Positions 1-64,000 of a stretch of 64,000 nt of DNA are shown piece after piece (position 1 is the first letter of the stretch; each line of letters starts with the position of its first letter). The translations under genes and the position numbers were made by a program. The stretch lies in the NCBI RefSeq assembly GCF_000706765.1, contig NZ_CP006018.1, positions 124,001 to 188,000 on the forward strand. Reading direction: 5' to 3'. The notes below the pieces were generated by a model. The model saw only the letters and a program-made list of their open reading frames with translations, did no database searches and was not told the DNA's origin. The stretch is from Bifidobacterium [indicum] DSM 20214 = LMG 11587. Its GTDB lineage: Bacteria > Actinomycetota > Actinomycetes > Actinomycetales > Bifidobacteriaceae.

Positions 1-1
1 G

Positions 2-202
2 AAGCCGGTCTTCTTCGGTTTCGGTTCCGAGGACACGATCGTTCCCAAGTATGAGTTCAGGGCCCTGGCGGCCTGGCTGGACGAGCACACCTGGTTGCAG
101 GCCCATGAGTACGACCACCTGGACCATAGTGTTGACATTCGTGAGCTCAACGACCTGCGTCAGTGGCTGGCAGACATCAACGTCAGCTCGGGACTCATGT
201 AA
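2..202 (+). CDS. alpha/beta hydrolase (phospholipase/carboxylesterase-like), C-terminal fragment
   Basis: Only the last 66 codons are in the window; the gene starts upstream of base 1. The peptide begins KPVFFGFGSEDTIVP and ends with a TAA stop at 200-202. GSEDTIVP fits the loop that carries the catalytic Asp of alpha/beta hydrolases, and the His in DHLDHSVDI fits the catalytic His shortly before the last helix, as in the small carboxylesterase/phospholipase family. The nucleophile Ser would lie outside the window, so activity cannot be judged. It converges with the antiporter gene, whose stop codon begins at the next base, so the two genes abut tail to tail with no terminator between them. 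Confidence 0.7.
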   Translation, partial: KPVFFGFGSEDTIVPKYEFRALAAWLDEHTWLQAHEYDHLDHSVDIRELNDLRQWLADINVSSGLM

Positions 203-2602
203 TCAGAGGGCCGAGTCCGCATCCACCTGCATGACGTATACGTTGCGGCGCAGTTCCTTGGCAAGGGAGCGGGAGATCTCACCGGCCTCGAACATGTCCT
301 GTATCTGGCCCAGTTCAATGGCGTAGCCCTCGTGCTTGGCCTCCTCCACGTTATCCCTGACGGCGGGCATGCCGGAGTAATCGGTCCGGCCCTCAGCGGA
401 GGACTCGATCATCTGGTGGTTGATGATGGTGGTCAGGAGGTCCTCGGTCTTGAACCGTCCCTTGCCCAGCTCGGCGTAGAGCTTCTCAATCAGGAAATGG
501 TTCATCTCCGCCTGGAGATGGCGTCCTGCCAGGAAGACCTTGTTTTCGCTGAGTTTGAACGTCTTGTGCCGTAGGCGGTAGAAGATGCTGCGAACGAGGC
601 CGCGTACCCGCCTGTGTGCTGTATATGTGCGCCAGCGAATCTCCCCGCCCTTGTCCAGATGGAAGAGGGAGGAGGAGATGGTTGACAGGATTTTCCTGGC
701 GGCCTGCTCCTGGCAGCGTAGCTCCAAGAGACGGTTCTGATCCTCGCTCGCCTGGATTTCCTCGGGCCTGCGGATTTCCCCTTCGGCGTTATCGCGAGCC
801 TGTTCGGCCTTCTGCAGGCTGCGGGTCATGTCCGCATCGGCATCCCGGTCGGCGGCGGTGCCCGCAGGCAACTGGCCGGTCGGCGCAGCATCATCGACCG
901 CGGGGGAGGGGGTCCCGGCTTCGGACACGGTCCTTTCCTCGGACTGGGGGACCCTGGCCGCGGCATCCTCCGTATCGGCCCCAACCGCAGCGGAGGGTGC
1001 GTCGTTCAAGGTATCTGCAGCTGCCGGGGCACTCTTCTCCTGGTTACCTTTCGGCTCCAGGTTCAGGCGGGTTTCAATCTGGTCGGCGGCATCCTCGATC
1101 CGGCTCAGCCGCTCGGCCATGTAATCCTGCTCCCACTCCATGGTCTGGACCTGTAGGTCCTCGAATTCCTTGGGGGAGTACTGTCCAATCTCCGACTTGA
1201 GCTTGGCGATTCGATGGTTGTACTGCTTGATGACGTGCTGGATGGCCAGGCGGTTCTCGTCGTTTATCCTGGTCGAAAGCTCCCTGATGGTTCTGCGCAG
1301 AACGTCGATGGACTTCTCCACCTGCTGGGCAGGTACCTCCGTCTGACGGGAGGGCGCAAGCAGGGGCAGGGCGAAGTTGGCCAGGACCAGGGTGACGATG
1401 ATGACCCCAGCGGCTACGAAAATCAGCTCGTTGCGCATGGGGAAGGGGTTCCCGTTGGAGATGGTGTAGGGGATGGTCAGCGCCAGGGAGAGGGTGATGG
1501 TTCCCTTGGGGCCTCCGAAGGTCATGACGGCGGCCGACCGCCAGCGCCGGGCGGTCATGGGGCGGCGCCTCCCGGTCTCCTTGTCCCTGGCGAAAACCAG
1601 TACGGTCGTCACCCAGAGGAACCGGAGGAGGATGACCGTCAGGGCCACTACGACGATGGTGGCTACGAGCATCCAGTTGCTGACCCGGCGGTCACGCCAA
1701 CTGGTGCCCATCGCTGTGGGCAGGAGCATGCCCAGGATGATGAAGACGGCCCCGTTCAGACTGAAGGAAAGGACCTTCCAGACGCTGGTGGAGACGATGT
1801 TGGCCTTGGAGGTGTTGGGGCCGACGCCCGTGTGGTCGAACCGGGCCATGAGGCCGGTGGCCACGACGGCCAGGACCCCGGAGACATGCAGAACGTTCTG
1901 TCCGACCAGGTAGATCACGAAAGGCAGGAAGAGCTCCAGGAGGATTCTGGTGGTCGTGGTCTCCCACCCCATTCGGCGGGCGGATTCAAAGACCCAATTG
2001 ACCAGGAAGCCCATGATGACGCCGAATCCAATGCCGCCCACGAATTCCACGACGAACTCCAGAAGGGCGTGGGTCATGGAGAATGAGCCGGTGACCGTAG
2101 CCAGAATGGCGAACTGGAAGCCTATGACTCCGGTGGCGTCATTGAAGAGGGATTCGCCGGCCAGGGTGGACCGTTGACTGGCGGTCAGGTCGGCGCTCTT
2201 GCCGAGGGATGAAACGGCCACCGCATCGGTCGGTCCCAGGGCGGCGCCGAGTGCCACGGCTGCGGCCAGGGGGAACATGGGCCAGGCCGCGTGCAGGATG
2301 ACCCCGACCATGACCATGGTCAGGGCGGCCAGACCGATTGCCAGGGACAAGGAGGAGCGGATGTCCTTGAGGAGTTCCACCTTGTTGATGGTGTGGGCCT
2401 CGAGGTAGAGCAGGGGGGCGATGAAGAGGACCATGAAGAGTTCCGGGTCCAGCTGCATTTCCGGGAAAACCGGCAGGCAGGCCATAATCGCACCGAGGGC
2501 GATCTGTACCAGGGGAGTCGAGACCCTGGGGATGAACCGTGAAACAAAGGAGGATATAAGGACGGCGGCCACCACGCACAGAATCAGGACGAACACTTCC
2601 AC
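203..2602 (-). CDS. Na+/H+ (CPA1 family) antiporter with long cytoplasmic tail
   Basis: An integral membrane protein predicted to exchange Na+ or K+ for H+ and so help pH and salt homeostasis. The first ~470 residues hold about 12 hydrophobic segments. GPTDAVAV (123-130) and GESLFNDATG (149-158) are the ion-binding signatures of the CPA1/NhaP family. I chose a GTG start at 2602 (799 aa): AAGGAGG lies 6 nt upstream and the first membrane helix follows directly. The frame stays open to an ATG 53 codons upstream, but that extension lacks a ribosome site and reads as non-coding. The last ~330 residues are hydrophilic: a helical segment, an Ala/Pro/Asp/Glu-rich linker, then a second helical domain. 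Family and topology are clear; the transported ion is not. Confidence 0.88.
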   Translation of the reverse strand: MEVFVLILCVVAAVLISSFVSRFIPRVSTPLVQIALGAIMACLPVFPEMQLDPELFMVLFIAPLLYLEAHTINKVELLKDIRSSLSLAIGLAALTMVMVGVILHAAWPMFPLAAAVALGAALGPTDAVAVSSLGKSADLTASQRSTLAGESLFNDATGVIGFQFAILATVTGSFSMTHALLEFVVEFVGGIGFGVIMGFLVNWVFESARRMGWETTTTRILLELFLPFVIYLVGQNVLHVSGVLAVVATGLMARFDHTGVGPNTSKANIVSTSVWKVLSFSLNGAVFIILGMLLPTAMGTSWRDRRVSNWMLVATIVVVALTVILLRFLWVTTVLVFARDKETGRRRPMTARRWRSAAVMTFGGPKGTITLSLALTIPYTISNGNPFPMRNELIFVAAGVIIVTLVLANFALPLLAPSRQTEVPAQQVEKSIDVLRRTIRELSTRINDENRLAIQHVIKQYNHRIAKLKSEIGQYSPKEFEDLQVQTMEWEQDYMAERLSRIEDAADQIETRLNLEPKGNQEKSAPAAADTLNDAPSAAVGADTEDAAARVPQSEERTVSEAGTPSPAVDDAAPTGQLPAGTAADRDADADMTRSLQKAEQARDNAEGEIRRPEEIQASEDQNRLLELRCQEQAARKILSTISSSLFHLDKGGEIRWRTYTAHRRVRGLVRSIFYRLRHKTFKLSENKVFLAGRHLQAEMNHFLIEKLYAELGKGRFKTEDLLTTIINHQMIESSAEGRTDYSGMPAVRDNVEEAKHEGYAIELGQIQDMFEAGEISRSLAKELRRNVYVMQVDADSAL

Positions 2603-3203
2603 TGGCTGCCTCCTTCGCTCGGAAGCCCCACCCATGCCATGCGTCTGGCGGATTCCCGATATCATCGTGCCCGGGATGAAACTTGGGATGGGGCCGAACC
2701 AGCAGGGAGGAGTTTGTTCCCGTACCTTACCTATTTCAGTATACGGAATTGAATTATCCACAGAGGGAAAATTCTGCGTATCGGTGCCAAACCCACAACT
2801 TGTCTGTCGGGCCGATTCGGACGGTATCGGTCGCCAGGGTTTCCCGGCGCTCGCGACGGGCGTAAATGTGTGAAGATGTGGACTGCCTTCAAGCCCCGGC
2901 GCTCATCCTGAAGCCTTGAATCTGTACCATTGCAAGGGTCGGTCAAGGCGCTGGACCCCGAACGTGTACCGGCGGCTTTCACAAACAAGTCCGCCGCACT
3001 CCATATCCATCATGACCCCCGTATGATGGGCCGGCTGCAAACCGAACCGACAGACAACAACATGTCCTCAGGACGCCTGGGCTCCATACCCGCCCGCGTC
3101 AGCTGAATGGTAACTGGCCACCTGGGCCCCTCGCCAAGGCGTTCTCGAATGCCCTATGCACTACGGACAGTACGACCAATCCACATGGAAAGGCCTGGCT
3201 GAT
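2603..3203. other. divergent intergenic region, antiporter / P-type ATPase
   Basis: About 600 bp between two divergent membrane-transport genes. I see no convincing ORF or RNA gene. It holds the antiporter ribosome site at its left edge and a single perfect DnaA-box consensus, TTATCCACA, at 2754-2762. No clear sigma-70 promoter could be picked for either gene. Confidence 0.4.
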
Positions 3204-6002
3204 ATGACAGATCCGACCAACCCGCCAACCAACGAACCACGGAACACATCCCTGGAGCAGACAGGGAACACCCAACTGCAGGATACGGCCTGGCACAGCC
3301 TCGATGCCAGCGAGGCCATGACCGCGCTGAAGACCACCGACCAGGGCCTGGACGAACAGGAGAGTCGTCGCCGCCTGGATATCTTCGGGCAGAACACCCT
3401 GGCCGAGGCAGAGACCAAGCCCAAGTGGCGACTCTTCCTGGAGCAGTTCACCAGCCCTCTGATTGCCGTTCTGATTGTCTGCGGCATCGTCACGATCTTC
3501 CTCAAACACTATGTCGATGCAGCCGCCATCTTCATCGTCCTCCTCCTCAATGCCATCATCGGTTACTACCAGGAGTCTAAGGCGGACAAGGCCGTAGAGG
3601 CACTGACCTCCTTGGCTACGCCCACCACCCGGGTCATGCGCGACGGACGGCTTCAGGACATCGATGCGGCCGACCTGGTCCCCGGTGATCTGGTGGTGCT
3701 GGAGAGCGGTGACCGGGTCCCAGCCGATCTCAGGCTGGTTGAGGCCCTTCAACTCCGCATCGACGAAGCCATGCTGACCGGCGAGAGCGATGAGGCCAAG
3801 AAGAGTACGGACGCTGTCCACAAGGATGCCTCCCTGGGCGACCGCAAGTGCATGGCCTTCTCGGGCACCATGGTCACCAGCGGACGCGGCAGGGGACTGG
3901 TCGTCGCCACCGGTTCGGACACCGAGCTGGGCGAGATCAACGACCTGGTCCATGTGGCCAAGGGGCGTACCCCGCTCCAGCGAATCATCCACCGCACCGA
4001 GGTCGGCATCGCCGTGGCGGTCATCCTGGTGGCCGTCTTCGTCTTCATCGGTGGGGCCATCATCAACGGGGATGCGACCGAAGCCTTCCTTTCCGCCGTC
4101 TCCCTGGTCGTGGCCTCCATGCCCGAAGCCCTGCCCATCGTTCTGACCGTGGCCATGGCCCTGGGTGTTTCCCGGATGGCCGACTACAACGCCATCGTGC
4201 GGTCCCTGCCGGCCGTTGAGACCCTGGGTTCCATCACGGTGATTGGTTCCGACAAGACCGGCACCCTGACCCAGAACCGAATGACGGTTGAGCAGTGCAC
4301 CCTGGGAGGGGGAGATCCGATCCAGGTCGATCAGATCGGTGCTGACGGTGCCGACGATCCCCGTACCCGGGCCTTCATGGCTCTGATGCGCGGAGGAGCC
4401 CTGACCAACGAGGCCCACCGACAGGCCGACGAGGATGGAACAATCCGGTACAGCGGTGATGCGGTCGATATGGCCATGGCCCGGGTCGCCGATCAGACAG
4501 GGGCCGTGACCCGGGAGGAACTGGATTCCCCGATCGCCTCCCAGACCCCCTATGAACCTGAACTTCTCCATTCCATGACCATCCGACGCAATCCGGACGG
4601 GACTCTGACCCAGTACGTCAAGGGGGCGCCCGATGCGATCATGTCCATGAGCACGACCATGGTCGGCCCGGACGGGAACCGGATTCCCCTGGACCAGGAT
4701 GCGGTCCATGCCTCCTACAAGATGATGGGTTCCCAAGGGTTGCGCGTCATCGGCGTTGCCAGCCGGACCATCGACCCGGATGAAGACCTGAAAGACCACA
4801 AGCAGGCCCACGACATGACTTTCCTCGGTCTGGAAGGAATGCTGGATCCGCCCCGCCCCGGTGTCCGCGAGGCCATAGCCGACTGCGCCAAGGCCGGTAT
4901 CAGGGTCGTCATGATAACCGGTGACCACCCGGTGACCGCCGCCGCCATCGGCAAGCGCCTGGGATTGGAGCACACCGAGCAGACCCTGACCGGCAGTGAG
5001 ATGCTGGAGATGAGTGACGAGGTTCTCCGTGCCCGTCTGCGCGAGACCTCCATCGCCGCCAGGGTCTCGCCCCAGGACAAGCTTCGCATCGTCGAAGCCC
5101 TCCAGGACGAGGGGCACGTGGTGGCTGTGACCGGTGACGGTGTCAACGATGCCCCGGCCCTCAAGGCCGCCTCGGTGGGCATTGCCATGGGTGAATCCGG
5201 CACCGACGTGGCCCGTGAGGCCAGCGATGTGGTTCTGACTGATGACAACTTCATCACCATCACCCAGGCCGTCCGGCAGGGGAGGGCCACCTTCAAGGCC
5301 ATACGTGGTTCGGCTTACTTCCTCCTCTCCACGGCGGCCGCTGCCATGATTGCGGTCGGTGTCAATGTCATCGCCGAGGAGCCGCTCCTCTTCCTTCCCC
5401 TCCAGATGCTCTGGATCAACTTCGTCACCAACGGTGTCCAGGACATCGCCCTGGGCTTTGAGCCAGGTGACGGGGACGAGCTGGAATCCCCACCCCGCTC
5501 GGCCGAAGAGGGTCTGCTCTCTCGTGTCCTCTGGATTCGTCTGGCGGTCTGCGGCCTCTGGATGGCCACCTGCATCCTGGTCCTCTTCCGGTCCAACCTC
5601 GACAGGGGGATGAGCCTGACCGTGGCCCGGACCATGGCGCTGACCCTCCTGGTGCTCTTCAACTTCTTCATCGCCATGTCCGCCAGGTCCGAGAAGAAGC
5701 TGATCATCCAGCTCAATCCGCTCGACAACAAGTTCCTCCTGGTTGCATCGTTCGTGGCCCTGGGCATTCACGCCGGTGCCATGTACCTGGCTCCGGTGGC
5801 GTCCGTGCTGGGCATGGCCCCGCTGACCGGTACGCAGTGGCTGATCTGCCTGGGCATCGGCCTGACGGCCCTCATCTTCAGTGAGGGCGACAAGCTGATT
5901 CGATCCTTCCTGGCCAAGCATGGGTACGGGCAGCACGGTCGGGCCAACCACTTCCGCCATGTGCGGCGCAGCATCGCCGACATGTTGAGCGGCCGGTCCT
6001 GA
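3204..6002 (+). CDS. cation-transporting P-type (P2/PMR1-SERCA-like) ATPase
   Basis: A membrane cation pump using ATP through an aspartyl-phosphate intermediate. Counting from the ATG at 3204 (932 aa): N-terminal cation-ATPase domain, actuator motif TGES (192-195), PEALP in helix M4, phosphorylation site DKTGTLTQ with Asp350, and hinge TGDGVNDAPA (643-652), followed by the C-terminal helices. Order and length match P2A pumps such as bacterial calcium ATPases. The next in-frame ATG upstream (3156) has no ribosome site; 3204 has a GGAAAGG about 10 nt away. Two ion-site positions differ from calcium pumps: PEALP instead of PEGLP in M4, and NFVTNG instead of NLVTDG in M6. The transported ion is therefore open. 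tadA follows after 24 nt. Confidence 0.88.
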   Translation: MTDPTNPPTNEPRNTSLEQTGNTQLQDTAWHSLDASEAMTALKTTDQGLDEQESRRRLDIFGQNTLAEAETKPKWRLFLEQFTSPLIAVLIVCGIVTIFLKHYVDAAAIFIVLLLNAIIGYYQESKADKAVEALTSLATPTTRVMRDGRLQDIDAADLVPGDLVVLESGDRVPADLRLVEALQLRIDEAMLTGESDEAKKSTDAVHKDASLGDRKCMAFSGTMVTSGRGRGLVVATGSDTELGEINDLVHVAKGRTPLQRIIHRTEVGIAVAVILVAVFVFIGGAIINGDATEAFLSAVSLVVASMPEALPIVLTVAMALGVSRMADYNAIVRSLPAVETLGSITVIGSDKTGTLTQNRMTVEQCTLGGGDPIQVDQIGADGADDPRTRAFMALMRGGALTNEAHRQADEDGTIRYSGDAVDMAMARVADQTGAVTREELDSPIASQTPYEPELLHSMTIRRNPDGTLTQYVKGAPDAIMSMSTTMVGPDGNRIPLDQDAVHASYKMMGSQGLRVIGVASRTIDPDEDLKDHKQAHDMTFLGLEGMLDPPRPGVREAIADCAKAGIRVVMITGDHPVTAAAIGKRLGLEHTEQTLTGSEMLEMSDEVLRARLRETSIAARVSPQDKLRIVEALQDEGHVVAVTGDGVNDAPALKAASVGIAMGESGTDVAREASDVVLTDDNFITITQAVRQGRATFKAIRGSAYFLLSTAAAAMIAVGVNVIAEEPLLFLPLQMLWINFVTNGVQDIALGFEPGDGDELESPPRSAEEGLLSRVLWIRLAVCGLWMATCILVLFRSNLDRGMSLTVARTMALTLLVLFNFFIAMSARSEKKLIIQLNPLDNKFLLVASFVALGIHAGAMYLAPVASVLGMAPLTGTQWLICLGIGLTALIFSEGDKLIRSFLAKHGYGQHGRANHFRHVRRSIADMLSGRS

Positions 6003-6026
6003 GTCGAAAAGCACGGGGCCGGTCCG

Positions 6027-6554
6027 GTGGAGCCTGTCAGGTTGGACTGCCAGACTGGCCCTGTGCACGAATCTTGGAAGAGGGCCATGGGCCAGGCCTT
6101 GGATCTGGCTGGACAGGCGGCCAACCAGGGCGACGTCCCTGTGGGGGCCGTGGTCCTGGACGCTCATGGGCAAGTGGTGGGTCGAGGTTGCAACCGTCGG
6201 CAGGCCCAGGGGAGGCCCCTGGCTCATGCCGAGATGGAGGCCATCACCCAGGCCGCCTCGGCCCATGGCCCTGCCGACAGGGCCGACGGTGACCGGGGTT
6301 GGGACCTGTCGGGCTGCACCATGGTCGTCACGTTGGAGCCTTGCCCCATGTGCATAGGGGCAATCCTGGCCTGTCATTTCGACCGTGTGGTCTTCGGTGC
6401 GTGGGACCCCAAGATGGGCGCCTGCGGATCGGTTTGGGACATTCCCCGTGATCCCCACACCGGACCCTCGGCCGAGGTCATAGGCGGAGTGGAGGAAGGG
6501 GCTTGCGCCGACCTCCTCTCGCATTTCTTCAAGGCCCGCCGTCAGGATTCCTGA
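6027..6554 (+). CDS. tadA: tRNA adenosine(34) deaminase TadA
   Basis: Deaminates A34 to inosine in tRNA-Arg(ACG), allowing decoding of CGN codons. Zinc-site motifs are intact: HAEM with His67 and catalytic Glu69, and PCPMC with Cys106 and Cys109. The 175-aa length fits the family. The frame opens at a GTG (6027); a second GTG at 6063 is an equally possible start because neither has a good ribosome site. The gene lies 24 nt after the cation ATPase and may be co-transcribed with it. Family assignment is firm; other cytidine/deoxycytidylate deaminases share the fold but not this motif spacing and size. Confidence 0.88.
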   Translation: MEPVRLDCQTGPVHESWKRAMGQALDLAGQAANQGDVPVGAVVLDAHGQVVGRGCNRRQAQGRPLAHAEMEAITQAASAHGPADRADGDRGWDLSGCTMVVTLEPCPMCIGAILACHFDRVVFGAWDPKMGACGSVWDIPRDPHTGPSAEVIGGVEEGACADLLSHFFKARRQDS

Positions 6555-6754
6555 GCGGGGCTGTTGCGTGGTTTCGTCCCACCAGCGCCGGTGTGACTTT
6601 CAGAACTGCCTAATTGACCATTCCGTCCAACATCCGAACGGACCCCGACCTTGTTTGCTCCGCCGTCTGCATACTGCCAGTAACTCCCCGGGGTCCGATG
6701 GCTCCGGGGACGTTTATCCGCACAGACTATCAATAGCGAAGAAGGCTGATTGCA

Positions 6755-7723
6755 ATGAAGTACGCGGTGATGGGTGCCGGTGCCATGGGATACAGATTGG
6801 GTGTGCTCCTCCAGGAGCAGGCGGGGTTGCAGGTGGACTTCGTCGATACCTGGATGCCCAATGTCGATAAGGTGCGCGATCAAGGCGGGGTCTACGTCTC
6901 ACGTGACCATGAAGGCCGCCATCTGGTTCCCATCAACATTTTCACTCCGGAGGACTATCAGGGCGACCCTGATGTCTGGATCATCATGCTCAAGCAGATG
7001 CAACTGGAGGAGGTCCTGGACAGGTGCGCCCACCTTTTCAAGGACCACCAAGTCGTCTTCTCGGCCATGAACGGATGGGGTCACTTCGACAAGATGCTCA
7101 AGTACTTCCCCAAGGAACGAATCTACGGGGGCACGGCCATGATTGGGACGGTCCTGAACGGACCGGGGGATGTGGACTTCATAGGCAAGTCCGGGGCCGG
7201 TTCCATGCACCTCTGTGCCATGACCGAGAAGACCACGGATCTGGAGCGGGAGATGGCCTCAGACTTCAAGGCGGCCAACCTGAACCCGATCCTTACCGAG
7301 AACTTCGAGGGGACCTGTCTGGCAAAAATCATCTTCAATTCGGTGGTCAACACGATTTGCACCATGTACCAGATCACCATGGGCCAGTTCATCTCCTACC
7401 CGGGAGCAATGGACATGGCCAGACAGCTGATTGATGAGGCCTATGATGCCTGCGAGCGAGCCGGCAAGCAGCTGATTCAGACCCGACAGGCCACCCTGGA
7501 CGAGGTGGACTATGTCAGCCGCGTGGGCAACCCCCTCCACTACCCATCCATGTACCAGGATATGTCGCGCGGGCGCAAGACCGAGGTGGATTACATCAAT
7601 GGGTACATAGCCAGACTTGGCCGTGAGAACGACTACGTCTGCCGGACCCAGGAGTTCCTGACCCATGGCGTCCACCTGGCCGAGTTGGCCTTCCAGGTCC
7701 ACCGGGAGGAGGCCTCCCGGTAG
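6755..7723 (+). CDS. ketopantoate reductase family protein (2-dehydropantoate 2-reductase)
   Basis: A predicted NADPH-dependent reductase of 322 aa; the classical member makes pantoate for coenzyme A. The protein opens with MKYAVMGAGAMGYRLG, a Rossmann dinucleotide-binding GxGxxG. A helical C-terminal domain includes the conserved KIIFNSVVNTI stretch that carries a family Lys and Asn. The start is supported by AAGAAGG 9 nt upstream. A GC-rich inverted repeat at 6685-6710 precedes it. No other pantothenate gene lies nearby, and this family contains many paralogues with other substrates, so panE is plausible but not assured. Confidence 0.78.
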   Translation: MKYAVMGAGAMGYRLGVLLQEQAGLQVDFVDTWMPNVDKVRDQGGVYVSRDHEGRHLVPINIFTPEDYQGDPDVWIIMLKQMQLEEVLDRCAHLFKDHQVVFSAMNGWGHFDKMLKYFPKERIYGGTAMIGTVLNGPGDVDFIGKSGAGSMHLCAMTEKTTDLEREMASDFKAANLNPILTENFEGTCLAKIIFNSVVNTICTMYQITMGQFISYPGAMDMARQLIDEAYDACERAGKQLIQTRQATLDEVDYVSRVGNPLHYPSMYQDMSRGRKTEVDYINGYIARLGRENDYVCRTQEFLTHGVHLAELAFQVHREEASR

Positions 7724-7864
7724 GGTCACATCTTGCTCGTCTGTTTGTCATAGAGCCTCCGGGGATTGCCCTGGGGGCTCCTTTCGAAATGGGCGAAGAC
7801 AGCCCGTATAGTGGGAGTTGCAGAACAAGGAAGTCCTTCGAATCCAGCCTGTGGAAGGAAAGCC

Positions 7865-9775
7865 ATGACCCAGGAAGAGCGCGCGCAGCTATCCGATGCA
7901 ATACGGACCAACGGGGCCACCCCCAACCCCTGGTGGGCCAATGCCGTGGTCTACCAGATCTACCCGAGGTCCTTCCAGGACACCAACGGTGACGGCTACG
8001 GCGACCTGCCGGGCATCACCCAGCGTCTGGACTACCTGGCCGACCTGGGCGTGGATGTGATCTGGCTCAGCCCCGTCTACCGATCCCCTCAGGATGACAA
8101 CGGGTACGACATCTCCGACTATCAGGACATCGACCCCATCTTCGGCACCATGGACGATATGGATGAGCTTCTGGACGAGGCCCATAGCCGGGGAATCAAG
8201 GTGGTCATGGACCTGGTCGTCAACCACACCTCCGACGAGCACGCCTGGTTCCAGGCCTCGCGCACCACCGACGATCCGCATGCCGACTGGTACTGGTGGC
8301 GCCCTGCCAGGCCCGGCCATGAACCGGGAACCCCGGGCGCGGAACCCAACCGGTGGGGGTCATATTTCGGCGGCTCCGCCTGGGAGTACGACCCTTACCG
8401 CGGTGAGTACTTCCTCCACCAGTTCTCGAAGAAGCAACCCGACCTGAACTGGGAGAACCCTCAGGTGCGTCAGGCCGTCTACCGGATGATGAACTGGTGG
8501 ATGGACCGGGGTATCGACGGTTTCCGCATGGACGTGATTGTCATGATTTCCAAGCTGGTCGACGACCAGGGTCTTCTGCCGGGCGAAGAGGGGGCGGCCA
8601 TCCAGGACGGGCCGGTGGGCCCGGAGGGATATTCCTCTCCGGTGCCCTTCTGCGTGGACGGTCCCAGGCTGGATGAGTACCTGAAGGAGATGCGCCGGGA
8701 GGTCTTCGAGGGGCGCCAGGGCTACCTGACCGTGGGTGAGGCCCCGGACCTTCCGCCCGAGCGAAGCGGTGCCATCACCGACCCGGACAATCGCGAACTG
8801 GATATGCTCTTCCTCTTCACCCAGACCGGTATCGACTCCGATGGAAGTAAGTGGAACGTCCGTCCCTTCCGGGCAAGCAGGCTCAAGGATGCCATGGGTA
8901 GGCAGCAGGAGGCCGTGGCCAAGGCGGGCTGGGCCAGCCTCTACTTCAACAACCACGACCAGCCGCGCGTGGTCTCCCGCTGGGGTGACACCTCCACCGA
9001 GGAGCTTCGCACCCGGTCCGCCAAGGCCCTGGGCCTTCTCCTCCACATGCACCGGGGCACCCCCTACATCTACCAGGGCGAGGAGTTGGGCATGACCAAC
9101 GCCGGGTTCACCCGGCTCGATCAGTATCGCGATCTCGAATCCATCAATCTCTATCATCAGCGGGTCGACCAGGCGCACGAGCAGAGCCCGGAATCCATGA
9201 TGGATGCCCTGGCCTATATGAGTCGTGACAACGCCCGGACCCCCATGCAGTGGGATGCGACCAAGTTCGCCGGGTTCACCGCCCCCTATGCCCCCGAGGA
9301 GCCCTGGCTGTCCGTCAATCCCAACCATGACAAGATCAATGCCAAGAGTGAGCTGCGCGACCAGGACTCGGTTCTGGCCTTTTACCGGGAGCTGATTCGC
9401 CTCCGGCACACCAACCCGGTAGTGGCCGCCGGTGATTTCTCCCTCCTGGATCCGGAAGCGGAACAGGTCTACTCCTTCACCCGTTCCCTGGATCAGGCCC
9501 CCGAGCGCAAGTCCGGCCCGGAGGCCAGGAGCATCCAGGAGGCCGTGCCCTGCCAGCGTCTCCTGGTCGTGGTCAACCTGAGCAGCAAGCCCGCAGGTCT
9601 GCCTGAACAGACCGCCTCCCTCCTCGGGATGGACCAGGTTGCCGCCACCTCCATGTCCTTGGGGGTCGGAGACGTTGACCGGATCATGATTTCCACCTAT
9701 CGGCCCGAGCAAACCGTCGGCTCTCTCCTGACCGGCCGTCTGGCCCCCTGGGAGGGATTCGTCTATCGGCTCTGA
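7865..9775 (+). CDS. GH13 alpha-glucosidase (oligo-1,6-glucosidase type)
   Basis: A cytoplasmic retaining alpha-glucosidase, probably acting on isomaltose-type oligosaccharides, panose or sucrose-like glucosides. No signal peptide. GH13 regions are intact: DLVVNHTS from Asp116, GFRMDVI with nucleophile Asp223, VGEAPD with acid/base Glu292, and NNHDQPR with Asp365. The DVI after the nucleophile resembles the oligo-1,6-glucosidase subfamily (GH13_31). The ATG at 7865 is preceded by AAGGA at a good distance; the open frame upstream to 7766 is unlikely to be translated. A TATAGT at 7807-7812 could be the -10 box. Length is 636 aa, slightly long owing to an insertion near residues 540-580. Confidence 0.9.
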   Translation: MTQEERAQLSDAIRTNGATPNPWWANAVVYQIYPRSFQDTNGDGYGDLPGITQRLDYLADLGVDVIWLSPVYRSPQDDNGYDISDYQDIDPIFGTMDDMDELLDEAHSRGIKVVMDLVVNHTSDEHAWFQASRTTDDPHADWYWWRPARPGHEPGTPGAEPNRWGSYFGGSAWEYDPYRGEYFLHQFSKKQPDLNWENPQVRQAVYRMMNWWMDRGIDGFRMDVIVMISKLVDDQGLLPGEEGAAIQDGPVGPEGYSSPVPFCVDGPRLDEYLKEMRREVFEGRQGYLTVGEAPDLPPERSGAITDPDNRELDMLFLFTQTGIDSDGSKWNVRPFRASRLKDAMGRQQEAVAKAGWASLYFNNHDQPRVVSRWGDTSTEELRTRSAKALGLLLHMHRGTPYIYQGEELGMTNAGFTRLDQYRDLESINLYHQRVDQAHEQSPESMMDALAYMSRDNARTPMQWDATKFAGFTAPYAPEEPWLSVNPNHDKINAKSELRDQDSVLAFYRELIRLRHTNPVVAAGDFSLLDPEAEQVYSFTRSLDQAPERKSGPEARSIQEAVPCQRLLVVVNLSSKPAGLPEQTASLLGMDQVAATSMSLGVGDVDRIMISTYRPEQTVGSLLTGRLAPWEGFVYRL

Positions 9776-9948
9776 GTCTCGTCATCCCATTCCGGCCGGT
9801 CAATTATGGCAACCACCTGGTCATGCGGCTACAGTGGAACCTATATGTCGTGGTTTTCACCTGCCCGCCCCTGATGGTCGGGTCGGACCGGGGAGCGACA
9901 GGTAGACCGGCATTGGCTTGGCCGGTCCGGACAGGAGAGTGGTGCCGT

Positions 9949-12399
<2,451 letters not shown>

Positions 12400-12578
12400 G
12401 GGGAGTCTCCTCCCTGTTTTCCAGCCGATTCGGCTTCTCCCGTAGGGCCGGATATTCACGCCTTCATGGAGGTTCCCGACCCTGTCTTGCCCGTTCAGCT
12501 TCTTTTCATCGGGCGACCATGTCCACCATGTTGACACCGGCTCGTCACGAGTGGGCGGGGCGGGGATAATGATTGAGC

Positions 12579-13844
12579 ATGGATACCAATGAAGTCGATG
12601 TTGACCTGAGGGCGGATCATGCCGCCAACCTGCGGGATGCCGCCAAGCGGCTTGAGGGTGTGGCCAGGCACACCCGGATCGAGCACTCGCAGGAACTCGG
12701 TGACCGGGTGGGGCACAAGGTGCTGCTCAAGCCCGAGAACCTACAACTGACCGGTTCCTTCAAGGTGCGCGGTGCCTACAACAAGATTGCGTCCCTCTCA
12801 CAGGAGGATCTGGATCGGGGAATCATCACCGCCTCGGCGGGCAACCACGCCCAGGGTGTGGCCTTCGCCTCCCGGCATCGCGGAGCACAGGCCACCATCG
12901 TCATGCCCCAGATAACTCCGCCCCTGAAGGTGGATGCCACCAAGGCCTACGGTGCCGAAGTGGTCCTCAAGGGGAACGTGTTCGACGAGAGTTTCGCCTA
13001 TGCGCGGCATCTGGCCGACGAGCGTGGAATGACCTTCGTTCACCCCTTCGATGATTACGAGGTTCTCTGCGGGCAGGGCACCATTGCCATGGAGATCCTG
13101 AACGATGTGCCCGATGTGACCGACATCGTGGTTCCGCTGGGTGGTGGAGGTCTGGGTGCCGGAGTCGCGCTCGCGGTCAAGACCTTCAGGCCCGATGTCC
13201 GGGTCATCGGAGCCACTCCGGTCGGTTCTCCGGCCTGGCGCGAGTCCCTGACCGCAGGCAGGGTCGTGGCGGCCGACCAGGTCAGCACGGCGGCCGAGGG
13301 TGTGGCCGTCAAGCGCCCCGGCGACCTGGATTATGCACTGCTGAGCCATTACATGGACGACCTGGTGCAGGTCACCGAGAGTGACATATCCGAGATGATT
13401 CTCTTCATGCTGGAGAAGCACAAGCTGGTGGTCGAGGCCGCCGGGGCCGTCTCCCTGGCCGCCCTGGGTCAGCTCGATCTTCAGTCGGATGTCTTCCGCG
13501 CCGCCCCCGGGCCCCATGTGATTGTCCCCATCATCTCGGGCGGCAACATCGATACGGTCACCATCGGCGCCGTCATCCAGCGGGGGATGATATCCCGCGG
13601 CCGTATCATGCAGTTCGGCGTCGAGCTTCCTGACACCCCGGGTCAGCTGGTCAAGGTCGCCACGGTCCTGGCCGATCTTCGCGCCAACGTCATCGAGCTC
13701 AACCATGACCAGTTCAAGTCCTCGGGCCACTACGAGAACGGTGTCCTCCTTGAGGTGACGGTCGAGACCAATGGTCCCGACCACATCACCCAGATTCTGG
13801 ATACCCTACGTAGCCAGGGCTTCCAGGTTCATCAGAACTACTGA
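12579..13844 (+). CDS. ilvA: threonine ammonia-lyase (threonine dehydratase)
   Basis: A PLP enzyme converting threonine to 2-oxobutanoate plus ammonia, the first step to isoleucine. The PLP lysine is Lys62 in GSFKVRGAYNK; the glycine-rich phosphate loop is PLGGGGLGAGVA. The C-terminal ~80 residues from about 340 look like one ACT-type regulatory domain, making this the shorter form (421 aa) rather than the two-ACT biosynthetic enzyme of E. coli. The ATG at 12579 is preferred to an in-frame TTG two codons earlier. The gene converges with the sirtuin gene and their 3' ends overlap by 7 nt. Confidence 0.88.
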   Translation: MDTNEVDVDLRADHAANLRDAAKRLEGVARHTRIEHSQELGDRVGHKVLLKPENLQLTGSFKVRGAYNKIASLSQEDLDRGIITASAGNHAQGVAFASRHRGAQATIVMPQITPPLKVDATKAYGAEVVLKGNVFDESFAYARHLADERGMTFVHPFDDYEVLCGQGTIAMEILNDVPDVTDIVVPLGGGGLGAGVALAVKTFRPDVRVIGATPVGSPAWRESLTAGRVVAADQVSTAAEGVAVKRPGDLDYALLSHYMDDLVQVTESDISEMILFMLEKHKLVVEAAGAVSLAALGQLDLQSDVFRAAPGPHVIVPIISGGNIDTVTIGAVIQRGMISRGRIMQFGVELPDTPGQLVKVATVLADLRANVIELNHDQFKSSGHYENGVLLEVTVETNGPDHITQILDTLRSQGFQVHQNY

Positions 13845-14599
13845 CCCGGGTTCCGTGCGATGGTCTCGTCCACCAGCCTGGGCAAGGCCTCCTCTATCGG
13901 TTCATGAATCAGCCGTGTGGCCAAGGAATCGTACTGGGTCTGCCCCAGATTCATGATGGTTATGGGCACGCCTGCCTGTGCCGCAACGGGTACCAGGGAG
14001 GCGGCCGGGAAGACCTCCAGGGTGGACCCTATCACCCAGAATTCGTCGGCGCTGCTGGCCAGTTTCATGCTTTTCTCCATGGCACCCTCGGGCAGGGCCT
14101 GACCGAAGTAGACCACATCCGTCTTGATGATGCCGCCGCAGGGCATATTCCCCTGGTAGGGCATGCGCTTGCGGCAGTGGGGATCCGGCTCCTGGTCCAG
14201 CCGTTCCATGATGTCGGCCGTCCGGTATTCCTGGCCGCACTTCATGCAGTGCGAGGTGCCGATGGTCCCGTGCAGGTTGACGATTACCTGGCTGGAATTG
14301 CCGGCCTTCTCATGAAGGGCGTCGAAGTTCTGCGTGGCCAGGAGCATCAGCATGCCCGCCTTCTCCAGCCTGGCCAGGGCCTTGTGGGCCACACCCGGAT
14401 GGGCCCTCCAGACCGGTGACTCCTTCTGCCAGCGCCATGAGTACTCCCGCGCCTCTCTGTCACTCATGAAGAGGTCGAGGTCGTACACGCTCGTCTGATC
14501 GGGATGCTTGGTCCAAACCCCATCTGGCCCGCGAAAATCCGGAATTCCTGCCGAGGTTGAAATGCCTGCGCCGGTCAGTACTGCAATTGTTTTGCCCAT
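13838..14599 (-). CDS. NAD-dependent protein deacylase, sirtuin (SIR2/CobB) family
   Basis: Predicted to remove acyl groups from protein lysines using NAD+. In the 253-aa protein I see GAGISTSAGIPDFRG (10-24) for NAD binding, TQNFD (89-93), the catalytic His110 in LHGT, and zinc Cys118, Cys121, Cys142 and Cys154. All catalytic elements are present. TQNFD in place of the usual TQNID is a conservative change. The gene overlaps ilvA tail to tail by 7 nt. A 14-base C/G homopolymer lies about 64 nt upstream of its start codon, so its promoter region may be length-variable. Confidence 0.9.
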   Translation of the reverse strand: MGKTIAVLTGAGISTSAGIPDFRGPDGVWTKHPDQTSVYDLDLFMSDREAREYSWRWQKESPVWRAHPGVAHKALARLEKAGMLMLLATQNFDALHEKAGNSSQVIVNLHGTIGTSHCMKCGQEYRTADIMERLDQEPDPHCRKRMPYQGNMPCGGIIKTDVVYFGQALPEGAMEKSMKLASSADEFWVIGSTLEVFPAASLVPVAAQAGVPITIMNLGQTQYDSLATRLIHEPIEEALPRLVDETIARNPGQ

Positions 14600-14633
14600 A
14601 CCCTTTGTCTTACACCATCAGGTTTCAGGATCA

Positions 14634-14858
14634 TCAGCCGAGAGCCGCCCGGGTCTTGATGTCCCCCCCCCCCCCCTGTATCGCCGCAGCTATCGACGGA
14701 TTCGCCAAGGCCCGAATTGAAGACTGGATATATGCATGTTCGTAGGTACCGATTACCACGGTCGGCACCTTGGCGATGTCATAATCGAAACGGTCCTGGA
14801 AACACGCCGTCATGCGGAAGTTAAAGGGGGCAGATGTGAATAAAATGTGCTCGGATTA
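14634..14858 (-). pseudogene. short decayed ORF / gene remnant containing a G14 tract
   Basis: Read on the minus strand, an open frame runs from just after a stop at 14858-14856 to a TGA at 14636-14634, about 74 codons. From an internal ATG (14813) it encodes 59 aa that look protein-like: acidic/aromatic start, then VPTVVIGTYEHAYIQ, then SSIRALANPSIAAAIQ. A run of 14 G gives four glycines, and the frame ends 10 codons later. I do not recognise the family; the VVIGTYEHAY segment loosely recalls C-terminal strands of GH3 enzymes, which is only a guess. There is no start with a ribosome site, so I treat it as the remnant of a larger gene upstream of the sirtuin. Confidence 0.3.
14663..14676. repeat. 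14-base C homopolymer
   Basis: Fourteen consecutive C on the plus strand (G on the minus strand), the longest homopolymer noticed in the window. It sits between the sirtuin start codon (14599) and the remnant ORF. Such tracts vary in length by slippage and are also prone to sequencing error. Confidence 0.9.
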
Positions 14859-15060
14859 GGGGGGTTTGCACCGGGGAAAGGGCCGACAGAACAAAGCAGA
14901 TGATGATGATCGTATTTCCGACACGCCGATACGAGGACTGGAATTACTGGATTAACGACGGTCTCCATAATTTCTGATTTGCGGAATGACGCATGCGTGG
15001 TAAGTTTATCTCTTGCTGCTCAACACGGCGGTTCCTCTTCCAAGAAGAGCGTGGACTGCT
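14859..15060. other. intergenic region before the rRNA operons
   Basis: No gene is supported here. The only clear structure is a perfect 6-bp hairpin, CTCTTC-CAA-GAAGAG, near 15035-15049, just before the 130-nt repeat block. The minus-strand short ORFs have no recognisable product. Confidence 0.35.
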
Positions 15061-15190
15061 GTGCAGAGGGGATTCCTGAAAAGGTGAAGGTCGGATTGCA
15101 AGGGGCGGCGTTAAAAATGCCGACACGCCGTAAAACCGTTGCAATGATTGAGCTTCTCCGATACTCAAGCGTACCAATTTGCAACAACCA
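15061..15190. repeat. 130-nt direct repeat block, copy 1 (rRNA promoter region)
   Basis: Identical by eye to 20335-20464 (offset 5274). It contains nested inverted repeats: ATTGCAA 15095-15101 with TTGCAAT 15139-15145, enclosing CGGCGT 15106-15111 with ACGCCG 15125-15130; and TTGAG 15148-15152 with CTCAA 15164-15168. Its 3' end carries the -35 hexamer TTGCAA of the likely rRNA promoter. Its right border falls between the -35 and the -10. It has no terminal inverted repeats of the kind expected for a transposable element. Confidence 0.85.
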
Positions 15191-15207
15191 GGTAGTTCGT
15201 GTAAATT
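15179..15207 (+). promoter_or_regulatory. likely rRNA operon 1 promoter
   Basis: TTGCAA (15179-15184), a 17-nt spacer, then TAAATT (15202-15207), about 68 nt before the boxA-like element. The -35 lies in the 130-nt repeat block and the -10 in the rRNA repeat unit. The second operon keeps the -10 but not the -35. Confidence 0.55.
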
Positions 15208-15274
15208 GTTCTTTTGCTGCCCGACAGCGACAAGGAATCTCCCGGATAACTTGAGACTGTTGGTGTGGTGGTGG

Positions 15275-15287
15275 TTTGAGAACTCAA
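15275..15287 (+). promoter_or_regulatory. boxA-like rRNA antitermination site, leader 1
   Basis: TTTGAGAACTCAA matches the actinobacterial rRNA boxA core. The surrounding GGTGTGGTGGTGGTTTGAGAACT recurs in the 16S-23S spacer (core at 17223-17232), as expected for Nus-factor loading sites before both large rRNAs. Confidence 0.6.
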
Positions 15288-15462
15288 GAGCGTGTTTGTG
15301 CTACTTTTATAGCTTTTTTGATTGCCAGTCCGATGCCCGCCCGGTTTTGCCGGGTACGCGGGAGCGTTGTGAGGGGTGTCGGGGTTTTTCGTGGGTCTGT
15401 TTCCTCCTTATGGAAGCGGATCCGTCAATTTATTATGAGAGTCGTTTCGGCTTCTTCATTGT

Positions 15463-20334
<4,872 letters not shown>

Positions 20335-20464
20335 GTGCAGAGGGGATTCCTGAAAAGGTGAAGGTCGGATTGCAAGGGGCGGCGTTAAAAATGCCGACAC
20401 GCCGTAAAACCGTTGCAATGATTGAGCTTCTCCGATACTCAAGCGTACCAATTTGCAACAACCA
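20335..20464. repeat. 130-nt direct repeat block, copy 2, inside the end of 23S operon 1
   Basis: Same sequence as 15061-15190. It replaces, rather than interrupts, the native 128 nt (25896-26023 in operon 2): 23S sequence stops at 20334 and the 23S-5S spacer resumes at 20465 with ACCCACCCCCC. Only CT is shared at the left junction, so ordinary homologous recombination does not explain it. Confidence 0.85.
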
Positions 20465-20631
20465 ACCCACCCCCCTTGAGGGGTGGAGGCATCGACACCA
20501 CTGCGAACGAGACCTGCGGCAATGAACACGAACGGCCACAGGCGATCGACAACGAAACACGCGTCCACCGTCCGGTCCCCGAACCGTCACCACGACCCAC
20601 CCACCTTTCAAAGTGGGCCGGTACAACAGAA

Positions 20632-20750
20632 TTTGCGGCGGTCATGGCCTGGGGGAGACGCCCGGTCCCATTCCGAACCCGGAAGCTAAGACCCAGCACG
20701 GCAATGGTACTGCACTCGGAAGGGTGTGGGAGAGTAGCACACCGCCGCTC
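20632..20750 (+). rRNA. rrf: 5S ribosomal RNA, operon 1
   Basis: About 119 nt, from TTTGCGGCGGTCATGG to CACACCGCCGC, with the conserved CCCGGTCCCATTCCGAACC core and pairing 5'/3' ends. Identical to the copy at 26191-26309. No terminator follows: the leader repeat of operon 2 begins two bases later. Confidence 0.93.
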
Positions 20751-20835
20751 CGGTAGTTCGTGTAAATTGTTCTTTTGCTGCCCGACAGCGACAAGGAATC
20801 TCCCGGATAACTTGAGACTGTTGGTGTGGTGGTGG

Positions 20836-20848
20836 TTTGAGAACTCAA
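20836..20848 (+). promoter_or_regulatory. boxA-like rRNA antitermination site, leader 2
   Basis: Second copy of TTTGAGAACTCAA; the matching spacer copy is at 22784-22793. Its retention would help read-through transcription of operon 2. Confidence 0.55.
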
Positions 20849-21023
20849 GAGCGTGTTTGTGCTACTTTTATAGCTTTTTTGATTGCCAGTCCGATGCCCG
20901 CCCGGTTTTGCCGGGTACGCGGGAGCGTTGTGAGGGGTGTCGGGGTTTTTCGTGGGTCTGTTTCCTCCTTATGGAAGCGGATCCGTCAATTTATTATGAG
21001 AGTCGTTTCGGCTTCTTCATTGT

Positions 21024-26016
<4,993 letters not shown>

Positions 26017-26190
26017 ACACAACACCCACCCCCCTTGAGGGGTGGAGGCATCGACACCACTGCGAACGAGACCTGCGGCAATGAACACGAACGGCCACAG
26101 GCGATCGACAACGAAACACGCGTCCACCGTCCGGTCCCCGAACCGTCACCACGACCCACCCACCTTTCAAAGTGGGCCGGTACAACAGAA

Positions 26191-26309
26191 TTTGCGGCGG
26201 TCATGGCCTGGGGGAGACGCCCGGTCCCATTCCGAACCCGGAAGCTAAGACCCAGCACGGCAATGGTACTGCACTCGGAAGGGTGTGGGAGAGTAGCACA
26301 CCGCCGCTC
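26191..26309 (+). rRNA. rrf: 5S ribosomal RNA, operon 2
   Basis: Same sequence as 20632-20750, followed 11 nt later by a strong terminator hairpin. Confidence 0.93.
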
Positions 26310-26319
26310 CACAACTCAC

Positions 26320-26358
26320 AAGGGGCCCCGCACGGCACACGCCGCGACGGGGCCCCTT
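26320..26358 (+). terminator. rRNA terminator after operon 2
   Basis: An 11-bp perfect stem, AAGGGGCCCCG with CGGGGCCCCTT, and a 17-nt loop. It is the only such hairpin in the rRNA region, so both operons appear to end here. Confidence 0.75.
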
Positions 26359-26640
26359 CCACATACCCCGACACAACAACCCACAACGCTGCGGGACCCA
26401 CTCCTCACAGCACAAACGCCACAACACCGACTGTTGCCGGCTTCGGATGCCCGGGCGGCCCGAAAGTTCGGTAGAAGCACCTCGCAATGAAGCGACGGGT
26501 TGCAACAGAATGAAAAAGCTGTGCTTTAAAATGAGGGCCGTCATATAATTCTTAGCGGTGGTGCGGTGATCAATGCTGAAACCGCATGACTCCAGTAACA
26601 GGTGAAGCATATCCATCGCGAAGTTCAGGGGGGAACAGGC
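26359..26640. promoter_or_regulatory. promoter region of the beta-helix protein
   Basis: No gene is supported. A perfect TATAAT at 26544-26549 lies 92 nt before the chosen start at 26641; the -35 is weak. AGGGGGGAACAGGC directly precedes the ATG as a ribosome site. Confidence 0.45.
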
Positions 26641-29600
26641 ATGAATGGGAATAGGAATATCCACACGGGGCCAGGAGATCGAGATTGGTTGACTGCCGCA
26701 GGAGAGGCGACGCGATGGACGGTCCCTTCGTTCCCTGCAATCCTGATTGCCCTGGCAACTTTGGTTTCCTTGGTGCTTACAGGGCTGATTGGTCCCGTCC
26801 ATGCCGCGGCCGCTGAGGAGGCCGCTGGTGGCGTACCCTCTGAGGGTGGCAATGGCCGGACCTTTACCTCGGTTGGTGTGTCACAGACCGGCAGGACCTA
26901 TTACGTTGATTCTCTGCACGGTAATGACGCCAATGATGGTCTGGAACCGACGCGGGCCTGGAAGTCCCTGGGCAAGGTCTCCGCAACGACGTTCGTTCCC
27001 GGTGACCATATCCTCCTTGAGTCGGGGTCGACCTGGCAGGGGCAGGTACGGCCGAAGGGGGATGGGAATGGTTCCGAACGGATTGTTCTGGATTTCTACA
27101 CCCGCAAGGCGGATGGGTCCGCATCATATGAGGCGGGGCGACGCCCTGTCATCAACGGTGGGGGAACCTACGGTTCGGGCTCCTTCAAACGGTATGTGTC
27201 GGGTGCGGTGCAACTGACGAACCAGGAGTATTGGACCATCAGGAATCTTGAGGTCACCAATTCCCCGGAACCGAACAACCCCGAAGGTTATAAGAAGCAT
27301 GGTGATGCCCAGAGGGTCGGGATACTCCTGCTGGGATTCGGGCAGAACAGGATGCTTGAATCCGATACGGTCGAGAACTGCTACGTTCATGATGTGCAAT
27401 CGGAGTACTACCTCCAGGCCAGGAGGGAAGGCAAGTCGCAGACCCTCAAGGCCGTGGGAGGCATCATCGCCTTGGGGCACTGGGTCGATCAGGATGGGCG
27501 AACCCTGGGTAAAGGAGTGACCAATACAGGCTTCCACAACCTGACCATACAGAACAACATCGTTCAACGGGTGGGCCTCGAAGGCATACGGACCAAGGCG
27601 GACAGTTCCAATGACTCATCCCCTGGGCTCTTCGAGAAGGTCACTATCAGGAACAACTACCTGGAGGATATTGCCGGCGATGCCATTGTCATCTCAGAGA
27701 ACAAGGCGCAGGGGCTGGTTGAGGGCAATACCGTGGTGCGGGCCTGCAACGCGGACTACGGAACCGAGAACTACGCGGCCATCTGGGCCATGGCCAGCAA
27801 GGACGTCCTCCTTCAGTTCAACGAGGTCTACGGCAATACCCATGGGTATAACGACGGCGAGGCCTTCGACATCGATATGGGCTGCGACCGAATCACCTAC
27901 CAATACAATTACAGCCACAACAACGGTGGTGGCTTCATGCTCCTCATGAGCAACCAGACCAACTCCGTCATCCGCTACAACATCTCGGTGAACGACGGGG
28001 CGGGGAACTCGGGCACCAATGCGGCCGGCCCTGGTCACGGCTCCTACGATTACAAGGAGCAGAGCCTCTTCCATTACTGGATTTCCGATCCGGGTGCCAG
28101 CATGCCGCAGATATACAACAACACCTTCTACGTGGGTGACGGGGTCTCGACCTCCCTCTTCGGGGAGGGCAACTCCGGCGACAATTCCGGTACCATTGCC
28201 CACTTCACCAACAACATCCTCTACAAGACTGGCTCGGGAAGTCTGAAGTTCCTGGCGGCGTATCCGCCTGACGGCAGTCGGCCCATAGAGCACAGACTGC
28301 ATGGCAACCCGGGTGACTTCATCAAGCACAATCTGATCTGGCCCGACACCGTCCCAACCGCTGCCAGCGGAACCACCGTTGAGGAACTGGAGGCGTCCGG
28401 GAACGTCTTCCAGACCCCGAAGCTGGTCATTGACCAGAACTCAGATGCAGCCGAGGCGATCCGGAACCAACTCGGCACCACCCTTTCCAACCCTGAAACG
28501 TCTCTTCCCTGGTCTGACCAGGTCGACCGGATGCGTACGCGGGCTTCCCTTTTCAGGATCCAGGCGGACAGCCCCGCGGTTGCGGCCGGTATCAGGATGG
28601 AAGGCGCACCGGACCAGGACATGTTCGGAGGCAGCACGAAAGACCGGGGCATCGATATTGGGGCCACCCAGGTCTCCAACCACGAGATCGCCACCAGGTA
28701 TGAGATTCCTGAGACCAGGGTCAACACCTTTGCAGGGGTCTATCCTGCCTTGCCGGAGACCCTGAAGGTGACGGTCAGGGAGTCGTCCGGTGGAACCATG
28801 ACCGAGAAGGTGACCAACATGCCGGTTACCTGGGACCAGCTCAACCTCAGCCAGTTCGGTCAGGCGGGAGAGTTTACGGTTGCAGGCAGGATTCCGGGCA
28901 TTCCCGACCAGGCCAAAGCCTCCGTGACTGTGACAGGGCAGGTGGGTTCGGGCCGAAACAGGGACGTCAGGTCCCTGGCTGGTCAAGCGGCCACTGTAGA
29001 ACGTGGCTCAAGCGAGGCCATAGGCGCCAAGCCCGGGACCTCGTCCAAGGCCACGGGGGACAAGTACCCATTCGGTGTCTCCTATTCGAACAACCTGGTC
29101 CTGAAGCTGAAGAACTCGTCTTCGGCCTCCTACAACCGTCGTTTCTATGTCAAGGTCGATCCCTCCGCCTATCCCGGACAGGCCGACCAGATCAAGAAGG
29201 CCAAGCTGCGGGTCTACCTGTCCAGGTTCGACATCAACAACAACGCGGGGAGCACTGATGCGGAAAGATTGAACAACACCGCCTTCAGTGTCGACGTTTA
29301 CAAAACCGATCCCGGCTGGGACCAAAGCACCCTGACCTGGGCCAACGGCCCACTCAATGCCGAGGTGACCGAAGCCAACCATCGTCCTCTGGGGTCCGGT
29401 GAGACCATCCCCGACTACGCCGTACTCCGACCCGGAGCCCATCAGGTCTTCACCAATAAGGAGATCATCGACAACGGGTATGCCGTCGACATCGATGTGA
29501 CCTCGATTGTCCGAAGCATGGGCGGATCACGGCTTACGGGTCCGGTCAGCTTCCTGGTCGACATACCGATGAGTGATACCCCGAACTTCAATCGCGATAA

Positions 29601-30804
29601 CGGTGGCTTCGATGCCTTCTCGGTGGAAGGGGCCCGGCAGGCCTATGCCGACTTCCAGAGCGGCCTGCTGACCATTCCCGCCGGGGTGAGCAAGCCCACT
29701 GATGAACACAGTCTGGCACCGCAGCTCCTCGTTTCCGATGCCTACATCACCTCGGTGGGGGCCGTTTCGGTTACCTCCAAGCCTGGCCAGGTGCCGAATC
29801 TGCCGGATACCATCATGGTCGGCTATTCCGACGGGAAGTTCATCAGGGAGACTGTGGACTGGAAGGTCGACCCGTCCCTGCTTACCCAGGATGGTGTCTA
29901 TACGGTGCAGGGAAGGATCCGGGACGATACCACCATGGTCGGGGCCAAGGTCACGGTCAAGTCGGATCCAATCACCTCCTTCGAACCCCTTCCCGTTTTG
30001 GATAAGCCCGTTGGGCTGGCAAGGCAGGAGCTGGGTATGCCCACGAAGGTCAAGGCCAACCTGGCATCAGGCGAACGGGTTGAACTGACCGTGACCGGCT
30101 GGGACGATGACCCCTCCAACTACACGGAGAAGAGCGCTCCAGGCACCTATCGCTTCCCGGGGGGTGTCAGTCTGCCCATGGGTATCAGCAATCCCCTGAA
30201 CCTGAAGCCGATTCAGGAGGTCCGTACCCACCCCAGGCCAGAAACTGTGGAGTTGGGAGTGAAACGCCCTGAGGTCATCCGTGGCAAGACGGCCCGGGTT
30301 TCCTTCAAGATTCACGCGGCGGCCCCTTTTCCGAAGCTTGATGATTGGGGTAAGGGGGTCGTCTGGACCATTACGCCCGTGGGGACAGGCCAGGGGCTGC
30401 GGCAAAACCTGCCCACGGTTGACTCTCGCGGGCGGGTGCGGACCTACCGGGACACGCCTCTGGGGTCCTATAGGGTCACGGTAACCAGCACCCGGATTGC
30501 GACGGTTGCGGGGTCCGTTGAGATTCGTGTGGTTGCCCGGTCCGGCAAGGCTTCTCTGACGCAGAAGCTGAACCGAACCAGGGCCGTCACCCCCTCGGCA
30601 GTCCACCGGCTCATGGCTGCCGGTGATGTTTCATCGAGGGCCGCCCTGGTCGATGTTGAACGACTCGGCGACGATTCCGAGGCGGTCCTGCCCTCACCGG
30701 ATGCAACCCTTCCGGGGATGCGGCCCTCTTGTCAAGTGGGCACCTTGCGGATGAGCGCAAATCGTAGGGGTGCGGCGATAGGATTGCACCAGCTGGATTT
30801 CTAA
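26641..30804 (+). CDS. large secreted right-handed beta-helix protein with Ig-like and DNRLRE/CBM-like domains
   Basis: An exported 1387-aa protein, probably a polysaccharide-active enzyme or binding protein. The signal peptide is long: a charged N-region, a hydrophobic core around 33-52 (PSFPAILIALATLVSLVL), and a cleavage-like AHA site. Residues ~80-680 are a parallel beta-helix (many N-ladder turns such as NLTIQNNIVQRVG and VTIRNNYLEDIAG), beginning YYVDSLHGNDANDG as in secreted pectate-lyase-like proteins. A Big_4-like Ig module lies near 690-780, a DNRLRE/CBM96-like jelly roll near 840-1080, then further Ig-like repeats to ~1280. The last ~100 residues are basic and lack an LPXTG, membrane anchor or SLH domain, so it appears free or bound non-covalently. 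The start uses the strong ribosome site at 26625-26635. Substrate unknown. Confidence 0.75.
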   Translation: MNGNRNIHTGPGDRDWLTAAGEATRWTVPSFPAILIALATLVSLVLTGLIGPVHAAAAEEAAGGVPSEGGNGRTFTSVGVSQTGRTYYVDSLHGNDANDGLEPTRAWKSLGKVSATTFVPGDHILLESGSTWQGQVRPKGDGNGSERIVLDFYTRKADGSASYEAGRRPVINGGGTYGSGSFKRYVSGAVQLTNQEYWTIRNLEVTNSPEPNNPEGYKKHGDAQRVGILLLGFGQNRMLESDTVENCYVHDVQSEYYLQARREGKSQTLKAVGGIIALGHWVDQDGRTLGKGVTNTGFHNLTIQNNIVQRVGLEGIRTKADSSNDSSPGLFEKVTIRNNYLEDIAGDAIVISENKAQGLVEGNTVVRACNADYGTENYAAIWAMASKDVLLQFNEVYGNTHGYNDGEAFDIDMGCDRITYQYNYSHNNGGGFMLLMSNQTNSVIRYNISVNDGAGNSGTNAAGPGHGSYDYKEQSLFHYWISDPGASMPQIYNNTFYVGDGVSTSLFGEGNSGDNSGTIAHFTNNILYKTGSGSLKFLAAYPPDGSRPIEHRLHGNPGDFIKHNLIWPDTVPTAASGTTVEELEASGNVFQTPKLVIDQNSDAAEAIRNQLGTTLSNPETSLPWSDQVDRMRTRASLFRIQADSPAVAAGIRMEGAPDQDMFGGSTKDRGIDIGATQVSNHEIATRYEIPETRVNTFAGVYPALPETLKVTVRESSGGTMTEKVTNMPVTWDQLNLSQFGQAGEFTVAGRIPGIPDQAKASVTVTGQVGSGRNRDVRSLAGQAATVERGSSEAIGAKPGTSSKATGDKYPFGVSYSNNLVLKLKNSSSASYNRRFYVKVDPSAYPGQADQIKKAKLRVYLSRFDINNNAGSTDAERLNNTAFSVDVYKTDPGWDQSTLTWANGPLNAEVTEANHRPLGSGETIPDYAVLRPGAHQVFTNKEIIDNGYAVDIDVTSIVRSMGGSRLTGPVSFLVDIPMSDTPNFNRDNGGFDAFSVEGARQAYADFQSGLLTIPAGVSKPTDEHSLAPQLLVSDAYITSVGAVSVTSKPGQVPNLPDTIMVGYSDGKFIRETVDWKVDPSLLTQDGVYTVQGRIRDDTTMVGAKVTVKSDPITSFEPLPVLDKPVGLARQELGMPTKVKANLASGERVELTVTGWDDDPSNYTEKSAPGTYRFPGGVSLPMGISNPLNLKPIQEVRTHPRPETVELGVKRPEVIRGKTARVSFKIHAAAPFPKLDDWGKGVVWTITPVGTGQGLRQNLPTVDSRGRVRTYRDTPLGSYRVTVTSTRIATVAGSVEIRVVARSGKASLTQKLNRTRAVTPSAVHRLMAAGDVSSRAALVDVERLGDDSEAVLPSPDATLPGMRPSCQVGTLRMSANRRGAAIGLHQLDF

Positions 30805-30814
30805 GGAAGAAACA

Positions 30815-31753
30815 ATGAAATATATGAATATCGGGGTCTCGGGTGTAAAGGCCTCCCGCGTGGCTCTGGGGGCCATGCGGATTGACACCAAGTCGCCCGA
30901 AGAGGCCGCCGCGATCGTCCAATCGGCCTTGGATGCGGGAATCGACTATTTCGATACAGCGGATTGCTACCACAATGGCGAGAGCAGCAGGGTGTTGGGT
31001 CGGGCCCTGAGGGATCTCTGCATCGACCGGTCAGATGTCGGCATCCAGACCAAGGTCGGCATCTTCCGTGACCCGGACAGTGACAAGATCACCAGGTATG
31101 ACTTCTCGGCCGAGCATCTGATTGCGGCCGTTGACCAGGAACTGGAGAACCTCCAGACGGACTACGTCGATTACCTGCTCCTGCACAGGCCGGATACCCT
31201 GGTCGAGCTGGACCAGCTGGCAGAGGCCTTCAATGTCATGCAGGCCTCGGGGAAGGTTCGCCATTTCGGTGTCAGCAATGTCAACCCCATGCAGGTCGAA
31301 CTTCTCCAGAGCGCGGTCAGTCAGAGGCTGGACGTCAACCAACTGCAGTTCGGGCTGGGGCACACCGGTATGGTCCAGCAGGAATTCCACGTCAATATGA
31401 TTGATGCGCCCAGCCTGGATCATGATGGTGGGTTGATTTCCTACTCCCGCCTGAAGCACATGACCATTCAGGCATGGAGTCCCTTCCAGACGGGGTTCTT
31501 CGAGGGGGTCTTCATTGATAATCCCAAGTTCCCGGAGCTGAATGACCGCCTGGAGCAGGTGGCCGGGAAGTACGGCGTCAGCAAGAGCGCCATCGCTGTG
31601 GCCTGGATTCTTCGTCACCCCGCCGGCATGCAGGTTCTGCTAGGGTCCATGACCCCATCCCGCATTACCGAGATGGCCGCCGGGGCAGATGTGGAACTGA
31701 CCGCCCAGGAGTGGTATGACCTCTACCTGTCTGCCGGGAACGACCTTCCTTAA
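30815..31753 (+). CDS. aldo/keto reductase
   Basis: A predicted NADPH-dependent oxidoreductase of 312 aa with a TIM-barrel fold. The catalytic set is visible: Asp47 and Tyr52 in FDTADCYHNGE, Lys80 in QTKVG, and a His in LLLHRPDTL. AAGGAAG precedes the ATG by about 6 nt. Only 10 nt separate it from the beta-helix gene, so the two may share a transcript. It resembles the YdhF-like branch; the substrate cannot be read from sequence. Confidence 0.85.
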   Translation: MKYMNIGVSGVKASRVALGAMRIDTKSPEEAAAIVQSALDAGIDYFDTADCYHNGESSRVLGRALRDLCIDRSDVGIQTKVGIFRDPDSDKITRYDFSAEHLIAAVDQELENLQTDYVDYLLLHRPDTLVELDQLAEAFNVMQASGKVRHFGVSNVNPMQVELLQSAVSQRLDVNQLQFGLGHTGMVQQEFHVNMIDAPSLDHDGGLISYSRLKHMTIQAWSPFQTGFFEGVFIDNPKFPELNDRLEQVAGKYGVSKSAIAVAWILRHPAGMQVLLGSMTPSRITEMAAGADVELTAQEWYDLYLSAGNDLP

Positions 31754-31796
31754 GGCGATTTCGGCAGGTTGAGAGGTTCGGTCTTCAAGGTATTCC

Positions 31797-32042
31797 ATGC
31801 ACTACTTCACTCCCAAGCGATGCGCCAGCACGTCGAAAATCATGTATCACGACAAGACGAAGGCGCTTCGAGCCGCCGATCAGAGTCTGGTCGAGCGAGG
31901 TGCCCGGCTCTGGGTGTACCGATGCCAGTACTGCGGTACCTGGCATCTGACCAGCCGTGAGCCGGGATCCTACGCCCGGGTGCCCCTCAATCAGCAGTTG
32001 AAACCGCATTCGCGGAAGAAGGGGTACAAACCAAGACGTTGA
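31797..32042 (+). CDS. small zinc-ribbon-like conserved protein
   Basis: An 81-aa basic protein with one CxxC pair in YRCQYCGTWHLTS, a knuckle seen in small actinobacterial and phage-related proteins of unknown role. AAGG lies 6 nt before the ATG. The C-terminus is Lys/Arg-rich (HSRKKGYKPRR), consistent with nucleic-acid binding, which is inference. The His in the WHLTS segment could complete a metal site with the two Cys. It lies 43 nt after the reductase gene on the same strand. Confidence 0.6.
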   Translation: MHYFTPKRCASTSKIMYHDKTKALRAADQSLVERGARLWVYRCQYCGTWHLTSREPGSYARVPLNQQLKPHSRKKGYKPRR

Positions 32043-32079
32043 AATATGAGGTCCGGTCGGTGCAGTGCTGCCCGGTCGG

Positions 32080-32925
32080 TCAGCGGTTCATATCGAAACC
32101 CTGGGCTTGGATGGAGGGGAGCATGGGCTCATGGTCCCCCTTGGGATTGCAGGATTTATCGGCCATGATCTGGCTGAAAGCCTTGCGCGGCGCATCCAGC
32201 TGGCGCAGGTCCCGGTAATAGAGTCTGACCGCTTCATCGAAGTCCTTAAGTGCCCGCTCTGCCTCGCCGGGCCTCTCGGACTGGCCATAGGAGTTGAGGA
32301 ATATCTGCGCGGCCCGTGGCATGCGCGGCTTCAATGGTGGGTCCTGGTCGGGGTGGCCGATGGCCAGGCCCAGCACCGGGTAGACCAGGCGGGGCAGGTC
32401 AAGCAGGTCGATCAGTCCTTCCACATCGTTGATGACGCTGCCCAGGATGACGGAGCCCAGGCCCAGTGAGTTGGCGGCCGTCTCCATGGCATGCAGGGCA
32501 AGAACGGCATCATTCTGGGATTGCAGGAAGGCATATCCCGTATTGAGCACAAACGTATCTGCATCGATGTCAACCCCTTCTTGCCGGGCCAGGTCGGCAT
32601 TGCGACGCTGGTCGGCGAGGAAGATGTACAGAAGGGGTGCCTGGGACACGTAATCCTGGTGAGCCATGTCGGCAATGGCCCGGGCCTTGTCGGAATCGGT
32701 GATGCGGATGGCGGACCATTCGTTGAAGTACCGGCTGGTGGCTGCATGTTGGGCCGTCTCCTCCAGAACGGCAACCGTGTCAGGGTCGATTGCCTCATCG
32801 GTGAAGGAGCGGATGGTCCTGCGGTTGAGCAGGGTATCGATGGTCCGGTTGCGGACGGTCCTCTCGTATTCGGCGGATTCTCCGCCCTTCCCGGCCTCAC
32901 CGGGAGACTGTATTGAAGTGGTCAT
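32080..32925 (-). CDS. nitroreductase family protein (FMN oxidoreductase)
   Basis: A predicted cytoplasmic FMN- and NAD(P)H-dependent reductase of 281 aa. RRTIRSFTDEAID near the N-terminus is the typical FMN-phosphate binding start of the NfsA/NfrA branch, and GLGSVILGSVIND matches the conserved mid-domain segment. PVLGLAIGHPDQDPPLKPRMP is the usual C-terminal signature. The ATG at 32925 is preferred to a TTG twelve codons upstream, although neither has a strong ribosome site. It converges with the zinc-ribbon gene. The substrate is unknown. Confidence 0.85.
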   Translation of the reverse strand: MTTSIQSPGEAGKGGESAEYERTVRNRTIDTLLNRRTIRSFTDEAIDPDTVAVLEETAQHAATSRYFNEWSAIRITDSDKARAIADMAHQDYVSQAPLLYIFLADQRRNADLARQEGVDIDADTFVLNTGYAFLQSQNDAVLALHAMETAANSLGLGSVILGSVINDVEGLIDLLDLPRLVYPVLGLAIGHPDQDPPLKPRMPRAAQIFLNSYGQSERPGEAERALKDFDEAVRLYYRDLRQLDAPRKAFSQIMADKSCNPKGDHEPMLPSIQAQGFDMNR

Positions 32926-33133
32926 GGTGTCATTGTGTCCATCGCGGCAGAAGGGACACAAGAACCGAGAGGTTAATCTTGCTCAGAGAATAGTGACATA
33001 TATCCAATTGCGCCCGGTATCCCTGACGGCTGCGCCTTGAATCGGATTTACCGCAGAACATGGAATCCGCCACGCGACCTGCACCGGTCCGATACTTGGT
33101 GGGCAGGTTGCGGCAGTGCGGGTACTCCGGGGC

Positions 33134-33496
33134 TTACCGATGGCGCTTGTCGATCAGGGCCTGGGAGCCGCGTCCGATCAGCTCGGATGCCAGGGTGGTC
33201 ACGGCCGCCGAAAGTACCGCAAAGAGCAGTCCGGCAGTCGCGCTCTCCTGGTCGCCCTCTTCGGTGTCCACGCCACCATTGCGCTTGCGGACCAGACTGC
33301 CCCAAAAGGCCTGGAAGAGTTTGCCGGCCACCAGACCTGCGATGCTGGGGAGGGCGAACTTCATGACCTTGTCCATAAGGGTTTCCGGATCTGACTCGAC
33401 TGAAGAGCGCATTTGGTTCACCTTGTCATCTATACGGTGGAATACGCCGACCAGGTGGTCGGCCTGATTGCCCGATTCATGCTCTGCCATGCTCAT
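33134..33496 (-). CDS. DUF4235-like membrane protein
   Basis: A 120-aa protein with two hydrophobic segments, one around 46-66 (KFALPSIAGLVAGKLFQAFW) and one around 88-108 (AGLLFAVLSAAVTTLASEL). They are joined by a charged loop of VRKRNGGVDTEEG type. This is the pattern of the actinobacterial DUF4235 family. The open frame continues far upstream, but that part is antisense to the histidine phosphatase and I exclude it. ATG at 33496, with a second ATG two codons later. Role unknown. Confidence 0.65.
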   Translation of the reverse strand: MSMAEHESGNQADHLVGVFHRIDDKVNQMRSSVESDPETLMDKVMKFALPSIAGLVAGKLFQAFWGSLVRKRNGGVDTEEGDQESATAGLLFAVLSAAVTTLASELIGRGSQALIDKRHR

Positions 33497-33559
33497 ATGG
33501 CCATTATTCCACGGATGTGGATGGAGCGGTGGCGTTGAAGCCGGTGATAGAGTTGCACC

Positions 33560-34261
33560 ATGGCTACTGTAGATCAAGCCGCAGGCAAGGAGGCCTCGGA
33601 AACCGGTTGTTTGGTACTGCTCAGGCATGGGCAGACGGCCTGGAGCCTCAGTGGACAATACACCGGCAGAACGGACATCCCCCTGACCGAGGAGGGTGAG
33701 CGGCAGGCGGCTGCTGCGGGGGTTCGACTTTCGTCGGACTTCCCCGAAGGATTCGATGCCGGTTGCGTGTTCGTCAGCCCCCTGATGAGGGCAAGGCAGA
33801 CGGCCCGGCTGTCCGGATTCGACCGGTTCGAGATCATGCCTGAACTGGTTGAACGGGATTATGGCCACGCTGAAGGACGCAGAAGGCGGGATATCCAGCG
33901 TCATCTTGGACGGGATTGGGATGTATGGACCGATGACCCTTCGGTCCTGACCCATGACGGCAGTGGTGACCGGCAGGAGGTCTTGCCGGACGGTTCGTTG
34001 GTCCAGGTTCGGGTCACCGGGGGAGAGAGCCTGGCTGCGGCGGCTGCCCGCACGCGCGGAATCATCGAGAGGGTGGCACCTCTGGTCGATGAGGGCCGTC
34101 GGGTTCTTCTGGTCTCCCACGCGCACATTTTGAGGGTGCTGGCCACCCAGTGGATGGGGCTGAACCCCTCTGCGGCGAAACTGATGAGACTCTATACGGC
34201 GCATTACGGAGTTCTGGGGAACTACCAGGGGGACAGGGTTCTCAAGACCTGGAACTGCTGA
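33560..34261 (+). CDS. histidine phosphatase family protein (phosphoglycerate mutase-like)
   Basis: A 233-aa member of the RHG-motif superfamily. LLRHGQTAW holds the phosphorylated His23 with Arg22, VERDYGHAEG supplies the acid/base region, and VSHAHI carries the second catalytic His. It is shorter than a glycolytic dPGM and lacks that enzyme's conserved insert, so a broad or alpha-ribazole/acid phosphatase-type activity is more likely. It is divergent from the DUF4235 gene, with 63 bp between the start codons. Confidence 0.8.
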   Translation: MATVDQAAGKEASETGCLVLLRHGQTAWSLSGQYTGRTDIPLTEEGERQAAAAGVRLSSDFPEGFDAGCVFVSPLMRARQTARLSGFDRFEIMPELVERDYGHAEGRRRRDIQRHLGRDWDVWTDDPSVLTHDGSGDRQEVLPDGSLVQVRVTGGESLAAAAARTRGIIERVAPLVDEGRRVLLVSHAHILRVLATQWMGLNPSAAKLMRLYTAHYGVLGNYQGDRVLKTWNC

Positions 34262-34311
34262 GAGTGAATGAAGGCAGGGCAGGAAGGCAACCGGTTCGGT
34301 CCACCTAGTTA

Positions 34312-34325
34312 TGCAAACGTTTGTA
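34312..34325. promoter_or_regulatory. LacI-type operator upstream of the first binding protein
   Basis: TGCAAACGTTTGTA contains the perfect palindrome CAAACGTTTG and fits the LacI/GalR pattern TGNNANCGNTNNCA in all but the last base pair. It lies 217 nt before the binding-protein start. Confidence 0.7.
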
Positions 34326-34404
34326 GAAAAGCTGGATGAACTTCTTGCGAGCCTCCGTGAAGCCGCTCTCCGAATGGCTTTGAATATAGGGAGAACAGCA
34401 CACA

Positions 34405-34430
34405 AGGAAATGCCAGCGTTTGCATTTCCT
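34405..34430. promoter_or_regulatory. second LacI-type operator within a larger dyad
   Basis: TGCCAGCGTTTGCA at 34411-34424 fits TGNNANCGNTNNCA exactly. It sits inside AGGAAATGC...GCATTTCCT (34405-34413 with 34422-34430). A TATAAG at 34447-34452 just downstream may be the -10 box, placing this operator over the -35 region. Confidence 0.65.
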
Positions 34431-34541
34431 GGAATAATGTGGAAAATATAAGGTACCGAAGGATCCTGGAAACCAAAGAAGGCCTTCCGGCCTTATGGAC
34501 TGGTCGCTTATGAGCGGGCGGCCGAAGAGAAAGGTTCGAAG

Positions 34542-35879
34542 ATGAATCATCACGTAAGACAAGTGGTCACGGTACTGGCCACAGCAGCCATGGCCGTGGG
34601 GGCCCTGTCGGGGTGCGGGTCGTCCGGCACTACGGCCAACGAGGATGGGGGCAAGGTCTACTTCCTCAACTCCAAGCCCGAAGTATCGGATCAGTGGAAA
34701 CAGATAGCGGAGGAGTACACCAAGGAGACCGGTGTGCCCGTTACGGTGGAGACCGCGGCCGCGGGAACCTACCAGCAGACCCTGAAGTCCGAGTTCGCCA
34801 AGTCCGAACCGCCCACCCTCTTCCAGCTGTCGGGCCCCGTGGACCTGGAGACCTGGAAGGACTTCACTGCCGACCTGACCGACATGGACATCTACAAGCA
34901 GCTCAAGGATCCCGCCCTGGCACTCAAGTCGGCCGAAACCGGCAAACCGGTGGGCGTCCCCTTCGTCATCGAGAGTTTCGGTCTGATCTACAACAAGGAC
35001 ATCCTGGCCAAGTACGTCAAGCTCCCCGGTGCAGCGGTCAAGTCCGTGAATGACATCGACTCCTTCGACAAGCTCAAGGCCGTCACCGACGATATGCAGA
35101 AGCGTAAGGATGACCTGGGCATCAAGGGCGCCTTCACCTCGGCAGGTTTCGACTCGAGCTCCATATGGCGCTACGACACCCACCTGGCCAACATGCCGCT
35201 CGACAGGGAGTTCAAGGACGACGGAATCACGGCGGAGCCCGCCACCGTCAAGGGCACCTATATGCCCCAGTTCAAGAACATCTTCGACCTGTACCTGACG
35301 GATTCCACCACTCCGCGCTCGCAGCTGAGCGGAAAGACCAGCGATGATGCCAACTCGGAATTCGCCCTTGGTGAGGCCGCCTTCTACCAGAACGGAACCT
35401 GGTCCTGGACGGACCTGCAGAACGCCGGAATGGAGGCCGACCAGGTGGGCATGATTCCCATCTACATGGGTATGCCCGATGAAGCCAAGCAGGGTCTGGC
35501 CACCGGTTCCGCCCAGTACTGGTGCCTGAACAAGAAGGCGACGGACAAGAACCTCAAAGCCACCAAGGACTTCCTCAAGTGGATGATCACCTCCGAGCGG
35601 GGCAAAGAGTCCATCGCCAAGGACATGGGCTTCACCACGCCATTCAAGACCTTCGACAAGGTCAAGACCGACAACCCCTTGGTGGAGGCCATGAACAAGG
35701 ATATGGACTCCGATAAGGACCGTGTGGGTTGGAGTTTCACCATGGTGCCCTCCGAGCGCTGGAAGGATGACCTGGGCAACGCCATGCTGGAGTATGCGCA
35801 GGGAACAGCCGACTGGGATGGTGTCGAGAAGGCCTTCGTGGACAACTGGACCAAGGAGTACCAGGCCAACAAGCAGTGA
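34542..35879 (+). CDS. sugar ABC transporter substrate-binding lipoprotein (set 1)
   Basis: An extracellular solute-binding protein of family 1, 445 aa, predicted to deliver an oligosaccharide to the permease pair at 37153-38861. The signal peptide ends in the lipobox ALSGC, with Cys25 the lipidated residue. The mature protein starts with Gly/Ser linker and KVYFLNSKPEVSDQW, a family start. It is clearly paralogous to the second binding protein: both share FKNIFDLYL and a C-terminal MLEYAQGT. A convergent LacI gene lies between it and its permeases. Two LacI-type operators sit upstream. The ligand cannot be read from sequence; linked glycosidases suggest alpha-glucosides or fructosides. Confidence 0.88.
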   Translation: MNHHVRQVVTVLATAAMAVGALSGCGSSGTTANEDGGKVYFLNSKPEVSDQWKQIAEEYTKETGVPVTVETAAAGTYQQTLKSEFAKSEPPTLFQLSGPVDLETWKDFTADLTDMDIYKQLKDPALALKSAETGKPVGVPFVIESFGLIYNKDILAKYVKLPGAAVKSVNDIDSFDKLKAVTDDMQKRKDDLGIKGAFTSAGFDSSSIWRYDTHLANMPLDREFKDDGITAEPATVKGTYMPQFKNIFDLYLTDSTTPRSQLSGKTSDDANSEFALGEAAFYQNGTWSWTDLQNAGMEADQVGMIPIYMGMPDEAKQGLATGSAQYWCLNKKATDKNLKATKDFLKWMITSERGKESIAKDMGFTTPFKTFDKVKTDNPLVEAMNKDMDSDKDRVGWSFTMVPSERWKDDLGNAMLEYAQGTADWDGVEKAFVDNWTKEYQANKQ

Positions 35880-35893
35880 TGTGGGCTGCCGGG

Positions 35894-36907
35894 TCAGTCG
35901 CTGGTTCCGCCTGGTGCGGCCGTGGATGATCTGAGGACCAGTGTGGGGCTGACCAGGTCGTGTGGGTGTTCAAGCTCTCGACCCTCGATCAGCTCCAAGG
36001 TCTTCCCGGCCAGGGAGACGGCCATGTCATAGGGCTGCTGCCGAATGGTGGTCAGCCCTATGTCCTCGGCGAAGCGGCTGTCGTCGTACCCTATGACCGA
36101 CATGTCGCCGGGCACCTTGATGCCGCACCGTTCAAGCTGGAATATCAGCGGAACAGCCAGGGAATCCTCCTGGCAGGCTATGCCGGTCGGCCTCTGGTCC
36201 AGATTCATCAACTGGGTCAGGACCTGGGGTATGGGGTTGTCGTCTGCGGGTGCCGCCAGGACGGTGGGCTCGATGCCCCTGCTTCTGCAGGCGGTGATGA
36301 ATCCATCGAGACGGGCTTGAATGCTGAAGTGCAAGGAGGCGACCGGGGTGGAGCGGATGTACGCCAGTCGGCGATGCCCCAGCGCCATCAGGTGCTCGGC
36401 CGACAGTCTGCCCCCCTGTTCGTCATCGATGCGGGTGGAGGCCATGAAGCCGTCCTCCTCGGTCACGTTCAGGCTGACGATGGGCACATTGACACTGATT
36501 AGGCGCGAGATTTCAACCGGTTCGATATCGAAGGAGGTGACGATGACCGCATCCACATTGCGTTTGACCGGCAGCTCCTCGAAGAAGCGCCGGCGCGCCT
36601 GCCCGCTGGTGATCTGGCAGATGGATATGTCGTACCCCGCCTTGAGGAAAACGGAGTTGAACCCTTCCATGATGGTCGAGTTGAACCAGGTGTTCAGATG
36701 GTCGTTGATCAGGACGGCCACCCGCAGGGATTGCCCGGACTTGAGGGCCGTGGCCGATCTGGATATGGAGAAGTTCAACTCATCGGCGATGGCCAATACC
36801 TTGGCTCGCGTCCGTTCCGACACCAGGTCGGGCCGGGTGAAGGACCGGGAGACGGTCGATACGGACACCTTGGCCTGGCGGGCCACGTCCTGGATGGTCG
36901 ACTCCAT
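35894..36907 (-). CDS. LacI family transcriptional regulator 1
   Basis: A 337-aa sugar-responsive repressor. The N-terminal helix-turn-helix is TIQDVARQAKVSVSTVSRSF (4-23), with the standard VSxSTVSR recognition helix, followed by a periplasmic-binding-protein-like effector domain. The ATG at 36907 has GAGGAG 6 nt upstream, so I do not use the upstream codons. It is convergent with binding protein 1 and divergent from permease set 1. Operators of the classical TGNNANCGNTNNCA type at 34312, 34411, 36945, 47519 and 47656 are the likely targets, which is inference from position and motif. Confidence 0.9.
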   Translation of the reverse strand: MESTIQDVARQAKVSVSTVSRSFTRPDLVSERTRAKVLAIADELNFSISRSATALKSGQSLRVAVLINDHLNTWFNSTIMEGFNSVFLKAGYDISICQITSGQARRRFFEELPVKRNVDAVIVTSFDIEPVEISRLISVNVPIVSLNVTEEDGFMASTRIDDEQGGRLSAEHLMALGHRRLAYIRSTPVASLHFSIQARLDGFITACRSRGIEPTVLAAPADDNPIPQVLTQLMNLDQRPTGIACQEDSLAVPLIFQLERCGIKVPGDMSVIGYDDSRFAEDIGLTTIRQQPYDMAVSLAGKTLELIEGRELEHPHDLVSPTLVLRSSTAAPGGTSD

Positions 36908-36944
36908 GAAGTGCTCCTCATCTGCATGCCGGGATGGAACTTCC

Positions 36945-36958
36945 TGCAAACGATTGCC
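36945..36958. promoter_or_regulatory. LacI-type operator between LacI-1 and permease set 1
   Basis: TGCAAACGATTGCC, a near match to TGNNANCGNTNNCA. It lies 38 nt from the LacI-1 start codon, suited to autoregulation. A separate dyad ATATCTC...GAGATAT lies at 36984-37006. Confidence 0.55.
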
Positions 36959-37152
36959 GGGCTCCTCTCCGGGTAGGTCGATGATATCTCATCGGGGTGG
37001 AGATATACCGGGGCCGGTCTGGTGATGGGGATGGTATCCGGCCCGCCATAGGCGGCGTTTGAGGTGTAACCCTGGATTATGAAAAGCAGAACGAGGACTG
37101 CGGGAGGAAACGAAATGGCCATGCTTGTCCCACTGAGAGTAGGGAGGGAATC

Positions 37153-38028
37153 ATGCACAACAAAAACAGAACTATGACAACAATGGCAGGGAAGACGATC
37201 CGAAAGTGGTGGGCACTGTTTTCGCTACCCACCCTGGCAGCCTTCGTCATAGGCTTCGTGGTGCCCTTCATCATGGGCATCTGGTTGAGTCTGTGCAGGT
37301 TCACCACCGTGACGGACGCCAAGTTCATCGGGTTCGGGAACTATTCGGCGGCCCTGGCGGATGCCGAGTTCTGGCATGCGCTCTGGTACACCATCGCCTT
37401 CACGATCATCACCACGGTGATTGTCAATGTGGCGGCCTTCGCCATTGCGGTCATGCTGACCAAGGCCATCCGGGGAGCCAACATCTTCAGGTCGGTCTTC
37501 TTCATGCCCAACCTGATCGGTGGCATCATCCTGGGTTACATCTGGATGCTCCTGCTCAATGGTGTCCTCCAGCATTGGGGGAAGTCCATCACCTTTTCGG
37601 GCACGTACGGGTTCTGGGGAATGGTCATCCTTATGTGCTGGCAGCAGATAGGCTACATGATGATCATCTACATAGCCGGGTTGCAGTCCATGCCCGGTGA
37701 CGTGCTTGAAGCCGCCTCGGTCGATGGGGCCAGCAGGACCCAGACCCTCTTCCGCATCACCCTGCCATTGATGATGCCCTCCATCACGGTCTGCACCTTC
37801 CTTTCGGTCACCAACGGCTTCAAGATGTTCGACCAGAACCTGGCCCTGACCAACGGCGCCCCCTCCAATACCTCCGAACTGGTCGCCCTGAACATCTACC
37901 GGACCTTCTACGGGCGTGCCGGCTTCGAGGGCGTGGGCCAGGCCAAGGCCGTGATCTTCTTCATCATCGTGGCCATCATTGCGGTCATCCAGAACAAGCT
38001 CACCACCAGCAAGGAGGTCTCGGCATGA
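37153..38028 (+). CDS. sugar ABC transporter permease (MalF-type), set 1
   Basis: A membrane subunit with six hydrophobic segments. The cytoplasmic EAA loop, EAASVDGASRTQTLFRITLP, would contact the ATPase. 291 aa, typical of family-1 carbohydrate permeases. AGGGAGGG lies just before the ATG. Its stop overlaps the next permease start (ATGA), so the two are translationally coupled. No ATP-binding gene is nearby; bifidobacterial and streptomycete sugar transporters commonly share one MsiK-type ATPase. Close paralogue of 43912-44766. Confidence 0.9.
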   Translation: MHNKNRTMTTMAGKTIRKWWALFSLPTLAAFVIGFVVPFIMGIWLSLCRFTTVTDAKFIGFGNYSAALADAEFWHALWYTIAFTIITTVIVNVAAFAIAVMLTKAIRGANIFRSVFFMPNLIGGIILGYIWMLLLNGVLQHWGKSITFSGTYGFWGMVILMCWQQIGYMMIIYIAGLQSMPGDVLEAASVDGASRTQTLFRITLPLMMPSITVCTFLSVTNGFKMFDQNLALTNGAPSNTSELVALNIYRTFYGRAGFEGVGQAKAVIFFIIVAIIAVIQNKLTTSKEVSA

Positions 38029-38861
38029 GCGACAAGGTCAAGCACTCGAAACTGTGGACCCTTTTCTTCACCCTGGTGTCCCTGCTGTGGATATTCCCCA
38101 TCATCCTGGTCGTGGCCAACTCCTTCAAGAACAAGGCCTACATATCCCGCAACGCTTTCTCCATACCCACCGGCAAGACCTTCGTCGGCTTGGAGAACTA
38201 TCGCCGTGGCGTCGAGAGGACCAACCTCTTCGCCAGTTTCGGTTGGACGGTCGTGGTGACCGTCGGTTCCGTCCTCCTGATCCTGCTCTGCACCTCCATG
38301 TGCGCCTGGTGGATCGTCAGGGTCAACAACCACTTCGCGAAGTTCCTGTATGTGCTCTTCCTCTTCAACATGGTGGTTCCCTTCCAGATGGTCATGTTCA
38401 CCCTCTCCAAGATGGCCGATCTGACCGGTCTGAACACCCCCTGGGGTCTCTGGATCATCTATCTGGGGTTCGGTGCGGGTCTGGCCGTCTTCATCTTCAC
38501 CGGCGTCATCAAGGGAATCCCGCAGGAGCTGGAGGAGTCCGCCATGATGGATGGGGCCAGCGTGCCCAGGATATTCTTCCAGATCGTGGTTCCTATTATG
38601 AAGCCGTCGATTGTGTCGGTGGCGATTTTGGAGGCCATGTGGATTTGGAATGACTTCCTGTTGCCGTATCTGACGTTGGATATGCGCAGGTACAAGACGA
38701 TGAGTATCGCCATCCAGTATCTGAAGGGCGGGTACGGCAGTGTCGACATGGGTGCGATGATGGGTTGCCTGGTCCTGGCCATCATCCCGATCGTGGTCTT
38801 CTATCTGATCTGCCAGAAGTACATCATCAAGGGAGTCCTCGCAGGAGCCGTCAAAGGCTGA
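38025..38861 (+). CDS. sugar ABC transporter permease (MalG-type), set 1
   Basis: 278 aa, six hydrophobic segments, EAA loop EESAMMDGASVPRIFFQIVVP. It overlaps the MalF-type gene by 4 nt. From 38595 to 38863 its DNA is identical to the paralogue at 45333-45601. The first part of that tract uses codons such as TCG, GTG, GCG, TTG and ATT, rare in the flanking sequence, which suggests a foreign or third-copy donor. It supplies the second half of the transmembrane channel. Confidence 0.9.
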   Translation: MSDKVKHSKLWTLFFTLVSLLWIFPIILVVANSFKNKAYISRNAFSIPTGKTFVGLENYRRGVERTNLFASFGWTVVVTVGSVLLILLCTSMCAWWIVRVNNHFAKFLYVLFLFNMVVPFQMVMFTLSKMADLTGLNTPWGLWIIYLGFGAGLAVFIFTGVIKGIPQELEESAMMDGASVPRIFFQIVVPIMKPSIVSVAILEAMWIWNDFLLPYLTLDMRRYKTMSIAIQYLKGGYGSVDMGAMMGCLVLAIIPIVVFYLICQKYIIKGVLAGAVKG

Positions 38862-38863
38862 GC
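38595..38863 (+). repeat. 269-bp identical tract, copy 1
   Basis: Matches 45333-45601 base for base by eye. It covers the last 88 codons of the MalG-type permease, its stop and two bases beyond, and stops abruptly at both ends. Confidence 0.85.
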
Positions 38864-39013
38864 CCACGATGGCGGTCGGGATCGACGAGGGCTCATGCCC
38901 ATCGTCGGTCCCAGTCTTTGGTTGCGGGTGAGATGGGATGGATAACGATTCCGGTTCGCCCGCCGGCAGGTTGCCGGCATTCCTGGTTCCCGGCCCACCC
39001 CTAGGAGGTGACG

Positions 39014-39688
39014 ATGCAGTTCCTGTCTCCGGACTCCGGATTCATGCGTGGTCTATCGGATGCCATCGATGCGATATGGATCAACATCCTCATGCTGGTA
39101 TGCAGCATTCCCCTGTTCACCATAGGCGCCGCCCTTTCGGCGGGGTTCGATGCGGCCAGGCGGGATCTCGATGGTGTCGGGCACGTAACGGCCAACTACC
39201 TGCGTGCCTTCAAGGACAACTTCGTCAAGGCCACGTTGATCTGGTTGGTTTTCGGGTCGACTCTGGCGGCACTGGTCTATGCCTGGGTGGTCCTGCAGAT
39301 CACGCCCCTGCTTATTGTCAAATTCGCCCTCACCATCATCTGGGCCATCGGTTTTGAATGGGTATGGGCCCTGCAGGCCCGATTCGAGAACGACCCCGGC
39401 CACACCATGCTCAATGCGTGGATTTTCGGCCTGTCCAATATCGGTAGAACCCTGGCTCTGGTGGGTATGGACCTGGTCTATCTGGCTCTTGTGGCGGCCT
39501 CCTGGGTCTATATGCCCCAGGGGCTGTTCCTGCTGATTGTTCTGGGGTATGGGACCCTGATCATGCTTCATACCCCTGTTCTGGAGGGGGTGTTCGTCCG
39601 ATATGTCGGGAAAGCCACTGCTTCCGAAGGGCTGGACCCCTCCCGGGAAACAAATGCGGGAGTCGATGGCATCCCTGACCGCGATTAG
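39014..39688 (+). CDS. DUF624 (YesL-like) membrane protein
   Basis: A 224-aa integral membrane protein with five to six hydrophobic segments and the DUF624 family opening around SGFMRGLSDAIDAIWINIL. These proteins are repeatedly found in carbohydrate ABC loci of Firmicutes and Actinobacteria, but their function is unsettled. AGGAGGTG lies 5 nt before the ATG at 39014; the in-frame GTG at 39008 is part of that ribosome site. LacI-2 follows after 11 nt, probably in one transcript. Confidence 0.8.
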   Translation: MQFLSPDSGFMRGLSDAIDAIWINILMLVCSIPLFTIGAALSAGFDAARRDLDGVGHVTANYLRAFKDNFVKATLIWLVFGSTLAALVYAWVVLQITPLLIVKFALTIIWAIGFEWVWALQARFENDPGHTMLNAWIFGLSNIGRTLALVGMDLVYLALVAASWVYMPQGLFLLIVLGYGTLIMLHTPVLEGVFVRYVGKATASEGLDPSRETNAGVDGIPDRD

Positions 39689-39699
39689 GATTGACGGGT

Positions 39700-40752
39700 A
39701 TGGTCACACTTCAGGATGTCGCCCGGGCGGCAGGTGTTTCGATCGCGACGGCATCTTGGGCGGTCAATGACAACAAGAACGTCAGAATACCGGAATCCAC
39801 CAGACGCAAGGTGCGCAAGGTCGCCCAGGAGCTGGGGTACCGGCAGAATGCCATGGCCCGAAGTCTGGCGAGGGGTCAGTCTGACCTGATTGGTTTCATC
39901 AGTGATGGGGTCGCCACCTCCCCCTTTGCCGGGCAGGTCATTCAAGGGGCCCAGGATGAGGCCTGGCGCAACGGGAAGATTCTTCTGGTGGTGGACACCA
40001 ATGGTGATGCCGGGATGGAGCGTCGGGCCTGCTCCTTCATGCTGGAGCGGCAGGTGGAGGGGATTGCATACTCCTCCTGGGTCCATCATGCGGTTCGTCC
40101 GCCGCGGGATCTGGACAAGGTGAACTCGGTGCTGGTCAACTGCTTTGATTCGGAGGGGCGTTTCCCTGCCGTGGTCCCCGACGAGGTCCAGGGCGGTAGG
40201 GCGGCCACGGACCTTCTTCTCCAGGCCGGTCATCGGCGGATATCCTTCGTCAACGCCGTGGACCCCTCGCCGGCCTCGCAGGGCAGGCTACAGGGGTATC
40301 GCGATGCCCTGGCCGCTGCCGGTGTCGCTTATGACCCCAATCTTGTGATTCGTTGTGCCGCCGATCAGGAGGGTGGGTACGGAGTCGTCGAGCAGGTTCT
40401 GGCCTCCGGGGCCACGGCCGTTTTCTGCCACAATGACCGCACCGCCATGGGGCTTTTTGACGCCTTGCGTGAGCGCGGGCTTCATGTGCCCGAGGATCTG
40501 TCGGTGGTCGGCTTCGATAACCAGGAGATCATCTCCGCCCACCTGCATCCGGCCCTTTCCACGGTCGGGCTTCCCCAGTATGACCTGGGTGTTCTGGGAA
40601 TCAGGACCCTCCTTGAGAGGGGCGCGGAGGAAGGTGCCGAGGACGCTGAGGATGGAGAGGGCTCCGCTCTTGCCTATAAGCCCATCCGGGTCACCTGCCC
40701 AACGGTCGTGAGGCGTTCCATCCGCAATCTGGCACCGGTATCCGAGGTCTGA
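39700..40752 (+). CDS. LacI family transcriptional regulator 2
   Basis: A 350-aa regulator with helix-turn-helix TLQDVARAAGVSIATASWAV (3-22) and a sugar-binding effector domain. The recognition helix reads IATASWAVN, where most LacI proteins have a TVSRVLN-like sequence; the usual Arg is replaced by Trp. That fits with the different operator type TTAANCGNTTAA found next to it at 40832 and 42420. The start is the ATG at 39700, three codons inside a possible TTG. It probably controls the GH32 gene and the second transporter. Inducer unknown. Confidence 0.88.
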   Translation: MVTLQDVARAAGVSIATASWAVNDNKNVRIPESTRRKVRKVAQELGYRQNAMARSLARGQSDLIGFISDGVATSPFAGQVIQGAQDEAWRNGKILLVVDTNGDAGMERRACSFMLERQVEGIAYSSWVHHAVRPPRDLDKVNSVLVNCFDSEGRFPAVVPDEVQGGRAATDLLLQAGHRRISFVNAVDPSPASQGRLQGYRDALAAAGVAYDPNLVIRCAADQEGGYGVVEQVLASGATAVFCHNDRTAMGLFDALRERGLHVPEDLSVVGFDNQEIISAHLHPALSTVGLPQYDLGVLGIRTLLERGAEEGAEDAEDGEGSALAYKPIRVTCPTVVRRSIRNLAPVSEV

Positions 40753-40797
40753 CGCGGCCTGTCCATCTGCCGCCATTCGAGGGCCGACTCAGTTGAG

Positions 40798-40825
40798 TTG
40801 ACATTTGACGACCGCTATCTATAAT
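40798..40825 (+). promoter_or_regulatory. consensus sigma-70 promoter of the GH32 gene
   Basis: TTGACA (40798-40803), 16-nt spacer, TATAAT (40820-40825): both hexamers are perfect. The operator at 40832-40843 sits over the expected transcription start. Confidence 0.8.
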
Positions 40826-40831
40826 TGTTGC

Positions 40832-40843
40832 TTAATCGCTTAA
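40832..40843. promoter_or_regulatory. TTAANCGNTTAA operator 1
   Basis: TTAATCGCTTAA, symmetric in the outer four bases on each side and the central CG. A binding site here would block initiation from the consensus promoter. Confidence 0.65.
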
Positions 40844-40928
40844 ACGGTGTGAGGGGCCTAGTTCCCCGGTTGGCTGTTGAGGCGGATATCAAGTATTTCG
40901 GGTCCATGGTTGTACCGGAAAGGGCGCA

Positions 40929-42323
40929 ATGACGAAACTGTATTATCAATTCCCCGGCACCTGGTTCGGAGACTGCATGCCTTTCGGCAAGGGTGACGAG
41001 TTCTTCCTCTTCCATCAGAGGGATGACCGCGATCCCATTCCCTTCGGGCAGCCTTTCGGCTGGGCGCTGGCGACCACCAAGGACTTCGTCCACTACAAGG
41101 ACTGCGGTATCGCCATCCCCCGTGGGGGTGACGATGAGCAGGACCAGTTCATCTATGCAGGCAGCATCTTCCAGGGTGAGGGCCGCTACCATGCCTTCTA
41201 TACGGGGTACAACCGGGACTACCCGGCGCAGGGTAAGGCATCCCAGGTCCTCATGCATGCGGTAAGCGACGACCTCTATCACTGGACCAAAACCCAGGAT
41301 GCCCTGACCTTCACCCCCCAGGAGGGATACGATCCCGATGACTGGCGCGATCCCTGGGTAATCAGGGATGAGGAGAACGACAGGTACCTGCTGATTCTGG
41401 GGGCCCGTAAACAGGGGCCCAAGACCCGGCAGACCGGCCGGACGGTGGCCTTCACTTCGAAGGATCTTGAACACTGGACCTTCGAGGGTGATTTCTGGGC
41501 CCCGGACCTGTACACCATGCATGAAATGCCGGATCTCTTCAGGATCGGCGACTGGTGGTACCACATCGTGACCGAGTACAGCGACAAGCATGGCATGGTC
41601 TATCGGATGGCACGGGATCTTGAGGGGCCCTGGACGGCTCCGGTCGATGATGCCTTCGATGGCAGCGCCTACTACGCAGGCCGAACCTTCGAGCTCAACG
41701 GCAAGCGTGTTCTCTTCGGCTGGGTGGCCACCAAGGAGAACGACGATGATGCCGCCAACTATGAGTGGGGTGGCACCTTTGTGCCGCATCAGGTCTACCA
41801 GCGTCCTGATGGATCCCTCGGTGTGCAACCGGTGGATACGCTTTGGGATTCCTTCGCCGACCGCCGGTCCCTGCCCGATCTTGAGCTGCACTCCGATGGT
41901 GGCAGGACCGAGCAGGTCCTGGCTCGTGGATGCGGTGACCTGATCGCCCTGGAGGCGGACGTGCGCTTTTCCGAAGGTACGCGTTCCCTGGGGTTGCGGA
42001 TCTACGAGAACGAGGAAACCGGGGAATCCTATCAGTTCCACTTCAAGGTGGGGGAGAACCGCTACCTGTTCGAGGGCAATCCCAACTATCCCTGGTTCAC
42101 CAACATGAACATCGGCCTGGAGCGCCCCATTCAACTTGAGGCGGGCCGGGACTACCACCTGCAGCTTGTCGTTGACGACACCATCGCCACACTCTATGTG
42201 GATGGGGTGGCCCTCAACGCAAGGATGTACCACCACTATGGTGACAGCCTGGGTCTGTTCGTCACGGAAGGTGGCCTGCAGGTGTCCAACGTATCCGTAT
42301 CCACCAAACTGAAGGAGGGGTAA
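40929..42323 (+). CDS. GH32 family glycoside hydrolase (beta-fructosidase-like), divergent
   Basis: A cytoplasmic (no signal peptide) 464-aa enzyme with a five-bladed propeller and a C-terminal beta-sandwich from about residue 325. The three catalytic sites are recognisable: Asp15 in WFGDCMPFG where canonical enzymes have WMNDPNG, RDP at 140-142, and Glu199 in HEMPD where the canonical motif is ECPD. So the key acids are kept while the surrounding substrate-site residues differ from invertases and inulinases. The gene follows a consensus promoter with an overlapping operator and precedes transporter set 2, whose cargo is its likely substrate. Fructoside hydrolysis is likely; the exact linkage is open. 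Confidence 0.8.
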   Translation: MTKLYYQFPGTWFGDCMPFGKGDEFFLFHQRDDRDPIPFGQPFGWALATTKDFVHYKDCGIAIPRGGDDEQDQFIYAGSIFQGEGRYHAFYTGYNRDYPAQGKASQVLMHAVSDDLYHWTKTQDALTFTPQEGYDPDDWRDPWVIRDEENDRYLLILGARKQGPKTRQTGRTVAFTSKDLEHWTFEGDFWAPDLYTMHEMPDLFRIGDWWYHIVTEYSDKHGMVYRMARDLEGPWTAPVDDAFDGSAYYAGRTFELNGKRVLFGWVATKENDDDAANYEWGGTFVPHQVYQRPDGSLGVQPVDTLWDSFADRRSLPDLELHSDGGRTEQVLARGCGDLIALEADVRFSEGTRSLGLRIYENEETGESYQFHFKVGENRYLFEGNPNYPWFTNMNIGLERPIQLEAGRDYHLQLVVDDTIATLYVDGVALNARMYHHYGDSLGLFVTEGGLQVSNVSVSTKLKEG

Positions 42324-42345
42324 GACCCGGAGAAAAGCCGTCGGA

Positions 42346-42410
42346 GCCGGTGTCCGTCGATGAAGTCCGACACCGGCCCATCTCACACAGGCCGGCATCA
42401 GTGCCTGTGT
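42346..42410 (+). terminator. tandem hairpins after the GH32 gene
   Basis: GCCGGTGTC/GACACCGGC (42346-42354 with 42369-42377), then ACACAGGC/GCCTGTGT (42385-42392 with 42403-42410). Likely transcription end of the GH32 gene, just before the second operator. Confidence 0.5.
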
Positions 42411-42419
42411 CTATTTAGC

Positions 42420-42431
42420 TTAAGCGTTTAT
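42420..42431. promoter_or_regulatory. TTAANCGNTTAA operator 2
   Basis: TTAAGCGTTTAT, one base off the pattern TTAANCGNTTAA. It lies 70 nt before binding protein 2 and shares the core TTAAGCGWTTA with the GH32 operator read on the other strand. Confidence 0.6.
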
Positions 42432-42500
42432 TCATGACCATGACGGTCAGGAGTAATTCGCCCGATAAGGTAGTCGGTCACAAAAGTGATGGAGTGAATC

Positions 42501-43814
42501 ATGAGGAAAAGCATCAAAGCCCTGGCTGTCCTTGGGGTACTGACCATGTCTGTGAGCGGCCTGGCCGCCTGCGGTGGTTCCCAGGCCAGCGCCGACAAGG
42601 GGCACGTCTACTACTTGAGCGCCAAGCCCGAGCAGCAGGATGAATTCAAGGATCTGGCCAAGCAGTTCACCAAGGATACCGGCATACCGGTCGATGTGTC
42701 GGTGGCCTCTTCCGGCACCTACGAGCAGTCGCTCAAGAGCGAGCTGGCCAAGTCCAACGCCCCGACCATGTTCGATGTGGACAACAACGATTTCCAGAAC
42801 TGGTCCGGGTACTACAACGACATGTCCAAGACCGGCATCTACAAGGATCTGAAGAACCAGGACTTCGCTCTGAAGCTCGACAATAAGGTCATCGCGGTGC
42901 CCTACGTCATGGAGCGTTACGGAATCATCTACAACAAGTCCCTGATGAAGCAGTACTTCTCCGCAGACTGGTCCTCGATCAAGTCCATCGAGGAAATCGA
43001 TAACTTCAAGGCCCTGAAGACCGTCGCTGATGAGATTCAGGATCACAAGGACGCCCTTGGTGTCAAGGGTGCCTTCAGTTCGGCCGGTTTCGACTCCAGC
43101 TCCAGCAAGCGCTTCGGCGATCAGCTGGCCCACATCCCGGTCTATTACGAGTACAGGGATCAGAACACCGAGGAAGAGCCGCCGACCATCTCCGGCAAAT
43201 ACATGGACAACTTCAAGAACATCTTCGATCTCTACCTGAAGGACTCCACCACCAAGCCCTCCCAGCTTTCCAGCGCCACCATGGATGACTCCAACAGCGA
43301 GTTCTCCACAAAGCAGGCCGTATTCCTCCAGAACGGCTCCTGGGGGTATCCCCAGATCAAGGACCAGGATGTCCCCGACGAGGACATCGGTGTGCTCCCC
43401 ATCTATATGGGTGTACCCGGTGAGGAGAAGCAGGGTCTGACCGTCAGCTTCATGTACTTCGCCACCAACAACAAGTCCTCGGAGAAGGACAAGGAGGCCA
43501 CGAACCAGTTCCTCGATTACATCCTCAACAATGACGATGCCAGGAAGATCGTGACCGACGACATGGGCTTCGAAACCCCCTTCAAGTCCTACGAAAAGGC
43601 CGGCTTCAAGTCCAAGAACCCGGTCCAGCGCGCCAATGATGCCTATGCCAAGGCCGGCGACTACGACACGGTCATCCATCCTCTGCCCTCCGCCCAATGG
43701 GTGGCTTCGCTGAGCGACGCCATGCTGGAGTATGCCCAGGGGACCGGTGACTGGGCCAAGGTCAATACCGCCTTCGTGGACGGCTGGGCCACCGAGTACA
43801 AGACCACGCACTGA
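42501..43814 (+). CDS. sugar ABC transporter substrate-binding lipoprotein (set 2)
   Basis: 437 aa, signal peptide with lipobox GLAAC (Cys24). Mature start HVYYLSAKPEQQDEF mirrors binding protein 1, and the two align throughout, so they are paralogues. It is transcribed toward its permeases and separated from them by a strong hairpin at 43823-43863, which may leave more binding protein than permease, as is common. Expected to bind the oligosaccharide hydrolysed by the adjacent GH32 enzyme; this is inference from position. Confidence 0.88.
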   Translation: MRKSIKALAVLGVLTMSVSGLAACGGSQASADKGHVYYLSAKPEQQDEFKDLAKQFTKDTGIPVDVSVASSGTYEQSLKSELAKSNAPTMFDVDNNDFQNWSGYYNDMSKTGIYKDLKNQDFALKLDNKVIAVPYVMERYGIIYNKSLMKQYFSADWSSIKSIEEIDNFKALKTVADEIQDHKDALGVKGAFSSAGFDSSSSKRFGDQLAHIPVYYEYRDQNTEEEPPTISGKYMDNFKNIFDLYLKDSTTKPSQLSSATMDDSNSEFSTKQAVFLQNGSWGYPQIKDQDVPDEDIGVLPIYMGVPGEEKQGLTVSFMYFATNNKSSEKDKEATNQFLDYILNNDDARKIVTDDMGFETPFKSYEKAGFKSKNPVQRANDAYAKAGDYDTVIHPLPSAQWVASLSDAMLEYAQGTGDWAKVNTAFVDGWATEYKTTH

Positions 43815-43822
43815 GGAATCCA

Positions 43823-43863
43823 CCGGATCGGCCGTCCGGAGACTGTGCGGCCGGCCGATCCGG
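43823..43863 (+). terminator. intercistronic hairpin between binding protein 2 and its permeases
   Basis: CCGGATCGGCCG (43823-43834) pairs perfectly with CGGCCGATCCGG (43852-43863), followed by a short T-containing stretch. Either a partial terminator or an mRNA-stabilising stem. Confidence 0.6.
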
Positions 43864-43911
43864 ACTCCTCTTTATCGGGTGGTGTTTCATTGAGAAGATT
43901 GGGAGGTTCCC

Positions 43912-44766
43912 ATGATTTCCATGGTAGGTAAATCAATCAGGCGTTGGTGGGCGCTCTTCACCATCCCCACCCTGGCGGCTTTCGTCGTTGGATTCGTGGT
44001 GCCGTTCGTCATGGGTATCTGGCTGAGCCTGTGTCGGTTCACGACGGTGACCGACGCCTCCTTCATCGGTCTGGGGAACTACTCCCAGGCCATCTCGGAT
44101 CCGGAGTTCTGGCATTCGATGCTCTATACGCTGGCCTTCACCGTCGTGACCACCGTCATCATCAACGTTCTGGGATTCGCTGTGGCCTACATGCTGACCA
44201 AGGCCATCCGGGGGGCCAACATCTTCAGGTCGGTCTTCTTCATGCCCAACCTGATAGGCGGCATCATCCTGGGGTATATCTGGCTGCTCCTGCTCAATGG
44301 GGTCCTCGGCAGGTGGGGGCGTTCCATCACCTACTCGGGGGTATATGGCTTCTGGGGCATGGTCATGCTCTACTGCTGGCAGCAGATAGGCTACATGATG
44401 ATCATCTACATAGCCGGGTTGCAGTCCCTGCCGGGTGACGTGATCGAGGCCGCCTCGGTCGACGGGGCCAATGGACGGCAGCGTCTGTTCCATATCACCC
44501 TGCCGCTGATGATGCCCTCCATCACGGTGTGCACCTTCCTGACCATGACCAACGGCTTCAAGATGTTCGACCAGAACCTGGCCCTGACCAACGGCGCCCC
44601 CTCCAATACCTCCGAATTGCTGGCCCTGAACATCTACCGGACCTTCTACGGACGGACGGGCTTCGAGGGTGTGGGGCAGGCCAAGGCCGTGATCTTCTTC
44701 GTGATCGTGGCCATCATCGCGGTCATTCAGAACCGACTCACCACCAGTAAGGAGGTGGCGGCATGA
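43912..44766 (+). CDS. sugar ABC transporter permease (MalF-type), set 2
   Basis: 284 aa, six hydrophobic segments, EAA loop EAASVDGANGRQRLFHITLP. Very similar to 37153-38028, including the shared NIFRSVFFMPNLIGGIILGY. GGGAGG lies 8 nt upstream of the ATG. It overlaps the next permease by 4 nt (ATGA). Like set 1 it lacks a linked ATP-binding gene. Confidence 0.9.
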   Translation: MISMVGKSIRRWWALFTIPTLAAFVVGFVVPFVMGIWLSLCRFTTVTDASFIGLGNYSQAISDPEFWHSMLYTLAFTVVTTVIINVLGFAVAYMLTKAIRGANIFRSVFFMPNLIGGIILGYIWLLLLNGVLGRWGRSITYSGVYGFWGMVMLYCWQQIGYMMIIYIAGLQSLPGDVIEAASVDGANGRQRLFHITLPLMMPSITVCTFLTMTNGFKMFDQNLALTNGAPSNTSELLALNIYRTFYGRTGFEGVGQAKAVIFFVIVAIIAVIQNRLTTSKEVAA

Positions 44767-45599
44767 GCGGCAAGGTCAAGCACTCCTGGCTCTGGACCCT
44801 TTTCTTCACCCTGGTGTCCCTGCTGTGGATATTCCCCATCGTTCTGGTGGTCATCAACTCGTTCAAGAACAAGGCCTACATATCCCGTGATGCCTTTTCC
44901 ATACCGACCGGACGGGCCTTCGTCGGCTTCCAGAACTACACCAGGGGAGTGGACCGGACCAATCTCCTGGCCAGCTTCGGTTGGACGGTCGTGGTGACCG
45001 TCGGTTCCGTCCTCCTGATCCTGCTCTGCACCTCCATGTGCGCCTGGTGGATCGTCAGGGTCAACAACTGGGCCGCCAAAGGCTTGTATCTGCTCTTCCT
45101 CTTCAACATGATCGTGCCCTTCCAGATGGTCATGTTCACGCTTTCCAAGCTCGCAGACATGTTGGGGCTCAATACCCCCTGGGGTCTTTGGATTGTATAT
45201 CTGGGGTTCGGTGCGGGTCTGGCCGTCTTCATCTTCACCGGTGTCATCAAGGGCATACCCCAGGAGCTGGAGGAATCGGCCATGATTGATGGCGCCAGCA
45301 TCCCGAGAACCTTCTTCGGCATCGTGGTTCCGATTATGAAGCCGTCGATTGTGTCGGTGGCGATTTTGGAGGCCATGTGGATTTGGAATGACTTCCTGTT
45401 GCCGTATCTGACGTTGGATATGCGCAGGTACAAGACGATGAGTATCGCCATCCAGTATCTGAAGGGCGGGTACGGCAGTGTCGACATGGGTGCGATGATG
45501 GGTTGCCTGGTCCTGGCCATCATCCCGATCGTGGTCTTCTATCTGATCTGCCAGAAGTACATCATCAAGGGAGTCCTCGCAGGAGCCGTCAAAGGCTGA
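44763..45599 (+). CDS. sugar ABC transporter permease (MalG-type), set 2
   Basis: 278 aa, same length as the set 1 paralogue. EAA loop EESAMIDGASIPRTFFGIVVP. The last 88 codons (45333-45601) are identical at DNA level to set 1, and another ~90-bp identical run encodes the segment around SMCAWWIVRVNN. Elsewhere the genes differ at many third positions, so the identity looks like recent gene conversion rather than overall youth. Followed by a strong terminator. Confidence 0.9.
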   Translation: MSGKVKHSWLWTLFFTLVSLLWIFPIVLVVINSFKNKAYISRDAFSIPTGRAFVGFQNYTRGVDRTNLLASFGWTVVVTVGSVLLILLCTSMCAWWIVRVNNWAAKGLYLLFLFNMIVPFQMVMFTLSKLADMLGLNTPWGLWIVYLGFGAGLAVFIFTGVIKGIPQELEESAMIDGASIPRTFFGIVVPIMKPSIVSVAILEAMWIWNDFLLPYLTLDMRRYKTMSIAIQYLKGGYGSVDMGAMMGCLVLAIIPIVVFYLICQKYIIKGVLAGAVKG

Positions 45600-45601
45600 G
45601 C
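45333..45601 (+). repeat. 269-bp identical tract, copy 2
   Basis: Second copy of 38595-38863, separated from it by about 6.7 kb in direct orientation. Confidence 0.85.
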
Positions 45602-45620
45602 GGTTTCCTGGTTGGTGGTT

Positions 45621-45667
45621 CAAGGAGGGGCGGCCCCGGAGAATATCCCCGGGGCCGCCCCTCCTTG
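45621..45667. terminator. bidirectional terminator between permease set 2 and the GH13 gene
   Basis: A perfect 19-bp GC-rich stem (45621-45639 with 45649-45667) and a 9-nt loop, placed between two convergent genes. Confidence 0.8.
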
Positions 45668-45686
45668 AACTCTGTAACGGACCGTC

Positions 45687-47462
45687 TTATCGGTTCTCGC
45701 CCGCGGGGCGAAGAACCCAGGCGGTGGTGTCCTGGGGCAGTCGGCCGTTCTCAAGCGGACCGGATGTCAGGACCGGTTCGCCCTCGGGCAGGTCCACGGG
45801 CTCTTCCGAGAAGTTGGTCAGGCAGACCAGCTCCCCCGCTGCTCCGTTCATCGTCGCCGCACGCCGATAGGAGAGGATGCCGGCCTCCTGGGTCAGGGCC
45901 TGCACGGTGGTGTCCCCGGTCGGCGTGAGCAGCTGGGCGCGCAGTTGCAAGGCCCTGCGGTAGAGATTGAGCATGGACTCGGGGTCCTGATCCTCATGGT
46001 CCACTGCAAAGTCCTCGAACCATAGCGGCTGGGGCAGGTGGGGGTCTGCGCAGTCCGAACCATCGGAGCGTTTGGCGGGCGAGAACCCGAAGGATGCACC
46101 CTGTCCGAAGGCAGGATCCCAGTCGCTCGGTGCGGGCTTGTCCCCCGCCTCCCAGGGAAGGGGAACCCTGCAACCGTCACGGCCTTTTTCGATATACTGC
46201 CGGCTGGTCCGGTGCGGAGTGGGGTCCTCCAGGCGGTCCCAGGGGATATCGGGAACCTCGAACAGACCCAGCTCCTCGCCCTGGTAGATGTATACGGAGC
46301 CGGGCAGGGCTGCTTCCAGCGCGAATCCGGCCCTGGCCCGCTTGGTTCCGAGGGGCCGATCCTCCCTGTAGGACTGCCCGTTTCGCAGGAGCCAGTCCTT
46401 GCCCAGCTGGTGGTAGTTGACGCTGTCGACCTGGGGAAGGGCGTAGCGGGTGGCCTGCCTGATCACGTCGTGGTTGCTCATGACCCAGGTGGTGGTCGAT
46501 CCCGATTCGTCGGCCGAGACCAGGCCCTCATCGATGGCCCGGTAGAGGGCATCGCACTCCCAGTTGGCCTTGGCGAACTCGAAGTTGAATACCTGCCCAA
46601 GCTCCTCCTCGGATGCATAGAGGTGCTGATGTTCGGGCACGACCCATGCCTCGCCCACCGCGAACCGGTGGGGCTGGTACTCGTTGAACACCTGCCGCCA
46701 CTCCCGATATATCTCGTGTACGTCGGGCCTGTCCCAGAGGGGGTGCTCGTAGTTGTGGTATTCGGACTGCTGCTGGATGGGCCAACGGTCCAGTTCCGCC
46801 AGTGGCCTGCTGTCCAGGTCCTTGGCCAGACCATGCGCCACGTCGATGCGGAAACCATCGGTGCCGTGATCCGACCAGAAGCGGAACACGTCCTTGAATT
46901 CCTCGTGGACATCAGGGTTCTTCCAGTTCAGGTCCGGCTGTTCCTTGGCGAAGATGTGCAGATACCACTCGCCGTCGTCGACCTGCTCCCAGGCCGATCC
47001 GCCGAAGAGCGACATCCACCCGTTCGGGGGCAGCTCGCCGTGCTCCCCCCTGCCCTTGCGGAAGATGTAGCGATCTCGTTCCGCGGAGCCCGCCCCTGCG
47101 GCCAGGGCCTGGCGGAACCACTTGTGCTGGTCCGAGGTGTGGTTGGGGACTATGTCGACGATGATCTTGAGTCCGGAATCGTGGGCGGCCTGGACCATCT
47201 GGTCGAAGTCGTCCATGGTGCCGAGCCGAGGGTCCACGTTCTTGTAATCCATCACGTCGTAGCCGCCGTCGGCCAGTTCGGAGGGGTAGAAGGGGGAGAG
47301 CCACACGGCATCAACCCCCAGGTCCTTCAGATACCCCATCTTCTCGGTGACTCCGCGGATGTCGCCGATTCCGTCGCCGTTCACGTCCTTGAAGCTCCGC
47401 GGGTATATCTGGTATACGACTGCCTGCTTCCACCAGTCATCGCTGAGGTTATTGTCTGTCAT
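45687..47462 (-). CDS. GH13 alpha-glucosidase 2
   Basis: A cytoplasmic 591-aa alpha-glucosidase. GH13 regions: DIVPNHTS (103-110), GFRIDVAHG with nucleophile Asp207, VGEAWV with acid/base Glu271, and MSNHD with Asp332. The GEAWV and DVAHG signatures differ from the GH13 enzyme at 7865-9775 and resemble actinobacterial maltose/sucrose-type alpha-glucosidases. The ATG at 47462 has GGAGG 9 nt upstream; the longer frame would read through the likely promoter. LacI-type operators at 47519 and 47656 suggest co-regulation with transporter set 1. Confidence 0.9.
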   Translation of the reverse strand: MTDNNLSDDWWKQAVVYQIYPRSFKDVNGDGIGDIRGVTEKMGYLKDLGVDAVWLSPFYPSELADGGYDVMDYKNVDPRLGTMDDFDQMVQAAHDSGLKIIVDIVPNHTSDQHKWFRQALAAGAGSAERDRYIFRKGRGEHGELPPNGWMSLFGGSAWEQVDDGEWYLHIFAKEQPDLNWKNPDVHEEFKDVFRFWSDHGTDGFRIDVAHGLAKDLDSRPLAELDRWPIQQQSEYHNYEHPLWDRPDVHEIYREWRQVFNEYQPHRFAVGEAWVVPEHQHLYASEEELGQVFNFEFAKANWECDALYRAIDEGLVSADESGSTTTWVMSNHDVIRQATRYALPQVDSVNYHQLGKDWLLRNGQSYREDRPLGTKRARAGFALEAALPGSVYIYQGEELGLFEVPDIPWDRLEDPTPHRTSRQYIEKGRDGCRVPLPWEAGDKPAPSDWDPAFGQGASFGFSPAKRSDGSDCADPHLPQPLWFEDFAVDHEDQDPESMLNLYRRALQLRAQLLTPTGDTTVQALTQEAGILSYRRAATMNGAAGELVCLTNFSEEPVDLPEGEPVLTSGPLENGRLPQDTTAWVLRPAGENR

Positions 47463-47518
47463 TGCTGTTTTCCTCCTTGAAATCCAGTTGGGTTGACATG
47501 CGAGGGTGCCCCGACTGC

Positions 47519-47532
47519 TGACAACGATATCA
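47519..47532. promoter_or_regulatory. LacI-type operator upstream of GH13 gene 2
   Basis: TGACAACGATATCA fits TGNNANCGNTNNCA exactly and lies 57 nt before the GH13 start codon. Confidence 0.65.
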
Positions 47533-47655
47533 AGTGCTATACCCATCCAGGAAGCAGCGGTGTGGAGTCTCCATGATTTATCTATTTACTGGCTATGCTC
47601 GCCCATTTGCAATCTGGAATGCAATCTGGAATTCAGCAACCGTGGCTATTCCTAC

Positions 47656-47669
47656 TGCAAACGTTGTCT
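47656..47669. promoter_or_regulatory. distal LacI-type operator, GH13/dnaK intergenic region
   Basis: TGCAAACGTTGTCT shares TGCAAACGTT with the site at 34312. It is about 124 nt from the GH13-proximal site, so looping is possible. The rest of this 447-bp region holds no gene other than the dnaK control sites. Confidence 0.5.
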
Positions 47670-47733
47670 ATTACAGAAAATCGACCTGGGAGGAGTCGTT
47701 TCCGGGAGGACTGGTGAAAGGCGGGAATAATAT

Positions 47734-47766
47734 TTGCGCAAGGAAGTTGAGTGATGTAGGCTCAAG
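47734..47766 (+). promoter_or_regulatory. dnaK promoter overlapped by a HAIR (HspR) element
   Basis: TTGCGC (47734-47739), 17-nt spacer, TAGGCT (47757-47762) as a plausible promoter. GTTGAGT-N7-GCTCAAG (47746-47766) matches the HAIR consensus CTTGAGT-N7-ACTCAAG with one mismatch in each half and covers the -10. This is the expected operator for the HspR encoded at the operon's end. Confidence 0.75.
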
Positions 47767-47909
47767 TTTCGGAGTGGTCAGGTTGGCTGCTTGCCGGGAC
47801 CGACGCGAGTCGGCCATCGGGACCACGAACGAAGCGCGAGTGGAAAACGTAGAAGACACCTGGTGCAGGGCATGGGTCCTGTACCGGAACTCATCAGGAG
47901 GTCATGAGT

Positions 47910-49784
47910 ATGGGACGTGCAGTTGGCATCGATCTGGGAACCACCAATTCCTGCATTGCAACACTTGAAGGTGGCGAGCCCACGGTCATCGTGAACGCCG
48001 AGGGTGCCCGCACCACACCGTCGGTGGTGGCATTCAGCAAGTCCGGCGAGATTCTGGTCGGTGAGGTGGCCAAGCGTCAGGCCGTCACCAACGTCGACAG
48101 GACCATCAGCTCGGTCAAGCGCCACATGGGTACCGACTGGACCGTCGAAATCGACGGCAAGAAGTGGACCCCCCAGGAGATTTCGGCCCAGATCCTGATG
48201 AAGCTCAAGAGGGATGCCGAATCCTACCTGGGCGAGGCTGTCACCGACGCGGTCATCACCTGCCCTGCCTACTTCAATGACGCACAGCGTCAGGCCACCA
48301 AGGACGCCGGCAAGATTGCCGGACTGAACGTCCTGCGCATCATCAACGAGCCCACCGCCGCGGCCCTGGCCTACGGCCTGGAGAAGGGCAAGGAGGACGA
48401 GCGCATCCTGGTCTTCGATCTGGGTGGCGGCACCTTCGATGTCTCCCTGCTGGAGATCGGCAAGGACGACGACGGCTTCTCGACCATTCAGGTCCAGGCC
48501 ACCAACGGCGACAACAAGCTGGGTGGTGACGACTGGGATCAGAAGATCATCGACTGGCTGGTCGGCGAGGTCAAGAACAAGTACAACGTGGACCTCTCCA
48601 AGGACAAGATTGCCCTGCAGAGGCTGAAGGAAGCGGCCGAGCAGGCCAAGAAGGAGCTGAGTTCCTCCTCTTCCACCAACATCTCCATGCAGTATCTCGC
48701 CATGACCCCCGACGGAACCCCCGTCCACCTGGACGAGAGCCTGACCAGGGCACGTTTCGAGGAGATGACCTCCGACCTGCTGGGTCGTTGCCGCACGCCG
48801 TTCAATAACGTGCTGCACGATGCCGGCATCGCGATCCAGGACATCGACCACGTGGTGCTGGTCGGTGGTTCCACCCGTATGCCCGCCGTCAAGGACCTGG
48901 TCAAGGAACTGACCGGCGGCAAGGAGGCCAACCAGACCGTCAACCCCGATGAGGTCGTGGCCGTCGGTGCCGCCGTCCAGTCGGGCGTCATCAAGGGCGA
49001 CCGTAAGGATGTCCTCCTGATTGACGTGACCCCGCTTTCCCTGGGTATCGAGACCAAGGGCGGAATCATGACCAAGCTGATCGACCGCAACACGGCCATC
49101 CCGACCAAGCGCTCCGAGGTGTTCTCGACCGCTGAGGACAACCAGCCCTCCGTGCTGATTCAGGTCTACCAGGGTGAGCGTGAATTCGCCCGTGACAACA
49201 AGCCCCTGGGCACCTTCGAGCTGACCGGTATCGCCCCGGCACCCCGTGGTGTTCCTCAGATCGAGGTCACCTTCGATATCGACGCCAACGGCATCGTGCA
49301 CGTCTCCGCCAAGGACAAGGGCACCGGCAAGGAACAGTCCATGACCATCACCGGCGGATCTGCCCTGCCCAAGGACGAGATCGACCGCATGGTCAAGGAG
49401 GCCGAGTCGCACGAGGCTGAAGACAAGCAGCGCCGTGAGGATGCCGACACCCGCAACGCCGCCGAGTCCGCCGCCTACCAGACCGAGAAGCTGGTCAACG
49501 ACAACAAGGACAAGATCTCCGATGAGGTCGCCAAGGAGGTCACCGACAAGGTCAACGCCCTGAAGGAGGCCCTCAAGGGTGACGACATGGACAAGGTCAA
49601 GAACGCTCAGAGCGAACTGATGACCTCTGCCCAGAAGATCGGTGAGGCCCTCTACTCCCAGCAGGCGGCTGAGCAGGCCGCAGGAACCGCCGGGGACGGG
49701 TCCGCCCAGGCCTCCGATTCGTCCGATGACGACGTGGTTGATGCCGAGGTCGTGGATGACGACAAGAAGAAGGACGGCGAGTGA
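47910..49784 (+). CDS. dnaK: chaperone DnaK (Hsp70)
   Basis: ATP-dependent chaperone, 624 aa. The nucleotide-binding domain starts [20 protein letters not shown], with later signatures [17 protein letters not shown] and [13 protein letters not shown]. The substrate domain and a helical lid end in an acidic tail, [20 protein letters not shown] place the start at the second ATG (47910) because AGGAGG is then 8 nt away; the first ATG (47904) would be only 2 nt from it. First gene of the heat-shock operon; grpE follows one base after the stop. Confidence 0.96.
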
Positions 49785-49785
49785 T

Positions 49786-50562
49786 ATGTCAGCCTTCGAT
49801 AAGGATGACTATCTGAGTGGCATGGATGATGCCGAGTCGCTCAAGGGCGACACGGCATCATCCGGCCGGGCCGGGGGTGCGCCTGGCAACGGATCCGGGC
49901 AGTCCTCGGATGACCAGGCCGGCAGGGGGCGTCATGCCGCCAGGCCGGCAGAGGGTCAGGAGTCCGATGCCCAGACTTCCGAAGGCCAGGCCTCGTCTGC
50001 CCAGGCAAGGGGCAGGCATCAGGCTCCCGCGGCGGATGCCGGAGCATCGGATGGTGATGGCGCAGGCCGGGATTCCGGACAGGGCCATGAAGGTCAGGCC
50101 GGTGAATCCGCAGGTGAAGACGACCTGACCCCACTGGGTAAGGCCAAGAAGGAAGCGGCCGACTACCTGGATGCCCTGCAGCGTGAGCGTGCTGAGTTCG
50201 TCAACTTCCGCAACAGGACCAAGAAGGAACAGGACCTCTTCCGCCAGCATGGCATCATCGATGTCCTGACCGCCCTCCTGCCTGCCCTGGACGACATCGA
50301 TCGGATCAGGGAGCACGGCCAGATGGACGATTCCTTCCAGGCCGTCGCCGCCAAGATCGACAAGACCTTCGAGAAGTTCGGGGTCGAGAAGTTCGGCGAG
50401 AAGGGCGAGGACTTCGACCCCACCAGGCACGAGGCCATCCTGCACAAGCCGGATTCCGAGGCCAGCAAGGAGACCGTTGACACGGTCGTCGAGGCCGGCT
50501 ATCGAATTGGAGACAGGGTGATTCGGGCTGCCAGGGTAGTGGTGGTATCGCCAGAGCAATAG
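49786..50562 (+). CDS. grpE: nucleotide exchange factor GrpE
   Basis: Releases ADP from DnaK. 258 aa, longer than most GrpE because residues ~20-120 are a low-complexity Gly/Ala/Ser/Gln/Asp linker. The conserved part begins near KKEAADYLDALQRERAEF (dimer coiled coil) and ends with the beta-domain (FDPTRHEAIL, GYRIGDRVIRAARVVV). Starts one base after the dnaK stop. A hairpin GCGGCGG...CCGCCGC near 50613-50646 separates it from dnaJ and could tune downstream expression. Confidence 0.93.
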   Translation: MSAFDKDDYLSGMDDAESLKGDTASSGRAGGAPGNGSGQSSDDQAGRGRHAARPAEGQESDAQTSEGQASSAQARGRHQAPAADAGASDGDGAGRDSGQGHEGQAGESAGEDDLTPLGKAKKEAADYLDALQRERAEFVNFRNRTKKEQDLFRQHGIIDVLTALLPALDDIDRIREHGQMDDSFQAVAAKIDKTFEKFGVEKFGEKGEDFDPTRHEAILHKPDSEASKETVDTVVEAGYRIGDRVIRAARVVVVSPEQ

Positions 50563-50705
50563 GCGACCGGTGATTGTGGACGATCCACATGGCGAACCGA
50601 CGTCCGGAGTGTGCGGCGGCGAGGCGGGAATCTCCGCCCGCCGCCGCGCGCACAGATGACGGTTCTCAATCCGATATTCGTTACTTATGAGGAAAGGAGA
50701 CATGG

Positions 50706-51725
50706 ATGGCTGAGAATGAGTGGCTGAGCAAGGACTATTACAAGGTCCTTGGTGTCTCCAAGGACGCCAGCGATGCGGAAATCACCAAGGCATACCGCAA
50801 GCTTGCCCGCAAATACCATCCCGATCTCAATAAGACCAAGGAGGCCGAGGAGAGGTTCAAGGAAATCTCCGAAGCCTATGACGTGCTCAGCAACAAGGAG
50901 CAGCGTCAGAAGTATGATGCCATTCGCCAGTTCGGCATGGGAGGCGCTCGCTTTTCCGGAGGATCAGGCCAGAGCGGATTCAGTACCGATGCCTTCTCCG
51001 ACATCTTCGGCTCCATGTTCGGGGCCGGTGGAGCACCGGGTAGTGGTGGAATCCACTTCGGTACAGGAGGGGGTCAGCCCGGCTTCTCCGATATCTTCTC
51101 CACCTTCGGTGGCGGAGGGGCCGCGGGCGGCAACCCGACGGGATTCAGCGGGTACGAGACCCGGCAGGAGGCCAGGCCCGTCAAGGGGCAGGACCGTAAC
51201 TCCTCAATCAGTCTCTCCTTCCGGCAGGCCGTCAAAGGTGCCACGGTCTCGTTGAGCGTGGGCGGGTCCAAGTTCAAGACCCACATCCCGGCAGGGGTGC
51301 ATGACGGGCAGAGGATTCGTCTTCCCGGCAAGGGTCGGCCCGGTAGCAACGGGGGCGCCAACGGTGATCTCTACCTGCAGATCAAGGTCGAGCCCAGCAC
51401 CCGCTTCGGGATGGATGGCAAGGATCTGGTCATGGACCTCCCCGTCACCGTCTCCGAGGCTGCTTTGGGGGCCAAGGTCCAGGTACGTGATGTGGACGAC
51501 CAGGTGGTCGCCTTCAAGGTGCCTGCCGGATCGTCCAGCGGCGATCAGGTCAGGGTGTCCGGCCATGGGGTTCAGGACAGGCGAGGCAACGGCGATCTGG
51601 TTGGCAGAATCAGGATACGGATGCCCGACAGACTCGGGTTGGCCCAGAAAAAGGCCATGCGTGAATTCGCCAAGGCCAGCCAGGACTTTGATGCCCAGGT
51701 GGCTGATGACCGCATGAAGATCTGA
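50706..51725 (+). CDS. dnaJ: J-domain co-chaperone, DnaJ without zinc fingers
   Basis: Stimulates DnaK ATPase and delivers substrate. J-domain at 8-75 with HPD at 38-40, Gly/Phe-rich region ~80-145, then the two C-terminal beta-domains. There are no CxxCxGxG repeats, so this is a type II (CbpA-like) J protein rather than classical DnaJ; it nonetheless occupies the dnaJ place in the operon. 339 aa. AAAGGAG lies 6 nt before the ATG. Confidence 0.93.
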
Positions 51726-51845
51726 AGGCCGATTCATCGGCAACTTGTACCAGCCCCTCCCGGTCCCCTCCGGGAGAGGGCCTGGCACAGGTTGTGCGGA
51801 GAGGATCCGATTGTGGTGTGGGGGAACGGAAAGGGGATGAAGATC

Positions 51846-52415
51846 ATGACACGGATAGACAGGGAGACCAGGCAGATGTACCTTGCCTGTGCCCAGGCCC
51901 TGGTCCGGGACCAGGTGAACCTGGATGCGGCTGATGACGCCGGCATGGACATCGAGCTTCCGGTCTTCAGTGTGGGTCAGGTGGCGACCCTAGCCGACAT
52001 TCACCCGCAGACCCTCCGCCAGTATGACCGCCTGGGCCTGGTTGTGCCCGAACGGACCGAGGGGGGAGCGCGGCGTTACTCACTGCGTGACTTGGACCGG
52101 CTGACCCAGGCCCAGCATCTGAGTCAGGATGAATCCATCAACCTGGCAGGGGTGACCAGGATCCTGGCTCTGGCCGAGGAGAACCGCCAGTTGCGGCGGC
52201 AACTCAGACGTTCCAGGCAGGCCGAAGGCCCCAGCATATTCGCTGCCGCGGCGGATGGCCGGGTGGTCGAAATCAAACGTTCCGATAGCGCCCGCTTGTG
52301 GCGACAGGAGATAACGCACGAATACGGGCAATACTCGACCGGTGATTCCACCCATGGCGACAAGCCGCAGATGACCACCTCCAAGTCGCTGATTATCTGG
52401 GGGATGCACTCCTGA
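51846..52415 (+). CDS. hspR: HspR, MerR-family heat-shock repressor
   Basis: Represses the dnaK operon by binding HAIR elements, with DnaK as co-repressor in related actinobacteria. 189 aa from the ATG at 51846, which has AAGGGG 9 nt upstream; earlier in-frame starts have poorer spacing. The MerR helix-turn-helix lies at about 40-86: FSVGQVATLADIHPQTLRQY then DRLGLVVPERTEGGARRYS. A coiled-coil-like segment with LALAEENRQLRRQLRR follows. The C-terminal ~60 residues are longer than in streptomycete HspR and of unknown role. Confidence 0.9.
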   Translation: MTRIDRETRQMYLACAQALVRDQVNLDAADDAGMDIELPVFSVGQVATLADIHPQTLRQYDRLGLVVPERTEGGARRYSLRDLDRLTQAQHLSQDESINLAGVTRILALAEENRQLRRQLRRSRQAEGPSIFAAAADGRVVEIKRSDSARLWRQEITHEYGQYSTGDSTHGDKPQMTTSKSLIIWGMHS

Positions 52416-52625
52416 CCCGCCGAGTCGGTTCCCTGCTCTGTGGTATTGTTGACAGGTTAGCCGCTTCCACTCAGGAATGCGGTTGATCGTCGCCTGAATG
52501 CTGTGATTGCCGGGAAATGCTGATTGCTTCCGCGAAATCCTCTGCTTTGCTCGCGGCTCGCGGGCTATCAACCGATGTGCCCGTCGTATTTCCCACTCGA
52601 AAGGCCATCCTTGACATCTCACGTC

Positions 52626-54320
52626 ATGCCTGAAACTGAAACTTCAACTACCGCAGGGTCCAAGGCCGGCACGACCTTTGCCGACCTGGGCGTTCCCGAT
52701 GCCCTGGTCAGGGTGCTCGCAGCCGATGGGAAGACCGAGGCCTTCCCCATCCAGGAGGACACCCTGCCTGATTCCCTGGACGGACGCGACATTCTGGGGC
52801 GTGGCCGGACCGGATCCGGCAAGACCCTGGCATTCACGATTCCCCTGGTGGCACGCCTGGCTCTCGACGAGACCACCCTGCCGCAGGAGTCCAACGACTC
52901 CGACCGTGGCCGGGGCCGGAAGAACGTTCCGCATCCGAGGGGTCTGGTCCTGGCTCCCACCCGTGAATTGGCCAACCAGATCGATGAGGTCCTGACGCCC
53001 CTGGCCAATGCCTACCACATGAGGACCTGCACCGTATACGGCGGGGTTAAGCAGGGCCGGCAGGTCGATGCCCTGAAGCGCGGAGCCCAGATCGTCGTGG
53101 CCTGCCCGGGCCGCCTGGAGGACCTCCTCCAGCAGAGGGTGCTCTCCCTGGAATCCGTCAGCATCGCCGTTCTGGACGAGGCCGACGAGATGGCCGACAT
53201 GGGCTTCCTGCCTGCGGTCGAGCGCATACTCACCCAGGTGAGGCCCGGTGGTCAGCGTATGCTCTTCTCCGCAACCCTGGACCATGGGGTGGATGCCGTG
53301 GTCAAGCGCTTCCTCAAGAACGCCAAGGTCCACGAGGTTGATTCGGCCACCCAGCAAGTGGACCAGATGACGCATCACATCTTCGAGACCACTCAGGACG
53401 CCAAGCACGACCTGGTCCGCCGTCTGGCCTCGGGCAAGGGCAAGCGCATCCTTTTCACCCGCACCAAGTTCCAGGCCAAGAAGCTGGCCAAGAACCTCAT
53501 CACCAATGGCATCCCGGCCGCCCAGCTGCACGGCAACCTCTCCCAGAACCAGCGTGACCGCAATCTTGAAGCCTTCTCCAGGGGTGACGTCCGCGTACTG
53601 GTGGCCACTGATGTGGCCGCAAGGGGTGTTGACATCAGCGATGTGGATCTGGTGGTCCAGGTGGATCCGCCCGCGGACCCCAAGTCCTTCCTGCATCGTT
53701 CCGGCCGTACGGCCCGTGCCGGAAAAGCCGGTGATGTGGTCACCGTGGTCCTGCCCAACCAACGTCGCGACACCAAGCGGTTGCTCCGGATGGCCCATAT
53801 CGATGCCAAACCCGTTCACGTCACGGCCTCCTCTCCCGAGGTCGGGGAACTCGTAGGCGCTGTGGCGGATCCCATTCAGGGATGGTCCCTGGAGTCCTCA
53901 ACCCCAAGTCGCTCCGAAGGGGGTCGCAAGGAAGGCTCCCGCGGCCGCTCGTCGGGAGGTCGGGGTCGCTCGCGTGACCGTGACCGTAATCGTGACCGTG
54001 GGCGCGATCGTGGTCAGGACAGGAAATTCCGCGATGGTGGTTCCCGTCGAAGGGGTGACCGTTCCGGACGTTCGCGCAGGGAAGATGACTTTGCAAACCA
54101 GGAAGGCCCCATCGATGCCCGCACCCGTAGGGGTCGTGGAGGGAACCGCCGGGGAGACGGGGCGGCCTGGTCCGACGGTTCCGGACGTGGCCAAGGTGGC
54201 CGCAGGGGTGGCCGGGGCGCTGGCAGTGACAGGGCCTCCAGCAGGTCGGGTGGCTTCCAGCATGGACCCCATAGGCATCGCAGGGACTCCAACCCCTTCC
54301 GCTCCTCACGTAGCCGCTGA
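52626..54320 (+). CDS. DEAD-box RNA helicase
   Basis: ATP-dependent RNA remodelling, likely in ribosome assembly, mRNA decay or cold response. 564 aa. Motifs: Q-motif region FPIQ, Walker A GRTGSGKT (60-67), PTRELA, DEAD from Asp184, SAT, and HRSGRTAR. The C-terminal ~140 residues are rich in Arg, Gly, Asp and Ser (RDRDRNRDRGRD, GGRRGGRGAGS), an RNA-binding tail. The start is uncertain: ATG at 52626 is used, but a TTG at 52611 has AAAGG 6 nt upstream. A terminator follows at 54327. Confidence 0.9.
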   Translation: MPETETSTTAGSKAGTTFADLGVPDALVRVLAADGKTEAFPIQEDTLPDSLDGRDILGRGRTGSGKTLAFTIPLVARLALDETTLPQESNDSDRGRGRKNVPHPRGLVLAPTRELANQIDEVLTPLANAYHMRTCTVYGGVKQGRQVDALKRGAQIVVACPGRLEDLLQQRVLSLESVSIAVLDEADEMADMGFLPAVERILTQVRPGGQRMLFSATLDHGVDAVVKRFLKNAKVHEVDSATQQVDQMTHHIFETTQDAKHDLVRRLASGKGKRILFTRTKFQAKKLAKNLITNGIPAAQLHGNLSQNQRDRNLEAFSRGDVRVLVATDVAARGVDISDVDLVVQVDPPADPKSFLHRSGRTARAGKAGDVVTVVLPNQRRDTKRLLRMAHIDAKPVHVTASSPEVGELVGAVADPIQGWSLESSTPSRSEGGRKEGSRGRSSGGRGRSRDRDRNRDRGRDRGQDRKFRDGGSRRRGDRSGRSRREDDFANQEGPIDARTRRGRGGNRRGDGAAWSDGSGRGQGGRRGGRGAGSDRASSRSGGFQHGPHRHRRDSNPFRSSRSR

Positions 54321-54326
54321 TTGTAC

Positions 54327-54366
54327 CAGAGGAACCGGGGCCTGCCCATTGGCCCCGGTTCCTCTG
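54327..54366 (+). terminator. terminator after the DEAD-box gene
   Basis: Perfect 16-bp stem, 54327-54342 with 54351-54366, 8-nt loop. Confidence 0.8.
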
Positions 54367-54466
54367 CGTATAGGGACCTGGTAGCATTGCAACTCGTGAC
54401 CGGATTCGGTCACCGGAACAAAAACCGATGAGCGTGTCAAGAGAGACGCGCTGGGGAGAGAGAATA

Positions 54467-55321
54467 ATGGGCGAAGATTCGCACAATTTTGATAACCAGG
54501 GATATGGCAGCCAGAATCCAGCCGATTCCGACGCACCCACCTACCCGGCAACAGGTGCGGGTCAATATGGGTATGGGCAGGAGTCTTCGGCTCCTATGGC
54601 CGGAGAGGCCTACGGGCAGCCCGCCTATGGCGCTGATCCCGTCCAGTATCCGCCTCAGGGCGACCCTCAGTTCAACGGTCAGCCCCAGGCTGCTCCGAAG
54701 GACGACTCCTACAGCGGCATGGCCATCACCGCCCTCGTTCTGGCCTTCCTCCTGCCTCTGGTTGGCCTGATCCTGGCGATTGTCAGCCTGGTCAAGTTCA
54801 ACAAGGGGGATCGTCGCAAGGGCAAGGGCAAGGGCATGTCGATCGCGGCCCTGGTCATCTCCATTATCATGATGATCGGCTCCAACATCCTCGTCTACAA
54901 CGTCATGAACAAGACGATGGATCAGGTCTCCCATTCAATCAGCCAGTCAGTCGGGGGAAGCAGTACTGGTAAGTACAAGAACATGCAGGACTGGATCGAC
55001 AGGTCTCCTGATGTGCAGGAGTTCTACTCCACTATGGGCGGACAGCTCAAGCAGCAGAACGTCACCGCCACTCTGAAGGCCGATGGGGACGAGAAACTCG
55101 TCATCGACCTGAGCATGGAACTGCCTGAAGGGCAGGAGATTGACAGCGATGCCGCCGATCAGATCCTGGACCAGCCGGCTCTGAATACGAACATGACACA
55201 GCTGGCCAAGGAACTCAAGAAGGAGGGCTTCAAGCACCCCACTGTCGAGGTTGTCGTACACACGGCAGACAACTCCTTCAGCGCCAGCCAGGTCAACGAT
55301 GAGAATGGCAAAGTGTCCTGA
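54467..55321 (+). CDS. DUF4190-like membrane protein with Gly/Tyr/Pro-rich N-terminus
   Basis: 284 aa. The first ~80 residues are a disordered Gly/Tyr/Gln/Pro/Ala-rich stretch. Two membrane helices (~87-110 and ~123-145) are joined by KFNKGDRRKGKGKG, the DUF4190 arrangement. An extracellular C-terminal domain of ~130 residues follows. The ATG at 54467 has GGGGAGAG upstream. Function unknown. It shares its architecture with the gene at 55682-56722 but differs in the C-terminal domain. Confidence 0.7.
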   Translation: MGEDSHNFDNQGYGSQNPADSDAPTYPATGAGQYGYGQESSAPMAGEAYGQPAYGADPVQYPPQGDPQFNGQPQAAPKDDSYSGMAITALVLAFLLPLVGLILAIVSLVKFNKGDRRKGKGKGMSIAALVISIIMMIGSNILVYNVMNKTMDQVSHSISQSVGGSSTGKYKNMQDWIDRSPDVQEFYSTMGGQLKQQNVTATLKADGDEKLVIDLSMELPEGQEIDSDAADQILDQPALNTNMTQLAKELKKEGFKHPTVEVVVHTADNSFSASQVNDENGKVS

Positions 55322-55332
55322 TTGAATTTCTG

Positions 55333-55371
55333 AGAGGCCGGGCATACCACACTGGTTGTCCCGGCCTCTTT
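55333..55371 (+). terminator. terminator after the first DUF4190-like gene
   Basis: AGAGGCCGGG (55333-55342) pairs with CCCGGCCTCT (55360-55369), followed by TT. Confidence 0.75.
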
Positions 55372-55681
55372 CATATTACCGATGGTAGTATTGCCATATG
55401 GCCGCGTGCATCGGCGTATCCGGTGCTCAGGTGCTTCCGGGGTTGTGCATCGAATGGTGTGCAGGAGAGGGGAAACCAAGGAAGCTGGTTTGCGCCGTCT
55501 TGACGGTAGGGGAATAAATCCGTCGATGTCCGCCGCTCCTGACTGGGCCGGTTTGGGCATCCTGCTGTTCGCTCTGTATACGCAGTACGGGCAACCTGAT
55601 GCCTGTGGCAGTACCTGTGATGGAAACAGCTTGTTGCTCCGATTGTGATTCACATCGTGGCACTGGCGGAAAGAGAAGCAG
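55372..55681. other. intergenic region between the two DUF4190-like genes
   Basis: About 310 bp with no supported gene. An 88-codon open frame at 55382-55648 has Cys- and Arg-rich composition unlike real proteins here and no ribosome site. GGAAAGAGAAGCAG before 55682 is the next gene's ribosome site. Confidence 0.4.
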
Positions 55682-56722
55682 ATGAACAACGATTCGACCA
55701 TGGACCCGCAGAACATCAATGCCGGGGCGAATGATGCCCAAGGATTGACTGATTCCGGCAGTGTCCCGGCGACCACTTCCAACCTGGGGGCAGAGCAGCA
55801 GCATGCCTCTTCTGTCGAATCGGGTGGGCAAGTGTCCGATGATGCCTATACGTGGGATTGCCTGCCTGCCTCGGAAGGGGAGGGTGCCCGACTTGATGCA
55901 GTGGCGGCTGATTCGCGGCCCGCAGCTGTGCAGGCTGGTTCAATGCCTACGCCCCCTCCGGTCAATTCGCGACCGGCTGCCCCTCAGGGTGAGCCACGGG
56001 TCGGGGCTCCTCAGGCCAACGCCCCGCAGGCAGGCTCGAATGTCAGCGGCCCCCATGCCGCTTCCCGTCCTGCTGTTCCTCAGGGCCAGGGACGGCCCGC
56101 CGCCATGCCGCATACTGCTCCGGTAGGTGCGCAACCTCAACCTGGGTATCCACAGGTTGCCCAGCCTGGCGGTCAGCGCTTCCAAGGGCCGCAGAATGGA
56201 GCGGGTCCTGCTCCTTTCGTACCCAATGCGGCAAGGCCTGCCTATCCTGCACCGGGTCCTTACCCGGCCCAGGCTCCATACATGGCTCAGAACCCTTATA
56301 TGGGTCAGCCCCAGCAGGTTGCGCCGCCTGACGACCAGGAGAGCAAGGGGGCCAGTGGTCTCGCCATCACGTCACTGGTGCTGTCCCTGACTTGTTGGCC
56401 AATTGCCTTATTTGTCGCGCCTATCAGTTTCTTCACCGCGAAGAACAAGGCCAGCAAAAGACTTTCACAGGTCGCCTCGGCGCTCTGCCTTGTCTGGCTG
56501 CTCATCCTTATCTTCGTCGTATGGGGGCTGGTTACTATGGACAAAGAGCATAGGAAGCAGATATCGGAAAAGACCAGTGAGAGCAATTCCCAGAGCGTCT
56601 ACGACGATAGTAGTAGCGAGTTGACTTCTGACGACGACTGGGAGAGCGGACTCCAGTATTCCGAGCATACTGAAGTAGAACCCATCTGTGACCTGAGCAA
56701 TGGGTTGGAGTTTGCTGCCTAG
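55682..56722 (+). CDS. DUF4190-like membrane protein with Pro/Ala/Gln-rich N-terminus
   Basis: 346 aa. Residues 1 to ~220 are low complexity, Pro/Ala/Gln/Gly-rich, with imperfect repeats such as SRPA(A/V)PQG and a PYxAQxPYM series. Two membrane helices follow (~225-250 and ~262-284) with FFTAKNKASKR between them, as in DUF4190 proteins. The ~60-residue C-terminus is Ser/Asp/Glu-rich. Repeats make the N-terminal length likely to vary between strains. Function unknown. Confidence 0.68.
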   Translation: MNNDSTMDPQNINAGANDAQGLTDSGSVPATTSNLGAEQQHASSVESGGQVSDDAYTWDCLPASEGEGARLDAVAADSRPAAVQAGSMPTPPPVNSRPAAPQGEPRVGAPQANAPQAGSNVSGPHAASRPAVPQGQGRPAAMPHTAPVGAQPQPGYPQVAQPGGQRFQGPQNGAGPAPFVPNAARPAYPAPGPYPAQAPYMAQNPYMGQPQQVAPPDDQESKGASGLAITSLVLSLTCWPIALFVAPISFFTAKNKASKRLSQVASALCLVWLLILIFVVWGLVTMDKEHRKQISEKTSESNSQSVYDDSSSELTSDDDWESGLQYSEHTEVEPICDLSNGLEFAA

Positions 56723-56820
56723 AGGCAGTCGGCCAGGCATGGTTGGCGCGGTCGGTACTTATGTTGCCGGCCGTGCTGATCAGGAAGGTGCCGGAATCGG
56801 CTGATTGGCCAAAGGCCCTG

Positions 56821-56893
56821 TGGAGCTGAGGGTAGTCGAAACCCCGACCTCTTCGATGCGAACGAAGCGCTCTACCAACTGAGCTACAGCCCC
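56821..56893 (-). tRNA. tRNA-Ala(CGC)
   Basis: Minus-strand 73-nt cloverleaf: acceptor GGGGCTG/CAGCTCC with one G-U pair, D-stem GCTC/GAGC, anticodon stem CTTCG/CGAAG around loop TTCGCAT (anticodon CGC), T-stem GGGGT/ACCCT around TTCGACT, discriminator A. The 3' CCA is not encoded. It reads GCG alanine codons. Confidence 0.92.
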
Positions 56894-57014
56894 AATCGTT
56901 GCCCGACCCTAGCCGAACAACAGAGGCTACTTTAGCGCGGGCTCCGCCCAAACGCAATTCGGGGCCGGAAGGCACCGAGAGGTGGCCGCGGCCCCAGATG
57001 GTCCAGCCAGGTAC

Positions 57015-57044
57015 AGTAAGGCCCCGCTTATGCGGGGCCTTACT
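57015..57044. terminator. terminator downstream of dedA
   Basis: AGTAAGGCCCCGC (57015-57027) pairs with GCGGGGCCTTACT (57032-57044), 4-nt loop TTAT. It lies 15 nt past the dedA stop. The stretch 56723-57058 holds otherwise only the tRNA. Confidence 0.8.
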
Positions 57045-57058
57045 TGATTGTGCTGTTC

Positions 57059-57766
57059 CTACCGGATCTGGTCGGCCGCTTCTTCTGCCGATTCCGGTTC
57101 TGCTGTTCCGACATCCTCGCGTTTCCTGCCGAATCTTGCCTTGAGGAGCCCGATGACGGTGGGGAGGACGGAGATAACCAGGATAAGGATGATGACCAGT
57201 TCGAAGTGCTCCTGAACGGCCGGAATTCCGCCGAAGAAGTAGCCAAGAAGGGTGAAGATGGTCGACCAGATCAGGCCACCAAGGATGCTGAAGGGGGTAA
57301 ACCGCCGCCACTTCATGCCTGAAATACCGGAGATGAAGGGCATGAAGGTCCTGATGAAGGGGAGGAATCGGCCCAGCACAACAGCCAGGGGTCCCCACTT
57401 GTCAATCAGATTTTCGGTCTTGGCGATACGCTCCGGTGTCAGCGATTTGACCTTGCCGGAGCGGACGATGGCCCGCCCGAAGAAGTGCCCGATGAAGTAG
57501 TTGCTCTGGTCGCCGATGAGGGGGGCCAGCCATACGATGGGCAGGAGGATGTCCAGCCTGAGCCCGCTGGAGGGATCGTGCGCGAAGACCCCTGCCGCGA
57601 AAAGGAGTGAGTCGCCGGGCAGGAAGGGCATAAAGACCACGCCGGTCTCTATGAAGATGATCAGAAAGATGAAGGTGTAGGTCGGCCCCAGTCCCATGGC
57701 GATCCACCCGGCAATGGCACTGCGGGGGTCCCTGAGTAGGTTCAAGAGCCAGTTGATGACACCCAT
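57059..57766 (-). CDS. DedA family membrane protein
   Basis: 235 aa with several hydrophobic segments. Family features are FIETGVVFMPFLPGDSLLF, GDQSNYFIGHFFGR and GRFLPFIRTFMPFISGISGM, all typical of DedA/SNARE-associated proteins, which act as lipid (undecaprenyl-phosphate or phospholipid) transporters in studied members. The C-terminal tail is charged and Glu/Ala-rich. Divergent from the GH1 gene. Confidence 0.88.
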   Translation of the reverse strand: MGVINWLLNLLRDPRSAIAGWIAMGLGPTYTFIFLIIFIETGVVFMPFLPGDSLLFAAGVFAHDPSSGLRLDILLPIVWLAPLIGDQSNYFIGHFFGRAIVRSGKVKSLTPERIAKTENLIDKWGPLAVVLGRFLPFIRTFMPFISGISGMKWRRFTPFSILGGLIWSTIFTLLGYFFGGIPAVQEHFELVIILILVISVLPTVIGLLKARFGRKREDVGTAEPESAEEAADQIR

Positions 57767-58074
57767 GTATAAGACACCGTCCTGTCAGTCGAAGTCCTCG
57801 AAATGCAAAACCGACTCATACTCTAACAAGGCGTCCTCCATGTCCGCTGATTTCGGTGCATATCCTTGCCGGGACAACACAACCGGCCGCTTCTCCGGGC
57901 GAAAGGAATCGAAATTTGAGACTCGGAGGCCTGCTCGGTGGGACAATGGGCCGCGAGGTCGATGCTGCGCTGATGAAGACGTCGCATCGATTCCATGGTT
58001 GAAACCGATCGGCCCTCCGGTTCCAGGTACAAGGACGATAAAAGGGCTGGCACTGTCAAGGAAGAGGTGTGTGC
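57767..58074. other. divergent intergenic region, dedA / GH1
   Basis: 308 bp. No gene is supported, and I found neither of the two LacI-type operator motifs seen in the sugar island. GGAAGAGG at 58061 is the GH1 ribosome site. Confidence 0.4.
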
Positions 58075-59514
58075 ATGAGCGAGACGAGTAGGTTTGCATT
58101 CCCGTCGGATTTCACCTGGGGGACGGCCACAGCCTCCTTCCAGGTGGAGGGGGCCACCAGGGAGGAGGGCCGGGCGGATTCCATCTGGGATACCTTCTGC
58201 CGGGAACCGGGGAGAATCCTCGACGGGTCGAACGGGGATCAGGCCTGTGACGAGTATCATCGCTACCCCGAAGACATCGCCCTGATGAAGGAGATGGGGG
58301 TGGGTGCCTACCGTCTCTCCGTTGCTTGGCCCAGGATCTTCCCCAGCGCCCGAGGTGGGGTGAATCAGGCCGGGTTGGACCATTACCGCCGGGTCCTCGA
58401 CATGCTCCGTGAGGAGGGCATCAAGCCGGTGGTGACCCTCTACCACTGGGATCTGCCCCAGTACCTTCAGGATGCAGGAGGTTGGGCCAACCGGGACACG
58501 GCCAAGCGGTATGCGGAATATGCCGGAGTCCTTGCCGGGGCCTTCGGCGACTCCGTCGATACCTGGACCACCCTGAACGAGCCCTGGTGCACGGCCTATC
58601 TGGGGTACGGGAACGGTGTTCATGCACCGGGGATACGGGACTATGACCAGACCCTGGCAGCCGTTCATCACCTGAACCTGGCCCATGGGCTGGGGGCCCA
58701 GGCCATCCGAGCCGAGCTGGGCGACAAGGCCCGTGTTTCGGTCACCTTGAACCTGCAGGTGACTCGGGCCCAGTCGCAGAGCGAAGAGGACCGTGCGGCC
58801 AAGATCAGGGCGGACCTCTTTGCCAATGAGGTCTGGCTCGGCCCCATGCTTGCCGGGACCTATGACCCGCGCATCAGGGAGGCGGCCCAGGGGGTCACCG
58901 ACTGGAGATTCGTCCAGGAGGGCGATCTGGAGACCATCCACCAGCCACTCGACGTGCTCGGTATCAACTACTACTCAACCACGTACGTGCAGGCCAGCCA
59001 TGGTGAAGACAGCCCGGCCAGGGCGGCGGTCGGTCCCCAGGGAAGCCTGCCCGACCAGGAGGCCAATGCCATGCCGGCCCAGGAGTCGGTGGAGACCCTG
59101 CCGCCCCGAGGTGAACTGACGGCCATGGGTTGGAATCAGGAACCCCAAGGTCTGACGGACCTCCTGCTGGAGGTCTCCCGCCGATTCCCGGACCTGGACT
59201 TGATGGTGACCGAGAACGGTTCCGCCTGGGAGGATGAGGTCAGCCCCGATTCCTCGCAGGCCAAAGGGAAGATAGTGCATGACCCGAAGCGGGTGGTCTA
59301 TCTGGAGCAGCATATCGGAGCCGTGGCCGATGCCATTCGGGACGGGGCCAGGGTAACCGGTTACTTCGCCTGGTCCCTGCTTGACAACTTCGAATGGGCC
59401 CTTGGTTACACCAGGCGGTTTGGGCTGATCCGTGTGGAGTACCCGACCCAGGAACGAATCTGGAAGGACTCCGGTCTCAGGTACGCGCAAATCGTCAGGG
59501 ATAACGCCATCTAG
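58075..59514 (+). CDS. GH1 beta-glucosidase
   Basis: A cytoplasmic retaining beta-glycosidase, 479 aa. Family signatures: FTWGTATASFQVEGA at the N-terminus, acid/base Glu169 in TLNEPW, nucleophile Glu380 in VTENGSAW, and WSLLDNFEWALGY near the end. The ATG at 58075 has GGAAGAGG 7 nt upstream. No 6-phosphate-specific motif was apparent, so unphosphorylated beta-glucosides such as plant glucosides or cellobiose are the likely substrates. Confidence 0.92.
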   Translation: MSETSRFAFPSDFTWGTATASFQVEGATREEGRADSIWDTFCREPGRILDGSNGDQACDEYHRYPEDIALMKEMGVGAYRLSVAWPRIFPSARGGVNQAGLDHYRRVLDMLREEGIKPVVTLYHWDLPQYLQDAGGWANRDTAKRYAEYAGVLAGAFGDSVDTWTTLNEPWCTAYLGYGNGVHAPGIRDYDQTLAAVHHLNLAHGLGAQAIRAELGDKARVSVTLNLQVTRAQSQSEEDRAAKIRADLFANEVWLGPMLAGTYDPRIREAAQGVTDWRFVQEGDLETIHQPLDVLGINYYSTTYVQASHGEDSPARAAVGPQGSLPDQEANAMPAQESVETLPPRGELTAMGWNQEPQGLTDLLLEVSRRFPDLDLMVTENGSAWEDEVSPDSSQAKGKIVHDPKRVVYLEQHIGAVADAIRDGARVTGYFAWSLLDNFEWALGYTRRFGLIRVEYPTQERIWKDSGLRYAQIVRDNAI

Positions 59515-59531
59515 ACTGTGGATTTCCGGTC

Positions 59532-59591
59532 AGGCCCGCTACGTTCTCCGACCCGATGGCAGGTTCTCGGGTCGGAGAACGTAGCGGGCCT
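59532..59591. terminator. bidirectional terminator, 23-bp perfect stem
   Basis: A 23-bp perfect inverted repeat (59532-59554 with 59569-59591) and a 14-nt loop, between the convergent GH1 and mannosyltransferase genes. Confidence 0.85.
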
Positions 59592-59601
59592 TGTTGATGG
59601 A

Positions 59602-61335
59602 CTATATCCAGCTGGGCAGCCACATATGGATGCGCCAGAACCAGTAGGGAACCGGCATCGCGGTCCAGAGGGGGTAGAAGAAGAGCGAGGTCAATCCAAT
59701 GATGATCAGTGTCGTCCACATCATCTGCCGATAGAGCGTGCGGCTGATGTTGTGGCGGGCCCAGTTGGCCATGTAGCAGATTCCCAGCACCATCCAGGGC
59801 AGGATGATGATGGAGTAGAAGGTGAAGGTGGTCCGGTTCAGGTACTGGTACCAGGGGAGCCACCCTCCTATGAGGCCGGCCATGGTAGCCCAGAGTCGCC
59901 AGTCGCTCCTGTCGGCGCGCAGGCAGAGACCGATGCCGAGAACGATGCAGATGGAACCCAGCCACCAGATCAGGGGGTTGCCCAGGGAGGTGACCGCCAC
60001 GACGCACGGGGAGTCCGGGCTGATGGCGCACAGGCCGGGGTGGTCGGTGAGCTTCTGCCAGTAGAAACTGGTCGGCCGTGTCTGCAGGGGCCAGGTCAGC
60101 GGGCTCGACATGTAGGGGTGCGCCGCATCCAGGGTGGTGTGGAACCGCCACATTTCGCGGTGGTACTCGACCAGGGATCGCAACCCCTCGGGCAGCCAGG
60201 TCAGGCCCTGTCCGGGGTGGCTGGCCGCCCACCCATGCATGTAGGAATCGTCGTGCCTGAACCATCCGGTCCAGGATGCCAGATAGGTGCCGGCCCAGAT
60301 GGGGATCATGACCAGGGCTGCGGGAATCCCGTCCTTGAAGATGCCGGCCTTGAACCAGCCTCCATAACCGACCTTATGCCGCTCCCAGGCGTCCCAGATT
60401 ACGGATATCAGGGCAAAGGCCGCGAAGAGGTAGGCGCCGGACCACTTGGTGCCGGTTGCCAAGCCAAGGAAGATGGCGGCCCAGGTTCTCCACCAGGACC
60501 AGGCGATGAAGGGACCGGTGGTGTCGGTGTACAGGGCCTTGTTGTCCTCGTCCATCTCCTCCGTGAGCCAGGGGATGGCGGTGCGGACCCGGTAGTGAAT
60601 CTTCTCGATTCGCCAGTCCACCCGCCAGGAGGCGCGAAGTCGGGCCCGGGCCCAGTCGCGGTGCCCCAGGAGGCAGAGGAAGGCGGCCAGGGCGAAGATC
60701 ATGAGGAAGTTGTCCAGGAGACTGGTGCGGCTCATGACGATGCCCAGGCCATCGATGGACATGAGGAAGCCCGCCATCATGGCGATGGGCAGGTTGCGGA
60801 AGAGCCTGAGAGCCACCCTGCAGAGAAGAAGAATGGCGATGGTGCCGGCAAGGGCGGTGGCGGCCCTCCAGGCAAAGGGATTTTCGGCCCCTCCGAAGAG
60901 TTTCAGCCCCAGGGCGATGCACCACTTGCCGACAGGTGGGTGGACCACATATTCGGCGGAATTCAACCACTGGTTCACATTGCCCTGGGCAAAGGCCTGG
61001 TCGATGGGGATGTTGCCGGGAGATAGGGTTTTGGGCCAGTTCCGGGGTTCTCCGGTCTGCAACATCGCCCAGGAGTCCTTGACGTAATAGGTCTCGTCGA
61101 AGACGATGGCGTGTGGGGTGCCGAGTCTGATGAAGCGAAGAAGGCCGCCGAAGAGGGCCATGAGGGCACATCCCAGCCATTCTCGCTGCCGTACCGTCAG
61201 GTTCTGCAGGCTCCGGACTCCGCGCAGCTGTCGGAACCGCCGTCCGGGTATGGGTAGAGAACCCATGCGACGGGCGGCACGCCGGCCATGTCTGGCGGAG
61301 TGATGCTGCGAAGAATAACTGACGGTGGCTGTCAT
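59602..61335 (-). CDS. dolichyl/polyprenyl-phosphate-mannose protein O-mannosyltransferase
   Basis: A multi-pass membrane glycosyltransferase (PMT, GT39) that transfers mannose from a polyprenyl carrier to exported proteins. The catalytic loop FDETYYVKDSWAML carries the Asp-Glu pair; HPPVGKW and NPFAWR lie in later conserved loops. About 10 hydrophobic segments. The start is set near the ATG pair at 61335-61338; the longer frame would overlap rsmI. 577 aa. Possible protein targets are exported proteins such as the beta-helix protein, which is speculation. Confidence 0.88.
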   Translation of the reverse strand: MTATVSYSSQHHSARHGRRAARRMGSLPIPGRRFRQLRGVRSLQNLTVRQREWLGCALMALFGGLLRFIRLGTPHAIVFDETYYVKDSWAMLQTGEPRNWPKTLSPGNIPIDQAFAQGNVNQWLNSAEYVVHPPVGKWCIALGLKLFGGAENPFAWRAATALAGTIAILLLCRVALRLFRNLPIAMMAGFLMSIDGLGIVMSRTSLLDNFLMIFALAAFLCLLGHRDWARARLRASWRVDWRIEKIHYRVRTAIPWLTEEMDEDNKALYTDTTGPFIAWSWWRTWAAIFLGLATGTKWSGAYLFAAFALISVIWDAWERHKVGYGGWFKAGIFKDGIPAALVMIPIWAGTYLASWTGWFRHDDSYMHGWAASHPGQGLTWLPEGLRSLVEYHREMWRFHTTLDAAHPYMSSPLTWPLQTRPTSFYWQKLTDHPGLCAISPDSPCVVAVTSLGNPLIWWLGSICIVLGIGLCLRADRSDWRLWATMAGLIGGWLPWYQYLNRTTFTFYSIIILPWMVLGICYMANWARHNISRTLYRQMMWTTLIIIGLTSLFFYPLWTAMPVPYWFWRIHMWLPSWI

Positions 61336-61363
61336 CATCACCAAGAGTAGGCATACTGGAAGC

Positions 61364-62350
61364 ATGATGAGGCATGAAGAACAATCTCTTTCCCGGACCA
61401 ACAAATCCTTGCCGGAAAAGGGCGTGGCGGCGGGTACGGAAGCGGAGGGCAAATCCGCCTATGTCCCCGGCGGAACCCTGGTCCTCGCGGCCACTCCCAT
61501 AGGCAATGTCGGCGACGCCTCCACCCGGTTGGCCGCCCTTCTGGAGTCGGCCGACCTGGTGGCTGCCGAGGATACTCGCCGGCTCTACGACCTGGCCAAC
61601 AGGTTGGGTGTACGGGTATCGGGGCGGGTGGTGGCCTACCATGACCACAACGAGGACCACATGGCCGACCCGATTCTTGACCAGGTGTCCGATGGGGCCT
61701 GCGCCCTGGTCGTCTCGGATGCTGGTATGCCCACCATCAACGACCCGGGTATGTCCATTGTCCGGCAGGCCATCAAACGGGGGATTCCCGTTACCTGCGC
61801 ACCGGGGCCCAGCGCCGTCCTTGATGCCCTGGCCCTTTCCGGACTGCCCACGGACCGATTCTGTTATGAGGGATTCCTGCCCAGACGCCACAGTGAACGT
61901 CTCCGCCATCTGCGCTCGCTGCGGAATGAACCGCGGACCATGGTCTTCTACGAGACCACCCACAGGATTGACCAGGCCATGGAGGATTTGGAGGAGGTCT
62001 TCGGTGCGGATCGACCCGTGGCCCTCTGCCGGGAGTTGACCAAGGACCATGAGCAGGTTCGGCGGGGGACCCTTGCCCAGATTGTCGAATCCCTGACCCA
62101 GGACCCGCCCCGGGGCGAGATGGTCCTGGTGGTGGCTGGTGCCGACCCCGACCAGGTCAGGGCGGAGAGTCCTGAAGTCCTCTCGGATCAGGCCCTGGCT
62201 GTCTTGGCCAAGCGGCGGGCCGACGAGGAGGGGATCAGGATCAAGGATGCCATCGCTCGGGTGGTGGCCGAGCATCCACTGCCGGACGGTTCCCTTCCCA
62301 ACCGCAAGAAGGTCTACGCGGCTACCCTGGATGACCGCCAGGAAAATTAG
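61364..62350 (+). CDS. rsmI: 16S rRNA (cytidine-1402-2'-O)-methyltransferase RsmI
   Basis: Methylates the 2'-OH of C1402 in the 16S decoding centre. The tetrapyrrole-methylase fold motifs are present: LVLAATPIGNVGDASTRL, AAEDTRR, VSDAGMPTINDPG and TCAPGPSAVLDAL. 328 aa from the ATG at 61364. The start is 28 bp from the divergent mannosyltransferase start, so both mRNAs have very short or no leaders. The N-terminal ~35 residues precede the usual family start. Confidence 0.9.
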   Translation: MMRHEEQSLSRTNKSLPEKGVAAGTEAEGKSAYVPGGTLVLAATPIGNVGDASTRLAALLESADLVAAEDTRRLYDLANRLGVRVSGRVVAYHDHNEDHMADPILDQVSDGACALVVSDAGMPTINDPGMSIVRQAIKRGIPVTCAPGPSAVLDALALSGLPTDRFCYEGFLPRRHSERLRHLRSLRNEPRTMVFYETTHRIDQAMEDLEEVFGADRPVALCRELTKDHEQVRRGTLAQIVESLTQDPPRGEMVLVVAGADPDQVRAESPEVLSDQALAVLAKRRADEEGIRIKDAIARVVAEHPLPDGSLPNRKKVYAATLDDRQEN

Positions 62351-62412
62351 GGAGCGGCGACCGTGGCTTGCGGTCGAAAGTGATGCGGTCGGCGCCTGGT
62401 ACGACCGCATCC

Positions 62413-62802
62413 TTATGAGTTCCCGAGGAGGATATCAAGGGACCGTTTGACCCCAGGGCCTCCGAGCTGGGAAACGGTTTCCAGCAGTGCCGGGGTGGCG
62501 GCCGGATTGGCGGCCAGCCAACGGCGTAGTTCGGGGTGATTCCGGGCTATGGACCAGAGGACCTCCGGTGGGGTATCCGGGTCGGTGGCCATGGCGGGAG
62601 TGGGTACCAGAGGCGGTTCCGGAGGCCCGGGTCCGGGACTCCTGTCGGGTTGGGCGTAGGTGGCCCTGCCGACCGCTGAAATCCTCCCGGCCCTGTTCTG
62701 ATGATTCCTCCCGCGACGGTTATTCAGGTGGCCTCGGCCCAAGAGGGTTGAGAGCGGGGTGGCCCGGCGACCGGACCCCTGCCGATGGTGGCGGCCGGAC
62801 AT
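62413..62802 (-). CDS. variant leucine-rich-repeat (LRV)-like small protein
   Basis: 129 aa. The N-terminal half is basic, Arg/Pro/Gly-rich and probably disordered. The C-terminal ~60 residues (MATDPDTPPEVLWSIARNHP, LRRWLAANPAATPALLETV) match the alternating pattern of bifidobacterial variant LRV repeats. The ATG overlaps the upstream gene's TGA as TGATG at 62804-62800, so the pair is translationally coupled. Function unknown. Confidence 0.65.
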   Translation of the reverse strand: MSGRHHRQGSGRRATPLSTLLGRGHLNNRRGRNHQNRAGRISAVGRATYAQPDRSPGPGPPEPPLVPTPAMATDPDTPPEVLWSIARNHPELRRWLAANPAATPALLETVSQLGGPGVKRSLDILLGNS

Positions 62803-63524
62803 CAGAGGAGGTCCTTCAGGTCCGTGAAGATTCGCACTCCAGTGGCGTGGCCGGGCCATCGGGGGTTGGCGGACAACAGGTCCAGGCATTCCGGGCAGCT
62901 GATCCGGTAACGGTCCATGAGTTCAAGAATCCGCTCCTTGCGGGAGAACCCGTTAAGGGGGTCGGCCTCCTCACAGGCCAGGTCACAGGCGGTCCATAAG
63001 GGGGAGGTCACCCAGAGTTCGCCCACCCGCATCAGGTATTGGGGGTTGAGCTTACGGTTGTGGGGCCGGAGGGGGCGTCCCAGGACTGGTGCGCGGAAGT
63101 GGGAGTTGGAGATGATGTCGAGTGCCTCAGGGAACTCTCCGCTCATCCAGACCCAGAGGGCCAGGGACCCGCAGGCGGCCGCCCCGAAGGGGAGTAGGGG
63201 GTTGACGATTGAGGCCCGACCGAAGATGCCACCTGCCGCCTCGTTCAGATAGCAGGTTGACCTGTCGAGGACGGTGACGATGCCAAGCCGGACAAGCAGG
63301 GCAAGGCTCAGTCGCCCAGGCAGGTCGTCAATGTGTATCAGCCCTGGCTGTGCGGGGAGAGCCGGCGTATCAGGGGGCGCGTCGGCAGGGCCGGTTGCGG
63401 TTCCCTGGTGTGCTCCTGTCCCCCTACCTGACCTGGTTGCCGTTCCGGTTGATTGGTTGGAGGCAAGATTCGCCCCGACTGGTGACAAGGTCCGGTTTCC
63501 CCCGAAAACGTGTTCGCGAGTCAT
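62802..63524 (-). CDS. hypothetical protein, coupled to the LRV-like gene
   Basis: 240 aa; family not recognised. The first ~60 residues are low complexity. The rest includes RLSLALLVRLGIVTVLDRST, Trp-containing LALWVWMSGEF, and ELWVTSPLWTACDLACEE, a run loosely like the AbiEi/restriction-like regulators of actinobacteria that carry a conserved TSPxRTAxDLA motif. Two Cys in ISCPECLDLL could bind metal. The ATG at 63524 is chosen because longer versions would overlap metG on the other strand. Divergent from metG. Confidence 0.6.
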   Translation of the reverse strand: MTREHVFGGNRTLSPVGANLASNQSTGTATRSGRGTGAHQGTATGPADAPPDTPALPAQPGLIHIDDLPGRLSLALLVRLGIVTVLDRSTCYLNEAAGGIFGRASIVNPLLPFGAAACGSLALWVWMSGEFPEALDIISNSHFRAPVLGRPLRPHNRKLNPQYLMRVGELWVTSPLWTACDLACEEADPLNGFSRKERILELMDRYRISCPECLDLLSANPRWPGHATGVRIFTDLKDLL

Positions 63525-63713
63525 GGCCACGACCCTACGGAGGATTACAGGGCGGTTCGAAGGTTGCTTGAGGGAAGGGCGGTTGTGGATAAGTCCGGCG
63601 GCAAAAGTGGCTGCGGTGTACGGAACGAGGCAGGGAAGAAACCGTGTGGATGAAAGGCTGAAACGCACGTCGGGACCGCCCGGTTGTAGGCCGAAAACGA
63701 TACCCTTGCAACT

Positions 63714-64000
63714 ATGAGTCATATTCTTGTTTCCGTCGCCTGGCCCTACGCAAACGGGCCCCGTCATATCGGTCACGTGGCCGGATTCGGCGTACCTTCC
63801 GATGTATATGCCCGATATGAGCGCATGAAGGGCAACGACGTCCTCATGGTCTCCGGGACCGATGAACACGGCACCCCCATCCTGGTCGAGGCCGATGCCG
63901 AGGGTGTGGGCCCCCAGGAAATCGCGGACCGTTACAACCGGGTCATCGCCAAGGACCTCTGCAACCTGGGTCTGAGTTATGACCTCTTCACCCGCACGAC
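63714..64000 (+). CDS. metG: methionyl-tRNA synthetase, N-terminal fragment
   Basis: The first 95 codons of metG; the gene runs off the window. Class I signature HIGH is in [12 protein letters not shown] (14-25), and [10 protein letters not shown] is the second conserved block. ATG at 63714. A TACCCT 8 nt before the start and no ribosome site suggest a leaderless mRNA. Confidence 0.93.

Follow-up and report, generated by a model that had tools for sequence, protein, structure and literature searches.

The window analysed here, a stretch of 64,000 nucleotides, comprises positions 124001-188000 of contig C1 in the single-contig genome of Bifidobacterium indicum LMG 11587 (1,734,546 bases) and contains two rRNA operons in tandem, named operon 1 and operon 2 in the following (Table 1). 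To describe this locus, we denote the natural upstream flank plus leader as U1, a block of 130 nt as X, the 67 nt that follow X and precede the part common to all operons as L, the rRNA body shared by the operons as A, the native 23S end as N, and the 23S-5S spacer plus 5S gene as B. A sequence comparison showed that operons 1 and 2 are identical over 5144 nt, from 15191/20752 to 20334/25895. At this point operon 1 continues with an exact copy of 15061-15190 (130 nt, or 132 nt including the shared CT in front), which is far beyond chance. Thereafter the operons re-join, 20465-20751 being identical to 26024-26310 over 287 nt; B (26024) begins one base after the Rfam end of 23S and ends one base after that of 5S. 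A first-pass annotation of this DNA had claimed the identity up to 20334/25895 and the switch to a copy of X, the re-joining, the order X-A-X-B-A-N-B, and the replacement of 128 nt of native sequence (N, 25896-26023), all of which was borne out by our comparison. Its block A is indeed common to both operons, but the first 67 nt (15191-15257, i.e. L) belong with X as the leader of a third operon, which is described below. According to ARAGORN, the 16S-23S spacers (16990-17398 and 22551-22959) are devoid of tRNA genes, and the single tRNA of the entire window is located at 56820-56893. The region 3' of operon 2 (26602-30804) is occupied by an open frame of 1400 aa, which by eye resembles a secreted surface protein.

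Table 1. Features of the tandem rRNA locus in window coordinates.
Feature	Position	Strand	Basis
U1, natural upstream flank and leader of the rRNA locus	14638..15060	+	Matches G026 5' of both its tandem operons
X copy 1, third-operon leader between U1 and the operon	15061..15190	+	100% identical to C1:24712-24841
L copy 1, final 67 nt of the third-operon leader	15191..15257	+	Comes after X in the third operon, in its own genome and in G026
16S rRNA of operon 1	15465..16989	+	Rfam RF00177
23S rRNA of operon 1, up to the end of agreement with the other operons	17399..20334	+	Rfam RF02541
X copy 2, occupying the place of the 23S 3' end	20335..20464	+	100% identical to 15061-15190
B of operon 1: 23S-5S spacer and 5S rRNA (20634-20750)	20465..20751	+	100% identical to 26024-26310
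L copy 2, fused directly to the 5S end without X	20752..20818	+	5S-L join in 0/61 non-own loci (many overlapping, not all reaching the joins)
16S rRNA of operon 2	21026..22550	+	Rfam RF00177
23S rRNA of operon 2, complete	22960..26023	+	Rfam RF02541, model 1-2925
N, native 23S 3' end that operon 1 lacks	25896..26023	+	Operon 2, third operon, 23S ends of relatives
B of operon 2: spacer and 5S rRNA (26193-26309)	26024..26310	+	Rfam; identity to B of operon 1
Anomalous join U1/X	15060/15061		
Anomalous join 23S/X	20334/20335		
Anomalous join X/B	20464/20465		
Anomalous join B/L	20751/20752		

Both 23S genes were called with Rfam, at 2470.4 bits for operon 1 versus 2580.5 bits for operon 2. The gene of operon 1 fits the model well up to the breakpoint and poorly beyond it. 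N corresponds approximately to model positions 2799-2925 of LSU_rRNA_bacteria and holds the final hairpins as well as the 3' strand of the terminal helix. GACAACAC, located at 26013 in operon 2, and GTGTTGTC, located at 17400 at the 23S 5' end, are complementary to each other; GACAACAC was not found in 20301-20500, the end of operon 1. The claim that the lost stretch pairs with the 23S 5' end is in agreement with these findings. A functional bacterial 23S possesses a complete 3' end with the partner strand of its terminal helix; in operon 1 as assembled, N and with it GACAACAC are missing.

X and L have a counterpart elsewhere in the same genome. A third rRNA operon is located at about C1:24.7-30.4 kb, i.e. 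about 114 kb upstream of operon 1, and has the order X-L-A-N-B. It is 100% identical to operon 1 over 15061-20334 and to operon 2 over 20752-26375. X-L is the leader of this third operon, and the genome contains three exact copies of X, all of them at rRNA operons. As is to be expected of an assembly error, the anomalous pieces X and L are exact copies from another repeat copy of the same genome. The last 70 nt of U1 and L gave a local alignment score of 29, the highest score among 500 shuffles being 27; because these stretches are related leaders, operon 1 as assembled has two related leaders in a row.

According to the riboSeed work (PMC6009695), the flanks of equivalent rRNA operons are conserved between related strains and differ within one genome, which is why a comparison of flanks with those of relatives works as a test. 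The closest comparison is offered by another genome of the same species (G026, 1,755,151 bases). It is like the window in that two operons stand in tandem at the syntenic locus, and it is unlike the window in that a U1-type leader precedes both operons, neither X nor L is present, and the 23S ends are complete. U1 of G026 matches the window up to 15060 and abuts, before both operons, the base homologous to 15258; the 197 nt of third-operon leader in the window therefore stand where the inter-operon repeat of G026 begins. All three 23S genes of G026 run into N, and X-L occurs only before its third operon. Downstream, window positions 26484-34000 match G026 from C1:159205, about 7 kb past its second operon. 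These approximately 7 kb (G026:C1 ~152070-159205) separate the tandem pair from the point at which synteny with the window resumes; their first 2.9 kb, the part searched, gave one weak match of 131 nt in the genome of the window. The tandem pair of G026 is itself a perfect direct repeat of 6,338 nt (3746-10083 and 10083-16420 of G026:C1:136000-155000), which extends into the flanks by about 420 nt upstream and 362 nt downstream. This repeat may have arisen very recently by duplication, or it may be a further assembly fault. An average nucleotide identity above 98% between B. indicum LMG 11587 and B. coryneforme LMG 18911 is cited in PMC10092428.

The comparison was extended to other genomes of the genus, many of them draft assemblies with contig breaks at rRNA operons. 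Without any X-L, a U1-type leader directly precedes A at the corresponding locus of G001, G003, G008, and G028. In the tandem pair of G004 this holds for one operon, and the second operon has an L-type leader. The leader at the syntenic locus of G024 is L-like, and those of G007 and G019 have diverged too far to be judged. The anomaly is thus missing from the orthologous locus in G026 (both operons), in G001, G003, G008, and G028, and at one operon of G004. Because of the L-type second operon of G004 and the L-like leader of G024, the presence of L before operon 2 would on its own not prove an error. In the tandem region of G004 (C1:170000-188000), the two operons with different leaders, U1-type and L-type, are separated by about 1.1 kb, which by eye resembles a small pair of toxin-antitoxin genes.

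Four joins of the assembled locus are anomalous (Table 1). The first-pass annotation had proposed a search of related genomes for X fused to 23S; this join, like U1/X, X/B, and B/L, was found in none of 61 non-own loci, many of them overlapping and not all reaching the joins, when up to 4 mismatches in 40 were tolerated. At the same stringency, the natural 23S/N join is present in 29 of the 61. The natural joins U1/A, X/L, and L/A were found only in G026 loci; N/B was seen in G026 plus one further locus, and B/D in no relative. As the flanks are mostly too diverged outside G026, the test is weak there for three of the four joins. The counts are strong for 23S/X and mainly a G026 result for U1/X, X/B, and B/L. 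Judged by eye, three of the joins have no base in common between donor and site, and the fourth has either none or 2 nt, the longest shared sequence being the CT at 20333-20334, which is available only with the X copy of operon 1 as donor. With respect to known boundaries, U1/X is placed at a repeat boundary and X/B as well as B/L at or one base past the Rfam gene ends, and 20334/20335 coincides with none. The position 15060/15061 is exactly the base at which the inter-operon repeat of G026 begins, and an insertion at this site is as expected of a contig end.

In summary, the sequence comparisons argue for an assembly or finishing error at the repeated rRNA operons as the cause of the 23S end swap at 20335-20464, and we assign this reading a probability of about 95%. 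The swapped end is almost certainly not a real feature, and in the real chromosome the 23S gene of operon 1 is most likely intact at its 3' end. The 130-nt block had been recognised as anomalous in the first-pass annotation, but its extent was put too small: X-L at 15061-15257 and the join of 5S and leader at 20751/20752 are anomalous as well, which strongly suggests that the suspect stretches are 15061-15257 and 20335-20818. The source of the pieces and the lack of the joins in G026 are observations; as for the route of gap filling, we infer that a consensus rRNA contig, at whose 5' end stood about 197 nt of leader from the third operon, could have been used to fill a repeat gap and pasted behind the U1 contig, which would stop exactly at the repeat start. 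The piece between the operon copies would then have been mis-ordered, such that the native 23S end, the 5S block, and the inter-operon sequence became X, the 5S block, and L. As the G026 repeat may itself be imperfect, the true spacer and the number of operons in LMG 11587 may differ from those assembled.

A similar problem is the misassembly of rRNA operons in short-read closures as treated in the riboSeed work (PMC6009695). There, too, long identical repeats cause unique flanks to be mixed up, and related strains reveal the right arrangement through the flanks of their equivalent operon. The LMG 11587 locus differs in that the interior of an operon is also broken, the 23S end being replaced by the leader of another operon; moreover, the genome may have been closed otherwise than by short reads. 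PMC5540593 names Illumina and MIRA for its own new genomes, among which LMG 11587 and LMG 18911 need not be. In the literature library searched, no paper combined Bifidobacterium with misassembled tandem rRNA operons.

The first-pass annotation had offered two readings, an assembly error at a tandem repeat and a real 23S lacking its terminal helix. The former is strongly backed by the comparison with the same species and the genus, whereas the latter gained no support. If the rearrangement were real, the third-operon leader would have been copied into the tandem locus, leaving a 23S gene without 3' end and terminal helix; operon 1 may in this case be a standing rRNA pseudogene, possibly still giving 16S and 5S rRNA. 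The single-contig genome does read so, tandem rRNA operons exist in G026 and G004, and a strain that has further intact operons could conceivably tolerate one broken 23S. Some natural 23S genes also depart from the standard form, as is the case for fragmented 23S with intervening sequences and for rRNA pseudogenes, which arise by real events. Operon 1 resembles these variants in having a 23S gene off the standard form; unlike in these, the substitute is the leader of another operon, and the joins did not turn up in any relative. A real event would, however, need several joins with almost no homology, all made from unchanged pieces of rRNA operons and one of them exactly at a repeat boundary, and the U1/X edge is not producible by crossing-over or gene conversion. 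As, in addition, no anomalous join was found in any relative examined, we consider a real rearrangement highly improbable. Gene conversion between operons was also considered separately and ruled out by reasoning, as it would not give a blunt U1/X edge with U1 intact.

If X were a small mobile element or repeat with insertions next to and within rRNA operons, its three exact copies in the genome would be explained. Such an element should have boundaries of its own and unrelated insertion sites, but the edges of X are not natural ones in relatives, and all three copies are at rRNA operons. Part of X was matched in 13 of 26 relatives (E ≤ 0.001), and in each of these 13 the match runs past the end of X. 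Similarity to the region upstream of the third operon crosses the 5' edge of X in five relatives (G001, G003, G008, G010, G028); consequently X has no natural start in these genomes. The diverged homologue is thus part of a longer conserved leader that crosses both edges of X. When X was searched for alone, none of 18 relatives gave a match, and no exact match to a 27-mer of X was present in a genome contig database, which possibly excludes the genome of the window and near ones. On these grounds X was rejected as a mobile element or repeat family, and the probability left for this origin is negligible.

More closely related to the preferred reading, an assembly error, is a sub-case in which the tandem pair itself is an artefact: one real operon, of which a copy was given to each flank, with the middle patched. 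It is compatible with the explanation by assembly error, and the confidences in the two overlap. Seven of the nine relatives in which the stretch was examined have a single operon in about 11 kb (G001, G003, G007, G008, G019, G024, and G028, the synteny of G019 being unproven), and the patched middle would hold most of the anomalies. Against this speak the tandem at the same locus in G026, the tandem in G004, and a table in PMC5540593, in which the complete genome of B. indicum LMG 11587 (CP006018) and the genome of B. coryneforme LMG 18911 (CP007287) are listed with three rRNA loci each, although these numbers presumably stem from the same assemblies. We therefore regard an artificial tandem as possible but rather doubtful.

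These results concern the genome of a type strain. Until it is re-sequenced, the 23S gene of operon 1, the leader in front of this operon, and the inter-operon stretch are unfit for work on rRNA copy number, promoters, and 23S variants. Inspecting the flanks of equivalent operons in relatives is a cheap check, which exposes errors of this kind.
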